Source of the DNA: Bradyrhizobium zhanjiangense
Lineage (GTDB): Bacteria; Pseudomonadota; Alphaproteobacteria; Rhizobiales; Xanthobacteraceae
NCBI RefSeq assembly: GCF_004114935.1
Contig: NZ_CP022221.1
Span: 2,997,001 to 3,061,000 of the forward strand
Direction: 5' to 3'
DNA length: 64,000 nucleotides
Made by a program: the position numbers and the translations under genes. The notes beneath the pieces are model-generated. The model was not told the origin of the DNA and did no database searches. It saw only the letters and a list, made by a program, of their open reading frames with translations. Shown here piece after piece: positions 1 through 64,000 of the stretch; the first letter of the stretch is position 1, and each line of letters begins with the position of its first letter.

Positions 1-188
1 ATCTTCGATATATTCGTCCGAAGTCGACGTCAGCAGCGCAACGCCTGCCGCATTCAGGCCGCTGACTCAGCTTCCGGCAGCTGGAGCCAAGCTCAAGATT
101 TTGGCGCTTGCTCAGAAAACCGCCTCTGTGTGAGACAAGGGTCCCTGTACGCGCAATAAGAGGATCGCGCTGTGACAGTCTCTCTTGA

Positions 189-445
189 CGGGGAGTTCGA
201 GACGGACTGCGCTACATGCAGGTCCGTGTCTACTTTGAAGATACCGACGCCGGCCAGATTGTTTATCACGCGAATTTTTTGCCTTTCATGGAACGTGGCA
301 GACGAATTACTTGCGCCTGCTCGGCAATCCGTTAACGAGGGAGGCGATGCAATTTGCAGGAAAGCCCGCAAGCAAGTCGGTCACGGCGCCACCATTGAAG
401 GTCGGCAAGGATGCTGTTTGTGGCTTCAAGGAAGGGGCGCGCTGA
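189..445 (+). pseudogene. YbgC-type acyl-CoA thioesterase remnant, frameshifted
   Basis: From 216 the frame reads [13 protein letters not shown], then [15 protein letters not shown], the N-terminal hot-dog signature of YbgC/4-hydroxybenzoyl-CoA thioesterases, including the conserved Asp of the EDTDAG loop. After ERGR near 300 the expected TNYLRLLGN continues only in another frame (from 302), so one base is gone. The second frame stops at 445, far short of the usual 130-150 residues. The true start is not visible, although the frame is open back to 189. Intact relatives are cytoplasmic thioesterases, often beside tol-pal genes; no such neighbour is here. A dead gene fragment is the best reading. 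Confidence 0.7.
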
Positions 446-516
446 TCTCGCTGTTCAGATGCCAAAATTGAGCGAACCCACTAAAGCTCCTTAGCCAAGC
501 GGGCTAGCGCGACGGA

Positions 517-711
517 TTATTGATTGCGGATTGCTTTAATGGAAGGCTGTACGGTCAAGCGATAAAGCACGAGGTGGGCCGCTCCGAGCTCCTCGATCAG
601 TGTGCCGCAAGCAGGGCAGTGGTAGTTTCCTTGGATGCCACGTTCAGACGTAAGCTCAAGACGGCAAAAACCAGCACCGCATTCCGAGCACGTCAAATCA
701 CTTTTTTTCAT
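517..711 (-). CDS. Small zinc-ribbon protein
   Basis: A protein of 64 residues starting MKKSDLT. It has two Cys pairs of CxxC type, one near the start (TCSECG) and one in the middle (HCPACG), as in zinc ribbons that bind a single zinc ion. The ATG at 711 is preferred over one 10 codons upstream because AGGAGG lies 6 nt before it. The C-terminal half is hydrophobic and basic. It stands alone between a dead thioesterase and a gap. The partner (nucleic acid or protein) cannot be told from sequence. I recognise it only as a small hypothetical protein. Confidence 0.7.
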   Translation of the reverse strand: MKKSDLTCSECGAGFCRLELTSERGIQGNYHCPACGTLIEELGAAHLVLYRLTVQPSIKAIRNQ

Positions 712-741
712 GCGTGGCCTCCTCGCGCCGGCAGTCGTCAC

Positions 742-1163
742 ATTTCTTTAACATGCGCTTAGTTATCGCGCATCTCCCTGGGACGGTCCTTCAAGCACAA
801 TTAACATTGAGGATTTGCTGGCGCCTGCGCCGTCGGCAAATGGTAGTCGTACAAATTGGACATCCGACAAAAAAATTCGCGCGCAACTGACGAGCGCTCC
901 TTCGTAGAATACGTGAGGGGCAAATCATTCGTTCGAAGATTCTCGTCGTCCCAGCGGCGCTGGCAAACGCTTTTCATCGAATTATGCGCTACCGCCGCGG
1001 ATTTTCTGCGTCATGAGTCTTTGAAGACAGTCGCGCCTGATGTTTCAGGCAACGGCATCGATCAGCAGGGACCGAACGCGACCGTCTCGTCTTTTAAGAG
1101 CGAATTAAGCCAAGCTGGATTTGATGCCGCCCGGGCAGGAAGCTTAGGTGAGTGGGGCGTGTG
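742..1163. other. Gap with one weak ORF
   Basis: A plus-strand ORF opens at a TTG at 856 and stops at 1164, its TGA overlapping the ATG of the GGDEF-EAL gene (TGATG). The overlap would suit translational coupling. However, the 102-residue product has no recognisable motif, no internal ATG and no clear ribosome binding site. I see no other gene or repeat here; it probably holds the promoter of the GGDEF-EAL gene. Confidence 0.3.
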
Positions 1164-3635
1164 ATGAGTGCTGCCAACGAGCAATCCGCGGAATCAGATA
1201 CGAGGCTGTTCAATGACATGCCGGTCCTGCGGCGCAAGTGGCACGCTGCGCTCAAGCCCGGCGAAACGCTTCCCCGTTACGAAAATGTGCTGCTGGGGAG
1301 CCTCGGGCGGCTTGCCGATCATCTTGTGTTGCTCAGGTGTGACAATGGCGCGTTTGCCGTTTCGCGCACTGGTCGCTATGCTCAGAACTGGTTGGGCGAG
1401 GCCCGTTGGGACATTCCGCTGGATGCGTTGCGTCCAGATTGCGCGACAGCCCTCACCGGGGCGGCCTCGAATGCGATTGCAAACAACCATCCCTATCTGG
1501 CAACCGCTCATTGCGTGCACGCCGGCATGGTGCGGACCTACGACGTGCTGGCGCTGCCGACCTTATCGCGTTGGGGCGGTACGCTGGTCGGCGTCTATGT
1601 CAACGAGCGCGCTACAGAATACAATTTGATCGATGCAATCTTTTGCAAGACCGACGATGGCGTTATCTCGCTCTCAACCGTTCGCGATCCCGCAGGCAGA
1701 CCAATTGATTTTCAAGTCGTGCACCACAATCAGGCAGCAGCAAGGCTCCTCGATGTGGAAGAGGGCAGCCTGTTGTGGCAGCGCCTCGGAAATTCAGACC
1801 ATCTGCTTTGTTCGAAAGAGGTGATGGAGCGGTTGGGCGCCGCGGTCGCGGATGATTTCGGTGACCAGTTCGAGATCGAATACGGTGATCAGAGCCTGCG
1901 ATTGCGCCTCAGTGCCTTCGGAGACATCGTGTCCGTGGTCATTTCCGACGTTACGTCGTTTAAGCGCCGGGATGCCTCGTTCAGGTTGCTGTTCGACAGT
2001 AATCCGATGCCGATGTGGGCGTTAGATGCCGAGACAATGGACTTCGTGAGGGTCAATGACGCGGCAGTGCAGCACTATGGCTATGCTCGCGAGATCTTCC
2101 TGCGCATGAAGGTTGAGGAGATCTGGCCAGACGACGAGCGGGTCAGCTATACGCGGGCGCTGCGAGAAGCGGGCGACATCTCTCAGTCCGAACATCCCTG
2201 GCGCCATGTCAGGGCTGATGGCACTGAGATTTCTGTGCTGACCTTTGGGCGGCGCCTCATGATCGAGGGACGCGAGGCCTATCTGGTTGTGGTGGTCGAC
2301 ATCACCGAACGGCGCAAGGCCGAGGCCCGCATCGCCCATATGGCACTTCACGACGGGTTGACCAACCTCGCAAACCGCGCGCTCCACCAGAGGTGGCTCG
2401 GAGAGGCGCTCGAAAAGGCTAATGCAGCTGGCAACCGCGTCGCGGCGCTGTGTATCGACCTCGACCTCTTCAAGAACGTCAACGATTCGTTCGGCCACCT
2501 CATCGGCGATCGCCTGCTCGAGCAAGTGGCCGACCGGCTGCGGTCCAAGGTGGCCGGCAACAATCTGGCGGCACGGCTCGGCGGCGACGAATTTTCGATC
2601 ATTCTCACGGATGATACCTCGCCGACGCATGTGAGCCAATTCGCGGCAGACCTGATCAGGACGTTGAGTGCGCCTTATGAGATTGACGGCAACCAAGTCA
2701 TTATCGGTGCCTCGGTCGGCATCGCGTTGTCACCAGGCGACGGCACCAGCAGCGCCGAGCTGATGCGTAATGCCGATATGGCGCTTTATCGCGCCAAACA
2801 GGATGGCCGCGGAACGCATCGCTTTTTCGAGCGGGAGATGGATCAGCAGGTGCAGCGGCGGCGCGAGATGGAGCTTGATTTGCGGCGCGCCTTTGCCAGC
2901 AGCGAGTTCGAGCTGCACTATCAGCCGTTGATTGACATCGCGAGCGACAAGATCTCAGGTTTTGAGGCGCTTCTGCGCTGGCCGCACCCAGGGAAGGGCA
3001 TGATCTCGCCGGCCGAGTTTATTCCCCTTGCGGAGGAAATCGGGCTGATCGTGCCCCTCGGAGAATGGGTGCTGCGCGATGCCTGTAACGAGGCGGCAAA
3101 GTGGCCTTCGGAGATCAAGGTCGCGGTCAACCTGTCGCCGGTGCAATTCCGTAGCCGCAATCTGGTTCAGGTGGTGATTTCAGCGCTGGCGAATTCCGGC
3201 TTGGCCCCGAAGCGGCTCGAGCTTGAAATCACCGAATCGGTGTTTCTGGCGGAGACGGAGGCAAATCTTGCGATCCTACACCAGCTCCGCGAGCTCGGCG
3301 TCTCCATATCGCTGGATGACTTTGGAACGGGCTATTCGAGTCTCAGCTACTTGCGCAGCTTTCCCTTCGACAAGATCAAGATTGATCGCTCCTTTGTGAA
3401 GGATCTGGCGAAACGCTCCGATTGCGGGGCCATCGTGCGGGCGATCTCGGGCCTCGGCCGGAGCCTCAACATCACGACGACAGCGGAAGGGGTGGAGACC
3501 ACGGAGCAGCTCGATTGGCTTCGTGCCGAGGGTTGCAACGAGGTGCAAGGATTCTTGTTCAGCGGCGCCAGGCCAGCCGCCGAAGTGGGGCAGCTCTTGT
3601 TTCGCTTTGGCGCAAGGGCGTCCAGGGCGGCATGA
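1164..3635 (+). CDS. PAS-GGDEF-EAL cyclic-di-GMP signalling protein
   Basis: A protein of 823 residues, probably cytoplasmic since no membrane segment or signal peptide is seen. Order: an N-terminal sensory region of about 265 residues, a PAS domain (about 270-390), GGDEF (about 393-550, motif GGDEF at 473-477) and EAL (from about 580, EAL at 601-603). The diguanylate cyclase motif is intact. The inhibitory RxxD I-site upstream of it is not: the aligned residues read AGNN. All EAL catalytic positions can be found (EALLRW, AVNLS, EITES, LDDFG, IKIDR, AEGVE, QGFLF), so both synthesis and hydrolysis of c-di-GMP are possible. Start: GTG at 1152 and ATG at 1164 are in frame; ATG is chosen. The ligand of the sensory region is unknown. 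Confidence 0.93.
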   Translation: MSAANEQSAESDTRLFNDMPVLRRKWHAALKPGETLPRYENVLLGSLGRLADHLVLLRCDNGAFAVSRTGRYAQNWLGEARWDIPLDALRPDCATALTGAASNAIANNHPYLATAHCVHAGMVRTYDVLALPTLSRWGGTLVGVYVNERATEYNLIDAIFCKTDDGVISLSTVRDPAGRPIDFQVVHHNQAAARLLDVEEGSLLWQRLGNSDHLLCSKEVMERLGAAVADDFGDQFEIEYGDQSLRLRLSAFGDIVSVVISDVTSFKRRDASFRLLFDSNPMPMWALDAETMDFVRVNDAAVQHYGYAREIFLRMKVEEIWPDDERVSYTRALREAGDISQSEHPWRHVRADGTEISVLTFGRRLMIEGREAYLVVVVDITERRKAEARIAHMALHDGLTNLANRALHQRWLGEALEKANAAGNRVAALCIDLDLFKNVNDSFGHLIGDRLLEQVADRLRSKVAGNNLAARLGGDEFSIILTDDTSPTHVSQFAADLIRTLSAPYEIDGNQVIIGASVGIALSPGDGTSSAELMRNADMALYRAKQDGRGTHRFFEREMDQQVQRRREMELDLRRAFASSEFELHYQPLIDIASDKISGFEALLRWPHPGKGMISPAEFIPLAEEIGLIVPLGEWVLRDACNEAAKWPSEIKVAVNLSPVQFRSRNLVQVVISALANSGLAPKRLELEITESVFLAETEANLAILHQLRELGVSISLDDFGTGYSSLSYLRSFPFDKIKIDRSFVKDLAKRSDCGAIVRAISGLGRSLNITTTAEGVETTEQLDWLRAEGCNEVQGFLFSGARPAAEVGQLLFRFGARASRAA

Positions 3636-3759
3636 TCGCCGTGCCGCAGGAGCAGCTTCGTCACGTTGAGGCTTCGCAAATCGAACCCGATCAGGCCACG
3701 AGGTCGCCCGTAGCCGTCTCCGCCCCCAGGAGTTGATCTCCGACACTTCTCGCGCGCCT

Positions 3760-4590
3760 TCACTGCGGGAAGGCGTGGTGCCAAGACGTCAACGGGGCTT
3801 CAGCGTTCTTGGCGGCAGCCGGCACCAGATGCACGATCCGATACCCGTTCTGATGCACGTAGCGCAGGAACGCAGGCAGCATGGCCGCCGTCCGCGTCTG
3901 CGCATCATGCAGCAGAATGATGCCCTTACGAGCGGCCTCGAGCCGCTCGATCAGGATTGTGAGCTCCTGCTCTGGAGTTATGTTCTCCCAATCGCTCGCC
4001 CAAAGGTCAGCTCCGAACACGACAATTCCGCGCGCGTGCAAGAGATCGAGCGTCGCAGGTGTCGCGTCGAAGTAGGGGAACCGGAAGAACGGTGTCGAGG
4101 GCATTTTGGTGGACACACCGTTGAGCGCCATTTCGACGGCGGCGATACCGCGCTCGATGTCCTCTTTCGCCTGCTCGAACGAGATTTTCGACATCATCGG
4201 ATGCGACCAGCTGTGGTGCGCTACGGTGTGGCCCTGGGCGGCCATACGCCGCACGAGCTCGGGAAATTCCGCCGAGGATCGGCCGACCAGAAAGAACGTG
4301 GCTCGCGCGCATTCTTGTGCGAGCGCAGCCAGCACCTTATCCGTGTTGGGCGTCCGCGGTCCGTCATCGAAGGTGAGGACGATTTCATGGTCCGCCAGAG
4401 GAAGCGTCTCGGGAAAGTTCTTCAGCCCCACCCGCGGGAAGAGTGCGGCATCTACAGCGAGTACCCGCGCCGTGCCGAGCGCATCCCGCCGATTGCAGCT
4501 AGAGGCGTCTGTCACGGCAATACCGGCGAGCAACGCCAGCACAGCGCAGCCGATGCCAAAAGCTATTCTGGGCAGGCGCAACTCTGTCAT
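3760..4590 (-). CDS. NodB-type polysaccharide deacetylase (CE4)
   Basis: 276 residues. Residues 8-27 form a hydrophobic segment after a short basic start, so a signal peptide or membrane anchor and an exported enzyme. The five CE4 motifs are present: TFDDGP (73-78), HSWSH (126-130) with the two metal-binding His, RFPYF with its Arg (170), DLWASDW (195-201) and LLHD (226-229). Such enzymes remove N- or O-acetyl groups from chitin-like, peptidoglycan or exopolysaccharide substrates with a divalent metal. The gene is monocistronic and convergent with the GGDEF-EAL gene. It is not linked to nodulation genes here, so NodB itself is unlikely; the substrate is open. Confidence 0.9.
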   Translation of the reverse strand: MTELRLPRIAFGIGCAVLALLAGIAVTDASSCNRRDALGTARVLAVDAALFPRVGLKNFPETLPLADHEIVLTFDDGPRTPNTDKVLAALAQECARATFFLVGRSSAEFPELVRRMAAQGHTVAHHSWSHPMMSKISFEQAKEDIERGIAAVEMALNGVSTKMPSTPFFRFPYFDATPATLDLLHARGIVVFGADLWASDWENITPEQELTILIERLEAARKGIILLHDAQTRTAAMLPAFLRYVHQNGYRIVHLVPAAAKNAEAPLTSWHHAFPQ

Positions 4591-4611
4591 TGCGCTTTAG
4601 TGCGACCTTGA

Positions 4612-5635
4612 TTGTTGGTGAGGCCCGTGGTGCCCAGCAGACTATCTGATCGGCATCGCGGGATTTCGGCGCATCGAGGCTATGTCGTGCGCAAAAAGGT
4701 CGTCGAACGTCCGTTATCCGTTCGAACCGCTCTTGCTGCCTGTCTTGCTTAAGCTTGGGGTAGGCGGCTTGGCTCGAACAATGACTGCTGTTCGTCTTTC
4801 GCAAGATCAGTGTCTTGGCGCGCACCCGGCACGAGTGCGCAGGATGCGAAAGGCACATCGCGGACGTCCGCAGCGTCCGTTGGAGGTTCGAGGGTCAATT
4901 TTCAGGGCGGCTCCGCCGATCCTGCGCCGCCACGCGCGTGAGGAGCTTGCTTGCGAGCGGATCGCGACGGACCTGTGGCGGCGCCGCCGGTTCAAGACAA
5001 CGGTCGCTTCAGACCGGCGAGATATGCTTGAAGTTCTCCGTGCACGAATGGAGCCATTCCCGACCCTCATCATGAAATTGATTGCTTCCGCACTCCTCAA
5101 CAGCGTTCGTAGCCGGAGAGGCAGTATTCCGGCGAATTTCAGAAGCAACCTCAAACAAGCATGCTTTCCGAAGTCGAAGGCACCATACACAAAGAGCTCT
5201 TACCAACCGCTGCGTGCGGATAAAATCCTCTCGCGCGATCGGCCGAACGGTCCGCGTTAGTCACGCGAGCACGAATAGGACCCGAAGCGGTGCGAAGCTT
5301 GACGCGAGTACAGGTGGCATGCTGCTGCTCCGGAGGAGTTATCCAGCGTAAATCACCGGAAGGGGATACGAAAGCGCAGGATTTAATCTCACTGGGGCTG
5401 CTCATTGCATCAATTGAGGTGTAAACCCGATTATAGTTGGCGATCAATCGGGCGACGCACCGCGATCGAGCGTATCGCTTCGCTACGAGGGCGCAGAAAA
5501 GAGCCGAGCTCTTGCGCCCGGTGCCCGTACATACAGCGAGATTTGGCAACAGGCGGTGGCGCACTTCAGGTGCGGCACAGTGCTCCTGCGCGAAAAGAAA
5601 TGAGACTCTCCGCCTAATGCCCAAGGAGGCGAGAA
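4612..5635. other. Gene-poor stretch
   Basis: About 1 kb without a convincing gene. Several ORFs of 60-190 codons occur on both strands but none shows a domain, a ribosome binding site or protein-like composition; they overlap one another in conflicting frames. It may be decayed coding sequence. Confidence 0.4.
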
Positions 5636-5812
5636 ATGCACAATTACTCTCATACTTCCGAAAACAGGTGCTGTGCGGTGTGTGGTGGAAGGTTCGGGCT
5701 GATCCGCTATTACTGGTGGCAAACGGCCCTTTGCTCCAAGAAATGCGTTGACCGCTTCAAAGCGCGGCGGGAGGCCGACCAGAAATGGCTTCGCTGGCTG
5801 CTGGCAGCTTAA
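5636..5812 (+). CDS. Small Cys- and Trp-rich protein (58 aa)
   Basis: ATG at 5636 with AAGGAGG 6 nt upstream, 58 codons to TAA. The protein has CCAVCGGRFG, then an aromatic run YYWW, then a second pair CSKKC, and a basic C-terminal helix with RREADQKWLRWL. Four Cys spaced CxxC...CxxxC suggest one zinc site. The ribosome site is among the best in this region and the composition is clearly protein-like. I recognise it as a small hypothetical protein of the Bradyrhizobium type, with no known function. Confidence 0.75.
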   Translation: MHNYSHTSENRCCAVCGGRFGLIRYYWWQTALCSKKCVDRFKARREADQKWLRWLLAA

Positions 5813-6084
5813 TAGCTCGCGCCGAGTGCGCGACAAGCTCGAACGGAGCGCATTGAATGACACAACGTCGTCCGGAGCTTCTGCAGACGCCATCTTCAAG
5901 ACAGGAGTTTGTGGACGAGCTTGGTAAGAAAATCCGCTAAACGCGTCGGCTGAAGCCTCCCGGCACAAGTGCGAGCTATCGGCACGTGAGGCGTCCAGTT
6001 CCATGGTAGCAACTCCGTGGCCAGCGGCCGCTTCGCGCTGATAAACAGAACCAGATCCAATGCAGGGAGGCGCGAAGGAGACGA

Positions 6085-6267
6085 ATGACCGTCAGCAAAT
6101 ATCAGTTCAGGCAGGAGCTGCGGCAGCTGATCGAGAAGTACATCCGCGCGTCGAGCACGTTCGAAGACTACGTCCTTATCACTGGACAGCTAGAAGAGGT
6201 GCGGTACAAGTTGGACCTGGAGGCCGAGAAGTTTACGGACGAGGAGGTCGACGCCTTCGAATTATAG
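6085..6267 (+). CDS. Small acidic helical protein (60 aa)
   Basis: Begins MTVSKYQFRQEL, with AAGGAG 4 nt before the ATG. It is rich in Glu, Leu and Asp with heptad-like spacing (RQLIEKYI, TGQLEEVRYKLDLEAEKF), so mostly helical and perhaps a short coiled coil. No Cys, no signal peptide. No homologous family is recognised. It lies in a row of independent small genes with no operon partner. Confidence 0.7.
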   Translation: MTVSKYQFRQELRQLIEKYIRASSTFEDYVLITGQLEEVRYKLDLEAEKFTDEEVDAFEL

Positions 6268-6432
6268 CGAGCGCGTCGCGCTAGCCTAGAGGCAGTACCT
6301 TCAACGGACCTAGCCGTCGTCATCGTCCTCCGGCTGAAGGTGCTGAAATACGCTAGAAAAACCGGCCAAATGCAGGATTTGGGCGCGAATGTGCGCCTCG
6401 TTGCATTAATCGATTAAACGAAACGCTAAAAT

Positions 6433-6471
6433 GTGAAGCCGAGACGACACAAACGTGAAGCCGAGACGACA
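6433..6471. repeat. 17-bp direct repeat, 22-bp period
   Basis: GTGAAGCCGAGACGACA occurs at 6433-6449 and again at 6455-6471. The start-to-start distance is 22 bp, two helical turns. It lies about 130 bp upstream of a small membrane-protein ORF. A tandem operator or a local duplication are both possible. Confidence 0.6.
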
Positions 6472-6598
6472 TGCTCAGGTAAGAAAGGAGATTGTTCGTT
6501 CGTTGCGCACAGTGTTGTCGGAAGCAAAGGCCCCAAAGCGCTGGCAGAGTCGGTGTGCCGGCGCAGCCCGAACAGGGGCAGCCTGGATGGGAGATACA

Positions 6599-6703
6599 AT
6601 GTTCGAACGCGATGGTGACTTGCTCTCTCAACTTCTGCTCTACGCTATCATGTTGCTTATTCTTGCGTCTCTGATGATTGCTGCATGGCAGACTGCAGGA
6701 TGA
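6599..6703 (+). CDS. Putative small membrane protein (34 aa)
   Basis: ATG at 6599 with GGGAG 5 nt upstream. After an acidic start (MFERDGD) comes one continuous hydrophobic segment rich in Leu, Ile and Met (about residues 9-29), ending AAWQTAG. This fits a single-pass inner-membrane micropeptide. The same frame is open back to a GTG at 6455, but that extension looks non-coding. An opposing ORF of 117 codons (6657-7010, minus) overlaps the end and may be spurious. Confidence 0.45.
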   Translation: MFERDGDLLSQLLLYAIMLLILASLMIAAWQTAG

Positions 6704-6964
6704 CCGCCGCGAGTTGCTGAAGGCTTTGACCGAACGCGATCGTGGCTGGGACGGGTTCGGGCGGCAACACTCTCCGCTGCGTAACAATCGATCCGCCGCC
6801 ACGTAGATCCGATTCAGGTTCGTGCCCGAATGTCAGCCCCATCAAGTTCGCGTCTTCCGCGGCCTTTGCGAGGCCGCAAAACCAACAGCTCTCGAAACCG
6901 CGTTCGCGGGCGCCATCCGCAACCTCATCAAAATATTGGCGTATGTCCTGTGATGAATGTCCGT

Positions 6965-7072
6965 TCAATTCCGCGTGGTACCCGCCAGCCCGCCGGGCAA
7001 AACCAGCCATAGACTAAGGCCGACACCGAGCCCGAGCCCGAGGGCGTACCAAAGCACGCGTCTATCAGTCAT
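6965..7072 (-). CDS. Putative small membrane protein (35 aa)
   Basis: MTDRRVLWYALGLGLG and on: a short basic start, then a Gly- and Leu-rich transmembrane segment, then LPGGLAG and a short polar tail. The upstream sequence GTAAGAGA is a weak ribosome site. An ORF of 117 codons in another frame (6657-7010) starts inside it; its product (with SCWFCGLAKAAEDAN) is not recognised, and I cannot exclude that it is the real gene. Confidence 0.5.
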   Translation of the reverse strand: MTDRRVLWYALGLGLGVGLSLWLVLPGGLAGTTRN

Positions 7073-8072
7073 CTATTCTCTTACCCTACGCAGCCGACCC
7101 TTACGCGTAACATCCTATCTCCGAAGAGACCCAAGACGCACCTATCAGGGTTGGTTGGCCACAATGCCGCGGGGGGCCAATTACGGCTCGGGAAAGCCAC
7201 TTTTTGCGAGCAACCAAAGGTCGAAAAGCCCACCGCGAAATATGCGCGAATTGGCCGGCACCCCCGCGTGGTTTACCATTCCAGGATGAACCACTAAAAA
7301 CCTGGTCCTTAATCTCGCGCGTCGTCTCGACCTGCAATGGCGCAACTGCCAGCATCCTCGACGGCCTCGACAAAATCCTGACCATCGTCCGGTCAGGTCG
7401 CGAACCCTTTCGACATGCTCTATCCCGTGCCCTCACTGCCGACTTCCGGCGTGCTTCGCGCTACCGAACTTTTGCGACTTCTTGGCGCGAGATCCTTACG
7501 ACAAGCGCTCGGCGAATTTCGAACCTCGACCTCGGGGCTGCTCCGTCCGCGACGACATTGTCGACGTCGCCAAGACCATGGTGAAGCTGGAGGAGAGCTT
7601 CGTCAAGCTTGCCTCGGCCTTGGCAAGATCGAGGGCATGTTGCCTGAGCGTATCCACGCCTACGTCGCCGACTGGCGACTGGTCCAACTCCGGATTGCCC
7701 CGGTCTTCGGCTTCTTCGAGGCGAAGGAGGGCGGGTTCACCCAGCTCAGGGCGCATCCGCTGCCGTGGCTCGTCGAGATTCTCAATGGCGTCGAGCACGC
7801 CAATTTCTTTGAACAACGCGCCACTGAGTACTCCAAGGCGGCGACTCGACCTCAGCCCCTCGTGGGATCGTCGATATCGGATCTGCGGCCAAGGTCGCAA
7901 TGGGGGCAGGAAGGAGGAGGCCCCCGTGTGTCGACAGCTACTTTTCCACGGCGCGTTTCTTGCCCTCAAAGTGGTACCTGTGACGTAATGAGAGCATTGG
8001 ACCACTGCCGGGTTGTGATGAGGTCATTCAATCCGATCGACCGGCCTCCCTTGAGTGACGGCAGAAGAGGCT
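7073..8072. other. Decayed coding sequence, unidentified
   Basis: No intact gene. On the plus strand, protein-like stretches switch frame: DDIVDVAKTMVKLEESFVK around 7550-7610 continues after a frame change as KIEGMLPERIHAYVADW and VFGFFEAKEGGFTQL to about 7830. This pattern suggests one ancestral gene with at least one frameshift near 7620, but I cannot name the family. The rest holds only ORFs of random character. Confidence 0.35.
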
Positions 8073-8762
8073 TCACCGAACCGTGAGCTCCCAGATGATG
8101 CGAATGTGCCCCCCTTCAATCGATGGTCGGAAAATATGCATGTTTCTAACGCGCAGCTCACTGTCATCGATCACGTTCACAACGCGCCCAATATCTCCCT
8201 GATCAGAAAAGACGACATACATTAGGCCATCAGCCTTGAGCCAATTATGCGCTCCCCCCAGAGCTGAGGCCATGGCGCTGTGACCTTCGTCAAAGCAAGA
8301 GCGCTCCAGGTCGTCCTTTGCTTTTCGGTTCCAGTACGGGGCGGCAAACAGAATAAGGTCGAACTTTTCTTTAGGCTGCAGCGCAGAATAAATGTCACTG
8401 AGGCGCACGTCTGCGTGGTCGGAATAACCTAACCGCTCGATGTTTGTCTTTGTGGTGAGAACGGCTTGCGGATTAATGTCGAGAGCCACCAGGCGTTCTG
8501 CCCCAGCGCGGAGTGCCGCCAGCCCCAGCACGCCTGATCCGCATCCTAGATCCAATACTGTCGCTCCAGATTGGATGTGCCACTTCGATATCAAGGCGTC
8601 GGAAGCGTGACTCAGGCGTGGCGACAGAACGCCCGGGAGAATGTGCAACAGCATACCGCACACTTCCACATCGTGCGGGTGTTCGCACGACCGGAGGTCA
8701 GCAATCATTGCGTCTACATCGGACATTTGGCGCCGCGGCGATACGGCTAGGGGTGCAGTCAT
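8073..8762 (-). CDS. Class I SAM-dependent methyltransferase
   Basis: About 229 residues. Motif I is VLDLGCGSGVLG, followed by the acidic motif II loop (LVALDINPQA), and AAPYW at the position where PrmC/RsmC-type enzymes have NPPY. That resembles methyltransferases acting on amide or amino groups, but the substrate is not evident. ATG at 8762 is chosen because GGAGAG lies 5 nt upstream; a TTG 19 codons earlier is also in frame. No operon partner; the preceding 500 bp are empty. Confidence 0.8.
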   Translation of the reverse strand: MTAPLAVSPRRQMSDVDAMIADLRSCEHPHDVEVCGMLLHILPGVLSPRLSHASDALISKWHIQSGATVLDLGCGSGVLGLAALRAGAERLVALDINPQAVLTTKTNIERLGYSDHADVRLSDIYSALQPKEKFDLILFAAPYWNRKAKDDLERSCFDEGHSAMASALGGAHNWLKADGLMYVVFSDQGDIGRVVNVIDDSELRVRNMHIFRPSIEGGHIRIIWELTVR

Positions 8763-9270
8763 TTCAACTCTCCAGTTCGCTAGCGCGCGCTTTGCCTGAT
8801 CGTCGTCCCATCCGATCAATGGATCGCCCTATTCGGCGAGTACGGTAGCTGTCGCACGCTCGGTGCTCTGTACAGGGTCCGTTTTAGAGACGCTGCGAGC
8901 ATGGTTTCCCGTCCTGTCTGAATGCGCGTCGCGCCTTCGCTGACTATCGTCTCCTCCAATAGCAACGGCCGTGCCATCGGCATTCAAAGCGCGCTTAGCT
9001 TCTGATTTTCCTTGAAGAACGGCTGCCGGCAGGCTCTGGCGTGTTCTGCCGCTCCAGCGAGCGTGTCCGCGCCGGTGTCGCAAACCCAACACGGTATAAC
9101 CGAGTTGGCGTACGAATGGCTTCGTGTCGCAGCTATTCTCACGGCAAGTTCGATTATAAATCAGAAGTTGCGATCTTCATTGAAAACTGACGTTTCGACG
9201 AAAGCTCGTCGTGAACGGGCAAGACTTCGCTCAATTCGCGGTTTTGATGCCGCCCCAAATGACTATCTAG
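8763..9270. other. Gap with no supported gene
   Basis: A minus-strand ORF of 87 codons (8829-9092) ends just before the methyltransferase but has no motif; nothing else is convincing. The right part merges with the end of the ISL3 relic. Confidence 0.35.
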
Positions 9271-9545
9271 CTGATCTAAGGTGTCAATCGGCTTGCAAAT
9301 TTAGCTCTGACGTAAGTTTGGTGCAGCGCCGACTATTCTGCACCGATTAGCCTAGCCTGAAGCAGATCTATTTTACCGCGGCCGTACATTTGACGTCGGA
9401 CGAGCTTGAGGCGCGTGATCTGACCTTCAGTCTGGCTGTTGGACAAGGGTGAAGTGATTGCCGCCCGTACCGCCGCCTCGTCTTTCGCGACTCCGCTGGC
9501 AAACGAGGCAACGAGATTGGCATGGGCGCGCTCGATCCATGGGTG
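9271..9545 (-). mobile_element. ISL3-family insertion sequence relic (transposase C-terminus)
   Basis: On the minus strand from about 9545 to the stop at 9333 the frame reads WIERAHANLVASF, then SNSQTEGQITRLKLVRRQMY, then GRGKIDLLQARLIGAE. This is the conserved C-terminal block of ISL3 (IS204/IS1165-type) transposases, where the normal motif is WSNGQTEGQ. Here Trp-Ser is Leu-Ser and everything upstream is missing, so it is dead. The sequence just beyond the stop to about 9271 probably contains the element end. Confidence 0.75.
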
Positions 9546-9595
9546 GCGCGCCCCTCGGCGTGGGCCAACGCCGAAAGGGCGCGCGGGAGAGGCGA

Positions 9596-9904
9596 TCAGT
9601 CCGTCGGCTGCGGCCCGTCGTAGCCTTCGATTACGATGACGTCGATGTCTACGGCGTCCGCGCGCAATGCCTTCGCCTGGGCATATTCGGGCGACCGGTA
9701 GCAGGCGAGCGCGGTCGCATAGTCCTTGAACTCAAGCACTATGTTGCGGCCGCGCGCCTTGCCTTCCACCGCCTCGAATGTGCCGCCGCGCACCAGAAAT
9801 TTCGCGCCGTATTTGCGAAGCACCTCCTGGAGGGCGACGCCGTAGGCCTGGTACCCTTCCGGCTTAATGACATCGACGCGCCCAACCCAATATCCCTTCG
9901 GCAT
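9596..9904 (-). CDS. DUF1330 family protein
   Basis: 102 residues starting MPKGYWVGRVDV, a complete DUF1330 domain (ferredoxin-like alpha/beta barrel of the dimeric ABM type). The core runs through RGGTFEAVEGKARGR, IVLEFKDYATALACYRSPEY and DVIVIEGYDG. AAGGAGG lies 5 nt upstream of the ATG. Members are small cytoplasmic proteins of unknown activity. It sits directly beyond the ISL3 relic on the same strand. Confidence 0.9.
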   Translation of the reverse strand: MPKGYWVGRVDVIKPEGYQAYGVALQEVLRKYGAKFLVRGGTFEAVEGKARGRNIVLEFKDYATALACYRSPEYAQAKALRADAVDIDVIVIEGYDGPQPTD

Positions 9905-10018
9905 GTTGTCCTCCTTACGTGTGAACGAGACTGAGGGCGGGATTTTTCTCAGTGACCGTCAATCTCGCGCATAAGCAGGTAGCGCCGCAGCACTGACGCC
10001 GCCCGCCTGTTCCGAGAC

Positions 10019-10201
10019 TTAGGTCGTTTGCTTGCCGGGCTGGCCGTCGATGATCGGCGAGTAGGCCGCCGCCTGCCGCATGACAGCGTGAAGGTACCTC
10101 ATCTCGTCGTCGGTCACGCGCCGGTTGAAGTAGAAGCAAAGCATCTTCTCATTTTCCGCATCGCGGCCGGCGGCGGGGCAGCGCAGCGGCTCCAGTTTCA
10201 C
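10019..10201 (-). CDS. Small hypothetical protein
   Basis: Up to 60 residues; the second ATG (10144, MLCFYFNRRVTDDEMRY) may be the true start. Mixed charged and hydrophobic residues, no signal, no motif. It lies 75 bp after another small minus-strand gene and could be co-transcribed with it. Not recognised. Confidence 0.4.
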   Translation of the reverse strand: MKLEPLRCPAAGRDAENEKMLCFYFNRRVTDDEMRYLHAVMRQAAAYSPIIDGQPGKQTT

Positions 10202-10276
10202 GCCGCTGACATGCCGCAGTGCGGGCCGCGAGTGCGGTGTTTCGGTCTTGGGGTGTCTGGCACGGGACGGGCTCTC

Positions 10277-10519
10277 TCAACGGGTGGGCGAGGCGACTGG
10301 CGGGGTTTTGGGCAGGCGGCAGGCGCGCTTCTCCGCATCCACAGCGATCGCTGAGAGCGTTTCGTTCTGATCAATGAGCAGAGAGATCGCCTTCGCCGAC
10401 CAGTCCTCGTAGGTCAGCGTGTCGGAGTTCCACAAGAAGACAAGCGCGCGGGCGACCGCGTTATGGCGCGATAGTTCCTGCAGTTTGCGATAAAGCTCGG
10501 CGCTCATTTGCTCGGGCAT
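10277..10519 (-). CDS. Small helical hypothetical protein (80 aa)
   Basis: MPEQMSAELYRKLQELSRHN and on, with a helical centre (AVARALVFLWNSDTLTYEDW) and a C-terminal half with regular Ala/Leu/Asp spacing. The ATG at 10519 is preceded by GAGAAGATC. Composition is convincing, family unknown. The frame is open much further upstream, but that part looks non-coding. Confidence 0.6.
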   Translation of the reverse strand: MPEQMSAELYRKLQELSRHNAVARALVFLWNSDTLTYEDWSAKAISLLIDQNETLSAIAVDAEKRACRLPKTPPVASPTR

Positions 10520-11286
10520 GATCTTCTCATCGTCGAGGCCGTGTCGGTGGTTATCAGTCGACGCTAAGCTCGAGCACGAATGCCTCGAGCCTGTTGCCGC
10601 CATCGCGCCAGTGGTTCCGATCTTTCGTGATGTCGCGCTCGGCCCGCTCGGCGACCGACACGCGCCCACGGAGGGGCTTTTAACATCGCAACAAGTGCGA
10701 TAATCGGCGCCGATGGGCCACCTTATGCCGTCTTTCTGCTTAATCAGCCGAGGGTTAACAAACGCAGGCGCGAGCAGAGCGGAGGCGACTGCGACATAAC
10801 CTCTAGAGAGATCCGATAATGCAGCTGTCCGGCGAGCGGCGGCAAAAGTTAGCGCCATCGCCGACCAGAAGGTCTTTAGCACCGTCGCGAATCTGGCGGA
10901 CCCCGAATGTGCGCTTTCCGGCGAAATGATCCGCAACTAAGACGAAAAACGGCACGCTTTCTATGCGATCCTGCGTCTCGATCCCCTCCGGGATCAAGCG
11001 GCTGCGAGGTCCGGTTGGATTCGCCTCCATTGCCGGGCCTCGCTTCCGCCCAGTAGCGGAAGCGCTAGATCTCTGGCTGTTCAGCCGGCGCCAGGCCTCA
11101 TTGTCGGCGTCTATGTGCGAGACCGCCAACCGTCCAACCGATTTGGAAGCTGGCGCGGGGCTTCCTCGAGCATATCGGCTAAATCGCGCCATTGCTCGCC
11201 CGGAGCAGTCACCGCAGAACGTATGGCGCCGCAACAGCGAGGCGGCTACAAGCGGCACATCACGAACCGACGCGCACAACGGGAAC
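10520..11286. other. Gap with no supported gene
   Basis: Only overlapping ORFs of random character on both strands. No repeat or RNA structure stands out. The right end leads into the remnant of a zinc-ribbon membrane protein. Confidence 0.4.
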
Positions 11287-11643
11287 TGATCGAGTGCTAC
11301 GATTGCGGCGGTAGTATCTCGTTCTCAGCCATTGCCTGTCCGCACTGCGGATCGCGTGAGCCAGCCGGGCCTTATACGCAAAGCTCAAGAGAGCAGCGCT
11401 TACACCGGATCGAAAAGAAAAATATCAGACCCTGATCGGTATGGCGGCTCTCTGCTCAGGTATCGGCGTCTTGTACGGCGCGGTGATGGCCGGCGCACTC
11501 AGCGCCTTCGGCTACGGCCGCTCGGCGCCATCATCGGCGTACCGGCGGGCTTCATCGTCAATGTCAGCCGGCGGGGTGACGCTCCGACTTCGTATAAGCG
11601 AGGGCTCGAAGCCGGTTTGTTACCACCGGAACAGAGGTTCTAA
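11287..11643 (+). pseudogene. Zinc-ribbon two-helix membrane protein, two frameshifts
   Basis: Three frames together spell one protein. Frame 1: a zinc ribbon, ECYDCGGSISFSAIACPHCG, with four Cys, then REPAGPYTQ and a basic stretch. Frame 2 (from about 11420): QTLIGMAALCSGIGVLYGAV and MAGALSAFGYG. Frame 3: LGAIIGVPAGFIVNVSR, ending at 11643. Intact relatives have a CxxC...CxxC ribbon followed by two membrane helices. Breaks near 11418 and 11520 destroy it. Confidence 0.65.
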
Positions 11644-11752
11644 AAAGTGGGTAACTGAGGCGCGTTTTCTGCAATGATTTCAAGCCCGAATTTGGGCGCT
11701 AGCGATCCCGGCAGGATTGGCCGTTTCCAATGACTTCAGTAGCTTAGCGGCA

Positions 11753-11810
11753 AGGTTAGGCAATTTTATTGCCATTGTTTCCCGTAGAAAATCTGGCGAT
11801 TGCCTAACCT
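11753..11810. repeat. 12-bp inverted repeat, 34-bp spacer
   Basis: AGGTTAGGCAAT at 11753-11764 is perfectly complementary to ATTGCCTAACCT at 11799-11810. It is not followed by a T-run, so not a typical terminator. It lies in a 340-bp gap that otherwise holds nothing I can support. Confidence 0.6.
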
Positions 11811-11985
11811 AAGCGCCGGCCAACGGGGCGGTCAGTTCGACCCAACACAACCGTACGTACAACCAGATAAATCGCCTTTAGGTTGCCGAATAGAACAAAT
11901 ATGGGCCGTTCTCTAGGGGCGGCATTTTAGTGTCCGGCCCCGCTAGCCTCACTATTGGTGAGCAAACCAATTTGGAGGTGAGGTG

Positions 11986-12120
11986 ATGCAGGTTCGGTCT
12001 TCCACCACAAAGAGAAAGCCGCCGCAGCAGCAGTCTCCGAAGCCCAAGCCTCAGTGGGACGTCAGGCTTGAGCCGCATCCTATCTTAGGTGCGCCGTTCA
12101 TTGTTCCGGTCGTTTTTTGA
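11986..12120 (+). CDS. Small Pro/Gln-rich basic protein (44 aa)
   Basis: ATG at 11986 preceded by GGAGGTGAGGTG, a strong ribosome site. The N-terminus is basic and Pro/Gln-rich (TKRKPPQQQSPKPKPQW), the C-terminus hydrophobic (GAPFIVPVVF). No family recognised. The next gene begins 38 bp later on the same strand. Confidence 0.55.
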   Translation: MQVRSSTTKRKPPQQQSPKPKPQWDVRLEPHPILGAPFIVPVVF

Positions 12121-12157
12121 TAGGCCTGCTGCCTGCATAGCAATCACAAGGATTGAT

Positions 12158-12676
12158 ATGAGAATTATTGGACTACGCCCCGCAAGAACGGGTACGGCCG
12201 CTATTGTGCACGTCGATGTGGAGACGGCAGAGGGCATCAAGATTTACGGCGTGCGAGTATCGCGGGCCTCGGACGGTTCGTACCGCGCCTTTGGTCCTGA
12301 CAATGAGCGTGGCCGCACCTTTGCGTTCATCCACGACATCGCCAATAAGATTGCCATCCTTATGGCTACGGTCCCGGCGCCGACGAATGCGAGCCGCCGG
12401 AGGATGCTGAGCCATCCCTTGGCTCTCTCGACCGCGCCCTCGACCAAGTCCGCTGGGCGATGGGTGCCTGCGACGACGTCGAGCATGAGCACGATGGGCG
12501 CGAGCCCGAAGAGCGGGAAGACGATCCCGCCGAGAGCGGCATTGCCGATTGGGAAGGCCTGCTGGAGCAGGTCGGAATGCGGGACTGGACGCACACGACG
12601 ATGGGCTAAAGCGCTAGGGCCGCCGGTTCACGCTGGGCGAGGTAACTCAAACTCAACAGATGATCGGTATAGTTAA
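12158..12676 (+). pseudogene. Small hypothetical protein with foreign out-of-frame tail
   Basis: ATG at 12158 after AAGGATTGAT. Residues 1 to about 68 (MRIIGLRPARTGTAAIVHVD to FIHDIANKIAILMA) look like a normal small alpha/beta protein. Beyond about 12366 the same frame turns into Ser/Arg/Thr-rich nonsense because it reads a different gene out of frame (see 12355-12609). A deletion has probably joined two small genes. The N-terminal part may still be expressed. Confidence 0.55.
12355..12609 (+). pseudogene. Start-less acidic DAEPSLGSLD-type protein
   Basis: In the frame starting at 12355 the sequence reads HPYGYGPGADECEPPEDAEP, SLGSLDRALDQVRWAMG, then a very acidic stretch and IADWEGLLEQVGMRDW, ending at TAA 12609. 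I recognise the EPSLGSLD pattern from small acidic Bradyrhizobium proteins of unknown role. The frame has a stop just before 12355 and no start codon, so its front was lost when it was joined to the preceding gene. Confidence 0.55.
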
Positions 12677-12723
12677 GGCATCGCGGATTGGTGACGAGTA
12701 CCGCGGTACGCATGGGCATTGAG

Positions 12724-12754
12724 AACCCGCCGGCTCCCAGGTCGGCGGGTTTTT
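12724..12754 (+). terminator. Rho-independent terminator
   Basis: AACCCGCCG and CGGCGGGTT form a 9-bp GC-rich stem with a short loop, followed by a T-run on the plus strand. It would end transcription from the plus-strand genes before it and separates them from the convergent minus gene at 12762. Confidence 0.75.
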
Positions 12755-12761
12755 CAATGCA

Positions 12762-12974
12762 CTAGCCGTCCTGGCAGGCGATACCGAGGCTGTCGCAAGT
12801 GAGTGCAAACGATTCTTTTGATTTAGGATCTTCAAAACAGAACTTGGTGCCGATCTCCGCGCGGTTGGTCCACCAACCGACGTTAGCTTCTTTCGCGATG
12901 CGGGAAGCTTCGCCCCGTAACAGATCAAGTTGTTTCCCGGCAGCACGAACAATCAGGCAATTCTCCTTGGGCAT
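12762..12974 (-). CDS. Small hypothetical protein (70 aa)
   Basis: Starts MPKENCLIVRAAGKQLDLLR at 12974, with GGAG 7 nt upstream; the frame is open 15 codons further but without a ribosome site. The middle has ANVGWWTNRAEIGTKFCFED and the end a Cys pair (TCDSLGIAC). No signal peptide. Composition is convincing; family not recognised. Confidence 0.6.
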   Translation of the reverse strand: MPKENCLIVRAAGKQLDLLRGEASRIAKEANVGWWTNRAEIGTKFCFEDPKSKESFALTCDSLGIACQDG

Positions 12975-13233
12975 AAAACGTCTCCAATGGCGATTTGGAC
13001 TGCGAAAGTGTCGACACACAAAACGGAAAACTTGCGGCGGGAAACAAAGCTACTTGGTGATTTAAAGCAGCCACCTTAGCACAATAGCCGCGGTTAGGAG
13101 CCCGCCACGGATTTTACGAATCTGCTGAAGTTCCTGCGGGGAACAGTGCTGAGGCGTACAGACACCGCGATGAGCGATGAGTAGCCTCGTTTCGCTTGGC
13201 CCTTGCTAGCCCGAGAGCCTAGCTTCCTCCAGC

Positions 13234-13275
13234 GGCCCCGGCCTCACCCTCGAGCGCCCCCCGGCCGGGGCCGTC
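13234..13275. terminator. Strong GC hairpin, possible terminator
   Basis: GGCCCCGGCC (13234-13243) pairs with GGCCGGGGCC (13263-13272). Only a weak T-tract (GTCTTTGG) follows on the plus strand. It lies just beyond the end of the minus-strand gene at 13292 and may act for either direction. Confidence 0.4.
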
Positions 13276-13291
13276 TTTGGGGTCGTTGAAA

Positions 13292-13435
13292 TTAGGATGA
13301 AGGGGGCCGCCCGACTGAGGCAATTTTGCTTTTCAGGCGCTTACGCTCGCGCGCGGCCATGATCTCGAACAGGACGACTATTGATCCGACCAGCGAACCG
13401 CCGGCCGCCGTCATGATCAGAATCATCTTAGTCAT
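13292..13435 (-). CDS. Small membrane protein (47 aa)
   Basis: MTKMILIMTAAGGSLVGSIV continues as a hydrophobic segment to FEIMAA, then a strongly basic tail (RERKRLKSK). This is a typical single-pass protein with the tail in the cytoplasm. The ribosome site is weak. It follows the gene at 13467-13649 on the same strand by 31 bp, so both may be one transcript. Confidence 0.5.
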   Translation of the reverse strand: MTKMILIMTAAGGSLVGSIVVLFEIMAARERKRLKSKIASVGRPPSS

Positions 13436-13466
13436 GGCTCTGACGCTAACACCGAACCCGGGCAGT

Positions 13467-13649
13467 TCATCCATCGTCCGGCGGCTCGGGATGCCACCTT
13501 GGGGATTGGAAGTTGGAGCACTTTTTCCAAAGGGCGAGCCGTTGATACGACTCCTGTAGTTGCTCTCGGGCGCGTTCCGTCCCGGCTTTGACGCGCTCGA
13601 TCTTGGCAGTGACCAACCTGGCAACAAAATCCATCTCGTCGTCCGGCAT
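13467..13649 (-). CDS. Small coiled-coil-like protein (60 aa)
   Basis: MPDDEMDFVARLVTAKIERV and on, a long charged helix with regular hydrophobic spacing (ERAREQLQESYQRLALW), then a Pro-rich tail. AGAGG lies upstream of the ATG. No family recognised. Confidence 0.5.
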   Translation of the reverse strand: MPDDEMDFVARLVTAKIERVKAGTERAREQLQESYQRLALWKKCSNFQSPRWHPEPPDDG

Positions 13650-13800
13650 GACGACGCCTCTCGCTGCAAACCGACAGATTAATTTAGGTTAGTTCTTGCG
13701 GATCCGCCTCGCGCCTCGCCGTCTCAATCCACTTTTTGTCTTAGTGCAGAGGCGGTCGGCGGCGCGCATGATAGAGGCGTCTGCCTCGGGACTGGCCTGA

Positions 13801-13917
13801 GCAGCGGACCTCTCGGCCCACTGCTATTCGCCGGATCGCGTCGACGCGCTGGTGTGGGCGCTCACGGAGTTGAGCGGGCCGCAGAATATCATAACGCGAA
13901 CGCCGCTGCGGCTTTAG
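13801..13917 (+). pseudogene. Phage terminase large subunit, C-terminal scrap
   Basis: The frame ending at TAG 13915-13917 contains YSPDRVDALVWALTEL, the conserved end of the nuclease domain in many prophage terminase large subunits (S-P-D-R-x-D-A-L-V-W-A). A stop lies just upstream at about 13798 and no other terminase sequence is found, so only about 38 codons survive. Confidence 0.65.
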
Positions 13918-13920
13918 CTA

Positions 13921-14151
13921 CTACAGTGGCCGACGCGTAGCCGTCGCCTGACTTCGCGGAAGATCTACGACAGGAATCATCCCGCCGGGACTGCACTGGA
14001 AAGTGCTGTTCTTTGTGGCAGCCGCAAAATTCCCGTTGTCCGCGGACGAAGTCGACGTCGCTACAACAACACCGGTGCGCTCGTGATAATTCATGCTGGC
14101 ATCAGCGGTGGCAGGAAAGACAAGCGGAGAAATGTCCAAATCAAAGCTCAT
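13921..14151 (-). CDS. Small protein coupled to ClpP-like protease gene
   Basis: 76 residues starting MSFDLDISPLVFPATADASM, Ser/Thr/Ala-rich, without Cys pair or signal. Its ATG overlaps the stop of the preceding protease gene by 4 nt (ATGA), so translation is probably coupled. Coupling suggests a partner or substrate of the protease, but no family is recognised. Confidence 0.6.
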   Translation of the reverse strand: MSFDLDISPLVFPATADASMNYHERTGVVVATSTSSADNGNFAAATKNSTFQCSPGGMIPVVDLPRSQATATRRPL

Positions 14152-15149
14152 GATATTTTCCTCCAGCCTTCAAAGGTTCGCTGATCTGCGATCGATTCTT
14201 GCATCGCCCCGGTCGGGCCTGGAACCATCACTTTAGTCAAAGCTCCCTCGGAAAGATAGCCGTAGCAGCCGCCTTTTGTGCTCTCAACCAACCCGCGGAC
14301 GAGAGAGTAGTTCACGGTCGGATTTGCCCCAAGCATGACCTGCGGAGAATACGGCTCGATGAGCTTCAACTGTTCCGCGTAACTAAGATGAATCTTCCTT
14401 AACGTTTGGTAAAATTGCTGCGTGGGCTTCTCAATTTTTAGCCCGAGGCTCTCCGCCTCTCGCCGGTTCATTGTGTAATCATGGCTGCCGGAATCAGCAC
14501 AGAGAAAGTCGATAATCTTCTGCACCTTCTCGGGATCAGTTACTTGACCGGCCAGCAGCTTTTCCGCCAAAAACCGAATTTGCGCTCGTGATCGGAATAT
14601 CTCGCCGAGAACGAGTGGGTGAACCTTATTTGACAAGTCGATGATCAACTGCGCGAGCGCTGTTTGGTCTGTGATGTTAAGGTCATTCCGCGCTGCATCT
14701 AGGTAGCCCTTAACTGCCTCAACGCTAACCGGAACGCGCGCCAGCTGATTGCCATAAGGCACTTGCGGTCCCAGCGCATGGTTGATGCTTGGGTCGATAG
14801 GACCGAGGGCGGCCTGCTTTGTCATGACAATCTTGTGGGCCCCTAACGAAAGCAGCGTGCCGGCGCTCATTGCTTTCAACGGGATCAAGACCTCAAGCTC
14901 ATCGCAGAATGTCCTAATCAGATTCACAAGTCGCCAAGCCGCGGAGGTGTGGCCGCCGTTCGTGTGCAGCAAAAGCGAGATGCGCTTTGTCGGTCCGATG
15001 TGGTCCAGCAGATCAACAAATAAGTCTATGGAATCCGGTGCGATTTGAGTCTCGACGCCTGCGCGATCGCTTGTCACGAAGGTTATGACCTTTGTTTCAC
15101 GCTCGCGTTCGATCGTCGTATAGATCTTCTTTCGTGTTGCAAAATTCAT
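14148..15149 (-). CDS. ClpP/crotonase-fold serine protease of the SDH_sah type
   Basis: 333 residues. The N-terminal half matches the serine dehydrogenase proteinase-like fold: LLLHTNGGHTSAAWRLVNLI (oxyanion region), then LIPLKAMSAGTLLSLGAHKI with the probable nucleophile Ser in SAGT, and QAALGPIDPS. No signal peptide or membrane helix is obvious, so probably cytosolic. The C-terminal 150 residues are helical and family-specific. It is the first gene of a two-gene operon with the 76-residue protein. A proteolytic role is family knowledge; the target is unknown. Confidence 0.75.
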   Translation of the reverse strand: MNFATRKKIYTTIERERETKVITFVTSDRAGVETQIAPDSIDLFVDLLDHIGPTKRISLLLHTNGGHTSAAWRLVNLIRTFCDELEVLIPLKAMSAGTLLSLGAHKIVMTKQAALGPIDPSINHALGPQVPYGNQLARVPVSVEAVKGYLDAARNDLNITDQTALAQLIIDLSNKVHPLVLGEIFRSRAQIRFLAEKLLAGQVTDPEKVQKIIDFLCADSGSHDYTMNRREAESLGLKIEKPTQQFYQTLRKIHLSYAEQLKLIEPYSPQVMLGANPTVNYSLVRGLVESTKGGCYGYLSEGALTKVMVPGPTGAMQESIADQRTFEGWRKIS

Positions 15150-15372
15150 GAATCAAATATCCCCCCGTGCAGTTCTCCTTTCACGCAGCGGTTGCAGAGT
15201 CAATTAGGACCAAATGCTTGTCCGAAGCTTGTGCGGGGCTCAGTGATGTCGCGCCCCGTGTCGCGCCGAGTAGCCGGGAGTTGTAGGGAATCGTTGGAAA
15301 TATTGGGGAATTTTGCGCAACAGGCGCAACACGATTTGACGGCGTGCGAGCAAAATAAGTTATTGAAATCAT

Positions 15373-15440
15373 TGGCGATCTCGGCAGGACTCGAACCTGC
15401 AACCCGCGGAGTAGAAATCCGCTACTCGGCCAAGACGCCC
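15373..15440 (-). tRNA. Degenerate tRNA-like sequence, anticodon UCU
   Basis: On the minus strand there is a perfect anticodon arm (GCGGA, loop TTTCTAC, TCCGC), a five-base variable region, a perfect T arm (GCAGG, TTCGAGT, CCTGC) and a 3' end CGAGATC-G-CCA. Anticodon TCT would be Arg. The 5' side does not supply the matching acceptor strand and the D arm is too short (only GGCCGAG-like sequence remains), so a normal cloverleaf cannot form. Probably a tRNA relic or a 3' fragment left by integration. Confidence 0.45.
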
Positions 15441-15930
15441 CCCACCTCAGTCTAACCGCCGATTGACCACTGAAATCCCGTGAACAAACCGCGCAACAGG
15501 ACGTCAAACAGCGCAAACTCTGCTAAACCTGCGCCCGTCTCCGGGCCCTCTTCATTTGGAAACAACCGCCAACCTATTGAAATTGCTGAGGCGCAATTCT
15601 GTGCTTTTTCCAAACGCGCGTTGAAATCGTTGAATAAGCGTCCGATAAAGAGGGCGTCGCGCGACACCTCGGCCGTTGTGTAGTGAGGCCTGACTGGCTG
15701 TCGGCGAATGGCAAGCCCCGGACGCGGCGGCTTGTCCAATGATGGGCTGGACCGAAAATTCAAGTTCTCGATTAGCTGGCGGGGTGCGCACGACGTGTGC
15801 ACCGGGAAATCAAGAAAAATCCTGCGTCTCCAATCTGGGCAGGCCCGGAAGTGGGGCCGCATCCGCGGCGCGGCAGTTGGGTTGCCGTTCGGGCCGGCCT
15901 CTGTCGTAAGGTATCGGTTCCGGCCGGGTC
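15441..15930. other. Gap with conflicting ORFs
   Basis: About 490 bp. Both strands have open frames (plus 15480-15683; the minus frame through 15452-15700), both moderately protein-like, neither with a start signal or motif. I support no gene here. Confidence 0.35.
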
Positions 15931-16623
15931 CTATAGCATCGGCTCGAACTGGCAGTGCACGAGCATCTCGGAGACCGACGCATTGTTCGGCATCATGAGC
16001 GCAGTTTCCACCAGGCGTGCGATGTCGCCCGGCTGGCTCATCTCGTGGCGAGGAATCTCGTCCTCGTTCAGCGTCATGTCGGTGGCGACGTAGCCGGGGC
16101 AGATCACCGTCGCCCGGATACCCGCCGCGCGCCCCTCGCGGCGAATGCCGTGGGTAAGCGCGACCACGGCGAACTTGGTCATGGCGTAGCCGACATTGCT
16201 GCCCACGCGCTTGCCCGCAAGCGATCCCAGGTTGATGACCCGCCCATGGCCGCAGACGGCCAGATGAGGCAGGGTCGCCCTGACGAGGCGCAGAGGACCC
16301 TTGACGTTCACGCGCCACATTTCGTCCAGCTCGTTCTCGCCTTCGTCGGAGACGCGGACCTTCGGATTGACGCCGGCCGCATTGACGATGGCGTCGACGC
16401 CGCCCCACCGCGCGACCGTTGCATTGACCCAGGAGATCGGGCTCTTGGCGTCTTCGGCGTCATAGCGGTGCGTCATGAGCCTCTCGCTCTCGGCGAGACG
16501 GCTCGGGTCCCGAAGCCCCGCCGACACGCGGAAGCCCGACGTCAGCAGCCGGTCGACGGCGGCGCGCCCGATGCCGCGCGAAGCCCCGGAGACCATGACG
16601 ATCCGCTTGCCAACTTCCAACAT
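15931..16623 (-). CDS. Short-chain dehydrogenase/reductase
   Basis: 230 residues, classical SDR. Cofactor site SGASRGIG near residue 14, NAAG in the middle, catalytic Ser in NLGSLAGKR, and the Tyr-x3-Lys pair in GYAMTK. The short classical length suggests NAD(P)-dependent alcohol/ketone interconversion in the cytosol. It is divergent from the next SDR gene at 16861 across a 237-bp gap containing an ATA-N9-TAT site, so it may belong to the same regulon. It is not a close copy of the paired SDRs at 16861 and 29610. Confidence 0.88.
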   Translation of the reverse strand: MLEVGKRIVMVSGASRGIGRAAVDRLLTSGFRVSAGLRDPSRLAESERLMTHRYDAEDAKSPISWVNATVARWGGVDAIVNAAGVNPKVRVSDEGENELDEMWRVNVKGPLRLVRATLPHLAVCGHGRVINLGSLAGKRVGSNVGYAMTKFAVVALTHGIRREGRAAGIRATVICPGYVATDMTLNEDEIPRHEMSQPGDIARLVETALMMPNNASVSEMLVHCQFEPML

Positions 16624-16782
16624 CCTAGTCCGTCTCCTATGGGTGAGAAGAGCACCGCAAAATGTAAGGGGATACGCGCGAGGACGAGTAAGAGAAATTC
16701 ACTCTGCCTGCATCGGGTGTGCTTATGGCTCGCGTGCCCGACGAATTCGGCCGGCGATATTGGATGTCCTTATGAGGGCAGA

Positions 16783-16797
16783 ATAAATCCGCTATAT
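16783..16797. promoter_or_regulatory. ATA-N9-TAT (Nac-type) operator candidate
   Basis: ATAAATCCGCTATAT, an exact fit to ATA-N9-TAT, the consensus of Nac-type LysR regulators. It lies 64 bp before the start codon of the first gene of the plus-strand operon. A second exact match precedes the minus-strand operon at 30497. Confidence 0.5.
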
Positions 16798-16860
16798 ACG
16801 CGCGCCGATCTCCGCACGTAACTTTTCGCCGCTCTAGCTGACGGTAAGCGAGCGTTGCGG

Positions 16861-17664
16861 ATGGGATTTTCGGACTACCGAACGGCGGTGGTGACGGGTG
16901 CCTCCTCAGGCATTGGGGCTGCGACGGTTCGCCGCCTCCGCGCCGAGGGGCTCGACGTTCATGCATTGGCGCGCGATATTCGCTGGTTGACCAGCCTGTC
17001 AGCTGAGACCGGATGTCGCGCCTGTGCGGTCGATGTGAACGATCTCGACGCCTTGAAGCGCCTTGCAAGCTCGGCCGAATTCGATGTTCTCGTCAACAAT
17101 GCCGGCCAGTCGCGGCGCGGCACCATCCTGGATACCGCGCCTGACGATGTCGACACGCTGGTGGACGTCAATCTACGGGCGGTCCTGCATCTGACGCGGC
17201 TGATCGCACCCAGTATGGCGCGCCGCCGCCGCGGCCACGTGGTCAATGTCTCGTCGATCGCTGGCCACTATGCCTTCGGCGAGAACGCCACGACGTTCAA
17301 CTCATCCGTGGCCTATCACGCGACGAAGGCCGGCGTTCATTCGCTGTCGCAGCAATTGCGCGTCGATCTCTACGGCACCTGCGTTCGCGTCACCGAAGTT
17401 TCGCCCGGGCGCGTGGCGACGAGCATCTTCCAGAACCAGAACGCCGCCGACAATCCGGATGCCCGCTTCGTCGGCGGCTTCGAGACGCTCCAGTCCGAGG
17501 ACATCGCGGATGCCATTGCGTTCGCGGTCGGATCGCCGGCGCGGATGAACGTCGCGACGATCGAGATTTTACCAACATTCCAGATCGTCGGCGAACTGCG
17601 ATTTGCGAGCCGATCCGAGGCCGCACGTTTGAAAGACATGAGAAGTGGAGCTGACAATGCCTGA
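16861..17664 (+). CDS. Short-chain dehydrogenase, copy 1 of a mirrored pair
   Basis: About 267 residues, starting MGFSDYRTAVVTGASSGIG. Cofactor loop TGASSGIG, NNAG, catalytic Ser in NVSSIAGHYAF, and Tyr-Lys in VAYHATK. Closely similar over its whole length to the minus-strand SDR at 29610-30368 (same start MGFSDYRTA, same ETGCR, VLVNNAGQSRRG and SPARMNVA blocks), so the two are recent paralogues. It leads the plus-strand operon; its stop overlaps the aminotransferase start by 8 nt. An oxidoreductase step on an alcohol or ketone intermediate is likely. The TTG two codons before the ATG is not needed. Confidence 0.88.
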   Translation: MGFSDYRTAVVTGASSGIGAATVRRLRAEGLDVHALARDIRWLTSLSAETGCRACAVDVNDLDALKRLASSAEFDVLVNNAGQSRRGTILDTAPDDVDTLVDVNLRAVLHLTRLIAPSMARRRRGHVVNVSSIAGHYAFGENATTFNSSVAYHATKAGVHSLSQQLRVDLYGTCVRVTEVSPGRVATSIFQNQNAADNPDARFVGGFETLQSEDIADAIAFAVGSPARMNVATIEILPTFQIVGELRFASRSEAARLKDMRSGADNA

Positions 17665-18859
17665 ACTCGCAAACCGCCTCAGGACCGTGAAGGTATCGGC
17701 CTCGGCGGCGATGACGGACAAGGCCCGCGAGCTCCGCGACGCGGGTGTCAAGATCGTAGGCCTGTCGTCCGGCGAGCCCGATTTTCCGACGCCGCCGCAC
17801 GCGATCGAGGCCGCACATCGGGCCGCCCTCGCAGGCGACACCAAGTATCCGGCGCAGCCGGGAACTGTCGCGCTGCGGACCGCGGTCCAGCGCAAGTTCA
17901 AGCGTGAGAACAATCTCGACTACGCCCTCGACGAGATCCTGATCGCCAATGGCGGCAAGCAGATCATCTTCAACGCGCTGTTTGCAACTTGCAATCCCGG
18001 CGACGAGGTCGTCATTCCGGCGCCGGGCTGGATTACCTATGCGGACATCGTTCTCCTGGCGGAGGCGACGCCCATCGCGGTGCCTTGCCCGGAGAACAAC
18101 CAGTTCAAGCTTCGCCCGGCGGACCTGGAGGCGGCGATCACGCCCCGGACGAAGTGGTTGATCCTGAATTTTCCCAACAATCCGACGGGCGCTGCCTGTA
18201 CGCGCGGGGAGATGCGCGCGATCGCCGACGTCATGCTGAAATATCCTGAGGTCTGGATTCTCACCGACGACATCTATGAGCATCTCACCTATGACGGTTT
18301 CGAGTTCTGCACCATCGCGGAGGTCGAGCCGAAGCTGAAGAATCGCGTCGTGACGGTGAACGGTGCGTCCAAGGCCTACGCCATGACCGGCTGGCGAGTC
18401 GGCTATTGCGGCGGTCCCAAGGACCTGATTGCGGCGATGAACAATGTCCATGGCCAGGCGACCGGCGGAATCTGCACGGTGAGCCAGGCAGCGGCCGTCG
18501 CCGTCCTGGACGGACCGCAGGACTACCTCAAGGCGCGTGCTGACATCTATCGCGACCGGCGCGATCTGGTGGTCAAGCTTCTCAATCAGATTCCGGGTAT
18601 CACCTGCCACAAGCCGCAGGGGGCCTTCTATGTGTTTCCGAACATCGCCGGCTGCATCGGCAAGACCACGAAGGGCGGTCGGCGGCTGGAAACCGACGCC
18701 GACTTCATCTCGGCGCTGCTGGAAGAGCAGCACGTCGCCGCGGTGCCGGGCGGCGCCTACGGCATGAGCCCATATTTCCGCATTTCTTACGCGACCGATA
18801 CTGAATCGCTGAAGGAAGGCTGCCGGCGCATCGCGAGCTTCTGCGAAGGGCTGCGCTGA
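17657..18859 (+). CDS. Class I/II PLP-dependent aminotransferase
   Basis: 400 residues, AspC-like fold type I. SGEPDFPTP near the N-terminus, the PLP-binding Asn in NFPNNPTGA, Asp/Tyr in TDDIYEHLTYDG, and the Schiff-base lysine in VNGASKAYAMTGWRVGY. Close in style to rhizobial aspartate/aromatic aminotransferases. The ATG at 17657 lies inside the end of the SDR gene, with GGAG upstream. In this operon it probably transaminates an imported amino compound or its oxo product. Confidence 0.9.
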   Translation: MPELANRLRTVKVSASAAMTDKARELRDAGVKIVGLSSGEPDFPTPPHAIEAAHRAALAGDTKYPAQPGTVALRTAVQRKFKRENNLDYALDEILIANGGKQIIFNALFATCNPGDEVVIPAPGWITYADIVLLAEATPIAVPCPENNQFKLRPADLEAAITPRTKWLILNFPNNPTGAACTRGEMRAIADVMLKYPEVWILTDDIYEHLTYDGFEFCTIAEVEPKLKNRVVTVNGASKAYAMTGWRVGYCGGPKDLIAAMNNVHGQATGGICTVSQAAAVAVLDGPQDYLKARADIYRDRRDLVVKLLNQIPGITCHKPQGAFYVFPNIAGCIGKTTKGGRRLETDADFISALLEEQHVAAVPGGAYGMSPYFRISYATDTESLKEGCRRIASFCEGLR

Positions 18860-19078
18860 CCCGGCATCGAGACGACAGGAGGACTGACCCGAAGGAGAAT
18901 GAAAGACGCGCCACGCGGCATTTGCCGATCAAGATCGGAGCAATATGCCGAACCAATTGTCATAATCGTTCCTGATGCCCCTAAACGAAGATGTTCTTGG
19001 TCCTGTAGGATGCCGACGCATAAGCTTTGTGCAGAAGAGGGGTATGCCTTGGTATCGCGCAGTCGAGGACGGCCAGCG

Positions 19079-20011
19079 ATGACCACCAGCGACGATGCGG
19101 TGGCAGTCTTAGGTGTTCAAGCTCCACCGGCAACCCGGCGGGCATCGCGGTGGCGTCTGGCCCTCCCGGTCGGACTTCTTGCCGTCCCGATGCTGGCATT
19201 CCTGACGTACTTCTTCTTCTATCCGGCGCTGGGGCTGCTGCTCTCGAGCATCCAGACCCAGGACAGCCGCGGCATCATCGGCCGTCCATTCACGCTTGCG
19301 CACTACGCCCGTCTGGTCAACGTCGAGCTCTACGCGCGCGTGCTCTGGACGACGCTGCGGATCAGCATCGTCACCTCGCTGCTTGCGACAGTGCTTGCCT
19401 ATCCGGTCGCCCTGGTGATGGTCAAAAGCCGTCCGATGGTCACGCGCATCATTACCCTGATCGTCATCGCACCTCTGATCGTGAGCGTGGTGGTTCGCGG
19501 CTACGGCTGGCAGCTCGTGCTCCAGAACGGTCCGAAGGGCATGCTGAACTGGATCCTGATGACGCTGCACGTCGTCGACGCGCCGATATCGGTCCTCTAC
19601 ACCGAGGCTGCCGTCGTCATCGGATCGCTGCACGTGTTCTTTCCGATGATGGTTCTGCCGCTGGCCTCGGCGCTCAGCAAGATCGATCCCAACCTCGAGG
19701 ACGCCGCCCGGATGCTGGGCGCGCCGTGGTGGAAGGTATTCCTTCGGGTGACGCTGCCGCTGAGCATGCCCGGCTTCGTCGCGGGCTTTACCCTGGTCTT
19801 TTCGCTCACCGCCGGCTCGTTCGTCATTCCGGCGATCCTGGGCGGCGCCTCGGCGGTCATGCTGGGCAATCTGATCGAGCAGCAAATCTTCGTCGTCTAC
19901 GACTGGCCATTTGGGGCTGCGATCGCCGTCGTTCTCGTCGGTCTCGTCCTCGCGGTGAACGGCGTCTCGATGTGGCTTCTGGAGGGCCGACGTCTCAGGA
20001 GGACCGAGTGA
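19079..20011 (+). CDS. ABC permease, polyamine/opine type (PotB-like)
   Basis: About 310 residues with six hydrophobic segments. The EAA loop near the C-terminus (EDAARMLGAPWWKVFLRVTL) docks the ATPase. The N-terminal 35 residues are cytoplasmic. ATG at 19079 is preceded by GAGGAC; longer in-frame starts up to 18899 lie in the intergenic region. It ends overlapping the next permease by one base. A 219-bp gap separates it from the aminotransferase and could hold a secondary promoter. Confidence 0.9.
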   Translation: MTTSDDAVAVLGVQAPPATRRASRWRLALPVGLLAVPMLAFLTYFFFYPALGLLLSSIQTQDSRGIIGRPFTLAHYARLVNVELYARVLWTTLRISIVTSLLATVLAYPVALVMVKSRPMVTRIITLIVIAPLIVSVVVRGYGWQLVLQNGPKGMLNWILMTLHVVDAPISVLYTEAAVVIGSLHVFFPMMVLPLASALSKIDPNLEDAARMLGAPWWKVFLRVTLPLSMPGFVAGFTLVFSLTAGSFVIPAILGGASAVMLGNLIEQQIFVVYDWPFGAAIAVVLVGLVLAVNGVSMWLLEGRRLRRTE

Positions 20012-20814
20012 TGGACGAGCGGTTTTCCGGCTTCGGCGCCTTCATCCTCTACACGATCACTGCCGGCATGATGCTGTTCATCCTGGCGCCGCTGCTTCTC
20101 GTCATGGCCGTGTCGGTCTCCGATTCCTATTTCGTGACGTTCCCGCCGCAGGGCTTCACGCTGAAATGGTACGCCAAGGTTCTCCAGGACCGCGACTTCC
20201 TCGAGGCGATGAGGCTGAGCATCCTGCTCGCGCTCGGCACGACGGCGGGCTCGCTCCTGTTCGGCGTGCCCGCGGCCTTTGCGCTCGTCCGCGGCAGGTT
20301 CTTCGGACTGGCAGCGATCAAGGGGTTCCTGCTGTCGCCGCTGATTTTCCCGGCGCTGGTCACGGGCCTGGCGCTGCTTCAGGTCCTGACCAGGCTCGGC
20401 TCGCAGGATGCGCGGCTCAATCTCCTGATCGGGCACGTGGTCGTGACGTCGCCCTATGTCATCCGCACTGTCGTCACCAGCCTCCAGCTCGTGGACGAGA
20501 ACCTGGAGGATGCCGCGCGCACCCTCGGCGCAAACCGGCTGACGACCTTCTGGCGCGTGACGCTGCCGCAGATCGCCTCCGGCGTCGCCGCCGGCGGGCT
20601 GTTTGCCTTCATGGTGTCCTTCGACAATTACCCGGTCACGATGTGGCTGGCGAACTCGGAATACTCGCCCGTGCCGCTCGTCCTGATGCGGCAACTGGTC
20701 AACGTCTTCGACCCTTCCGTGCCGGCGATGTCGACGATCATCATCCTGATGGCGATGGTCGGCGTGCTGCTGCTGGAGAAACTGGTCGGCCTTCGCCGCG
20801 CGCTGGCTGCCTGA
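20011..20814 (+). CDS. ABC permease, polyamine/opine type (PotC-like)
   Basis: 267 residues, MDERFSGFGAFILYTITAGM at the start, six membrane segments, and the coupling loop EDAARTLGANRLTTFWRVTL. AGGAGG lies 8 nt before the ATG. It pairs with the previous permease to form the heterodimeric channel of a spermidine/putrescine-type importer. Confidence 0.9.
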   Translation: MDERFSGFGAFILYTITAGMMLFILAPLLLVMAVSVSDSYFVTFPPQGFTLKWYAKVLQDRDFLEAMRLSILLALGTTAGSLLFGVPAAFALVRGRFFGLAAIKGFLLSPLIFPALVTGLALLQVLTRLGSQDARLNLLIGHVVVTSPYVIRTVVTSLQLVDENLEDAARTLGANRLTTFWRVTLPQIASGVAAGGLFAFMVSFDNYPVTMWLANSEYSPVPLVLMRQLVNVFDPSVPAMSTIIILMAMVGVLLLEKLVGLRRALAA

Positions 20815-20843
20815 TGTGCATTGGTTAGATGGAGATTGGACCC

Positions 20844-21908
20844 ATGAAGCTGACACGTAGGACTCTCATTAAGGCCGGTGCATCCGCGGTTGCTTTCCCG
20901 ACGATCATCAGCCGGTCGTGGGCGCAGGACGCCAAGCAACTGCATGTCGGCGTCTACAACTCCGCGCTGGGCAAGCTGATCCAGAAGGAGGTCATTCCCA
21001 AGTTCGAGGCCGAGTTCAAGTGCCGCGTCTTCACCATCGAAGGCGCGACGCTGTCTAACATCGCCGCCCTCCGCGCCACACGTGATACGCCGCGCTTCAG
21101 CATGATGATGATGGACGATGTCGGAATCCCCCAGGCCAAGCAGGAAGGGTTGATCGACAAGCTCGATACCGGGAAAATTCCCAACCTCGAGAAGGTCTAT
21201 AAGCGCTATCTGTTCGAGGAAGGCTACGGCGTCGGCTTCTCGATCTCGAGCGCGGCCATGTTCATCAATCCGCAAGTGACGAAGCCGCTCGAGAGCTATG
21301 AGCAGATCTTCGACGCGAAATATCGCAAGCAGATCTTGCTCAATACGCCCAAGAACACCCAGAGCGTGCTGATGCTCATCGTGGCGACGGCGCTCACGAC
21401 CGGCAAGCCGCTGCAGGAGGCGCAATATCTGGTCGACAGCGGCTGGGACAAGCTCGCTGCTCTCAAGCCCAACGTCCTGACGATCTACGACAGCGAGGCG
21501 CAGGTGCTCCAGGTGGCGCAGGGCCAGGCGACGATCGGCGGCATCGAATACTCGAAGGCGATCTATCCGCACACGGCCAAGGGCATGCCGATCGACATGA
21601 CCTTCCCCAAGGAAGGTGCGTTCACCGGCATCAACAGCATGACGCTGGTCAAGAATGCGCCCGAGCCGGAGCTCGCCTGTGCCCTGATCAACCGCATTCT
21701 GGAGCCCTCGGTCGCCAAGATGCTGTCCGAGCAGACGCTCAGCGCGCCGTCGGTGGGCGGCATCGACTTCAAGCCGGAGACGGCCAAGTTCCTGGCCTAT
21801 CCCGACACCAAGGCGACCGATCTCGGACTGTTCACGCCGGACTGGAAGTTCATCGTTCCGCGCCGCGGTCCGTGGCTGGAGCGCTATAATCAGGTGTTCA
21901 CGAGCTAG
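20844..21908 (+). CDS. Periplasmic substrate-binding protein (PotD-like), Tat signal
   Basis: About 354 residues. The start MKLTRRTLIKAGASAVAFP has a twin-arginine motif (RRTLIK) followed by a hydrophobic stretch and a cleavage site near SWAQD. The mature part begins KQLHVGVYNSALGK and follows the PotD/extracellular solute-binding family 1 pattern. Tat export suggests folding before transport. ATG at 20844 is chosen over 20829 because the ribosome site GGAG lies between them. Its ligand decides what the operon takes up; sequence alone does not say whether it is a polyamine, an opine or a lactam. Confidence 0.88.
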   Translation: MKLTRRTLIKAGASAVAFPTIISRSWAQDAKQLHVGVYNSALGKLIQKEVIPKFEAEFKCRVFTIEGATLSNIAALRATRDTPRFSMMMMDDVGIPQAKQEGLIDKLDTGKIPNLEKVYKRYLFEEGYGVGFSISSAAMFINPQVTKPLESYEQIFDAKYRKQILLNTPKNTQSVLMLIVATALTTGKPLQEAQYLVDSGWDKLAALKPNVLTIYDSEAQVLQVAQGQATIGGIEYSKAIYPHTAKGMPIDMTFPKEGAFTGINSMTLVKNAPEPELACALINRILEPSVAKMLSEQTLSAPSVGGIDFKPETAKFLAYPDTKATDLGLFTPDWKFIVPRRGPWLERYNQVFTS

Positions 21909-21919
21909 GACAGGCTGCC

Positions 21920-23014
21920 ATGAGGTCTTCCGAAGTCAGGCTTGACCGCCTCAGCAAGGAATATAACCGCACCGTCGCGGTCGACGACGTCTCGCTCACG
22001 ATCGAGCCGGGCCACATGGTGGCGCTGCTCGGTCCGAGCGGATGCGGCAAGACGACCTGCCTGCGCATGATTGCAGGGTTGATCCGCCCGACATCCGGCG
22101 ACGTCTTCGTGAACGACAAGAGGATGACCGACGTTCCCGTGCATCGCCGCAATGTCGGAATGCTGTTCCAGAACTACGCGCTGTTTCCTCACCTGACCGT
22201 CGACGAGAACATCGCCTTCGGCCTGGAGATGCGCGGGATATCCAAGGCCGATGCCGCAAGGAAGATGGCCGAGGCGCTCAGCCTCGTGCAGCTCTCCAGC
22301 TTCGGCAAGCGCTATCCGGCGCAGCTCTCCGGCGGCCAGCAGCAGCGCGTCGCATTGGGGCGGGCCCTTGTGATCGAGCCGGCCATGCTGCTCCTCGACG
22401 AGCCGCTCGGGGCGCTCGACAAGGGGCTTCGCGAGAGCATGCAGGTCGAGCTGCGTGCCCTTCAGCGCAGGCTTGGCCTCACCACCGTCATGGTGACCCA
22501 CGACCAGGACGAAGCCCTGACGATGGCCGACAAGATCGTGGTCATGCGCGATGGCAAGCTCGAGCAGGTCGGCTCGGCGACGGAAATTTACCAGCGTCCC
22601 GCCTCGAAATTCGTCGCGCAGTTTATCGGCGCATCGAATCTGTTTCAGGGGCCCATCGAGCAGCGAAACGGCAGCGGAGCCGTCATTCGTGTCTCGCCCG
22701 AACTCAGCCTTCAGGTCGATCAGATCCCGTCGTCGGCCAGCGACGTGATGGTTTCGATCAGGCCCGAAGCGATCATCGTCGAGCGAGCCGGCCAGAGCCC
22801 GGCGGCGCAACGCGCCAACAGCGTGACGGCGCGTGTCGATCAGGCCATCTATCGCGGCTTCGTCAGTCACTACTATCTCAAGACGCCGAGTGGCGGCCAG
22901 ATCATCGTGTTCGAGCAGAACCAGTCGCAGCAAGCCGGACTCCGATACGCGGTGGGCGAGGAGGTCGTGGCGCGGTGGGAGTCACCCAGCAATCACGTCA
23001 TCGCGCGTCACTGA
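21920..23014 (+). CDS. ABC transporter ATPase (PotA-like)
   Basis: 364 residues. Walker A GPSGCGKT, Q-loop in LFQNYALFPH, signature LSGGQQQR, Walker B LLLDEPLGALD, switch His in VTHDQDEAL, then a C-terminal TOBE-like beta domain from about residue 270. That layout is the PotA/UgpC type. It completes the importer with the preceding three genes, 11 bp after the binding protein. Confidence 0.92.
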   Translation: MRSSEVRLDRLSKEYNRTVAVDDVSLTIEPGHMVALLGPSGCGKTTCLRMIAGLIRPTSGDVFVNDKRMTDVPVHRRNVGMLFQNYALFPHLTVDENIAFGLEMRGISKADAARKMAEALSLVQLSSFGKRYPAQLSGGQQQRVALGRALVIEPAMLLLDEPLGALDKGLRESMQVELRALQRRLGLTTVMVTHDQDEALTMADKIVVMRDGKLEQVGSATEIYQRPASKFVAQFIGASNLFQGPIEQRNGSGAVIRVSPELSLQVDQIPSSASDVMVSIRPEAIIVERAGQSPAAQRANSVTARVDQAIYRGFVSHYYLKTPSGGQIIVFEQNQSQQAGLRYAVGEEVVARWESPSNHVIARH

Positions 23015-23112
23015 AATCGGAGGCGAGCGCGAGGTCCTGCGGGCAATCGACATCCCTTATACCCGCAGACGAACATCGTCTTGGATCGGCCTGCGACGCT
23101 TGGCTAGATCTA

Positions 23113-23216
23113 AAGCATGATCCGGAAAAGTGCCAAGCGGTTTTCCGAAAGATCATGCATAAACAACAACCTAGAGCGCGATGACGTTTCATCTAAATCT
23201 CATCGCGCTTTAGGAG
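23113..23216. repeat. Rhizobial palindromic intergenic repeat
   Basis: Two nested palindromes: GCATGATCCGGAAAA faces TTTTCCGAAAGATCATGC, and AGCGCGATGA faces TCATCGCGCTTT. This composite is familiar from intergenic regions of Rhizobiales genomes. It lies between the ATPase and pxpB1 and could form an RNA hairpin that attenuates or stabilises the operon transcript. Confidence 0.7.
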
Positions 23217-23252
23217 TGGCAGCGCCACGGGCGTTCGACCAGCGAGGCCCTT

Positions 23253-23948
23253 TTGTCGATTAATCAGCCAAACGCTCCCTTTGTCGGCACGATCGAGAAA
23301 AGCCCGAAGATCAGCCTGATCGGCACGCTTGCGATGCTGGTCGAGGCGCCGGGTGACTTCGACCTGCTGCAGCAGGGACGAATCTGGGCCCTTGCAGATG
23401 CCGTCTCGACCTGGCCCAATGTCCAGGAGGCCGTCATTGGCGTCACCAATGTGATGCTCGTCTTCGAGCAGCCGCCGGCGGATATCGGTATGCTCGGCGC
23501 TGCGATCGTCGAGCTGTGGCATCGTTTGCCGGGCCGCAAGGCCGACGGCAAGCTCATCGAGATTCCCGTGGTCTATGGCGGCGAACTCGGCTTCGATTTG
23601 CCAGCGGTTGCAAAGCGCGCCGGACTATCCGAGCGCGATGTCATCAGGATTCACAGCGAAGGCGAATACACCGTCTGTGCGGTCGCGAGCTCGCCGGGGT
23701 TCGGCTATCTCCACGGCCTCGATCCGCGCATTCACATGCCGCGTAAATCGGTACCGTCGCTCAACATGCGGGCGGGCTCGGTGACCATCGGTGGGATGCA
23801 GACAGGCGTCGCGGTGCTGACAAGCCCGAACGGATGGAACGCGATCGGCTGGGCCTCTGTCGCCATGTTCGATCCGAGCTCCGAACAGCCCTCGCTCATG
23901 CTTCCGGGCGACCGTGTCAAATTCAGGATCGATCGGATCGAGCTGTGA
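23253..23948 (+). CDS. pxpB: 5-oxoprolinase subunit B-like (PxpB/KipI, CT_C_D), copy 1
   Basis: 231 residues from a TTG start, the only reasonable start before ISLIGTLAMLVEAPG. Carries the CT_C_D (carboxyltransferase subdomain C and D) domain: IPVVYGGELGFDL, SPGFGYLHGLDPRI, GSVTIGGMQTGV. In PxpABC it helps ATP-dependent opening of 5-oxoproline to glutamate. Its stop overlaps the next gene by 4 nt (GTGA). Confidence 0.88.
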   Translation: MSINQPNAPFVGTIEKSPKISLIGTLAMLVEAPGDFDLLQQGRIWALADAVSTWPNVQEAVIGVTNVMLVFEQPPADIGMLGAAIVELWHRLPGRKADGKLIEIPVVYGGELGFDLPAVAKRAGLSERDVIRIHSEGEYTVCAVASSPGFGYLHGLDPRIHMPRKSVPSLNMRAGSVTIGGMQTGVAVLTSPNGWNAIGWASVAMFDPSSEQPSLMLPGDRVKFRIDRIEL

Positions 23949-24922
23949 TCGAGATCCTGACCAGCCCCGCCTTCAACACCATCCAGGACCTGGGCCGTCA
24001 TGGTGCGCGCCGTTTCGGCGTGAGCACGTCGGGTGCCATGGATCCCGTCGCACTCGCCGCCGGCAATGCGCTGCTCGGCAATGACGACAATGCGGCCGGC
24101 ATCGAGATCCAGACCTTTCCGTTCCGCCTGCGCTTTTCGGCCGACACCGCATTCGCGCTCACCGGCGCCGATCACGACGCGACGCTGGCCGGATCGGCCG
24201 TTCGGCCGTGGTGGTGCACGCGTGCGAAGGCGGGCGATGTTCTCGCGATCACCGCGCCGCGGCGTGGCGCGCGAGTCTACATGACGTTCGGCGGCGGCAT
24301 CGACGTTCCGCGCGTGCTGGGCTCGCGCAGCACGCATCTGCGCGGCGGCTTCGGCGGGCTCGAGGGCCGCACCTTGCAGGCGGGCGACGTCGTGCCGATC
24401 GGGAATTCGCCGAGCAGCAGCGACGGGCGCTTCGATTTCGGCGTGGCGCCGCCGGATGTCGCGATCGCGGGCATAGCTTCAGCGGATGACCGCGTGCTGC
24501 GGATACGCGTGATGCGGGCCGGCGAGTACGACCTGTTCTCCGAGGCGATGCAGGCGAGTTTCTGGACGACGCGATGGAAGATCAGCGCCCGGAGCGATCG
24601 GGGCGGCTATCGTCTCATCGGCGGCAAGCTGACATTGGACGCGCCGGTCGAGATGCGCTCGCACGGTGTGGTGGCCGGCGTCGTGCAGGTGCCGCCGGCC
24701 GGCGAGCCGATCATCCAGATGAGCGATGCCAATACGGCGGGTGGCTATCCGAAGATGGCGGCCGTGATCCAGGCCGATCTCTGGCGCCTCGGCCAGGCGA
24801 CGCCGGGATCGGTCATTGCCTTCAGTGAGGTGAGCTACCAGGACGCGGTCGCGGCCATGGCTCCCGTCAACGACTATCTCGTGAAGTTGCGTGCGACCGC
24901 GGATCTCTATCGAGCGCTTTGA
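23945..24922 (+). CDS. pxpC: 5-oxoprolinase subunit C-like (PxpC/KipA, CT_A_B), copy 1
   Basis: 325 residues from a GTG start. CT_A_B domain: FNTIQDLGRHGARRFGVSTS, GAMDPVALAAGN, ALTGADHDA, RSHGVVAGVVQVPPAGEPII. GTG is supported by the GTGA overlap with pxpB1. Partner of PxpB in a heteromeric complex. The shared overlap arrangement with the second copy at 26086-27752 shows both pairs descend from one ancestral unit. Confidence 0.88.
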   Translation: MIEILTSPAFNTIQDLGRHGARRFGVSTSGAMDPVALAAGNALLGNDDNAAGIEIQTFPFRLRFSADTAFALTGADHDATLAGSAVRPWWCTRAKAGDVLAITAPRRGARVYMTFGGGIDVPRVLGSRSTHLRGGFGGLEGRTLQAGDVVPIGNSPSSSDGRFDFGVAPPDVAIAGIASADDRVLRIRVMRAGEYDLFSEAMQASFWTTRWKISARSDRGGYRLIGGKLTLDAPVEMRSHGVVAGVVQVPPAGEPIIQMSDANTAGGYPKMAAVIQADLWRLGQATPGSVIAFSEVSYQDAVAAMAPVNDYLVKLRATADLYRAL

Positions 24923-24957
24923 GTGGACGTCAACAATAACAAGAGCAGGGTACGAAG

Positions 24958-25725
24958 ATGAAAATCGGCATCAATTCGGACATGGGCGAAGGCTTCGGCA
25001 ATTATCGCATCTGCGACGACGAGGCGCTGATGAGCATCATCTCGTCGGCCAACGTGGCGTGCGGTTTTCACGCCGGCGATCCCATCATCATGGATCGCAT
25101 GGTTCGCCTGGCGAAGCAGAAGGGGGTCGAGGTCGGTGCTCATCCGGGCCTGCCTGACCTTCTCGGATTTGGACGCCGCGTGATCCAGATGGATGCGGCC
25201 GAGATCGAGAAGCACATGGTCTATCAGATCGGCGCCTTGCAGGCGATCGCGACCAATGCAGGCCATCGCGTGACCCATGTCAGCTTCCACGCCGCGATGG
25301 GTAACATGGTCAATGCCGACCCTGATATGGCCGATGTCGTTGCCCGTGCGATTGCGGCCATCAACCGCGACTTCATCGTGTTCTCGCAGCCTGACGCTGA
25401 GATCGTGCGCGCCGCGCGCAAGGTCGGCCTGCGCATCCTCACGCTGTTCCTGGCTGATCGCGCCTATGACGAGCACGGCCACCTGGTGTCTCGCAAGCTT
25501 CCCAACTCGGTCATCACCTCGACCGAGGCGGTGGCCGAGCGGGTCAAGCGCTTCCTCGACAGCGGCACTGTGCAGACGATCGAGGGCAAGTCGATCAAGG
25601 TCGAAGCGCGCTCGATCCTGATCCACAGCGACACGCCCGGATCGGTCAACCTTGCCGCTACTGTGCGCCGCGTGATCGAGCAGGGTGGCGGCGAAGTCAC
25701 GCCCGCAACCGTTCTCCTCAATTGA
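24958..25725 (+). CDS. pxpA: 5-oxoprolinase subunit A (PxpA/LamB/YcsF family)
   Basis: 255 residues, complete: INSDMGEGFGNYRICDDEAL, ANVACGFHAGDP, VGAHPGLPDLLGFGRR, SFHAAMGN, FADR-like LADRAYDEHGHL. The conserved Asp/His cluster of the family is present. With pxpB1 and pxpC1 it gives a full PxpABC set. Its last 8 bases overlap the last 8 of the minus-strand carrier-like gene, so the two operons meet tail to tail. Confidence 0.9.
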   Translation: MKIGINSDMGEGFGNYRICDDEALMSIISSANVACGFHAGDPIIMDRMVRLAKQKGVEVGAHPGLPDLLGFGRRVIQMDAAEIEKHMVYQIGALQAIATNAGHRVTHVSFHAAMGNMVNADPDMADVVARAIAAINRDFIVFSQPDAEIVRAARKVGLRILTLFLADRAYDEHGHLVSRKLPNSVITSTEAVAERVKRFLDSGTVQTIEGKSIKVEARSILIHSDTPGSVNLAATVRRVIEQGGGEVTPATVLLN

Positions 25726-26125
25726 GCGGACGGATGCGCGCAATCGGTGTGCCGTAGCCGACCGTTGCGCCGGGCTCCGCGATCACGGCATCGACGGTGC
25801 CGGTGGCCGGCGCCACGATGGGCGCATACAAGAGCCCGATCTTGACGAGGCCGACGGTCGCGCCGGCCTCGATGCGCTGGCCAGGCGCGACGAACGGCTT
25901 GTCCCGCCAGGGATGAGCCGCGAGGAAACATCCTGCGACGTCGGCTTTGGCGATGACGGAATGGTCATCGGCGGGGGTGGCAGGCGTCGGCGACGCGGCC
26001 ACTCGCGGGCCCGTATCGACGACGAGCCTCAGGGATTGGCCGGGCTCTTCGATCTCGATCGTGTCGACGCCGGACCTTGCGAGGATCAGCGCCAGGCGCG
26101 CGATATCGGTGAGCTGTATCGGCAT
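25718..26125 (-). CDS. Biotinyl/lipoyl carrier-like protein lacking the modified Lys
   Basis: 135 residues. N-terminus LTDIARLALILARSGVDTIE resembles AccB. The C-terminal half is a biotinyl-type flattened barrel: FVAPGQRIEAGATVGLV, then APIVAPATGTVDAV and VGYGTPIARI. Where true carriers have EAMK this one reads VKIG (residues 94-97), so the biotin-accepting Lys is replaced by Gly in my alignment by eye. The start at 26125 has GGAG upstream and lies inside the end of pxpC2 (40-nt overlap). It may be a structural subunit or a scaffold. A true carrier is encoded earlier in the same operon. Confidence 0.75.
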   Translation of the reverse strand: MPIQLTDIARLALILARSGVDTIEIEEPGQSLRLVVDTGPRVAASPTPATPADDHSVIAKADVAGCFLAAHPWRDKPFVAPGQRIEAGATVGLVKIGLLYAPIVAPATGTVDAVIAEPGATVGYGTPIARIRPLN

Positions 26126-27093
26126 GTTCTGGTCTCCTCGACAAGGCGTGCGTTGGTCCTGAGCCGGTCGAGATAGGCCGACATCTCGGTTTCGGCCGCC
26201 AGCGCATCGGAATAAGCGGTTTGCTCGAATCGCAACTTGCTGCCGAGCCGCGCCTGCCCGACGCGCCACAGATCGGCGCGGATCACGGTTGCGATCTTCG
26301 GGTAGCCGCCGGACGTCTGCGCGTCGCGCATCTGGATGATCGGCTGTCCGTTCGGCGGAATCTGGATGACGCCGGGAACGATGCCGTGCGAGCGCTTCTC
26401 GATCGGCACCTCCGGCTTCACGGCAGGACCCTGCAGGCGATAGCCGTAACGGTTGCTCTGCGGCGTGATCTTCCAGCTGCTCGACCAGAACAGCGCCTGC
26501 GTGGCGGCGTCGAAGCCGTCATACTCGCCGGCAATCACGACCCTGACGATGGTCTCATCCGCGGCGGCGTTCGGCCGCGCCAGCGTGATCTCGGCCGGCT
26601 CGACCCCGAGCTCCCCGATGACCGCAGTTGGCGCGGCGCAGGGCAGGACGTCGCCCACATGGAGCGGCCGTCCGTGCCAGCCGCCGAACTCGCCGCGAAA
26701 CTGCGTGCTGCGCGAGCCCAGCACCATGGGCACGTCGATACCACCGCCAACGGTTAGATAGAGTCGTGCGCCGCGGGGCATTGCCTTGATGGTCAAGACT
26801 TCGCCCGCACGAGCGTGCGACCGCCACCATGGCGGAATCACGCGTCCTGCGATCTCGGCCTCGACATCGGCGCCCGTGAGCGCAAAGGCCATGTTGCGGT
26901 CGAAACGAAGCTTGAATGGCAGCATCGGGATTTCGATGCCGGCGGCGTTCTCGTCGTTGCCGAGAAGGATGTTGCCGGCACGCAGGGCGACATCGTCCAT
27001 CGCACCCGACGTGCCGACTCCGAAGCGATATTGATCGAAGCGGCCGAGATCCTGGACGCTGGCCGGCCCTGTGACTGACAGGATCTCGATCAC
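26086..27093 (-). CDS. PxpC/KipA-like carboxyltransferase half (CT_A_B), copy 2
   Basis: 335 residues from GTG at 27093, overlapping pxpB2 by 4 nt. Same domain as copy 1 (SVQDLGRFDQYRFGVGTSGA, ALTGADVEA, GGGIDVPMVLGSRST, RSHGIVPGVIQIPPNGQPII), but with a divergent tail. Here it sits with biotin carboxylase and carrier genes, so it more likely forms the A/B half of a carboxyltransferase, as in urea carboxylase, than a second 5-oxoprolinase. No second pxpA accompanies it. Confidence 0.85.
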   Translation of the reverse strand: MIEILSVTGPASVQDLGRFDQYRFGVGTSGAMDDVALRAGNILLGNDENAAGIEIPMLPFKLRFDRNMAFALTGADVEAEIAGRVIPPWWRSHARAGEVLTIKAMPRGARLYLTVGGGIDVPMVLGSRSTQFRGEFGGWHGRPLHVGDVLPCAAPTAVIGELGVEPAEITLARPNAAADETIVRVVIAGEYDGFDAATQALFWSSSWKITPQSNRYGYRLQGPAVKPEVPIEKRSHGIVPGVIQIPPNGQPIIQMRDAQTSGGYPKIATVIRADLWRVGQARLGSKLRFEQTAYSDALAAETEMSAYLDRLRTNARLVEETRTCRYSSPISRAWR

Positions 27094-27752
27094 CGGATCA
27101 CCCGTTCGACCGCGAAGCGGATCGTGTCGCCCGGTGCGAGTGCAGCAGGCGTCGGCCAGGTCGGATCGAAGAAGGTCCAGCTCGTGTGCCCGATGGCGTG
27201 CCAGCCGCTCGGCCCTGATGATGCGGAGACACCGGTCTGCGATCCGCCGATCGACACCGAGCCGCCCGCGGAGCGTTGCAGCGGCGTCTGCCGCCGCGGC
27301 ATGGTGATGCGCGGATCCATGCCGCCGAGATAGCAATAGCCGGGATGGCTGCCGAGCGCGAATACCGTGTAGAGCGGGGCGGCATGGATCGAGACCACGT
27401 CGTCGACTGACAGGCCGCAATGATCGGCGACGGACTGGAGCGAGGATCCGATCTCGCCGCCATAGGTGACAGGCAGCCTGATCTCGCGGCCGCCGATTGC
27501 GAGGCCTTCGGCCGCGTCCCAGCCGTCATTGAGAGCGGCGATCAGGCCGTCGAGCTCGCGCGGCGGGGTCTCGAAAGTCAGCATCAAATTGGTGATGCCG
27601 GGAATGGCCTCGCGGATATCAGGCCATTTCGACGCGGTGGCCGCCAGCGCCCAGATGCGCCGCTGATGTGGCAGGTCGAACGCGCCGGGCGCCTCGAACA
27701 GGAGAGCCGATGTCCCGAGCAGGCTGATCCGCGGCCGGTCCGACGTGGTCAT
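27090..27752 (-). CDS. PxpB/KipI-like carboxyltransferase half (CT_C_D), copy 2
   Basis: 220 residues. CT_C_D domain: [60 protein letters not shown]. Overlaps the stop of the biotin carboxylase by 4 nt (ATGA). Clearly paralogous to the gene at 23253 but well diverged. With copy 2 of PxpC it makes up a two-subunit carboxyltransferase. Confidence 0.85.
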
Positions 27753-29104
27753 GGCGCGGCTACCTTCGTATTCAGCCAGTGCTCGAGATGGTGGATGTCG
27801 TAGCCGCCACGACAGAACGCGGGATCGGCGAGGATCGCCTGATGCAACGGTACATTGGTTCGGATGCCTTCGGCGCGCAGCTCGGACAAGGCGACGCGCG
27901 CACGCGCCATGGCCTCCTCGCGGGTGCCGCCATGGGCGATCAGCTTGCCGATCAGCGAGTCATAGTGGCGGGGAACGGTGGCGCCGGCGGTGATATGTGA
28001 ATCGACGCGGATGCCGATGCCGCCGGGAACGTCCCAGCGCGTCACCGTGCCGGGCGAGGGCGCGAAAGTGGCGGGGTCCTCGGCATTGATGCGGAATTCA
28101 ATGGCATGGCCGACACGTGCGATGTCGCCTTGCGCGATGCCCAGGGGCTCGCCTTGCGCGATCTGGATCTGCGCCTTGACGATGTCGATGCCCGTCGTCA
28201 TCTCGGTGACGGGATGCTCCACCTGGACGCGCGTGTTCATCTCGATGAAGAAGAACTGCCCGTCCTCGTAGAGGAATTCGAACGTGCCGGCGCCGCGATA
28301 GCCGATCCGCCGGCAGGCCTCGACGCAGCTTGCGCCCACCCGCTCGATCAGCGCGCGATCGATGCCGGGCGCGGGAGCTTCCTCGACCACCTTCTGGTTC
28401 CTGCGTTGAAGCGAGCAGTCGCGGTCGCCGAGCCAGAGATGGTTATCGTGCTGATCGCACAGCACCTGGATCTCGATATGGCGCGGTTTTTCGAGGAATT
28501 TCTCGATATAAACCGCAGCGTTCTTGAAGGCCTTGCTGGCTTCCGCACGGGTCAGCGCCAGCGCCTCGTCCAGTGCGGCCTCGCTGCGCACGATCCGCAT
28601 GCCGCGCCCGCCGCCGCCACCGGCGGCTTTGATGATCACGGGGTACCCGATGTCGCGCGCGATCGCGCGCACTTCGGCCGGATCATCCGGAAGGGCGCTG
28701 TCCGGCCCGGGCACGCAAGGTACGCCCGCCAGCCGCATCGCGCGCTTGGCCGCGACCTTGTCGCCCATGGTCCGGATACAATCGGCCGGCGGGCCGATGA
28801 AGGTGAGGCCGGCGCGCGCGACCCGATCGGCGAACTCCGCACTCTCCGAGAGGAAGCCGTAACCCGGGTGAATGGCCTGCGCGCCGCTGACCTCTGCTGC
28901 GAGCAGGATCGCCGCCACGTTGAGATAGGTGCTGCTTGCCGGCGCCGACCCGATGCAGAGCGCCTCGTCGGCGAGTGCGACATAGCGCGCGTCGCGGTCC
29001 GCTTCCGAGTGAATGACGACCGTCTTGAGACCCATCGTCCGACAGGCGCGCTGGATGCGAAGCGCGATCTCGCCGCGATTGGCGATCAGGACCTTGTCGA
29101 ACAT
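27749..29104 (-). CDS. Biotin carboxylase (AccC-like)
   Basis: 451 residues, complete. [16 protein letters not shown] at the start, HPGYGFLSE, the ATP-grasp glycine loop [42 protein letters not shown] with the catalytic Glu/Arg region, and EFRINAED. It carboxylates biotin on the carrier protein with ATP and bicarbonate. Located between the carrier and pxpB2 with 1-4 nt overlaps, so a dedicated subunit rather than the housekeeping acetyl-CoA carboxylase. Confidence 0.92.
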
Positions 29105-29613
29105 CAGGATGAACCCGCAGGACCGATCCGGAACAGGGCTTGACCCGCCGCGATCTCCTCACCGTTCTCCGCGAGGATCGCAAGCACGACACCGGGCACC
29201 TCGGCGGCGATGTCGATGAAGGTCTTCATCGCCTCGATGATGCAGATCTTCTGCCCGGCCTCAATCCGCGCGCCGACCTCGACCAGAGGTGGCTCGTCCG
29301 GTGCCGCAGCCCGGTAGAAGATGCCATGCATCGGCGCGGGCACGACGGTGTCGGTGGCAGCCTCGGGAGCCGGGTTTTGCCGGTGCTCGGGAGCAGGGGC
29401 CTCGACCTCGCCCCGGTCTGCAGGCTGCGCCATGGCCGCAGGCGCGCCTGCCGACGCGCGCTTGAGGATGCGGATGCGGGTGCCGTCCTGCGTGAGGTCC
29501 AGCTCCGCGATGGAGGAGCGCGTAACGAGGTCGACGAGTTGTTCGATTTTGGCGAGGTCCACAGTCACGTTCCGCGTTGACGGCCTGTTGGGTTCGGAGC
29601 GTTCATGCGTCAC
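29104..29613 (-). CDS. Biotin carboxyl carrier protein (AccB-like)
   Basis: 169 residues from GTG, overlapping the SDR stop by 4 nt. N-terminal AccB-type helix-strand region ([20 protein letters not shown]), Ala/Pro linker (55-88), then the biotinyl domain [20 protein letters not shown] with the motif IIEAMK; the biotin-accepting lysine is K130. It shuttles carboxyl groups from the biotin carboxylase to the carboxyltransferase. Confidence 0.9.
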
Positions 29614-30368
29614 TCCGCAGGCGGCCGGCTCTTCTGTGCAAAATTGAGGCCGCCGACAACCTGCTGGGTCGGTAGGACTTCCATGAAGGCGACGTTCATG
29701 CGCGCCGGCGATCCAACCGCGAACGCGATCGAATTGGCGATGTCCTCGGGCTGCAGCGAATCATAGTCGTCGAAGAAGAGGCGCTTGGCTTCGGCGAGAT
29801 CACCCAGCAGCCGGCCGAAAACCTCGGTCTCGACCCGGGCCGGCGATATCTCGGTGACGCGAACCCTGGTCCCGTAGAGATCGACGCGCAGTTGCTGCGA
29901 CAGCGAGTGAATGCCAGCCTTCGTGGCGTGATACACGGTGTTGCCGCCACCAAACGCGTAGTGGCCGGCGATCGAGGAGATGTTGACGACATGGCCGCGG
30001 TCGCGGTGCGCCATGCCCGGCACGACCAGCCGCGTCAGATGCAGGACCGCCCGCAGATTGACATCGATGAGAGCGTCGACGTCCTCGGGTGTGGTGTCCA
30101 GGATATTGCCGCGCCGGGACTGGCCGGCGTTGTTGACCAGGACGTCGAACTCGGCCGACTTTGCCAATGCGGCAAGCGCGTCAAGGTCGCTGATGTCGAC
30201 GGCGCAGGGGCGGCATCCGGTCTCGGCGGACAGGGCGCTCAGGCGAGTGGCGTCGCGAGCCACGGCGTAGACTTGGAGCCCTTCCGCACTCAGGCGGCGA
30301 ACCGTCGCAGCTCCTATTCCGGAGGATGCGCCCGTCACCAGGGCCGTCCGATAGTCCGAAAATCCCAT
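29610..30368 (-). CDS. Short-chain dehydrogenase, copy 2 of a mirrored pair
   Basis: 252 residues, starting MGFSDYRTALVTGASSGIG. TGASSGIG, NNAG, Ser in NISSIAGHYAF and Tyr-Lys in TVYHATK are all present. Nearly parallel throughout with the SDR at 16861, missing only a short insert before the active-site Tyr. First gene of the minus-strand operon. ATG at 30368 is preferred because it matches the start of the paralogue; the frame is open 17 codons further. Confidence 0.88.
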   Translation of the reverse strand: MGFSDYRTALVTGASSGIGAATVRRLSAEGLQVYAVARDATRLSALSAETGCRPCAVDISDLDALAALAKSAEFDVLVNNAGQSRRGNILDTTPEDVDALIDVNLRAVLHLTRLVVPGMAHRDRGHVVNISSIAGHYAFGGGNTVYHATKAGIHSLSQQLRVDLYGTRVRVTEISPARVETEVFGRLLGDLAEAKRLFFDDYDSLQPEDIANSIAFAVGSPARMNVAFMEVLPTQQVVGGLNFAQKSRPPAE

Positions 30369-30496
30369 CCGTGAGGGCTCCTCTGCTACCGTCCAACCCG
30401 CTGGTGGCGTCGGCTGCAACGCGAGCGGCGGACGAGTTCAGCACTAGCTATAGGCCCCTCAGGTTCCCGGTGGTAAGAACAATTCCTTCTGATCCC

Positions 30497-30511
30497 ATAG
30501 CTTCAGCCTAT
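30497..30511. promoter_or_regulatory. ATA-N9-TAT (Nac-type) operator candidate
   Basis: ATAGCTTCAGCCTAT, an exact ATA-N9-TAT that is also the palindrome ATAG-N7-CTAT and a T-N11-A LysR box. It lies 44 bp before the LysR gene start and 129 bp before the divergent SDR operon, the usual place for an autoregulated LysR switch. Confidence 0.6.
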
Positions 30512-30554
30512 CGCTGCTGCACTGCTCCCTGACTGGATATCCGGAGACGCCGTA

Positions 30555-31541
30555 TTGGATACGAAACGCTTGGAGGCCTTCATCAAGGTCGTGGATCTCG
30601 GCAGCATGACGAGCGCGGCGAAGGTGCTGAATGTCGCGCAGCCGGCCCTGAGCCAGCACATTGCGAGCCTGGAGGCGGATTTCAAGTGCAAGCTGCTCGA
30701 CCGCAGCGCCCGCGGGGTCAAGCCCACCGAAGCCGGACGAATCCTCTACCGCTATGCCAAGTCGATCCAGCGGCAGATCGAAGAGGCCAGGCGCACCATC
30801 CTGGACAACAAGCCGGAACTGACCGGCAACGTCACGATCGGCCTGGCCCCACTCAGCTCGGCGGCATTGCTGGCGACCCCGCTGCTGATGCAGGTACGCG
30901 AACGTTATCCCGGCATCGTGCCGCACATCTACGACAGCTCCGGGGTCATGCTCAGCGAGATGATGCTGAAGGGGAGCATGGATATGGCTGTCCTCTATGG
31001 CGAGCGCCCGGTGACCGGTCTCGATTACAAGCCGCTGATGCGCGAGTACTTTTATCTTGTCGTGCCCCGCAGTATGTATCCGGAGCAGATGCCTGCGGAG
31101 GACGTTTCGGCGGCGGAGGTCGCGCAATTCGACCTGCTGCTGCCATATCGGGAATCCTTCCTGCGGCAGACGGTCGAGCGGGTCTGCGCCGAGGTCGGGC
31201 TCCGCCCGCGCATCGTCGCCGAGATCCATTCCCAATCGACCCTCTCTTCGGCGATTGCAGCCGGAGTGGGGGCGGCCGTGCTGCCCATGTCGATCGCAAA
31301 GGAGTTGCCGAACCTCGACGAACTCTGCATCCGGCGGATCAACGCGCCGTCGGCCTCGCAGCAGATGTCGCTATGCATCTCCGATAACGCCCCGTTGTCC
31401 GACGCCGCATTCTCCGTCTACAAGATCTTGCTCGAGATCATCGTCAAGACCTGGGGGCCGTTCGATGCCAACCCCGGCTCGGCCGCCATCGCCACGGGTG
31501 GCCCAACGTCGCCGCTGGACGGGCCGAAGGACGAGCCATAA
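30555..31541 (+). CDS. LysR-type regulator, Nac-like
   Basis: 328 residues from a TTG with GGAG upstream. N-terminal winged helix-turn-helix MDTKRLEAFIKVVDLGSMTS, AAKVLNVAQPALSQHIASLE, RGVKPTEAGRILY; this pattern resembles Nac of enterobacteria. The C-terminal effector domain spans about 90-300. It is divergent from the SDR-carboxylase operon and upstream of the aldolase gene, so a local regulator. Effector unknown; nitrogen limitation or a pathway intermediate are reasonable guesses. Confidence 0.88.
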   Translation: MDTKRLEAFIKVVDLGSMTSAAKVLNVAQPALSQHIASLEADFKCKLLDRSARGVKPTEAGRILYRYAKSIQRQIEEARRTILDNKPELTGNVTIGLAPLSSAALLATPLLMQVRERYPGIVPHIYDSSGVMLSEMMLKGSMDMAVLYGERPVTGLDYKPLMREYFYLVVPRSMYPEQMPAEDVSAAEVAQFDLLLPYRESFLRQTVERVCAEVGLRPRIVAEIHSQSTLSSAIAAGVGAAVLPMSIAKELPNLDELCIRRINAPSASQQMSLCISDNAPLSDAAFSVYKILLEIIVKTWGPFDANPGSAAIATGGPTSPLDGPKDEP

Positions 31542-31637
31542 CGAAACACGATGCGGCAATCCTAAATTCTGAATTTGCCGCCTCAAGGCGGTTGGTTATG
31601 GAGGTGTAACGGAGATCGCGGTCGTAAGGAGGTTTTC

Positions 31638-32309
31638 ATGGTGCATGTAATCAGGACATTCGATCGGCCCGCCGCCGAGCTTGTCGAGCGCGCCAAGACG
31701 TTTCCTCCGTCCACCTTGCACGAGGCGCAGGGGCGATCGGGCGCGCTGACCTCCCGCATCAAGCCGATCTATTCCGGCATGCGCGCCTGCGGACCGGCGC
31801 TGACGGTGAGCTGCCATCCCGGCGACAACATGATGCTGATCACGGCGATCTCGCTGGCCAAGCCGGGCGACGTGCTCGTGGTCAGCGCGGGCGATCATCC
31901 CGAGCAGGGCGGCTTCGGCGAGGTGCTGGCGACGGCCTGCGTCGCCAAGGGCATCGTCGGCCTGGTCACGGATGCCGGCGTTCGCGACGGCCTTGCGGTG
32001 CGTGACACCGGCTTCAACGTCTTCTCCTACGGCCTGTGCATGAAGGGCACCGTCAAGGAGACCCTCGGCACTATCAATCAGCCGATCGTCATCGGCGGCA
32101 TCGCCGTCCGCCCCGGCGACATCGTCAGCGCCGATGACGACGGCGTCGTGATCGTGCCGAAGGAGAACATCGCCGACGTCTGCGCCAAGTCGGCGGCGCG
32201 CGAGGACAAGGAAGCCGGCGTGATGAAGGCTCTCAAGGCTGGCGGTGACATCCTCGAACTGTCCGGCATCGGCAAGGTGCTGGAATCCAAGGGCTGCACC
32301 TTCGCCTGA
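31638..32309 (+). CDS. RraA-like/HMG-CHA aldolase family protein
   Basis: 223 residues from ATG 31638 with AAGGAGG 5 nt upstream. RraA fold: THLHEAQG-like PSTLHEAQGRSG, AGDHPEQGGFGEVLATACVA, GLVTDAGVRDGLAV with the Arg-Asp of the metal-dependent pyruvate aldolase motif. Such enzymes cleave 4-hydroxy-4-methyl- or 4-carboxy-4-hydroxy-2-oxo acids to pyruvate or oxaloacetate; RraA itself inhibits RNase E. The catabolic surroundings favour the aldolase role. Confidence 0.82.
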   Translation: MVHVIRTFDRPAAELVERAKTFPPSTLHEAQGRSGALTSRIKPIYSGMRACGPALTVSCHPGDNMMLITAISLAKPGDVLVVSAGDHPEQGGFGEVLATACVAKGIVGLVTDAGVRDGLAVRDTGFNVFSYGLCMKGTVKETLGTINQPIVIGGIAVRPGDIVSADDDGVVIVPKENIADVCAKSAAREDKEAGVMKALKAGGDILELSGIGKVLESKGCTFA

Positions 32310-32348
32310 GCGATCACGCGCCGCGGGCGCGCAACAGCAGGAAAACCA

Positions 32349-32938
32349 GTGGCAGCCATTCTCGGCTCGGGTGAGCATCGCTACCGCGTCGTCGACAACT
32401 GGGCGAAATTGCCGGATGGCTGGCAGCTCACCGACGTCGCCTCCGTCGCTGTCGACAGCAAGGACCGCATCTACGTCTTCAACCGCGGCGCCCATCCGAT
32501 GGTGGTGTTCGACCGTTACGGAAATTTCCTGCGCAGCTGGGGTGAGGGGCTGTTCTCTCGCGCCCACGGCCTACACATCGATGCAGACGACAATCTTTAC
32601 TGCACCGACGACGGCGACCACACCGTGCGCAAATGCACCACCGACGGCAAGGTGCTGCTGATGATCGGCGTCCCCGCAAAGCCGGCGCCGTTCATGAGCG
32701 GCGATCCCTTCCATCGCTGCACCCACACGGCGTTGTCGCCGAAGGGCGAGATCTACGTTTCCGACGGCTACGGCAACGCCCGCGTGCACAAGTTCACGCC
32801 CGACGGCAAGCTGATCCAGAGCTGGGGCGAGCCGGGCACCGATCCCGGCCAGTTCAACATCGTGCACAATATCGTCGCCGACGCCGACGGCTGGGTCTAT
32901 GTCGCCGATCGCGATCGCGTGCAGGTGTTCGACGGTGA
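32349..32938 (+). pseudogene. NHL-repeat (SMP-30/PAL-like) protein cut off by an IS relic
   Basis: GTG start after AGGAAAA, 39 bp after the aldolase gene. About 196 residues of beta-propeller repeats (SVAVDSKDRIYVFNRG, GLHIDADDNLYCTDD, ALSPKGEIYVSDGYGNARVH, VADADGWVYVADRDRVQVFD). The family normally has about 300 residues. After VQVFDG the frame runs into an IS1182-type transposase sequence and stops at 33149, so the last blades are missing. Probably an esterase or lyase-like accessory enzyme of the catabolic block, now inactive or truncated. Confidence 0.75.
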
Positions 32939-32944
32939 CCTGAT

Positions 32945-33300
32945 CGGGGATGCGACCCCAGTGTACGCCCGGGTCAGAGCGACGGATCACGCGATGGGAG
33001 CACGAGGATCTGCTCGACGCCGTGCAGCAGCGGCTCGATGCGACCCGCTCGCTATGCGCCGTCGTCGCGAGACTGTCGAGCACCCGTTCGGCACGATGAA
33101 GGCACGCATGGGAGCAACGCACGTCCTGACCAAAACCCTCCCAAGGTAGCCGCCGAGATGGCCCTCTCGGTTCTGGCCTACAATCTGACCCGAGCAATGA
33201 ATATCCTCGGGATCAGGCCGCTGATCGCCGCGATCGCGGCCTGAGACCGGACCAGTTTTGGCTTCAAGACTGATGGTCCTGTAAGGCCGTTTTTACACGG
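32945..33300 (+). mobile_element. IS1182-type transposase C-terminal relic
   Basis: Three frames together give the end of an IS1182-family transposase: RITRWEHEDLLDAVQQRLDA, then MRRRRETVEHPFGTMKARMG with the ETVEHPFG block, then KVAAEMALSVLAYNLTRAMN, ending at 33244. At least two frameshifts (near 33050 and 33145). Sequence up to about 33300 probably includes the terminal repeat. Only this end of the element is left. Confidence 0.75.
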
Positions 33301-33319
33301 CCAAGACCCATTGGCGACA

Positions 33320-35110
33320 TTACTCCTCTGGCACCCCGGCCAGACGCATGCCCTGAATGACGCGCCTGCCTTGCTCGCGAAACGTTGGATCGTCGCTAAA
33401 TGGAATACCCTTCAAGCGACGAATGGTGAGAGTTGGATTAAGCGCAAGCGCCTTGTTCCTGGAAGCCCGCGCCTCATCCAGTTTCCCGAGATGGGCAAGC
33501 GCAGCGGCGAGGTCCAAATGCGCTATGGGATTGTTTGGGTTACTATTCAGACCTCGACGAAACCATACAACTGCTTCGGCGTCGGCTCCCAGCAGCAATT
33601 TACTGAACCCGACCCACGTCATCCATCGATATGTACCTTCATCACGGGGAGACAAGCGCATTGCCTTGTGTACATGTGCCTCTGTTTCTTCGGCGCGCCC
33701 GCTAAAGGCTTGGGCGCAACCGATGAAAGCATGCGCCTCCGCCAAATTCGGGTTTAATTCCAACGCGTGCTCGCATTCCGCGATGCCTTCGATCGCGCGT
33801 TTGGTACACAATAAGACAGAACCCAAAAATGCGTGAGCAAGGGGATGCTGCGGCGCCAAGGACATCGCCTTGTTCAAGGCCGCCTCGGCCGCGGCAAAAA
33901 GCGCGTCCGGGTTGTCGGCGAGAAAAAAGCCAGCTCGTGTCACGTCGACAGCTCCGATGCCCACCAGCGCCTCGACGTTGTCTGGATCAAGCTCTAAAGC
34001 ACGTTCGAAAAAGCTTCGTGCCTGCGCCATGTGGGCTGGGGTCACACCTTTGTTCCAACGAGCCATACCTTGGAAGTACAAGTCTAGGGCGCTCGGGTGC
34101 AATGAGTGTTCCGATCGCCTCGCCTCAGCGGCGATAAGTTGAGCATTCAACGCGTTGGCCAGTCTCGAAACAATTTCATCTTGCAGCTCGAAGAGATCAC
34201 AGATCGGCTTATCAAAACGGTCGGCCCAAAGGTGAGCGCCTGATTCGGCATCGACAAACTGCACGTTCACCCGGAGCTGGTTCGCGCTCCGCTGCACCGA
34301 GCCTTCCAGCACATAGAGAACATCCAACTCGCGGCCGATCTGCTTTAAGTCGATTGACTTGCCCTTATAGGAAAATGCGGTGTGGCGACCGATAACAAAC
34401 AAGCCCCTGATGCGGGACAAGTCGGTAGTAAGGCTCTCCGTCACACCATCGACGAAATAGTCCTGCTCGGGATTGCCGCCGATGTTTGCGAACGGCAGCA
34501 CCACCATGGACAAGCGTGGCGCTCGGGGTAGGATCGGTGTCGTGCGGCTGCCCTTTGCCGTCGAGCCAAACTTATCTCGAGCTACGGCATAGGCACGAAC
34601 CGGGCGAGCGATGTTTTTGAGGTTTTGGTCGCCCAGATCGGCGAAGTCAACCTCGATCTTGCCCCAAACTTGATCGTAGGCAGAAGACGAGATGCAGATG
34701 CCGCCAGGGTCTGCGATGCCCTCAAGCCTCGCCGCGATGTTAACTCCATCTCCAAATATGTCATGGGGCTCAACGATTACGTCGCCAACATTGATGCCGA
34801 CGCGGAAAGCAATTCGCCGCTCTTCATCCTCGTTGATGGTAAGTTGCTTGATCCGGGTCTGAAACTGCACAGCGGCTCGGACTGCCTCAACTGAACTTGT
34901 AAACTCCGCCAAGAACCCGTCGCCAGTATTCTTCACGATACGTCCGCCGTGTTCGACAATTGCCGGCACGACAGCGTCCGTCACGAGCGCGGTCAGTTCA
35001 ACGTGCGTGGCCTCTTCGTCATTGTGCATGAGCCGCGAATAGCCAGCCACATCGGCCGCCAATATCGCCGACAATCTGCGCTCGACCCGTTTTGGCCGCT
35101 CCTGCACCAT
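33320..35110 (-). CDS. Class III adenylate/guanylate cyclase with TolB-like and TPR regions
   Basis: About 596 residues. Cyclase domain 10-175 (RRLSAILAADVAGYSRLM, metal-binding Asp; GDGFLAEFTS, second Asp; VGINVGDVI, GDGVNIAARLEGIA). Then a TolB-N-like segment (about 200-320, MVVLPFANIGGNPEQDYFVD) and at least five TPR motifs (about 350-570, such as FFERALELDPDNVEALVGIG). This is a common rhizobial architecture. Predicted to make cAMP in response to an unknown input, with the TPR part for protein contacts. No membrane segment seen. Confidence 0.88.
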   Translation of the reverse strand: MVQERPKRVERRLSAILAADVAGYSRLMHNDEEATHVELTALVTDAVVPAIVEHGGRIVKNTGDGFLAEFTSSVEAVRAAVQFQTRIKQLTINEDEERRIAFRVGINVGDVIVEPHDIFGDGVNIAARLEGIADPGGICISSSAYDQVWGKIEVDFADLGDQNLKNIARPVRAYAVARDKFGSTAKGSRTTPILPRAPRLSMVVLPFANIGGNPEQDYFVDGVTESLTTDLSRIRGLFVIGRHTAFSYKGKSIDLKQIGRELDVLYVLEGSVQRSANQLRVNVQFVDAESGAHLWADRFDKPICDLFELQDEIVSRLANALNAQLIAAEARRSEHSLHPSALDLYFQGMARWNKGVTPAHMAQARSFFERALELDPDNVEALVGIGAVDVTRAGFFLADNPDALFAAAEAALNKAMSLAPQHPLAHAFLGSVLLCTKRAIEGIAECEHALELNPNLAEAHAFIGCAQAFSGRAEETEAHVHKAMRLSPRDEGTYRWMTWVGFSKLLLGADAEAVVWFRRGLNSNPNNPIAHLDLAAALAHLGKLDEARASRNKALALNPTLTIRRLKGIPFSDDPTFREQGRRVIQGMRLAGVPEE

Positions 35111-35119
35111 GCTCCACAC

Positions 35120-35541
35120 AACCCAACGTGGATGCGATTGTATGACAGATCAGACGGGATGCCCACCCAGGCTGATGTCGCATTTTGGGTCTTAGCCGAA
35201 CAACGATGAGCCTACCCGTACGTACTGGGTGAAGATCAATGGCGAACGTAATCTGGAATGGGCCGCTAGGCAGCCCAATGCCGCAACTCTCCACCGGCGC
35301 TTGCTGAAAAATCTGTAAGATGGCGATAGGTCAGCTTCTGATGCGTGGACGGCTCCTCCACCGGCACGAAAGTTATGGGCGCCGTTTTTGAGGCTCCCAC
35401 GATTCGGAGGAGCAGCCTATGCAGTCAATTTCGACGATCGGTGGTCACAACTTGGCATTGATGGCTAGGTTTCAGCAGGTGACGTAAGCATTTCGCATGA
35501 TCCTCGCGAGCAGATGGTGCCGAGCCGCAGAGAACTTCCAC
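35120..35541. other. Gap with no supported gene
   Basis: A 22-codon frame at 35419 (MQSISTIGG) with GGAGGAG nearby resembles the very start of IS110-type transposases but stops at once; too short to claim. No other feature. Confidence 0.3.
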
Positions 35542-36054
35542 TCAGGAGGACGAAGAAGGCACACTTGCCTGAACGCCTGCCAGAGCGGCTTGGAGAGCCG
35601 CTTCTTTCGTATGGTCGAGCGACGTCTTCAACACAGTGCCGCCTTCACCCTTGAGACCTTCAAGCACTTTGTCGGCCGTCACCTTGCGAACCAGCACGAA
35701 GAGGGCAGCGGTTCCGGGCTGAATGGCGGCAGCGGTTTCCTTCATCCATTTGTCCTCAAGGCCAATATCGGTCAAATATCCGCCAAGAGTGCCGGACGCC
35801 GCACCGAGGGCAGCGCCCGCCAGCGGCATCAAAAAGATCAAGCCAATAAGCGCTCCCCAGAACGTGCCCGAAACTGCCCCCGCGGCGGTGGTGTTGATGA
35901 GCTGGTTAAGTTTGATGTGACCTTGAGCGTCCTTCACCGCGACTACCGCATCACCAAGCTCAATCAGGTACTCTTTCTGCATTGCCAGAAGTTTCTGGCG
36001 AACTTCTTCCGCCTTTGCTTCCGTGGGAAATGCGATCACGACTAGATCACTCAT
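35542..36054 (-). CDS. DUF1269 membrane protein
   Basis: 170 residues from ATG 36054 (AAGGAG 7 nt upstream). MSDLVVIAFPTEAKAEEVRQ, then a Gly-rich double membrane segment (about 65-105, TFWGALIGLIFLMPLAGAAL) and a C-terminal alpha/beta part (LFVLVRKVTADKVLEGLKG). DUF1269 proteins are stress- or envelope-related with unknown function. A FixK-type box lies 53 bp upstream of the start. Confidence 0.9.
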   Translation of the reverse strand: MSDLVVIAFPTEAKAEEVRQKLLAMQKEYLIELGDAVVAVKDAQGHIKLNQLINTTAAGAVSGTFWGALIGLIFLMPLAGAALGAASGTLGGYLTDIGLEDKWMKETAAAIQPGTAALFVLVRKVTADKVLEGLKGEGGTVLKTSLDHTKEAALQAALAGVQASVPSSSS

Positions 36055-36106
36055 GGTCGTTCTCCTTTTGGGAACTTGACCGCAGACCAAATGGTTGTCG
36101 CTGCTA

Positions 36107-36120
36107 TTGATCTACATCAA
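36107..36120. promoter_or_regulatory. FixK/FNR-type box
   Basis: TTGATCTACATCAA, a perfect TTGAT-N4-ATCAA palindrome in the divergent region between the DUF1269 gene (minus) and the glycine-rich gene (plus). If bound at -41.5, start sites near 36072 (minus) or 36155 (plus) are possible, so either or both genes may be induced at low oxygen. Confidence 0.75.
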
Positions 36121-36239
36121 ATCTTTCATGCAAGAGCGCATAACGCTGCTGAACGGCTTTGTCTTCGCGAGCTTGTTCGGACCAGCCAGCGCTTCGCGGA
36201 ACTCACCGTTCAACAATCCAAATAGGAGGGAGGAGTATC

Positions 36240-36743
36240 ATGCTTCGGTATGCACTCGCCGCTCTCGCAGCAATCGTTCTTATTGCCGCAAGCCTTGTTC
36301 CCGATGACGCATTTGCTCGCCGTGGAGGTGGCGGCTTTCGCGGTGGAGGAGGGTTTCACGGCGGCGGGATGCGCGCTGGTGGCTTCCATGGCGGCGGCAT
36401 GCGGGCCGCCCACGTCCGGGGCGGTGCCGTTCATGCCGGACGCATCCATGGTGGTCGCGGCTACCGCGTGGCCGGAGGTTCTCGGCCTTCGCATCCAATA
36501 GCGGGTCGCCCCGGTTATCCGGGTCGTCCGATCGCTGGCCGTCCGGGTCGTCCGATCGCGGGTTATCCGGGCTACGGTGGCGGCTACTATCGCCCGGGTT
36601 GGGGCTATGGTGCAGCCGCAGTTGGGGCCGCCGCCGCAGCCGGAGCCTACGGCTACTACAACAACTACAACAGCAACTGCACATATGACACCTACGGCAA
36701 CTACGTTTGCCCGGGTCAGTATCCTTATGGATATAGGTACTGA
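36240..36743 (+). CDS. Secreted glycine/histidine-rich repeat protein
   Basis: 167 residues. Signal peptide MLRYALAALAAIVLIAASLV with cleavage near DDAFA. Then RGGGG, FHGGGMRAGG and IAGRPG repeats, then a Tyr/Asn-rich C-terminus (GYYNNYNSNCTYD, one Cys pair CTYDTYGNYVC). Low-complexity extracytoplasmic protein, possibly envelope-associated. The ribosome site GGAGG is 6 nt upstream. A FixK-type box lies 120 bp upstream of the start. Confidence 0.75.
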   Translation: MLRYALAALAAIVLIAASLVPDDAFARRGGGGFRGGGGFHGGGMRAGGFHGGGMRAAHVRGGAVHAGRIHGGRGYRVAGGSRPSHPIAGRPGYPGRPIAGRPGRPIAGYPGYGGGYYRPGWGYGAAAVGAAAAAGAYGYYNNYNSNCTYDTYGNYVCPGQYPYGYRY

Positions 36744-36810
36744 CTAAATCGATCCAGCGCGGACGGCGAGCCTTGGGGCCGCCGCCCGTTGGTTCTTCTT
36801 CCTCGCGGGC

Positions 36811-37245
36811 TCAGGATGGGCATGAGCGATACATAGCCTGTAGTGGATTTCCGCGCAGAAATATGGTGCGAGGCGTTAAGCCGCCGCGCTGGGCGATCCA
36901 GCGGCGCACCGGCGAAGGGTACATCAAATAGACCATTCGGGTCGCGCCGAAGTTAGTAACAGGCCGTCCGCGCGGACCAATATCCCACGCGGCGTGGAAC
37001 GCTAGCTCGGCTCGCGAAGTCACGCAAATCCTGTCCGTTGGGATGGTTGCAAGCACAATGGTGCAAGCCGACGCGCAGAAACCATCGATGATCACATTCT
37101 GGCCCGAAGCGCGGAGGCGTTCATACTTGTAGATGTATTTACCTATTCGTCCGCCGGAGTCATCTGTGATCCGCACGGCGGCACCGTTGGCGGGAGGGCA
37201 GAATACTAAGAGGATGACGATCAACAACCCCGCCCAGCATTTCAT
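36811..37245 (-). CDS. Periplasmic ClpP/crotonase-fold protein
   Basis: About 144 residues. Signal peptide MKCWAGLLIVILLVFCPPANG, then a short ClpP-like core: VIIDGFCASACTIVLATIPT with Ser between two Cys (CASAC), and AELAFHAAW, the pattern of predicted periplasmic COG3904-type proteins. The serine in SACT would be the nucleophile. Start at 37245 is chosen for the signal peptide; the frame is open 25 codons further. A FixK box lies 78 bp upstream. Confidence 0.7.
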   Translation of the reverse strand: MKCWAGLLIVILLVFCPPANGAAVRITDDSGGRIGKYIYKYERLRASGQNVIIDGFCASACTIVLATIPTDRICVTSRAELAFHAAWDIGPRGRPVTNFGATRMVYLMYPSPVRRWIAQRGGLTPRTIFLRGNPLQAMYRSCPS

Positions 37246-37322
37246 GCTGTCGTTCCCCGATAGATTGGACAGCCCGCAACTTTGCTCCCTGCCAAATCCT
37301 CTTAGATCGGATGCATCCAAGC

Positions 37323-37336
37323 TTGATCTAAATCAA
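37323..37336 (-). promoter_or_regulatory. FixK/FNR-type box
   Basis: TTGATCTAAATCAA, a perfect TTGAT-N4-ATCAA palindrome. With the usual -41.5 placement the start of transcription on the minus strand would be near 37288, leaving a 43-nt leader before the periplasmic ClpP-fold gene. Confidence 0.75.
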
Positions 37337-37448
37337 CGGCAATGCTGATTGCCATCGGGCGCGCGTCAAGTGCCGAATGCCAGTAGTGACTGCGGTGCAT
37401 CGATGATGATCGTCAGCCATGCCATTGCCGGCGCGGGCCTTGTCCAAT

Positions 37449-37640
37449 TCAAGCAGGTTCGATTTTGAGTGCCTGGTCCCGGTAGCCGAGGGAGAGCAGC
37501 GCATTTTGGGCGTCGGACCATGACATCGCGCCAGCGACATATCGCTCGACGATGTTGCAATAGTAGGCGCGCCATTGCGCGAGGTACTCGGGATCGAGTC
37601 GGTCGACCGCCCGGTCCCGCGCAACGCGCTGGATCAGCAC
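37449..37640 (-). CDS. Small phage-type protein (63 aa)
   Basis: MLIQRVARDRAVDRLDPEYL and on, with AQWRAYYCNIVERYVAGAMS. It follows the 43-residue gene with 3 bp between them and belongs to the same minus-strand row as the tail-type gene, so likely a prophage remnant. Family not named. Confidence 0.5.
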   Translation of the reverse strand: MLIQRVARDRAVDRLDPEYLAQWRAYYCNIVERYVAGAMSWSDAQNALLSLGYRDQALKIEPA

Positions 37641-37643
37641 GGC

Positions 37644-37775
37644 CTAGTCCTTGTAAGGCGGGACGCCGGGCGCGGGATCTTCCGCCGCCGTCTGCGGCTG
37701 TTCGGAATGATCCGCCGGCGGCTTGTCCGCTTGGCGCCGATCCTCGCGCTCGCCCTCTTTCGGCTTGCCTGCCAT
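37644..37775 (-). CDS. Small hydrophilic phage-type protein (43 aa)
   Basis: MAGKPKEGEREDRRQADKPP continues as a charged, Pro-rich and probably disordered peptide to PGVPPYKD. Lies between the tail-type gene and the 63-residue gene, same strand, tight spacing. Confidence 0.45.
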   Translation of the reverse strand: MAGKPKEGEREDRRQADKPPADHSEQPQTAAEDPAPGVPPYKD

Positions 37776-37788
37776 GGCACCCCCCGTG

Positions 37789-38406
37789 TTAGCGGCGCCG
37801 GCTCGACATCGCCCGGATGACCGCGATTGCGAGGTTTAGCGTGATCTCTTGCCGCATTAGCTCGGCGAAGTCCTTGTAGAACGGCACGTCTTGCCGGATC
37901 GGGACCGATGGCCGCAGCGAATACATCAGCTTGATGCGGCCCTTCGCCTTGCGGGTCGATCGGCCCTGGCGTTGGAAGACGACGCGCCCCCGCTAGAAGC
38001 CGTTCCGCAAGTTCTTGGGCTGCTGCTGCGTCCGCACGGCGCCGCCGCTCGTCCGCTGTACGTTGACCGATGACGGAATCGAAAGGTTGCCGCCCTTCGC
38101 CCGGCGAGTGCCGCCCTTGGCATGCAGGGACAGGTTCGCCCGACCGAGCTTGTCGTAAATCTCAACCGTCAGATCGCCCTTCGTCGCGCGCGAGCCCTTG
38201 GTGGCCAGCGCAGCATTCATGAACGAACGATTGCGGACGGTGACTGACGACGGCCACGTCGTCTCGATCAGATAGGACCGGGTGTTATCGGCGGCCATGT
38301 TGAGCGTGGTCGCCATGATGTAGGGGATTTGATCAGCGGTCGCGCCGAGGTCCATGGCGCGCTGCTTGATCTGCGAGAAATCGAAATCGACCCCGAGCGT
38401 CGGCAT
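37789..38406 (-). pseudogene. Phage minor tail (GpZ-like) protein with in-frame amber codon
   Basis: The frame from 38406 reads MPTLGVDFDFSQIKQRAMDL, ATTLNMAADNTRSYLIE and so on for 137 codons to NLRNGF, then TAG (37993-37995), then continues in the same frame for 67 codons (RGRVVFQRQGRSTRKAKGRI, IRQDVPFYKDFAELM) to TAA at 37789. Both halves look like one protein of about 205 residues of the prophage minor tail protein Z type. The amber codon is the only lesion, so it could be a recent mutation, readthrough, or sequencing error. Confidence 0.65.
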
Positions 38407-38589
38407 GGGTAGTAGGTGTGCTCATAAGGCGTAGATGTCAGCTTCTGACGGCCAAGCGGAAATCTTACGCTCAGAGCATTACTGCTCGTGAACCTGAGCT
38501 GACATTGCCGCGCTCATTGCGCTGCAGCGCGGTACAGACAAGGCCCAAAAGCTGCTGTACTCGCGAGCAGTGTCTGGCTGGAGCAGCAC

Positions 38590-39570
38590 ATGAGACGACG
38601 CGAATTCATCACATTACTCGGCAGCACGGCTGCGATGTGGCCACGCCTAGCGCGCGCAACGGCCGCATCGCATCCCCAAAATTGGCGTCCTCTGGCATGC
38701 CGCCAACATCGAAGAAGAAACTCCATACTATCAGTCACTGGTTGAGGGTTTCAGGAAGCAGGGCTATGTCGACGGACAGAACATAATGCTAGAACATCGC
38801 TTTCCTGATGAAGTGCCCGAGGTTTTCGACAGGATGGCAGCCGAACTCGTATCTTTAAAGTGTGATGTATTGGTTGGTGCCGGGGCGGCTGCGCCGCACT
38901 TAAAGAAGGCGACCAAAACAATTCCAATAGTCTTCCTGTTCGGTTTTGACCCTATCGGAGCCGGCCTGATCGAAAACTTTGCACGACCCGGTGGGAATGT
39001 TACGGGATTGTCGAATTTTTCTGTCCAGCTCAGTGCGAAGCGGTTGCAGTATCTTAAGGAGATTGTCCCGACGGTTACGCGTGTTGGCTTGCTCATCAAT
39101 CCAAACGTCAAATATCGAGCCTCTATGTTCAGGAGGCGACCGAGGCAGGGATAAAGCTCGGCGTTGATACCCAAGGTTTCGAGGTCCGCGCGCTCGGCGA
39201 TTTCGAGCCCGCATTTGACGCGATGGTAAAGGCAGGCATGCAAGGGGTGGTCGCTAACGGCGAAAGCTTGATCTTTCAGGCCAGGAAAGTGATCGCGGAT
39301 CTCGCACTTGCGCGTAATCTGCCGAGCTGCGGCTACGTAAGAGACCTTCTTGAGGCTGGAGGTCTCATCTCCTATGGCGTTGACCAGCGGGCGATGGCCC
39401 GCCGTGCGGCGGTTTACGTTGATCGGATTTTGAAGGGTGAAAAGCCCGCCGAATTACCCGTGGAGCAATCGACCAGATTTGAGCTGCTCATCAACCTAAG
39501 AACTGCCAACGCGCTCGGTGTGACCGTGCCTCCTACATTGATCGCCAACGCCGACGAGGTAATGGAATAA
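38590..39570 (+). pseudogene. TrpX-type ABC substrate-binding protein, two frameshifts
   Basis: Three frames in order: MRRREFITLLGSTAAMWP (Tat-like signal), then KIGVLWHAANIEEETPYYQS to GLLINPNVKY, then LYVQEATEAGIKLGVDTQ-like sequence to NADEVME at 39570. Breaks near 38680 and 39120. The whole corresponds to a COG2984 (TrpX/YtfQ-like) binding protein of about 325 residues, of the kind very abundant in Bradyrhizobium. No permease or ATPase beside it. Confidence 0.8.
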
Positions 39571-39862
39571 TGCATGCTGCAAGTGCCGTAGAGCGTTGTT
39601 GGCCCTTAGTCGAACCACGATAATCCCGTCGTGATGTCGGTTATCGTCGGTAGAGCAGACGTGTGGCCGCGCTCGCTTCGACGGCCGCTTATGACCCCAC
39701 AGCGGACCTGCCGGCGGTTCTCAATTTGTGCTGTCGGCATGGTTTGTTCCTATGCCCGTATTTGGTACTGTCCGTATTTAAGCCCCTGTCCTAAGTTTAA
39801 TTTGTGAGTGTCCCAATTCGGGTTTGGAAGTAAGCTGATCTCAAATTGAGGGGGAAGCAGCC

Positions 39863-40051
39863 ATGCTGAATCCGACCGAATGCCGCGAAATGGCGATGCA
39901 ATATCGCCGTGAAGCGAATAAAGCCGGGGCGTCGCCTAGAAGGGCAAGCCTCTTAAGGAACATCTCGCACAGTCTTAGCGCTTTATCACATCAGCTCGAA
40001 ATGCTGGCTGATGACCGCTTAGAGGCCGATCAGCCCCAGACAAGGCAGTAA
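39863..40051 (+). CDS. Small helical protein (62 aa)
   Basis: MLNPTECREMAMQYRREANK and on, amphipathic helix, with a second helix (LSALSHQLEMLADDRLEA). GGGGGAAG lies upstream of the ATG. I recognise it only as a Bradyrhizobium-type hypothetical. The 290 bp before it hold no gene. Confidence 0.65.
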   Translation: MLNPTECREMAMQYRREANKAGASPRRASLLRNISHSLSALSHQLEMLADDRLEADQPQTRQ

Positions 40052-40234
40052 GGCCGCCTCAGTTGCCGGCCCCTTTCATTTTGGTCCCTGAGGTTTGCTT
40101 CTGGCCCCAAGCAGCGGTTGGTGGATATCCGCTATTCCGCCGCTGTCAGGGGAGAAGCAGACATCCGGCAAGCGGGCCAAAAATGACGCGAGTGAACCAA
40201 CTCAGACATCGCAAATGCAGCAATCGCCATAACC

Positions 40235-40260
40235 AAAAAGCCCCGGCTCGCCGGGGCTTT
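40235..40260 (-). terminator. Terminator of the porin gene
   Basis: AAAGCCCCGG-CTCG-CCGGGGCTTT, a perfect 10-bp stem. On the minus strand it is followed by TTTTT, 22 bp after the porin stop codon. Confidence 0.85.
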
Positions 40261-40281
40261 GGTTTGCGCAGACTGAAGCGA

Positions 40282-41052
40282 TTAGTATCTGGCTGCGACC
40301 GGAGCGCCGTAGCCGCCGAAGCGATAGTTCAACCGGACGGTGACCATGTCCACATCCTGGCTGAACCGCTCGCCAAGGAGGGTGATGCCACCGGGCGTGA
40401 CCACGCCTGCACCCACGAAGGTGCGGGTGTCATTCCCCATCCAGAGATGGTCGTATTCAACACCGACCGACCAGTTCGGCGCGAAGCCATACTCCCAGCC
40501 GACGCCCAAGGCGCCGCCCCAGCGCGTGTGACTTGCCGAGTCCAGACCGACTCCGGTGAGGTTGTTGAAGACGTCAAGACGATTGTGGGTCACGGCGGCA
40601 CCACCCTTCACATAGAGCAGTGAGGCGTTCCACGCCCAACCGAGTTGGGCCGTGAAGAGACCAATACCGTCGGTTTTTCCTGTGGTCGAAAGCAGCGGAT
40701 CGATCAGGCTGACGCGCGTGTTCTTGATGTCGGCCCAATCGCCCTGCGCTTCCAATCCGAACACGAACTGATTGGTTTGCCAGCGATACCCGATCTGTCC
40801 GCCGACAAGGCCGCCGGAGCGAGAAGCGCAACCACCCGCGACTGTTCCTGCGAGCGTGACGAAATCCACGCAACCGCGGCTTTGGCCCCATCCGCCGTTG
40901 GCGCCGATGTAAAAGCCAGTCCAGTCATAGATTGGAGCGACAATCGGGGGCGGCGCCTTGGTGTACGGACGCGCCGCCAAATCAGCCGCCGACGCGGGGG
41001 CGGATAGACCCACGGCCATCATCCCAGCCGCGGCAATCAGAAGCTTTTTCAT
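40282..41052 (-). CDS. Omp25/31-type outer-membrane beta-barrel protein
   Basis: 256 residues. Signal peptide MKKLLIAAAGMMAVGLSAPA with cleavage after ASA. Mature start ADLAARPYTKAPPPIVAPIY, DWTGFYIGANGGWG, eight predicted strands, ending YGAPVAARY with an aromatic last residue as outer-membrane proteins need. A Cys pair (GCVDF...GGCAS) is unusual in this family and may form a loop disulfide. Monocistronic with its own terminator. Confidence 0.9.
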   Translation of the reverse strand: MKKLLIAAAGMMAVGLSAPASAADLAARPYTKAPPPIVAPIYDWTGFYIGANGGWGQSRGCVDFVTLAGTVAGGCASRSGGLVGGQIGYRWQTNQFVFGLEAQGDWADIKNTRVSLIDPLLSTTGKTDGIGLFTAQLGWAWNASLLYVKGGAAVTHNRLDVFNNLTGVGLDSASHTRWGGALGVGWEYGFAPNWSVGVEYDHLWMGNDTRTFVGAGVVTPGGITLLGERFSQDVDMVTVRLNYRFGGYGAPVAARY

Positions 41053-41516
41053 TACGAGAAATCTCCCCAGTAAGAAAATTCAAAAAAGGCACGACGCCCA
41101 CGTGAGGAATCAAGTCTATCCCGTTCGCCTGCAGATTGATGTAGCCAAGCCGCAACAACCGGCTGGGATGTTCAGCGGTAATTCTTTATTTTTGTTAAGC
41201 ATTTGGGGGGCCAAATGCCCGCTAACGTGCATACTACGAAGAAGAGAAAACCCGCCGACCTTGGGAGATGCGGCGGGAGTTTGCGATCGGGGCTTCCGGT
41301 CGCCGCTCGACTGTAGCATGGCGGCACGCCAGCGAGAACCGCGTCACAAACCTGTGGCATGACCATTGCATAATTCAGGGCAACTGGGATTTCAGCGCTC
41401 AGTTAGAGAATAGGCGCTGCCGGGACGCTTATTTCGAGCCCGGCGACGCTTCACTTCCTTTGCCCTGGCGCCATCGCTACGGCGCATTTTGTTTCGACGG
41501 CCGGGATATTTGGCGC
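41053..41516. other. Gap with two hairpins
   Basis: A perfect palindrome GCATTTGG-GGGG-CCAAATGC at 41199-41218, and a terminator-like stem CCCGCCG/CGGCGGG at 41251-41277 with a T-run on the minus strand. No supported gene; the porin promoter should lie near 41060-41150. Confidence 0.5.
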
Positions 41517-41759
41517 ATGGCATACGACACGGCAACAGTACATATGCTCCGCAACGTTCTAGACGACGTTCTTTCCAGCCCGTCGTTCATTCGTCAGCAG
41601 CAGCGATCTGCCGTGGAAGTGGCCGAGCGGGTTCTCTGGCTCGCTTCGCAAGGGGAGCGTGAACCGATTAGGATCAAGCGGCACCTCCTAGATGAGTTCT
41701 TGGTGTCTGCTGAGAGTGACGCCGAACCGGTCGGCCCCTTCGCGACTGCTAGCGACTAA
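41517..41759 (+). CDS. Small hypothetical protein (80 aa)
   Basis: MAYDTATVHMLRNVLDDVLS, then FIRQQQRSAVEVAERVLWLA and IRIKRHLLDEFL; helical, protein-like. The frame is open back to 41268, but the earlier part looks non-coding. Start uncertain. Confidence 0.5.
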   Translation: MAYDTATVHMLRNVLDDVLSSPSFIRQQQRSAVEVAERVLWLASQGEREPIRIKRHLLDEFLVSAESDAEPVGPFATASD

Positions 41760-41880
41760 GCTCAAAGTCCGTTTGTGGGCCCTGAGCCGAACATGCACCA
41801 GCCGAATTCCATGTCGGCTGTCCGCAGAATATCGGACATTGGCACGTCCACCACCAATCCCCGGGGCCGGCCTCGTAAGC

Positions 41881-42141
41881 TCAACTGACGGGTTGTCTCG
41901 GCAACACCATCACGATGTTGATCTCGCGCTCCAGTATCTTTGAGGCAATGATCGATATGTGCAGCGCGAATTCATCTTCTATCTGTGCTGCTGTGTCCTC
42001 GTCTTTCGCGTAGACGAAGAGGATATCACCATCGACTTCGTCGAAGCGCGCGCCTGCGAACAGGCGGTCGAACCGTCTCGCGCCGACGATTAGCGCCATG
42101 CGGGCTTGAATTGCTTGGTCGTGGATATCGGTGAGTTGCAT
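41881..42141 (-). CDS. Small hypothetical protein (86 aa)
   Basis: MQLTDIHDQAIQARMALIVG and on, with FAGARFDEVDGDILFVYAKD and a C-terminal strand (REINIVMVLPRQPVS). Good composition. A decayed relative of its first 30 residues can be read on the minus strand near 42780-42905 (LTDTHD, then ALIVGEEF), so the gene was once duplicated here. Confidence 0.6.
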   Translation of the reverse strand: MQLTDIHDQAIQARMALIVGARRFDRLFAGARFDEVDGDILFVYAKDEDTAAQIEDEFALHISIIASKILEREINIVMVLPRQPVS

Positions 42142-42184
42142 ACGTCGAATATGGGGCCGAAGGACACCGGGACAGGTGCTCAGA

Positions 42185-42302
42185 ACCTTGTGCTACCGCT
42201 CGATCTTCCTTCGGAGATCACGACTTGAGCGCGTTCATTGGGCAACGGCCGTTGCAGCGTCTTCGCCTCATCCCATGGCGCTCGCATGGCGACATCGCGC
42301 CC
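42185..42302 (-). pseudogene. SRAP (YedK) C-terminal scrap A
   Basis: Reads [20 protein letters not shown], the conserved C-terminal block of SOS response-associated peptidases, then a short unrelated end. No upstream part. Confidence 0.6.
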
Positions 42303-42428
42303 GTTAAGGAACTGGTTACTAGTCACTGTCACCATTTACATATTAGGTCACCATATGTGACAGCATATTTCGAAGGCAGTTTAATACTTCGACACGCTCG
42401 GTTGGCGGTCTCTTGAAGGAGAGGCCCA

Positions 42429-42563
42429 ATGTTTAAGGGCTTCACGGTGGCAGTTGTGGCGCTGGTCAGCACGGCGCAGCTGGATCAATACCTAACCAAC
42501 GGTCGGTACACCGACGCGGCCATGACTGTGCTACGGCAAATCAGGCACGCGTTTGGGTTTTGA
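42429..42563 (+). CDS. Small exported or membrane peptide (44 aa)
   Basis: MFKGFTVAVVALVSTAQLDQ, then NGRYTDAAMTVLRQIRHAFGF. AAGGAGAGG lies 5 nt before the ATG. Short hydrophobic start, amphipathic end. I recognise it as a recurrent Bradyrhizobium small protein without function. Confidence 0.7.
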   Translation: MFKGFTVAVVALVSTAQLDQYLTNGRYTDAAMTVLRQIRHAFGF

Positions 42564-42590
42564 GATACCGGGATAATTTTACGGTGCGTG

Positions 42591-42800
42591 ATGGAAAGCA
42601 TCTCCTGGGCTGATCTCAACGCGGAGGAGCAACGCACCATTGCGATCTTGGGAGCCGGACTTTCTATCGAGCTGTGTGACCCCGTTGCTCTCCTGACCTT
42701 AAGGCGGCTAGGTCTGATCGTAGGCTTCCACTTGACGGCCGCTGCACACAATTTGCGTAGAGACGTTGTTTTCGGCGAACTCGGGCGCGTGATTGCGTGA
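42591..42800 (+). CDS. Small protein with IDLCDP-type motif (69 aa)
   Basis: MESISWADLNAEEQRTIAIL, GAGLSIELCDPVALLTLRRL, GLIVGFHLTAAAHNLRR: resembles a small winged-helix-like protein common in Bradyrhizobium. The GTG just before the ATG is also possible. 28 bp after the 44-residue gene, so perhaps one transcript. Role unknown. Confidence 0.65.
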   Translation: MESISWADLNAEEQRTIAILGAGLSIELCDPVALLTLRRLGLIVGFHLTAAAHNLRRDVVFGELGRVIA

Positions 42801-43055
42801 CGTAGCCAAGCGCACGACCGCGAACAGACGGTCGAAATTCCTCGCCGACGATGAGCGCGATGCAGGATCGCTTAGTCATGAGTATCGGTCAGTCGCGCGG
42901 CGGACTTGAGATCCTGGCACGCCATCGCTCTTCAAAAGTGTCAAAGTCTTTCAATGCCAACGCTCGTGCATCGTCAGCGTCATCCAGGGACCACGTGCTG
43001 AGGGCTGATCTGGTCGGTTAGGAAGATCTCGTGGAATGTTGGTCACGAGGTCACC

Positions 43056-43507
43056 ATGTCAAAGGATAGTCGTAGGGATGGCGATAAGGATAGGCATACG
43101 CCTATCCTCGAAGACGGCGCCGATACGCTGCAACGTGTCGAGATCATCACCGGGATCGGCCGGCGCCGGCGCTGGTCGACCGATGCGAAGGGGGCGATTG
43201 TCGCGGAGAGTTTTGCGCCTGGTGCAAGCGTATCCGCGGTGGCGCGGCGACATGACATCAGCCCAAGCCTGTTGTTTCTGTGGCGTCGTCAAACGACACG
43301 GGCGAAGGTCGCGGATCGCTTGGCCGGAGACGTACCAGCTGGCTTTGTGCCGGTCGCGATCACCGGCTGCAGGGGCACATTGCCGTCGTGCGAGGAGCAG
43401 GCGGCGATCGAGATCGAGGTCGGCGCGGTTCGCATCCGCGTCAGGGGACGGTCGACCGGCGGGCGCTGTGCGAGGTGCTGGCCGCAGTCGGGACGGTTGG
43501 CCGATGA
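43056..43507 (+). pseudogene. tnpA: IS66 TnpA (OrfA), frameshifted near the end
   Basis: Helix-turn-helix protein: VEIITGIGRRRRWSTDAKGA, IVAESFAPGASVSAVARRHD, SPSLLFLWRRQ, then AIEIEVGAVRIRVRG. After that, the expected TVDRRALCEVLAAVG continues only in another frame, so one base is missing near 43448. The restored stop overlaps tnpB (ATGA). Confidence 0.8.
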
Positions 43508-43854
43508 TCGGGCTGCGACCCGGGTTGTCGATCTGGATTGCGACGCAGCCGGTCGATTTCCGTCGCGGCATGGACTCGCTGGCGATGCTGGTGAGCGAGG
43601 CGTTTGGAGCCGATCCGTTCGACGGCGGACTTTATGTCTTCCGCTCCAAGCGCCGGGATCGCGTGAAGATCCTGACCTGGGACGGAAGCGGCCTCGTCCT
43701 TTACTACAAGAGAATCGAAGGACAGTTTACTTGGCCGCCGATCAAGGAAGGCGTCATGCCGCTATCTCATACTCAGCTCTCGGTGCTGCTCGATGGCTCA
43801 GACTGGAAGCGTGTGCCGATGCGTGTTGTGGATCAGCCATCACGAGCTGGTTGA
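43504..43854 (+). CDS. tnpB: IS66 TnpB (OrfB) accessory protein
   Basis: 116 residues, complete: MIGLRPGLSIWIATQPVDFR, RGMDSLAMLVSEAF, VFRSKRRDRVKILTWDGSGL, VLYYKRIEGQFTWPP, the signature of IS66 Orf2. The only intact transposition gene of the element. Confidence 0.9.
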   Translation: MIGLRPGLSIWIATQPVDFRRGMDSLAMLVSEAFGADPFDGGLYVFRSKRRDRVKILTWDGSGLVLYYKRIEGQFTWPPIKEGVMPLSHTQLSVLLDGSDWKRVPMRVVDQPSRAG

Positions 43855-43908
43855 TCCGTATCGATAGTAGTTCGTCACTCATGCGGAGCTGTTGTAGAAT
43901 CACTCTGC

Positions 43909-45536
43909 ATGAGTGATTTGCCTTCCGATCCAGCATTGCTGCGACAAACCGTGATGACGCTGTCGTCACGGCTTGCGGCGTTGTCGGCGGAATGCAGCAC
44001 GCTTTCGGCCGAGCGTGATGCGGCGATCGCCCAACGCGACGCTGCAGTCCAGGAGAACGACAAGCTCCTGATGATCCTGTCCCAGTACAAGCGCACGATC
44101 TTCGGTCCACGCTCCGAGACACTGGATCCCGGACAGCTGTCTCTCTTCACCATCACGGCACAGGCGGCTCGTGCCGCCACCAACGACGACGTGACCGGAG
44201 GCAGGCTGCCTGACGGAGCGGAGGGCCGTGGAAAGCGATCGGCGCGACGCAACCGGGGGAGCCTCCCGGAGCATTTGCCGCGCATCGATGTCGTGATCGA
44301 TATCGAGAGCCACATCTGCTCCTGCTGCGGCGAGCGGCTGCACAAGATCGGGGAGACCGTCAAGGAAGCCTTCGACGTCATTCCGATGCAGTACCGGGTC
44401 AAGCGCATTGTGCGTCCGCGGTACGGGTGCCGGGGATGCCGCCAGGTGTGGTACAGGCACCCGCGCCGGCCCAGGCGATCGACGGTGGAATGGTGACGGA
44501 AGCCTTGCTGGCCCACATCGCCGTGATGAAATACGGCTACCAGCTGCCGCTGTATCGCCAGGAACAGATGTTTGCCGCCCAAGGCATCACGCTCGACCGG
44601 CAGACGCTGGCCTCGTGGATGAGCCGCGCCGCCTGGTGGCTGAAGCCGCTTCACACGCTGTTGCGCGACAAAGTGATGTCCTACCCGCGGCTGTTTGCCG
44701 ACGAGACGCCGCTGCCGGTTCTCGATCCCGGCCGTGGCAGGACCAAAGTCTGCCAGTTCTGGGCGATCGCCACCGACGACCGTCCGTGGGGCGGCCCGGC
44801 GCCGCCGGCGGTGGTTTACGTGTTCGCCGAGGATCGCAAGGCGATCCGCGCCAGGCAGCTGTTTGGAGATTACGACGGCATCCTGCAGGTCGACGGTTAT
44901 GCCGCCTACAAGAGCCTGATCAGGAACGGCGGCTCTCTGGTGCAGCTGGCGTTCTGCTTCGCGCATGCGCGGCGGAAGTTCTGGGACGTTCACGTCGCGA
45001 CGAAGTCGCCGATTGCCACGGAAGCGCTGCAACGGATCGCGATGTTCTACGCCATTGAGGATCGCATCCGCGGTCTGCCGGCGGCGGATCGGGCTGCGGT
45101 GCGGCAAACCGACACCAGGTCGCTGATCGAGGACTTCAAACCCTGGCTCGAGGCGCGACTGCTGGAAGTCTCGAAGAAGTCCGGTCTGGGCAAAGCCATC
45201 CGCTACACCCTCAACCATTGGGACGGCCTGACGCGCTTCATCGACGACGGACGCATTGAAATAGACAGCAATACGGTCGAGCGCAGCATCAAGCCAATAG
45301 GCCTGGGAAGGAAGAACTACTTGTTCGCCGGCAGTGAAGGCGGCGCCGAGACATGGGCCATTCTCGCGTCGCTCATCAACACGGCAAAGCTGCAAGACCT
45401 CGACCCGCGGCATTATCTGACCGATGTTCTCGAGCGCATCGTCTCTGGACGTACAAAGATCAATCAGCTGCACATGCTGTTGCCGTGGAATTGGAAGGCC
45501 GAGCGCGACAGTTCGCAGGCAAAGCTCGCCGCCTGA
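43909..45536 (+). pseudogene. tnpC: IS66 TnpC transposase, one frameshift
   Basis: N-terminal part (43909 to about 44440): coiled coil rich in Ala/Arg/Glu, YKRTIFGPRSE, then a zinc-binding CSCCGERLHKIGE and YGCRGC. C-terminal part in another frame (from about 44427): IDGGMVTEALLAHIAVMKYG, DETPLPVLDPGRGRTK, VDGYAAYKSL, CFAHARRKFWD, ERSIKPIGLGRKNYLFAGSE with the DDE-type residues. The break near 44445 falls just after the zinc motif. Confidence 0.85.
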
Positions 45537-45974
45537 TCAGTTCGACGGCAGAGCATCTGGAACTTCCTGCGCATCGCTGGCGTCGTCATAGATCTCCTCG
45601 CGGATCACGCGCAGCGTCATCTCGTGCAGATAGACTTGCAACGCCCTCTCCAGCTCGGTGAACTCCGGCAGCAGAACTTTGTCGACGAAGCCTCGTGACG
45701 CACGGATCATCACGGTGTTGCGTCGCTGCCGGTGATAACGAAACGGCCGCAGTCCATATCGACGGCAAAGCGCCAGAAAAAGGTGCCGCGACCACTGGTC
45801 AGGAAGTGAGAATTGCTGCTCGATCGGCGGATCGTGGCGAGCCAGCTCCTCGACCCGGGCACGCACCCGCTGCAGCGCAGCTTCCGCCGCAAGGCGCTCA
45901 CCAGCAGTTCCCGCACCCGCGAACAACGCCTCGATCTTCCGAAGCTTCTCGCGCAGCTGCGACTCGCTGGTCAT
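45537..45974 (-). CDS. IS66 passenger protein (145 aa)
   Basis: MTSESQLREKLRKIEALFAG starts a coiled-coil region (ERLAAEAALQRVRARVEELA), then WSRHLFLALCRRYGLRPFRY, RRNTVMIRASRGFVDKVLLP and a helical end. Stops exactly where tnpC stops, on the opposite strand. I have the impression of seeing such proteins beside rhizobial IS66 elements. Function unknown; DUF2786-like character is possible. Confidence 0.65.
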   Translation of the reverse strand: MTSESQLREKLRKIEALFAGAGTAGERLAAEAALQRVRARVEELARHDPPIEQQFSLPDQWSRHLFLALCRRYGLRPFRYHRQRRNTVMIRASRGFVDKVLLPEFTELERALQVYLHEMTLRVIREEIYDDASDAQEVPDALPSN

Positions 45975-46108
45975 TCCGAGGTCCCCGTTGCCCGCTCCAA
46001 CCCGCGATCACCCCATCATCACGCAACGGCAGCGTCAATCACCTCGATCGGGCAATCCAAAGCATTCCGCGCAAGTCAAGGCCGGGCGCGGTGATCCTCT
46101 CGTGACGC

Positions 46109-46408
46109 TCACCGTGCATCTAATGGATTGCCGGGCTTGCTAGCTATGACAATGCCTTTAGCTTCTCCGCGAGAACCGGGTTCGGAGGAGACCTCTGTAG
46201 GCCACTCCAGCAGTGATTTCGAAAGCATGGGCTTGCCCGCGTACCAGCATTTTCGTCCGTCGATGAGACGATAGGACCACCACTGACCTTGCGGATTTGT
46301 CGGGATTGCAGCGGCGCATTGTTGCTTAGCATGCACGCTTGTCATTTCGAGCGACGAGAGCGCAGCAATGCAAACGGTTAAAGCAAACGATTGAAGTGGT
46401 TTGCTCAT
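46109..46408 (-). CDS. Small exported protein (99 aa)
   Basis: Signal peptide from MSKPLQSFALTVCIAALSSL, then mature AKQQCAAAIPTNPQGQWWSY, RLIDGRKCWYAGKPMLSKSL; two Cys probably form a disulfide. The C-terminal end and its TGA coincide with the candidate IS66 terminus (GGTGAGCG), so the IS may have cut the gene and supplied the stop. Starts 8 bp after the small gene at 46417. Confidence 0.65.
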   Translation of the reverse strand: MSKPLQSFALTVCIAALSSLEMTSVHAKQQCAAAIPTNPQGQWWSYRLIDGRKCWYAGKPMLSKSLLEWPTEVSSEPGSRGEAKGIVIASKPGNPLDAR

Positions 46409-46416
46409 GGGCGCGC

Positions 46417-46590
46417 TCAATTGCCGTGTTGCTGCAATCGACTTACAGCAACGAGCAAGGCGGGGCGTTCGAGAACTTCCAACAACTTTTCAAGGATATG
46501 CGCATTATCCTTAGGACAGGGCCGAAGGTATTCTTCCAATATGAGTTGCGCTTCGCTAATCGCTTGCAGGGCTAATTGCTGATCAGTCAT
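46417..46590 (-). CDS. Small acidic helical protein (57 aa)
   Basis: MTDQQLALQAISEAQLILEE, then PCPKDNAHILEKLLEVLERP: clean amphipathic helices, one Cys. Tight 8-bp spacing to the exported protein gene downstream suggests one transcript. Confidence 0.55.
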   Translation of the reverse strand: MTDQQLALQAISEAQLILEEYLRPCPKDNAHILEKLLEVLERPALLVAVSRLQQHGN

Positions 46591-46804
46591 CGCTGCTTAC
46601 TCATCGATAAAATGCGCTGAGAAAGCTAGCGAATGGAGAAATCAAGTCAGCTTTGGGGAATATCCCCGCTCTTTTTTTCACTTTTTGTTTCAAGTGCCAA
46701 CTTGCCATCGTGGCAGTGTCGCGGCGCTGCCTCGATCAATGTGCGCAGATAGCCATGCGAAAGGACCTGTCGCGAGTGGAGGGATCGCGACGACCGAGTA
46801 TTTT

Positions 46805-47020
46805 TTAGGCTACCGCCCGATCTTCCTTCTCCGCCCCGCGCATCACGATCTTGAGCACATCATCCGGCAACCGCCGTTGCAGCGCCTTGGCCTCACCCCA
46901 CGGCGCGCGTATCCAGACATCGCGGTCCTCATCGGTCGCCAGGATCACCGGCATCGCGTTGGATGGATCGGCTCGACGACGGCATTTCTGCGTTTGTCGT
47001 CAGGAAACCATAGACGAGGT
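46805..47020 (-). pseudogene. SRAP (YedK) C-terminal scrap B
   Basis: [20 protein letters not shown], then [20 protein letters not shown] and a charged end, stop at 46805. The preceding VYGFLTT and AVVEPIHP blocks are in other frames, so there are at least two small indels. The intact protein would cross-link to abasic single-stranded DNA through its N-terminal Cys. Confidence 0.75.
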
Positions 47021-47195
47021 GCGGACCGGGGGATCGGCTTGGACTTCGTGCTGCGAGCGCCCGCGACGTGCGTCTGTATCCTAATTCCCACACTTGCGAT
47101 CAAAGAGCGTCGGTTTGTCGCTTTTCGAACCGACAGGCCAAATCCGCTTGGTTCCAACTCCACTATTGGAAGTAACTCATCGGTGGGGAGGCGAA

Positions 47196-47432
47196 ATGGA
47201 ACGTTCCCTGTTAATTGAGATGACGCGCGACAAGTATGTCGAGCGGTGCAAGCAACGGACGTTCGATCATCTCGACCGAGGTGATCTTAAGAACGCGGTC
47301 GCCTCGTTTGTCGGCAATATGAACGCGCGTCCCGATTGCGAATTGCCGCACTACTTAGCAACCCTTGGCGCTTCGCTGCTAACGGCGGACGATGCGCTCG
47401 GCTGGAGGGTGCTTATTGAAGGGTTGAGGTGA
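47196..47432 (+). CDS. Small hypothetical protein (78 aa)
   Basis: MERSLLIEMTRDKYVERCKQ, RTFDHLDRGDLKNAVASFVG, then LPHYLATLGASLLTADDALG. GGGGAGG lies 5 nt upstream of the ATG. Helical, two Cys. Lies between the two SRAP scraps on the opposite strand. Family not recognised. Confidence 0.65.
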   Translation: MERSLLIEMTRDKYVERCKQRTFDHLDRGDLKNAVASFVGNMNARPDCELPHYLATLGASLLTADDALGWRVLIEGLR

Positions 47433-47466
47433 CGATCCGATAAACGCGGGCCTTGGAGCCGTGGGC

Positions 47467-47697
47467 ATGGCGCACTACCGAGCTTACCTTTTGGACCAGT
47501 ACCACCACGTTATAAGCGTGGCCCATTTGCAATGTGCCGACGAGCAGGAAGCACGAGAACGTGCTGAGCAGCTAGTTGATGTCAACGATGTCGAGCTATG
47601 GCAACTCGATCGCCGTATTGCGGTGTTTGAAGCTGTCACAAGCCGAACCTCGAAGTCGGCGGCGAAGGTAAGGCCACGGCGCCCTCCAGACGAATGA
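47467..47697 (+). CDS. Small hypothetical protein (76 aa)
   Basis: MAHYRAYLLDQYHHVISVAH, LQCADEQEARERAEQLVDVN, DVELWQLDRRIAVFEA: one alpha/beta unit with a GHDVELW-like motif, very common in Bradyrhizobium. Basic tail. Function unknown. 34 bp after the preceding gene. Confidence 0.7.
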   Translation: MAHYRAYLLDQYHHVISVAHLQCADEQEARERAEQLVDVNDVELWQLDRRIAVFEAVTSRTSKSAAKVRPRRPPDE

Positions 47698-47718
47698 AGC
47701 GTGTGTGACAGTTCAGCG

Positions 47719-47865
47719 CTATCTCAGCTCCGGCTTCGGCATTATGATCACGGGCGCCCGGTAGTTCGGGAAGACGCCGGACATCGGTAGGTTGCCGACT
47801 TGACCTACGCGGAAGAGCGCGAGGATGGCGGCTTGTTTGGTGGTGATGCTCTAGAGGTTGCACAT
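47719..47865 (-). pseudogene. SRAP (YedK) N-terminal scrap with amber codon
   Basis: Reads MCNL-stop-SITTKQAAILALFRVG, then NLPMSGVFPNYRAPVIIMP and a stop. SRAP proteins begin MCNLYSITT; here the Tyr codon became TAG. It is in the same orientation as scrap B and on its upstream side, so both could be halves of one gene split by a 0.7-kb insertion that carries two small genes. Confidence 0.7.
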
Positions 47866-47893
47866 CAGAACACGAGCCGCCAACGCACTCGCC

Positions 47894-48094
47894 CTAGCTC
47901 AATCCCTTCTCGGTAACGCGCAACGTGCGGAAGTAATAGCCTTGTCTCTGAACGGCTGACCTGATCTCGTCGCTGACTTTGCAGACCCTCTTTCTGCTCT
48001 TGCGCCACTTCTGCCTAGAACCAAGCACGGGTACCGCTGAGCCTGTGCCCAGGACGAGCAAGTCGCGTTTATCGTTGCGATAGACATCAAACAT
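47894..48094 (-). CDS. Small basic protein (66 aa)
   Basis: [40 protein letters not shown], then [20 protein letters not shown]. Strongly basic, one Cys. Its start overlaps the end of the SRAP relic upstream. Possibly nucleic-acid binding; not recognised. Confidence 0.5.
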
Positions 48095-48301
48095 CTTTCA
48101 CCCCACTCATCGTGCTGAAGTAAACAATGAAATATTGTTCGGTCTCGACCGAGTAGCTTAACATCTCAGATGTCCACGCGGGTTGTAAATGTGCAACGCT
48201 CGCCGTGTTCCGGTCGGGAACGAACTGATGCAAGCCCAAGCGCATCAGCGTCATCTCGGTCCGGCTTGCGCGTTGCGGATCACGCGGAGCAGGTTGCACA
48301 T
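48087..48301 (-). pseudogene. SRAP (YedK) scrap C
   Basis: From 48301 the sequence starts MCNLLRVIRNAQAG; after a frame change TEMTLMRLGL and HLQPAW echo the ELTMMRWGM and NIR-SPHW blocks of SRAP. Heavily decayed. Confidence 0.45.
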
Positions 48302-48386
48302 GGTTAGGCCAAGGGCTCGGTTTCTTGCGGTCGGTCGAGTTGAAGAGCTACCGAATTTCGCCACAACTGCGTGAGCAAATGCGCGG

Positions 48387-48548
48387 ATGCTCGAAATCCC
48401 CCGCCGCGATCACTGCGAAGAGGAGTTCGCGCCAGCTGAGCTGACCGTTCTTGCGCCACCCGCCGGAGACGGTGAGCTGGTCTGCGCGCGGTGCATTGAA
48501 ATCAAGCTCCGTCGAGCTGTCGCGAAGCTACCGCGCGGTGATAACTGA
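48387..48548 (+). CDS. Small Cys-containing protein (53 aa)
   Basis: MLEIPRRDHCEEEFAPAELT, then GDGELVCARCIEIKLRRA. Cys at two sites spaced as in a minimal zinc knuckle with CARC. No clear ribosome site. Protein-like; not recognised. Confidence 0.45.
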   Translation: MLEIPRRDHCEEEFAPAELTVLAPPAGDGELVCARCIEIKLRRAVAKLPRGDN

Positions 48549-48565
48549 TGCCGATGCCTACATCG

Positions 48566-48982
48566 TCACTTAAACATGCCGGTGACAATCCGAATGCCGA
48601 GAAACAGCAGGCTGTACAAAATCACGGCGAAGATGACCGTGTAAATCTTTTGCCTAGTTTCACGCGACCGCTCCCACCAATTTGGATGCAGCACGTTTCG
48701 TAGGAAGTCGGCAAAGCCCTCTTTGTCCCACCGCTCGAAAACCGTATCTTCGCGAGCGAAGATCGACCGCACTACGCCTGTCGAATAGAGCGCGACCGAC
48801 CGATGAGCGAATGACTTCCGTGGGTGCTCAAACCAAAACGCATCCTCTCTTGAGTGCTCATAGTTCGGCTTGTAGCCATGGAGCATGAGTTGCCGAAATC
48901 GCCAGAACGTCTCGGCTCCCGCTGCGCCGATCTGCATTTCGTCAGCGAGAGAAAATGCGTGGTCTTCCGATGAGGAGTGCAT
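48566..48982 (-). CDS. C-terminal membrane-anchored hypothetical protein
   Basis: About 138 residues: a cytoplasmic part with ETFWRFRQLMLHGYKPNYEH and SVALYSTGVVRSIFAREDTV, then a single C-terminal membrane segment (IYTVIFAVILYSLLFLGIRI). Tail-anchored topology. Start at 48982 has AGGA upstream. It follows the 263-residue gene at 72 bp on the same strand. Not recognised. Confidence 0.55.
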   Translation of the reverse strand: MHSSSEDHAFSLADEMQIGAAGAETFWRFRQLMLHGYKPNYEHSREDAFWFEHPRKSFAHRSVALYSTGVVRSIFAREDTVFERWDKEGFADFLRNVLHPNWWERSRETRQKIYTVIFAVILYSLLFLGIRIVTGMFK

Positions 48983-49054
48983 CGCCCGTCCTGCACACTT
49001 AATGTCTGCAATTCCGCACAACCCTCATCAAAGATCTACCCCGTGTCGGCGCAA

Positions 49055-49846
49055 CTAAAACAGCCAACGCCAAATATGGTCTAGCACCTGCCCGAAATGC
49101 TTTTTTCCAAATTCCATAAGGGCAGCCTTTGCCGTTGCGATCGTCGTTTCTCTGATCGTGCCAGCGAACCGCCGGCCCAACATTCTTAGACGTTCGAAGC
49201 TCGCTTGGATGTATCCCGCACTTATCGACTGCGAAGCGAATTTGTCTAACGTGCCCTGCAGCCCATCCAACACGTAATCGCGTTCATGAGGGAATTTGTC
49301 TGCATAAGCGTTGTCAGCGCGTACTTCTTCGATCACTTGCTGCAAAGACTCGATGGCCTTTTCGACTTCCGGGTCGCCCCGTTCGATTTGAAAGGGAGCC
49401 CACTCGCTGTCGGGATTGTCGAAGTCTTCTGGCCTAATGCCGAGGTTGTCGTATGCGTGATCGATGCTGTAAAGGGCTGGTATTAGCCAGTCCATCGTTC
49501 TTCCGGCAGCGTGATAGGACGCAAATGGCAAGGTCTCATCTACGGTCAAGTCATCAAATTTGTCGTTGAAGTCGCGGTGCTTGAAAATAATGGGAGGTCC
49601 GAACGTGTCATACCTAATGCTAATCATGTCCTTCTCCTCTAGCCACGAAACAGCTCGTGACCAAAGGAGCGAGCGATCCAAGAGCGTACCAGGTTCCGGC
49701 TCGGGTCGCCCCACATTTACCGAACCGCTCCAACCGAAAATCACGAGCGCCCCGCTAACGTTGCGTTGCCTGTTCCGAAGCAGGAGATCGTAAATGGATG
49801 GCTTCGAAGTGAACAAGATACTTGGGGCAATTTGGACGAGTTGCAT
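49055..49846 (-). CDS. Hypothetical protein (263 aa)
   Basis: N-terminal third mixed alpha/beta (IYDLLLRNRQRNVSGALVIF, GWSGSVNVGRPEPEPG), middle acidic (DNPDSEWAPFQIERGDPEVE), C-terminal third helical and basic (FERLRMLGRRFAGTIRETTI) ending in HIWRWLF. No named domain. With the tail-anchored gene downstream it may be a two-gene unit; such pairs in accessory DNA are sometimes defence or toxin modules, but nothing here proves it. Confidence 0.55.
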   Translation of the reverse strand: MQLVQIAPSILFTSKPSIYDLLLRNRQRNVSGALVIFGWSGSVNVGRPEPEPGTLLDRSLLWSRAVSWLEEKDMISIRYDTFGPPIIFKHRDFNDKFDDLTVDETLPFASYHAAGRTMDWLIPALYSIDHAYDNLGIRPEDFDNPDSEWAPFQIERGDPEVEKAIESLQQVIEEVRADNAYADKFPHERDYVLDGLQGTLDKFASQSISAGYIQASFERLRMLGRRFAGTIRETTIATAKAALMEFGKKHFGQVLDHIWRWLF

Positions 49847-50054
49847 CCCGCGTCGATCTCATCGCAAATGCCATCTTCGTTCCGTTTTCTAGCATGGTCG
49901 ACTTTCGGAGCCTTGGGCGCCCACCTAGGCGACCACGAACGGCAGCAGACCGTTGGCAAAACGATTGCCATGACCGTTTCTGTAGCTATGGCCACTCCTC
50001 GCCCGCGGCAAAAAAAGCCGAGGGACGGCCCTTTACCCGCACGCCGTTGTGCCC

Positions 50055-51718
<1,664 letters not shown>

Positions 51719-51764
51719 TCAAGAGGCGCCTGCGACTAGGCAACTTTACACTCAGCCGAAGTCT

Positions 51765-51840
51765 TGGTCAGAATGCCAAGAATACCTGTCTCCTTCTTGA
51801 TCAGGTATTCGACGTCCTCGAGCTTGATCTCCTGAACTAT
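51765..51840 (-). pseudogene. groES: groES C-terminal scrap
   Basis: Within a 60-codon frame, EIKLEDVEYLIKKETGILGI matches the end of GroES (VKLDGEDYLIMKESDILGV). The rest of groES is absent; the frame around it is unrelated. Its place just upstream of groEL is that of a normal groES. Confidence 0.7.
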
Positions 51841-51927
51841 TGCCGGCAACACGACGATCGTCGACATTAATATTGATGGGGCGGAGCTTTCCAGCTTGGT
51901 CCCGGTCAGCCGGGCCAACCGCCCACT

Positions 51928-52326
51928 TCAGTTGACCTGAATGGCTCGCGGCTTGGCTTTCTCTGCCAGCGGCAGCATGAGCGACAGCACGCCGTCCTTG
52001 AGCTCGGCCGCGATCTTGCTCTGGTCGATCTTGCCGAAAAGCCGGAAGCTTCGCGAAAAGTGGCCGATATTGTACTCGGTGTACACCGGCTGTAGACCCT
52101 TGTACTTGGAGAAGTCGAGCTTTCCGTCGACCTTGAGCACGTCGTCCTCCACTCGAACGTCCACGCTATTCTTGTCGACTCCCGGCATTTCGAGAACGAC
52201 GTTGAGCCCGTCCTTGGTCTCGTAGATGTCCGCGTTCGGCACGAATATCCGCGCCGGGATAGTAGTCTCCTCCTTCTTCTCCAACTCGCGCTTCTGGGCG
52301 ACCTGTAGTTCCTTTTTAGAAGCCAT
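51928..52326 (-). CDS. Hsp20/alpha-crystallin small heat-shock protein
   Basis: About 132 residues: MASKKELQVAQKRELEKKEE, then an alpha-crystallin domain (FVPNADIYETKDGLNVVLEM, PGVDKNSVDVRVEDDVLKVD) with an RSFRLFGKID block and an unusual end (SLMLPLAEKAKPRAIQVN). GAGGAG lies upstream. Second Hsp20 of the same transcript. Holds unfolding proteins for refolding. Confidence 0.9.
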   Translation of the reverse strand: MASKKELQVAQKRELEKKEETTIPARIFVPNADIYETKDGLNVVLEMPGVDKNSVDVRVEDDVLKVDGKLDFSKYKGLQPVYTEYNIGHFSRSFRLFGKIDQSKIAAELKDGVLSLMLPLAEKAKPRAIQVN

Positions 52327-52403
52327 GATCATCTCTCCTCAAAGCTGCTCCGCTGCGCCAGCCCTCCGCCCATGGGGACGAACGGGTGGCGACAGATTGT
52401 GGT

Positions 52404-52829
52404 TCAGGTGATCTTGATAGTGCGTGGCTTGTCGCTTTCCGCACGCGGCAGGAATACTGCCAAGATGCCATCCCGATATTCGGCCTTGATGCCATCCGGG
52501 TCGATCTGGACGGGGACCGACAGCGTCCGATCAAACTCGCCAGAGACGCGCTCGCGTCGATGCAGGCTCGACTCTTCGGGATAATCGACAGCCTTCCTCC
52601 CGAAGATGCGGATGGAGTTTTCCTTGGCCTGAATTTGCAGGTCGCTCTTGCTCACACCGGGCAATTCGATGATGGCTAAGAGGTCATCGCCCTGTTGAAA
52701 GACGTTGATCGGTGGGAATGGCCCGCGGCTGGTGGTGAGGTCTTGCAGCCAGTCGCTTGCCAAGGTCGCTTCAAGAGAGCGTTGTAGGTCGAGAAGCGTA
52801 TCGAACGGATCAGCAAATCCCATGCTCAT
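52404..52829 (-). CDS. Hsp20/alpha-crystallin small heat-shock protein, first gene
   Basis: About 141 residues: MSMGFADPFDTLLDLQRSLE, then FPPINVFQQGDDLLAIIELP, GVSKSDLQIQAKENSIRIFG and the conserved end SDGILAVFLPR-like DGILAVFLPRAESDKPRTIK. Complete alpha-crystallin domain. First gene behind the CIRCE-like operator, 77 bp before the second Hsp20. Confidence 0.92.
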   Translation of the reverse strand: MSMGFADPFDTLLDLQRSLEATLASDWLQDLTTSRGPFPPINVFQQGDDLLAIIELPGVSKSDLQIQAKENSIRIFGRKAVDYPEESSLHRRERVSGEFDRTLSVPVQIDPDGIKAEYRDGILAVFLPRAESDKPRTIKIT

Positions 52830-52891
52830 GTTTGCAACCCCATGTAGCTGTTGGCGGGGCGAGAAGGGATCATGGTCGCCCCTCGACGAAT

Positions 52892-52934
52892 TGATTTGGG
52901 ACGACTGGTGGCACTGTCAAGAGGTGAGTGCTAA
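52892..52934 (-). promoter_or_regulatory. CIRCE-like HrcA operator and heat-shock promoter
   Basis: GTGGCACTG-N9-GAGTGCTAA at 52908-52934: the right half is perfect, the left half matches 6 of 9 positions of TTAGCACTC-N9-GAGTGCTAA. On the minus strand a -35 TTGACA (52915-52920, written CTTGACA) lies inside the operator, with CCCAAAT near 52892-52898 as a possible -10 of RpoH type. About 63 bp remain to the Hsp20 start. Confidence 0.75.
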
Positions 52935-53084
52935 TGGGCGCAAGCTGTCACCCGAATCCCTACAAGTTATTGATTTTACGTTGAAAAATTGTTTTTGGGG
53001 CGGGCGTGGGTGTAGAGCAGCCGCAGGCCATTGCAGCCCGTCGCTCGTCAGGTTCCGAATAGGGAAGCATTCGTTCGGGACGCG

Positions 53085-53338
53085 CTTTTATTGACCCGCT
53101 AATCCCGGCAATTCGCCCGATGCCTGTCAGGATGAAATTCACGCCGATCGCGCGACGATAAGCGCCATAACGCGGGTCATGACGTTGATGCCGGTTCTGC
53201 CCAAGAAGCGCTCGATTGCTGCGGCCATCCACAGTGTCAGTCCAATGAGGAATGTTGCGAGCAACGACGCAACCGCAAGCAGTGCTTTGGCATGCCATCC
53301 CGGATTATCGTTGGATAGGGTGATCATGATACTCAGCT
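53085..53338 (-). pseudogene. marC-family membrane protein, C-terminal part only
   Basis: WHAKALLAVASLLATFLIGL, then AIERFLGRTGINVMTRVMAL and, after one frameshift near 53160, GVNFILTGIGRIAG. This is the last third of a MarC-type protein (the ERFLGRTG-N-TR-MGL block). The N-terminal part is missing and the break lies close to the tRNA fragment at 53441, so island integration may have removed it. Confidence 0.65.
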
Positions 53339-53440
53339 CGCTCGGCGGTTGGATATTTCGCTGTAAGCCATTGATCTCTAATGGTCGGATTTTGGCCCGG
53401 TTGGAAAAAATCTCTTGTAAAATCAATGATATTAGCATGT

Positions 53441-53485
53441 CTCTTAATCAGCGGGTCCCAGGTTCGAGCCCTGGTGCGCCCACCA
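53441..53485 (+). other. Attachment-site candidate: 3' end of tRNA-Lys(CUU)
   Basis: CTCTTAATC (anticodon loop, anticodon CTT), AGCGGGTC, T arm CCAGG-TTCGAGC-CCTGG, acceptor strand TGCGCCC, discriminator A, CCA. The 5' half is absent: upstream sequence is AT-rich and cannot pair. A 45-base 3' fragment with intact CCA is the classic copy left at the far end of an element that integrated into a tRNA gene. Confidence 0.75.
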
Positions 53486-53651
53486 AGCTTTTCAATGGCT
53501 TGGGTACCCCTCGCGATAGCCATTCCGACAAGCGGTCAGCGGCTGCACTTGGTCCAGTCCGCATTCGGTAGCCGCGAAAATCCTTTCTTTGGGCCTGTTG
53601 GCGGACGCTGGGTTGCATACATTCCCGACGAGCGGAGCCGATCGCTCTGCG

Positions 53652-54491
53652 TCATCCGAGCCAGCGCTTGCGACGCTTGTAGTGCTTCACGTCGCGGAAT
53701 GATTTTCGCCTATCACCGGCAACGCCAAGGTAGAATTCCTTGACGTCCTCATTTGCTGCGAGCGCCCGTGCCTCGCCGTCCATCACCACGCGGCCATTTT
53801 CGAGGATATAGCCGTGGCTCGCGTATTTGAGCGCCATATTGGTGTTCTGCTCGGCGAGAAGAAAGGAAACACCTTCCTTGACGTTGAGATCCTTCACGAT
53901 CTCGAAGATCTCCTCCACGATCTGCGGCGCAAGGCCCATCGAAGGTTCGTCGAGCAGGATCATCTTCGGGCACGACATCAGCGCGCGCCCGATCACGCAC
54001 ATCTGCTGTTCACCGCCTGACGTATAACCGGCGGTGGAATCACGTCGCTCTCTGAGGCGGGGGAAATAGGCATAGACCCGCTCAAGGTCCTGCGTGATCG
54101 CCGACTTGCCGTCCCTGCGCGTGAAGGCGCCAGTCAGAAGATTCTCTTCTATCGTGAGGTGAGGGAAGGCACGTCGCCCCTCCATCACCTGGATGCAACC
54201 GCGCTGCACCAGATCGCTCGGCGACAGGGACTTCGCCTCGACGCCGTCGAACAGAATCGACCCCTTGGTGACTTCGCCGCGCTCTGCATGCAGCAGATTC
54301 GAGATCGCCTTCAGGGTCGTGGTCTTGCCGGCACCATTGGCACCGAGAAGCGCGACAATGGCGCCCCGCGGGACCTCCAGCGATACGCCTTTTAGCACGA
54401 GGATGACGTGATCGTAGACAACCTCGATATTGTTGACCGACAGAACCGGAGCTGCCGCTTCCGTCGCCGGAGCGACCTTGGGGGTTGACAC
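53652..54491 (-). CDS. livF: LivF-type branched-chain ABC ATPase
   Basis: 279 residues. Walker A GANGAGKTT, TSGGEQQM signature, ILLDEPSMGLAP, then AEQNTNMAL. Longer than typical LivF (about 235) by a 20-residue Pro/Ala-rich start and a basic tail (YKRRKRWLG). Last gene of the operon, second ATPase beside LivG. Confidence 0.9.
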   Translation of the reverse strand: MSTPKVAPATEAAAPVLSVNNIEVVYDHVILVLKGVSLEVPRGAIVALLGANGAGKTTTLKAISNLLHAERGEVTKGSILFDGVEAKSLSPSDLVQRGCIQVMEGRRAFPHLTIEENLLTGAFTRRDGKSAITQDLERVYAYFPRLRERRDSTAGYTSGGEQQMCVIGRALMSCPKMILLDEPSMGLAPQIVEEIFEIVKDLNVKEGVSFLLAEQNTNMALKYASHGYILENGRVVMDGEARALAANEDVKEFYLGVAGDRRKSFRDVKHYKRRKRWLG

Positions 54492-54566
54492 GGCAGACCT
54501 CCAAACAGTTGCACCTTCGGGGATCCGGGAGCAGGCAAACCTGCCTCCCGGATCAGTCAGACTGGT

Positions 54567-55892
54567 TCAAGTTTCTTTCGCGCAGTCGCGCGGCTGGATC
54601 TTCTTCTCCGCGGCATACTTCGCGGACACATCGGCGACGAGCGGTTCGATGAGCGATTCGTCTGCCGTGTACCAGTCGGAGATGACTTTCCAGGCCCTGC
54701 CATCCCACTGCTGAACGCGCCCGTAGCGCGCACCCTCGTGATCGGAGCAGGAAATGCTGACCGGCTTCAACATCCCCTCAAATCCGAGTTCCTTGATGCG
54801 TGCATCGGTGAGGATGAGGTTCTCCAGCCCCCAACGGACCTGCTCGCCCGTCAACGGTTTCTTGCCGAACTTTTCCTGCGCCTTCCGGATCGCCTCCACG
54901 CCGAGCATGGCGTTGACCATGCCACGGTTGTAGAGAACTTCGCCGACCTTGCCAGATTCCGTTGAACCTTTGCCTTTCGCGTAGACGTATTTCTCTATGT
55001 CAGCATGGACGGGAAACCTGCCAGCACCATGCTGAAGCATCAGCGATTTGTAACCTGTGGCCTGATCGCCTGCCGGCGTCACGTCGGGCTCTGCGCCCGA
55101 CCACCAAACACCGATCATCTTCTCGCGCGGATACGCAACGGCCGCCGCTTCCTTGATTGCCGTGCTGTTCATGACGCCCCAGCCCCAGACCAGGACATAG
55201 TCCGGTCGATTCTGGCGGATCGCCAGCCATTGCGACTTCTGCTCGACACCGGGGTGCGTGACCGGGATCGAGGTGAATGCAAAGCCGTACTTCTGCGCCA
55301 GCACCTGCAGCATCGGAATCGGCTCCTTGCCATAGGGGCTGTCGTGATACAGCAGCGAAATCTTCCTGCCTTTCAGCTTGTCGAAGCCACCGAGTTCCTT
55401 GGCGACATGCTGGATGGCGATATCCGCCGCCGACCAGTAAGTGCCGAGCAATGGGAAGTTGTAGGCGAACACCGCGCCGTTCTTGGAATCGGCACGGCCG
55501 TACCCCATCGTGATGATCGGGATTTTGTCGGTCGCGGTCTTCTCGGTGAGGGCAAAGGTGATCCCGGTCGATAGCGGGTTGATGAAGGCCGCGCCGGTCG
55601 GTCCCTTGCCCTTGAGGCGCTCGTAGCACTCAACGCCCTTGTCGGTCGCGTAACTCGTCTCGCATTCTTCGGTCAGAATCTTGACGCCGTTGATACCGCC
55701 GTCACGCTCATTGATCAGGTTATAATAGTCCACAACGCCGTTTGCGTAGGGCGCTCCGTTCACAGCGTACGGTCCGGTCCGGTAGGACAGAATTGGGATG
55801 AACTGCTCGTTTTGCGCTGCGGCCGGTGCACTAAACGCCGCGCCCGACAATGCGGCTGCCAGGATCAGTACATTGCGTGCAATACTTGCCAT
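54567..55892 (-). CDS. LivK-type periplasmic substrate-binding protein
   Basis: 441 residues. Signal peptide MASIARNVLILAAALSGAAF with AxA cleavage (APAAA-QNEQ). Leu/Ile/Val-type fold: FIPILSYRTGPYAVNGAPYA, GGINGVKILTEECETSY, ADSKNGAVFAYNFPLLGTYW. Longer than LivK (about 370), as in Bradyrhizobium relatives proposed to bind aromatic acids or amides. GGAGGAG 9 nt upstream. The frame is open far upstream but that overlaps livM. Confidence 0.88.
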   Translation of the reverse strand: MASIARNVLILAAALSGAAFSAPAAAQNEQFIPILSYRTGPYAVNGAPYANGVVDYYNLINERDGGINGVKILTEECETSYATDKGVECYERLKGKGPTGAAFINPLSTGITFALTEKTATDKIPIITMGYGRADSKNGAVFAYNFPLLGTYWSAADIAIQHVAKELGGFDKLKGRKISLLYHDSPYGKEPIPMLQVLAQKYGFAFTSIPVTHPGVEQKSQWLAIRQNRPDYVLVWGWGVMNSTAIKEAAAVAYPREKMIGVWWSGAEPDVTPAGDQATGYKSLMLQHGAGRFPVHADIEKYVYAKGKGSTESGKVGEVLYNRGMVNAMLGVEAIRKAQEKFGKKPLTGEQVRWGLENLILTDARIKELGFEGMLKPVSISCSDHEGARYGRVQQWDGRAWKVISDWYTADESLIEPLVADVSAKYAAEKKIQPRDCAKET

Positions 55893-55993
55893 GTTGATAT
55901 TCTCCTCCTTTGAGCCCCTCTTTTTCCGTTCGGGGGATTGTTTCCTTCCTCCTTTGTCAACAGCCGCCATCCGCTCGAGGCGCGATCGCAACT

Positions 55994-57121
55994 TCAATAG
56001 GGAAACGGCCAAAGTCTGAGCTTCTCCTTGCCGATTGATATCAGCCGGGCGAACCCATGGGGTTCTTTGATGAGAAGATAGCAGATCAACGACCCGAAGA
56101 TAATGAACTGCAGGTGAGTGATCGTTTCCGTCGACAGCGGCACGCCGAGCTGGGTTGGAAGGACGTTCAGCATGATCGGCACAATGAGGATAAACGCCGC
56201 CCCGACGAACGGGCCCATGATGGATCCCAGCCCACCAATTATCACCATGAACAAGAGCTCGAGCGAACGGTCGATCGAGAACGCGAGCGGCTCCCATGAG
56301 CCAAGGTAGACGAACGCCCAGAGTGCGCCCGCCACGCCGATGATAAATGAAGAGACCGCGAAGGCGGTGAGCTTTGCATAGAGTGGCCGGATGCCGATCA
56401 GCTCGGCAGCGATATCCATATCGCGAATTGCCATCCATTGTCGGCCAAGGTTGCCGCGGACGAGATTCTTCGCCAAGACCGCGATCACCGTGACGAAGAT
56501 CAGGCACAGCAGATAGCGTTCGATCGGCGTGCGAACGACCACACCGAAGAAATTCAGTTCCGGCGCATTGACCGATCCTGACGGGGCGTAGTTGGTGAAC
56601 CACGGCACCCGCAGGAATACCCAGTCGAAGAAGAACTGCGCCGCGAGCGTTGCAACCGCAAGATAGAGGCCCTTGATCCGCAGACTGGGAATCCCGAACA
56701 GGATTCCGACACCCGCCGCCATGAACCCGCCAAGCAGAATGGATACCAATACGGGCAAAGGCGGGATCGAAATCGCGAAGCCATGCGAGGTGAGCGGGAC
56801 ATGAACGCCTGTCGCCAGCTTGTAGGCGGAATAGGCGCCAATGGCCATGAACGCACCGCTGCCGAGCGAGATTTGGCCGCAATAGCCGACGAGAATGTTT
56901 GTGCCGATGGCAGCGAGTGCGAGGATCAGGAAGGGCAGTAGAATCGCCCACAGCAGATACTCGCTACCAAACGGCCAGATATGGAAGCTGGCCAGCACCG
57001 GCACCCCAATGAAAGCGATGCCGAGCAAGATCGCGAGCGCAATGCGGTCCTGACGGATCGGGAAGATCGCCATATCCTCTGCGTAGGTTGTCTTGAATTG
57101 GCCGACCTCACGATAAAGCAA
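55994..57121 (-). CDS. livM: LivM-type ABC permease, TTG start
   Basis: 375 residues from TTG 57121 with AGGAG 5 nt upstream; start LLYREVGQFKTTYAEDMAIF fits relatives that have a cytoplasmic YREAGQFKTTY leader. About 10 membrane segments. Signature region GYCGQISLGSGAFMAIGAY and the EAA-like loop GRQWMAIRDMDIAAELIGI. Confidence 0.88.
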   Translation of the reverse strand: MLYREVGQFKTTYAEDMAIFPIRQDRIALAILLGIAFIGVPVLASFHIWPFGSEYLLWAILLPFLILALAAIGTNILVGYCGQISLGSGAFMAIGAYSAYKLATGVHVPLTSHGFAISIPPLPVLVSILLGGFMAAGVGILFGIPSLRIKGLYLAVATLAAQFFFDWVFLRVPWFTNYAPSGSVNAPELNFFGVVVRTPIERYLLCLIFVTVIAVLAKNLVRGNLGRQWMAIRDMDIAAELIGIRPLYAKLTAFAVSSFIIGVAGALWAFVYLGSWEPLAFSIDRSLELLFMVIIGGLGSIMGPFVGAAFILIVPIMLNVLPTQLGVPLSTETITHLQFIIFGSLICYLLIKEPHGFARLISIGKEKLRLWPFPY

Positions 57122-57135
57122 AGCTAGCTCCTGTC

Positions 57136-58065
57136 TCAGATACGCTCGATGATCCGCTCGCCGAACAGGCCCTGCGGCCGCACAAGCAACACTGTTAACG
57201 CCAGCACATAGCCAAACCAATATTCGATACCGCCGCCGATAGATGGCCCGAGGTACACCTCTGCAAGTTTCTCACCCGCCCCGACAATGAGCCCGCCGGC
57301 GATGGCTCCCGGAATGGAGGTGAGGCCCCCGATTATCAGGACCGGCAGAGCCTTCAGCGCGAGAAAGGTGATGGAAAATTGCACACCAAGCTTGGTGCCC
57401 CACACGGTCGCCGCAACCAGCGCAACGAGACCGGCAACGAGCCAGACCACGAACCAGATCCAACTGATTGGAATCCCAACCGAGTGCGCGGCCAAATGGT
57501 CATCGGCCACAGCCCTGAGTGCGCGACCGGTCTTGGTACGCTGAAAGAAGATCGCGAGGCCGGCGACCAGGATGCCTGCGATCAATGCACTCCAGACGTC
57601 CAGCTTGTTGATCAGAATTCCACCCGGGAAGAGGCCCTCAAACACGAACCAGGCGTCCGTCGGGAATAGCCGCAACGGATAAACATCCGATCCGAAGATC
57701 ATTTCCGCCGCGCCCTCGAGAACGAATGTCACGCCGATGGTGGACATGAACAGCGTGAGGGCGTCCTGGTTGATGAGGGGGCCGATCACGAACCGCTCGA
57801 TCAGCCAAGCCGTTGTCGCCATGATCACGGCGGCAAAGCCGATGCCGAGAACGATCGCAACCCAAAGCGGGAAGCCGTTGGCCACGAGGAGATCGAGCGA
57901 GCGAACCAGCGCCAATCCCGCGAGCAATACCATTGCACCCTGAGCAAAATTAAAAACGCCGGATGCCTTGAAAATCAGCACGAAGCCGAGGGCGACCAGC
58001 GAATAGAGCACGCCGGACATCAATCCGCCGATCAGGACCTCGAGAAATTGACCCAATGCGATCAC
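57136..58065 (-). CDS. livH: LivH-type ABC permease
   Basis: 309 residues. LVALGFVLIFKASGVFNFAQ, GAMVLLAG, then RALRAVADDHLAAHSVGIPI (ATPase contact loop) and GGLTSIPGAIAGGLIVG. Eight membrane segments. 14 bp upstream of livM. Confidence 0.9.
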   Translation of the reverse strand: MIALGQFLEVLIGGLMSGVLYSLVALGFVLIFKASGVFNFAQGAMVLLAGLALVRSLDLLVANGFPLWVAIVLGIGFAAVIMATTAWLIERFVIGPLINQDALTLFMSTIGVTFVLEGAAEMIFGSDVYPLRLFPTDAWFVFEGLFPGGILINKLDVWSALIAGILVAGLAIFFQRTKTGRALRAVADDHLAAHSVGIPISWIWFVVWLVAGLVALVAATVWGTKLGVQFSITFLALKALPVLIIGGLTSIPGAIAGGLIVGAGEKLAEVYLGPSIGGGIEYWFGYVLALTVLLVRPQGLFGERIIERI

Positions 58066-58074
58066 GAACGCACC

Positions 58075-58856
<782 letters not shown>

Positions 58857-58860
<4 letters not shown>

Positions 58861-60827
58861 GCTGCCTTCCCCAAAGATTCCGCCGAACCAGTGGCCTGCA
58901 TGTCGCGGATCTTGACACGAGCCGCGATAGTGCCCTTGCGGCCATCCTCAAAGGTGACTTCAGTGGAAATGTCGGCCTCATGCGAGCCGTCGTAGAGTGC
59001 GGTGACCAGTGGCGCATAGCGCTCGGCAATGAACCGGCGACGCACCTTCTGCGTGCGGGTCAATTCGCCGTCATCTGCGTCGAGTTCCTTGTGCAAAATG
59101 AGAAAGCGACGAATTTGAGCGCCCGCCAGCACCCTTTCCTTGACGAGAGAGTGGTTCACCGCGGCAACGTCTTTCGCTACCATGTCATAGACCAGCGGAT
59201 GCCCGGCAAGCTCCTGATAGGAGCCATAGGCGATATTGTTGCGCTCCGCCCAATTCGCGACAGCGACCGGGTCGATGTTGATCATGGCGCAAACAAACTC
59301 TCTCGAGTCGCCGAAAGTGATCGCTTCCTTGATATTGGGAAAAAACTTCAGTTTGTTCTCAAGGTACTTCGGCGCAACCATCGTGCCGTCAGCCAGCCAG
59401 CCGACGTCCTTCGCCCGATCGATGATCTTTAGATGTCCGGTCTTCTCGTCGAAAAAGCCCGCATCGCCGGTCTTGACGTAACCGTCGAATGTCATGGTTT
59501 CCGCGGTCTTTGCTTGATCCTTGAAATATCCGACGAACATGCCGGGCGAGCGAAATTGCACTTCGCCCGATTGCGCAATGCGGATGTCGACGTTCGGGGC
59601 CGCCGGACCAACCGTATCGGGGTAGATCTCGCCATCAGGCTGGCACGTCACGTACAGGAAGGCTTCGGTCTGGCCGTAGAGCTGCTTCAGATTTAGTCCG
59701 ATCGAGCGGTAGAACGCGAACAAGTCCGGACCGATGGCTTCGCCTGCAGTGTATGCGACACGCACCCGGGACAGGCCGAGAACATTCTTGAGAGGTTCGT
59801 AGACCAGCAAGCGCCCGAGCGCATAGAGCAACCGGCCCCGCAGCGGCACCTGTTTTCCGGTCAACACCTGCTCGCCATACCGGCGCGCTACGTCGAGAAA
59901 GTAGTTGAACATTCGACGCTTGACAGGCGCAGCGTCCTCCATGCGGATCATCAGGCGCGTCAGCATGGCCTCGAAACCACGCGGCGGCGCGAAATAGAAG
60001 GTCGGTCCGATCTCGCGCCGATCCTGCTCGATCGTTTCACTACTCTCGGGACATGCCATGCAGAAGCCAGCGACAAGGCCTTGCACATAGTTGAGGTAAT
60101 GATCGCCCACCCAGGCCAGCGGCAGATATGCGAACACCACGTCGTGGTCGGCCAGTCCGTCGAACCTGGTGGTGTCCGACGCGGCGTCAATGCAGCCTCG
60201 CGTCGACAGCATGACGCCCTTCGACGCGCCGGTCGTTCCCGAGGTGTAGAGGATGACCGCGATGTCAGAACCATCACCCTGCCGGACGAATTCATCGATC
60301 TGTCCACAGAGCGCCGGATCCGCCGTAAGCGCTGCGCGACCGTCCTCGATGACATCGTGGATTGCGATCAGCCGGCTGTCCGCGTAGCCATCAAGGCCGC
60401 GCGACTCGTCATAGAGAATCTTTTGAAGATGCGGCACTCGCTCGCATACGGACAAGACCTTGTCCACTTGCTCCTGATCCTGTGCTGCAACAAAGCTCGC
60501 CTCAGCGTGCGCGAGAACAAAGGCAAGCTCTTCAGCCACTGCGTCCGAGTAAACCGGAACCGGAATCGCCTGCAGCGCCTGCGCTGCCATCATGGTCCAG
60601 TAGAGCTTCGGTCGGTTGGAACCCACTACCGCGATCTTGTCTCCTGGCTGCAGTCCAAGTCGATGCAAGCCCGCGGCGTAAGCCCGGACGATCGCAGCAA
60701 CCTGGGCCCACGTCCACGTCTGCCAAATGCCAAGATCCTTGTGTCGAAACGCCGGACGCGTGCCGAACTGCGTCGCATTTCGCAGAAGCAACTTGGGGAA
60801 CGTATCAAACGATCCGCCATCGGCCAT
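58857..60827 (-). CDS. Long-chain acyl-CoA ligase (AMP-forming, FadD-like)
   Basis: 656 residues. P-loop AVILYTSGTTGASKGVMLST, YGQTEAFLYV, GYVKTGDAGFFDEKTGHLKI and RAKDVGWLADGTMVAPKYLE. Joins a carboxylic acid to CoA through an adenylate. First gene of a six-gene operon with a LIV-type transporter, as often seen in Bradyrhizobium for uptake and activation of aromatic or branched acids. Substrate not deducible. Confidence 0.9.
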
Positions 60828-61252
60828 GTCGCTCTCGATCCCAAAAACCGACGCGTTGGTTCGCGCCTGCTTATGGTGACGCCGCGCCCTTTATGGGAAG
60901 CAGCCATGCGAACGCCGCACGTTCCAACATTACAACGGTTCGAAAGTCCTACAAGTCCCGGTTTGCCCGGCTGAGATTGTCGCCGGGCGGTGGGTCATTG
61001 AGGGGGGGCCGCCGCCTGCCAATAACCGATTGCGGCATTGAACGGCTAAACCCGAGCGTCCAGATTTATGTTGCGTTGCGATATTGAAGCTGCGCTCCAG
61101 TCCGACAGGGGAAAATCCTATTCTGCGTAGCGCATTGGTCGGCTGCAAAGGCGGTGGAGGGCTGCCTTGCCGCCCTGACCAACCGAGGCTTCGAGGGCCG
61201 GATACATGACATCGGCAGCTTTTTTGCGCAAACCGAACGTTTAAACGGCCGA
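60828..61252. other. Operon promoter region, no gene
   Basis: About 425 bp between the acyl-CoA ligase start and the end of the LysR gene. No supported gene or clear motif; must contain the promoter of the ligase-transporter operon. Confidence 0.5.
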
Positions 61253-62233
61253 CTACGACGGCAAATCGCGTGACCTTCGTTTCTTTGGCCGGCCGGAACG
61301 ATGTAGACCCCGCACTTCCTGCTGTTGAAAGAGCTCACCGCACACGTCACGCAGCCATTGGCTTGCCGGGTCGTGATGGAAGCGGGCGTGCCAATATTGC
61401 TTCACCGTAAAACCGACGATCGCCAGCGGGCAGTCGAGCACGCGCAGTCCGTAATAGTGAGCCAACGTTTCGCCGATGTGCCTTGGAAGGGTGGCGATCA
61501 GGTCAGTCGTTCCGACGATTGCGGGTAACCCCAAAAAGCCCGGCAGCTCAAGCGCAACGTCGAGGACTATCCGCTGCTCCTGTAGCGCGGCCGCGAGCAA
61601 CTGATGTCCGGTGCCGGAGCGAATGAGGACGTGCGCCTCACGCCTGAAATCCTTTGCGGTGATGCGGTCGCGGATCCGGGCATGCTTTGCGTTCGCCAAG
61701 CAGACCCAATCCTGCGGAAAGAGTGCCTGTTGGAAGTGCCCAGCGTCGAGGTCCGAGATGTAGCCGAGCGCCAGATCGGCTTCGCCAGACTGCAGCATTC
61801 GTGGGGTATCGCCGCCGATCTGCGCCGCCTCGATGCGGATGCCCGGAGCAACGCGGCGAACGTAGGCGAGGATGGCCGGAAGCAGCGTGATGTGGCTCGC
61901 ATCCGTCATGCAGATGACGAAGCGGCGCTTTGCAGTCGCCGGATCAAACTCGGGGCGAAGCTCCGCCAGACGACGCAGCATCTCCAGCGCCTGTCTGGCC
62001 GTGCCGATGAGAGCCTCGGCGCGTGGGGTCGGCAGCATTCCCTCCGCCGACCGGATAAAGAGCGGATCGTCCAGTTCCTTTCGCAGGCGCGCCAGCCAGA
62101 TCGAAATGGTCGGCTGGCTTTGACCGAGCTTCTCGGCTGCCTTGGTCACGCTACCCGTGGTGAACAATGCATCGAAGAGCCGGAGTAGGCGCGGCTCCAG
62201 CAGGTTCGTCTCGGAGAGGTCCCGGTGCTTCAT
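61253..62233 (-). CDS. LysR-type regulator (NodD/PcpR-like branch)
   Basis: About 326 residues from ATG 62233. HTH near the start: LRLFDALFTTGSVTKAAEKL, GQSQPTISIWLARLRKELDD, PLFIRSAEGMLPTPRAEALI, the style of NodD-branch regulators. Effector domain about 95-300. Divergent from the reductase gene at 62336, with a dyad between them, so a local regulator of the following genes. Confidence 0.88.
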   Translation of the reverse strand: MKHRDLSETNLLEPRLLRLFDALFTTGSVTKAAEKLGQSQPTISIWLARLRKELDDPLFIRSAEGMLPTPRAEALIGTARQALEMLRRLAELRPEFDPATAKRRFVICMTDASHITLLPAILAYVRRVAPGIRIEAAQIGGDTPRMLQSGEADLALGYISDLDAGHFQQALFPQDWVCLANAKHARIRDRITAKDFRREAHVLIRSGTGHQLLAAALQEQRIVLDVALELPGFLGLPAIVGTTDLIATLPRHIGETLAHYYGLRVLDCPLAIVGFTVKQYWHARFHHDPASQWLRDVCGELFQQQEVRGLHRSGRPKKRRSRDLPS

Positions 62234-62249
62234 TGCATTCTGCAATAAT

Positions 62250-62273
62250 GGATATAAGGATCATAGCATATCC
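62250..62273. promoter_or_regulatory. LysR operator candidate (dyad)
   Basis: GGATAT-N12-ATATCC, perfect 6-bp arms, centred in the 102-bp divergent region, 17 bp before the LysR start. It lies where an autoregulated LysR box is expected. Confidence 0.6.
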
Positions 62274-62335
62274 AAATACCGGGCAGCCTGCTACCACGCT
62301 TCCAACGCCAAAATGGGCGAGGGAGAAGCGTTCGG

Positions 62336-63280
62336 ATGAGGATCTGCTTTATCGGAGCAGGAGCCCTGGGCTCGACCATCGGCGGCACGCTGGCACGCGG
62401 CGGTGCCGAGGTTTGGTTGATCGATCCGTTTCAGGCTCATGTCGACGCGATCAATGCCAGTGGTCTCCGGATGCTCGAAGGTGACGCCGAGACCGTTGTG
62501 AAGGTCTCTGCCTGCACCTCCGCGACAAAGGTCGGCATCGTGGCGGACCTCGTCATCGTCCTCGTCAAGTCCTATCACACGCGGGATGCGATCCGGGCGG
62601 CAGCGCCGATCATCGGACCGCAGACGGTCGTGATGTCGCTTCAAAACGGTCTTGGTCATGAGGACATCCTTTCGGAGGAAGTCGGTCGTGACCGGGTCAT
62701 GGCAGGCAAGACCTACGTAGGCGGCGTGCTGCTCGGCCCCGGTCATGTCCGCTCCGGGGTCATCGGCAAGGAAACCATCATCGGCGAGCTCGATGGACGC
62801 CTGACGGAACGCGCTCAGCGAATTTCCGAGACGTTCAATCGTGCCGGCATTCTCACGCTGCTCAGCGACAATATCTTGGGCACGATGTGGGACAAGTTGT
62901 TCATCAATGTCGCCGGAGGAGGAATTACCGCCGTTACCGGGCTGACGTATGGCGGTCTCTATTCGCTGCCGATCCTGGAAGATTGCGCGCTGGCCGCGAT
63001 CTCAGAGGGCATCGCGGTCGCGCAGGCGGCCGGCGTGAAGATCTCGATCACCGATCCGCGACGCGCTTGGACGATGGCATCCGCTGGTCTACCGCCCGAG
63101 TTCAAGACGTCGATGTTGCAGAGTTTGCAGTCCGGCAACCTGACCGAGGTCGACTACATCCACGGCTCCGTCGTGCGTTGGGGTTCCAGGCTCAACGTCC
63201 CAACTCCCGTAAATTCCACCCTCGTCGCGTTAGTCAAGGGCATCGAATACGCCCGCAGCGACTATCCTGGAAGGTCCTGA
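62336..63280 (+). CDS. Ketopantoate reductase family protein (PanE/ApbA-like)
   Basis: 314 residues. MRICFIGAGALGSTIGGTLA (NADP-binding GxGxxG), VLVKSYHTRDAI, SLQNGLGHEDIL, then C-terminal helical domain with NILGTMWDKLFINVAGGGIT and FKTSMLQSLQSGNLTEVDYI (Lys, Asn, Glu). In this context a reductase for a 2-oxo acid of a catabolic pathway rather than pantothenate synthesis is likely. Confidence 0.88.
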   Translation: MRICFIGAGALGSTIGGTLARGGAEVWLIDPFQAHVDAINASGLRMLEGDAETVVKVSACTSATKVGIVADLVIVLVKSYHTRDAIRAAAPIIGPQTVVMSLQNGLGHEDILSEEVGRDRVMAGKTYVGGVLLGPGHVRSGVIGKETIIGELDGRLTERAQRISETFNRAGILTLLSDNILGTMWDKLFINVAGGGITAVTGLTYGGLYSLPILEDCALAAISEGIAVAQAAGVKISITDPRRAWTMASAGLPPEFKTSMLQSLQSGNLTEVDYIHGSVVRWGSRLNVPTPVNSTLVALVKGIEYARSDYPGRS

Positions 63281-63284
63281 GACG

Positions 63285-63671
63285 ATGCCGCCGCCCCGTG
63301 CCTATGTCGAACACGTCGCCATCCGTGTGCCTGACGTTGATCGTCACGTCGACTTCTTTCGTGAGGTGCTTGGTCTTGCCATTCGCGACGAGCAACCCGC
63401 CGAAGGCGCGCGCCCACGTCAGGTGTGGGTGCTCGGAAGCGTGCAACTCATCGAAGATCCGAACTTCGTGGGACCAGAGGGGCGTCTCGCCCATCTCGGC
63501 ATCATGGTCGACGATTACGAAGGTGTGCTCGCCCGTGCGGCCGCGTGGGGCGCCAAGGCGTTGCCTGCCGGGCCGAACTGGCTCGAGCTACCGGGCGGGC
63601 TCAACGTCGAAATCTTGCAAGCCAGTGCAGGCGCCGTGGAAGCCGCCCTGGCGATCAATCCCCGTGCCTAG
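63285..63671 (+). CDS. VOC/glyoxalase-fold protein
   Basis: 128 residues: VEHVAIRVPDVDRHVDFFRE, VLGLAIRDEQ, then ARLAHLGI-like GRLAHLGIMVDDYEGVLARA and LPGGLNVEILQ. One complete pair of beta-alpha-beta-beta-beta units with a His and Glu for metal. Four bases after the reductase stop. Isomerase, lyase or dioxygenase roles are possible. Confidence 0.85.
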   Translation: MPPPRAYVEHVAIRVPDVDRHVDFFREVLGLAIRDEQPAEGARPRQVWVLGSVQLIEDPNFVGPEGRLAHLGIMVDDYEGVLARAAAWGAKALPAGPNWLELPGGLNVEILQASAGAVEAALAINPRA

Positions 63672-63690
63672 AGTTAGAGGAAGACGCGAC

Positions 63691-64000
63691 ATGACCGGTG
63701 AGCGCTACTGGGACGATGCCAGGGTCGGTGACGAATGCATCACCCCCTCGGTGACGGTCACCGAAGCGATGGTGAATGCCTATGCCGAACTGACGGGTGA
63801 TTTCACGCCGGTGCATGTCGACGAGGAATACGCCAAGACCACACCATTCGGCACGCGCGTCGCGCACGGGCTGTTCGGTCTGTCGCTGGCCGACGGTTTG
63901 AAGACCCGTGCCGACTACCGTTTCCTGCCGGGAATGTCGCTGGGCTGGACCTGGGATTTCAAGCTACCGATCAAGCTCGGTGACACCGTGCACGTGAAGT
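63691..64000 (+). CDS. MaoC-like dehydratase (partial, runs off the window)
   Basis: At least 103 residues. YWDDARVGDECITPSVTVTE, MVNAYAELTGDFTPVHVDEE, YAKTTPFGTRVAHGLFGLSL with the Asp and His of R-specific hydratases (GDFNPIH-like). Hot-dog fold that hydrates or dehydrates enoyl-CoA esters. Third gene of a likely operon with the reductase and VOC genes. Confidence 0.88.
   Translation, partial: MTGERYWDDARVGDECITPSVTVTEAMVNAYAELTGDFTPVHVDEEYAKTTPFGTRVAHGLFGLSLADGLKTRADYRFLPGMSLGWTWDFKLPIKLGDTVHVK

Follow-up and report, generated by a model that had tools for sequence, protein, structure and literature searches.

A conserved PxpABC-type locus with its own biotin carboxylase and a carrier paralogue lacking the biotinyl lysine in Bradyrhizobium zhanjiangense and other Proteobacteria

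We analyzed a 64,000-nucleotide stretch of Bradyrhizobium zhanjiangense contig NZ_CP022221.1 (hereafter the window) and identified a locus that looks like a new form of ATP-driven enzyme degrading amino-acid-like compounds. In this locus, homologs of the 5-oxoprolinase subunits PxpA, PxpB and PxpC are accompanied by a biotin carboxylase (AccC), a biotin carboxyl carrier (AccB) and CarX, a new paralog of the biotin carboxyl carrier protein (BCCP) that, judging from its residues, is unable to hold biotin. The genes form two convergent operons, in which every named gene was confirmed; a Pfam scan of 18 locus proteins supported the family assignments, and gene starts were picked against relatives. 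The plus operon is ordered SDR1, aminotransferase, two permeases, solute-binding protein, ATPase, PxpB1, PxpC1 and PxpA, and the minus operon SDR2, AccB, AccC, PxpB2, PxpC2 and CarX. The features, in window coordinates, are as follows.

15931-16623, minus strand: SDR3, divergent from SDR1 (Pfam); locus membership unsure
16855-17664, plus strand: SDR1, short-chain dehydrogenase (Pfam PF00106)
17645-18859, plus strand: aminotransferase, class I/II (Pfam; curated models)
19049-20011, plus strand: ABC permease (PF00528)
20011-20814, plus strand: ABC permease (PF00528)
20844-21908, plus strand: solute-binding protein (PF13416)
21920-23014, plus strand: ATPase with TOBE_2 (PF00005, PF08402)
23253-23948, plus strand: PxpB1, CT_C_D (Pfam; Arg164 where urea carboxylase has Lys)
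23945-24922, plus strand: PxpC1, CT_A_B (Pfam; tree)
24958-25725, plus strand: PxpA, LamB_YcsF, sole PxpA in the locus (Pfam; curated model)
25718-26125, minus strand: CarX, BCCP paralog without biotinyl Lys (Leu98 at the Lys column; His71-Pro72 motif)
26086-27093, minus strand: PxpC2, CT_A_B (Pfam; tree; fold comparison)
27090-27752, minus strand: PxpB2, CT_C_D (Pfam; Arg153 where urea carboxylase has Lys1605)
27749-29104, minus strand: AccC, biotin carboxylase (Pfam; curated model; active-site motifs)
29104-29613, minus strand: AccB, biotin carboxyl carrier (Pfam; EAMK with Lys130)
29610-30368, minus strand: SDR2, short-chain dehydrogenase (Pfam)
30555-31541, plus strand: LysR regulator, transcribed away from the minus operon (Pfam; conserved linkage)
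31641-32309, plus strand: RraA-like aldolase (model PRK09262)

As originally predicted, the operons mirror each other and overlap by 8 nt, between the PxpA and CarX genes (25718-25725); adjacent minus-operon genes overlap by 1-40 nt. The LysR and RraA-like genes lie outside the interval first considered (16783..30511) and belong to the locus, because both occur in all 19 named loci with two PxpC; an SDR3 homolog is present in 17 of these 19. SDR1 and SDR2 are 71% identical. The nearest curated model for the aminotransferase is aspartate transaminase PRK06107 (516.6 bits, under the cut-off of 617), and the RraA-like protein scores above the cut-off of PRK09262, 4-carboxy-4-hydroxy-2-oxoadipate aldolase (222.5 bits vs 179). 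The importer encoded at 19049-23014 is one that we take, from its family make-up, to be of the spermidine/putrescine type. The Pfam scan detected no acyl-CoA carboxyltransferase among the 18 locus proteins.

AccC reaches the cut-off of the curated model TIGR00514 (658.9 vs 626.5) and retains, by motif position, the active-site residues H209, E276, E288, N290, R292, Q294, V295, E296 and R338, whose roles we assume to be those of E. coli biotin carboxylase. It is ACC-like, matching biotin carboxylase 4mv1, a solved structure, with 638 bits vs 337 for K. lactis urea carboxylase. In a 41-row tree the AccC proteins of these loci (24 chosen rows) form one clade (99/97) that adjoins, but excludes, two housekeeping AccC rows and stands outside the urea carboxylase BC clade; this separation rules out a recent duplication of the genome's own housekeeping AccC. 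AccB carries the biotinyl Lys130 in EAMK and passes TIGR00531 (115.7 vs 115.2).

The last gene of the minus operon had been read as carrier-like; its product, CarX, has Leu98 at the biotinyl Lys column of EAMK, scores 36.7 against the TIGR00531 cut-off of 115.2, and is not a biotin carrier. The biotinyl Lys is found in none of 92 CarX rows and the HP motif in 90 of them, a count that is mildly circular, since window-type rows without or with Lys served to build the models for CarX and AccB. Alignment rows for CarX span residues 52-135 only, its N-terminal part being barely represented. Three rows scored as AccB lack Lys, namely a short unrelated-looking match (L068), a remnant (L089) and a diverged carrier (L174). 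CarX is under purifying selection (dN/dS), which together with the conserved motif rules out a decaying gene. Databases name such proteins acetyl-CoA carboxylase biotin carboxyl carrier protein subunit or biotin/lipoyl-containing protein. One locus (L202 in genome G435, 14 kb) retains CarX with no AccB or AccC match, and a similar arrangement begins in the 3.4 kb visible of L139 (G280); since CarX is kept in L202, its partner may be PxpBC rather than AccBC. CarX-like matches occur on 143 plasmid records, mainly rhizobial, in a biased plasmid set, and the cassette was present on all four records inspected. The CarX profile gave a tally of 309 over 398 phylum genomes, which probably takes in housekeeping AccB and is not a CarX count.

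PxpB1 (180.6) and PxpB2 (167.6) both exceed the PxpB equivalog cut-off of 145.55, and PxpA exceeds its subfamily cut-off (334.6 vs 226), whereas PxpC2 (294.2) and PxpC1 (286.2) fall far short of the cut-off of 500 for the PxpC 5-oxoprolinase equivalog NF045499. The two PxpB are 48% and the two PxpC 55% identical, PxpC1 and PxpC2 occupy separate tree branches, and PxpA shares an operon only with PxpB1C1. PxpC2 groups with E. coli PxpC (42-row split, 99/98), apart from the urea carboxylase CT, whose closest tree neighbors are a different AccBC-linked type (L164/L165/L167). The general base of the urea carboxylase CT domain is K1605, in K. lactis numbering (PMC5770610). This position is Arg153 in PxpB2 and Arg164 in PxpB1; over 32 rows the column holds Lys in six urea carboxylases and three others and Arg in 23, and the Lys is retained in the L164/L165/L167 type, which groups with urea carboxylase. 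Urea-type carboxyl transfer by PxpB2 is therefore not assured, and the originally proposed likeness to urea carboxylase gives way to a placement beside E. coli PxpBC. Clustering with 5-oxoprolinase subunits was one half of the outcome that the original prediction had named as refuting it, the other half being no interaction with the AccBC-like proteins; in genomes, PxpB2/C2 are strongly linked to AccBC. PxpC2 matches K. lactis urea carboxylase 3va7 (1.4e-32), and in a structure search its predicted model folds like that enzyme. Just two PxpC columns are common to all AccBC-linked types and less frequent (11/20) in lone PxpC; residue columns dividing the two give little signal. A second, separate PxpABC lies at 5.12 Mb of the same genome, with no AccC match in the 14 kb around it.

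The AccB-AccC-PxpB-PxpC-CarX-PxpA set recurs in α-, β- and γ-proteobacteria, together with SDR, aminotransferase, LysR, RraA-like aldolase and importer genes; counts for SDR, LysR, aminotransferase and ATPase do not show orthology, because these were called within the stretch by BLAST to large families. Of 80 named loci, 75 have AccC together with CarX and three have neither. The corresponding PxpB count of 64/80 looks too low, because the overlap filter discards PxpB under a longer overlapping frame. This 80-locus count replaces a 96-locus tally (86/96) that held three false frames (L043, L066, L107; by eye). The commoner form is a single operon with one PxpBC, AccBC, CarX and PxpA. Two PxpBC pairs with a single PxpA, as in the window, occur in 19 of the 80; every one of the 19 named loci with a PxpC at least 70% identical to the query has two PxpC and one PxpA. 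The arrangement is conserved, at least 15 of 146 genomes of the genus having, by eye, a facing PxpC pair. The three loci that lack AccBC and CarX are otherwise alike and related (PxpC 81-96% identical), so the joint absence probably reflects one loss event; AccBC is not strictly needed in them unless housekeeping AccBC substitutes.

No characterized system with this gene set was found in the searchable open-access literature, in keeping with the original prediction, although these genes occur widely and carry automatic annotation. The PxpABC 5-oxoprolinases share with the window the three subunits and an Arg in place of the urea carboxylase Lys, but lack its linked AccB, AccC, CarX and accessory catabolic genes. 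Niehaus in 2017 reportedly found PxpABC without AccBC to be a functioning 5-oxoprolinase, which, like the three loci above and the 21 of 33 non-urea-carboxylase PxpC loci of a phylum sample without nearby AccC, speaks against the biotin-dependent reading proposed below. The 5-oxoprolinase subunits are described for E. coli pxpABC and, in PMC13274462, for C. glutamicum pxpTABC; ATP use by PxpBC is worded there (2026) as 'it is assumed'. PDB entry 9yx5, by sequence and title, holds M. smegmatis MSMEG_0435-0436, a PxpBC homolog with the PRR motif seen in the window, bound to a long chain acyl-CoA carboxylase complex that includes AccA3; Foldseek with PxpC2 reached it only via chain W at rank 45, a row used for the entry title only. 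Its biotin carboxylase comes from an acyl-CoA carboxylase, whereas the window has a dedicated AccC/AccB pair and CarX, and carboxyl transfer to PxpBC is not evident from the entry sequence or title. Urea carboxylases (K. lactis and bacterial fused enzymes) have the same BC, BCCP and CT_A_B/CT_C_D modules, but fused, with the general base Lys and in other CT and BC clades. Clusters with fused PxpBC and a longer AccC of 570-833 aa (L172, L175, L176, L177, L183, L188) likewise group PxpA, PxpBC and biotin carboxylase, but in other PxpC and BC clades; no CarX was detected in the 13-14 kb fetched around them.

From the parts themselves, the intact AccC and AccB motifs, the missing Lys of CarX, the conserved linkage and the joint absence in a few loci, we infer complex formation, carboxyl transfer, a role for CarX, an order of steps and a substrate class. 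That biotin carboxylase, carrier and carboxyltransferase are separate chains of one split carboxylase, as the original prediction proposed, is supported by the single AccC clade, the AccC/CarX co-occurrence with joint absence in three related loci, and 9yx5. The minus operon would encode a biotin-dependent version of PxpABC, a reading that we hold at even confidence. AccC would carboxylate AccB-bound biotin using ATP and bicarbonate; PxpB2-PxpC2, with its carboxyltransferase fold, would take the carboxyl group to activate the amide of an amino-acid-like cyclic compound, and PxpA of the plus operon would hydrolyze it, ATP being spent via carboxybiotin. CarX would be a non-biotinylated subunit of this machine, probably a structural or regulatory decoy sitting where BCCP docks on AccC or on PxpBC, and PxpB1C1 a second paralogous pair working with the same PxpA. 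The freed amino acid would pass to the aminotransferase, the SDRs and the RraA-like aldolase. An amino-acid-like lactam seems the likeliest substrate; the aminotransferase and aldolase pair and the peanut isolates among the plasmid records lead us to guess at the lactam of 4-hydroxy- or 4-methylene-glutamate, for which a literature search yielded nothing useful.

That the locus encodes just another 5-oxoprolinase or a related lactamase, with PxpABC performing the whole ATP-dependent reaction and AccBC-CarX a passenger or serving, for example, extra acyl-CoA carboxylation, is a doubtful but serious possibility. The cut-offs passed by both PxpB and PxpA, the grouping of PxpC2 with E. coli PxpC and the three related loci without AccBC and CarX argue for it; yet the genome has its separate PxpABC at 5.12 Mb without a nearby AccC match, both PxpC fall short of the equivalog, the scanned proteins include no acyl-CoA carboxyltransferase, and the AccC clade and its tight co-occurrence with CarX also count against it. 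Two enzymes may instead share the locus, PxpA-PxpB1C1 opening an imported lactam and AccBC-PxpB2C2-CarX carboxylating a later or different intermediate. The divergence of the two pairs, the 19 loci with two PxpC and one PxpA, and the operon of PxpA with PxpB1C1 alone fit this, but the commoner single-operon form manages with one PxpBC, AccBC, CarX and PxpA, and we consider the two-enzyme reading unlikely.

Quite improbable is a split N-carboxylase of urea, guanidine or the like, its N-carboxylated product being cleaved by PxpA or another hydrolase. The three functional modules, the 3va7 match and the similar predicted fold are consistent with it; against it stand Arg153 at the K1605 position, with the Lys kept in the L164/L165/L167 type, the ACC-like biotin carboxylase, and an aminotransferase, SDR and aldolase that would be ill-suited to urea or guanidine.

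It can be speculated, with rather little confidence, that amide hydrolysis driven by carboxybiotin lies at the root of PxpABC-type enzymes, PxpBC receiving its activated carboxyl group from a biotin carboxylase that is dedicated, as in the window, or borrowed, as from the M. smegmatis acyl-CoA carboxylase; lone PxpABC would be derived or use a housekeeping carboxylase, and in the form with CarX this biotin-less paralog would be obligate, gating or docking the real carrier. A lineage having PxpBC with its own biotin carboxylase makes the way in which PxpBC uses ATP directly testable. A conserved pseudo-carrier such as CarX would be an unusual subunit among biotin enzymes, and, because CarX-like matches sit on mainly rhizobial plasmids, the substrate may be relevant to life in the rhizosphere.

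All genes named in the original prediction are present in the window with open frames, and the last genes of the two convergent operons, pxpA and carX, share the described 8 nt:

16855-25725, plus strand: plus operon (SDR, aminotransferase, ABC importer, PxpB1-PxpC1-PxpA)
30368-25718, minus strand: minus operon (SDR paralogue, AccB, AccC, PxpB2, PxpC2 and the pseudo-carrier CarX)

Neighboring genes of the minus operon mutually overlap by 1 to 40 nt, which is what a single transcript would lead one to expect. The adjoining LysR and RraA-like aldolase genes are part of the same locus. Beside rraA, an ORF at 32349-33149 seems to be interrupted; its start resembles an NHL-type protein and its end, by eye, transposase sequence. 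A neighbor in Bradyrhizobium sp. 62B (locus L205, 6790-7776) is annotated as peptidyl-alpha-hydroxyglycine alpha-amidating lyase family. A large minus-strand ORF (33320-35119, 599 aa) looks by eye like an adenylate/guanylate cyclase with repeats.

The gene set is not unique: it recurs in other genera, among the best 80 of the 218 loci found by scanning with the PxpC alignment, and on rhizobial plasmids. Among these 80, 19 window-like loci with two PxpC, hosted by Bradyrhizobium and Chelatococcus, are exactly those with PxpC at least 70% identical to the query. AccB, AccC, CarX, PxpA (a single copy per locus), SDR, LysR and RraA each occur in 19/19, and the aminotransferase in 18. The other 61 loci include 43 of at least 18 kb, which were used for counts: PxpA and SDR (43/43 each), aminotransferase and LysR (42 each), AccC (41), AccB and CarX (40 each), and RraA (29). 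Hosts among the best 80 include Paraburkholderia, Caballeronia, Variovorax, Pseudomonas, Marinomonas, Skermanella and Roseibium. Plasmids of Rhizobium leguminosarum and Mesorhizobium carry the same gene set in different orders, with CarX possessing the HP motif and lacking EAMK.

In the B. zhanjiangense genome, CT_A_B matches three times and LamB_YcsF twice, namely the two PxpC and one PxpA of the window and one PxpABC at 5.12 Mb, where no AccC match was found in the surrounding 14 kb. At least one CT_A_B match is present in 144/146 genomes of the genus and a facing PxpC pair in at least 15/146 (counted by eye among the matches listed); therefore, the window locus is accessory.

In a phylum sample, PF02626 was found in 37/120 genomes at 51 places; judged by open-frame length, 14 of these resembled a fused urea carboxylase, unlike the remaining 37. 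We fetched 6 of the former and 33 of the latter, omitting the three places of the window genome and one at a contig edge. AccC is adjacent to PxpC in 12 of these 33 places and absent next to it in 21. The adjacent cases represent three architectures: the CarX type, PxpA-AccB-AccC-PxpB-PxpC, and a type in which PxpBC is fused and the AccC chain is longer. Two of the 33 places are matched by the CarX model; one more, L174, has a carrier that is diverged and lacks the Lys. Of loci L202, L137 and L139, that of genome G435 (L202) keeps CarX with PxpBCA, aminotransferase and SDR, with no AccBC match in 14 kb; L139 (G280; 3.4 kb seen) starts like this arrangement. At L041 (6013-7002; G036:C2, ~753 kb), AccB-like and CarX-like genes adjoin, with no AccC or PxpBC match in the 13 kb fetched and, by eye, lyase-like, oxidoreductase-like and amidase-like neighbors.

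The PxpC tree retained 74 of 151 rows after thinning at 80% identity; it and the AccC tree contain some long-branch rows (tool warning), and midpoint rooting served drawing only. Both window PxpC fall into one 39-row group (support 100/96), adjoined by a 3-row group with E. coli PxpC (42-row split, 99/98). The urea carboxylase CT is placed elsewhere, with the PxpA-AccB-AccC-PxpB-PxpC type (99/93), so the supposed urea carboxylase likeness of PxpC2 is not borne out. Rows with AccC within 6 kb group strongly on this tree (7 changes versus a shuffled mean of 22.6), but the trait is not of single origin. The biotin carboxylases of each architecture form a clade of their own in the AccC tree (41 chosen rows), and that of the CarX type adjoins the two housekeeping rows. 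PxpBC-like proteins therefore pair with several biotin carboxylase lineages, which is hard to explain without a function.

The biotin carboxylase motifs of AccC and Lys130 of AccB are intact. According to PMC5770610, K1605 of the K. lactis urea amidolyase most likely acts as general base of the CT, and changing it to Ala severely impairs the enzyme. By counting along the alignment, K1605 is the Lys of TKYNP. Among 32 PxpB or CT_C_D rows, this column holds Lys in nine (six urea carboxylases and loci L164, L165 and L167), whereas the other 23, including PxpB2, PxpB1 and E. coli PxpB, have Arg. Carboxyl-transfer chemistry, if present, would thus differ from that of urea carboxylase in its base. 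The mycobacterial PxpB of PDB entry 9yx5 ("Structure of the long chain acyl-CoA carboxylase complex from Mycobacterium smegmatis with MSMEG_0435-MSMEG_0436 bound"), which contains AccA3 chains, likewise has a PRR motif; since it is seen bound, Arg at this column is no obstacle to binding a biotin-carboxylase complex. No paper describing 9yx5 was found in the open-access literature searched. Loci L164, L165 and L167 have the PxpA-AccB-AccC-PxpB-PxpC arrangement, with no AccB called in L164. Their PxpC is sister to the urea carboxylase CT and their PxpB retains the urea carboxylase Lys, making them stronger candidates for a urea-carboxylase-like enzyme that is truly split.

Transporters differ between loci: the window has one of spermidine type, several other loci one of polar amino acid type, the Mesorhizobium set one of branched-chain type and the Polaromonas set a TRAP transporter, which suggests one core chemistry acting on amino-acid-like substrates. 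As a guess, a 4-substituted glutamate freed from a lactam would suit the aminotransferase together with the aldolase, which is of the 4-carboxy-4-hydroxy-2-oxoadipate family. In L205, a peanut-nodule Bradyrhizobium plasmid locus, hydantoinase/oxoprolinase family annotations (1-2498) lie ~5 kb off the RraA end of the cassette, hinting at lactam metabolism nearby.

Given the observed parts list, motifs, linkage and joint absences, and reading the rest of the mechanism from the protein families, AccC most likely charges AccB, PxpB2C2 would then spend the carboxyl group on activating an amide, and PxpA would hydrolyse the activated amide. Alternatively, PxpABC may be plainly ATP-dependent with AccBC as helper or passenger, or the two PxpBC pairs may catalyse two separate steps. 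A urea-type carboxylase, as originally predicted, is the least likely reading, considering the PxpC tree and the Arg at the K1605 column. The predicted locus itself is real and conserved. Being neither unique nor urea carboxylase-like, it is less interesting than was thought; in its pseudo-carrier CarX, it is more interesting than could be seen at first reading.
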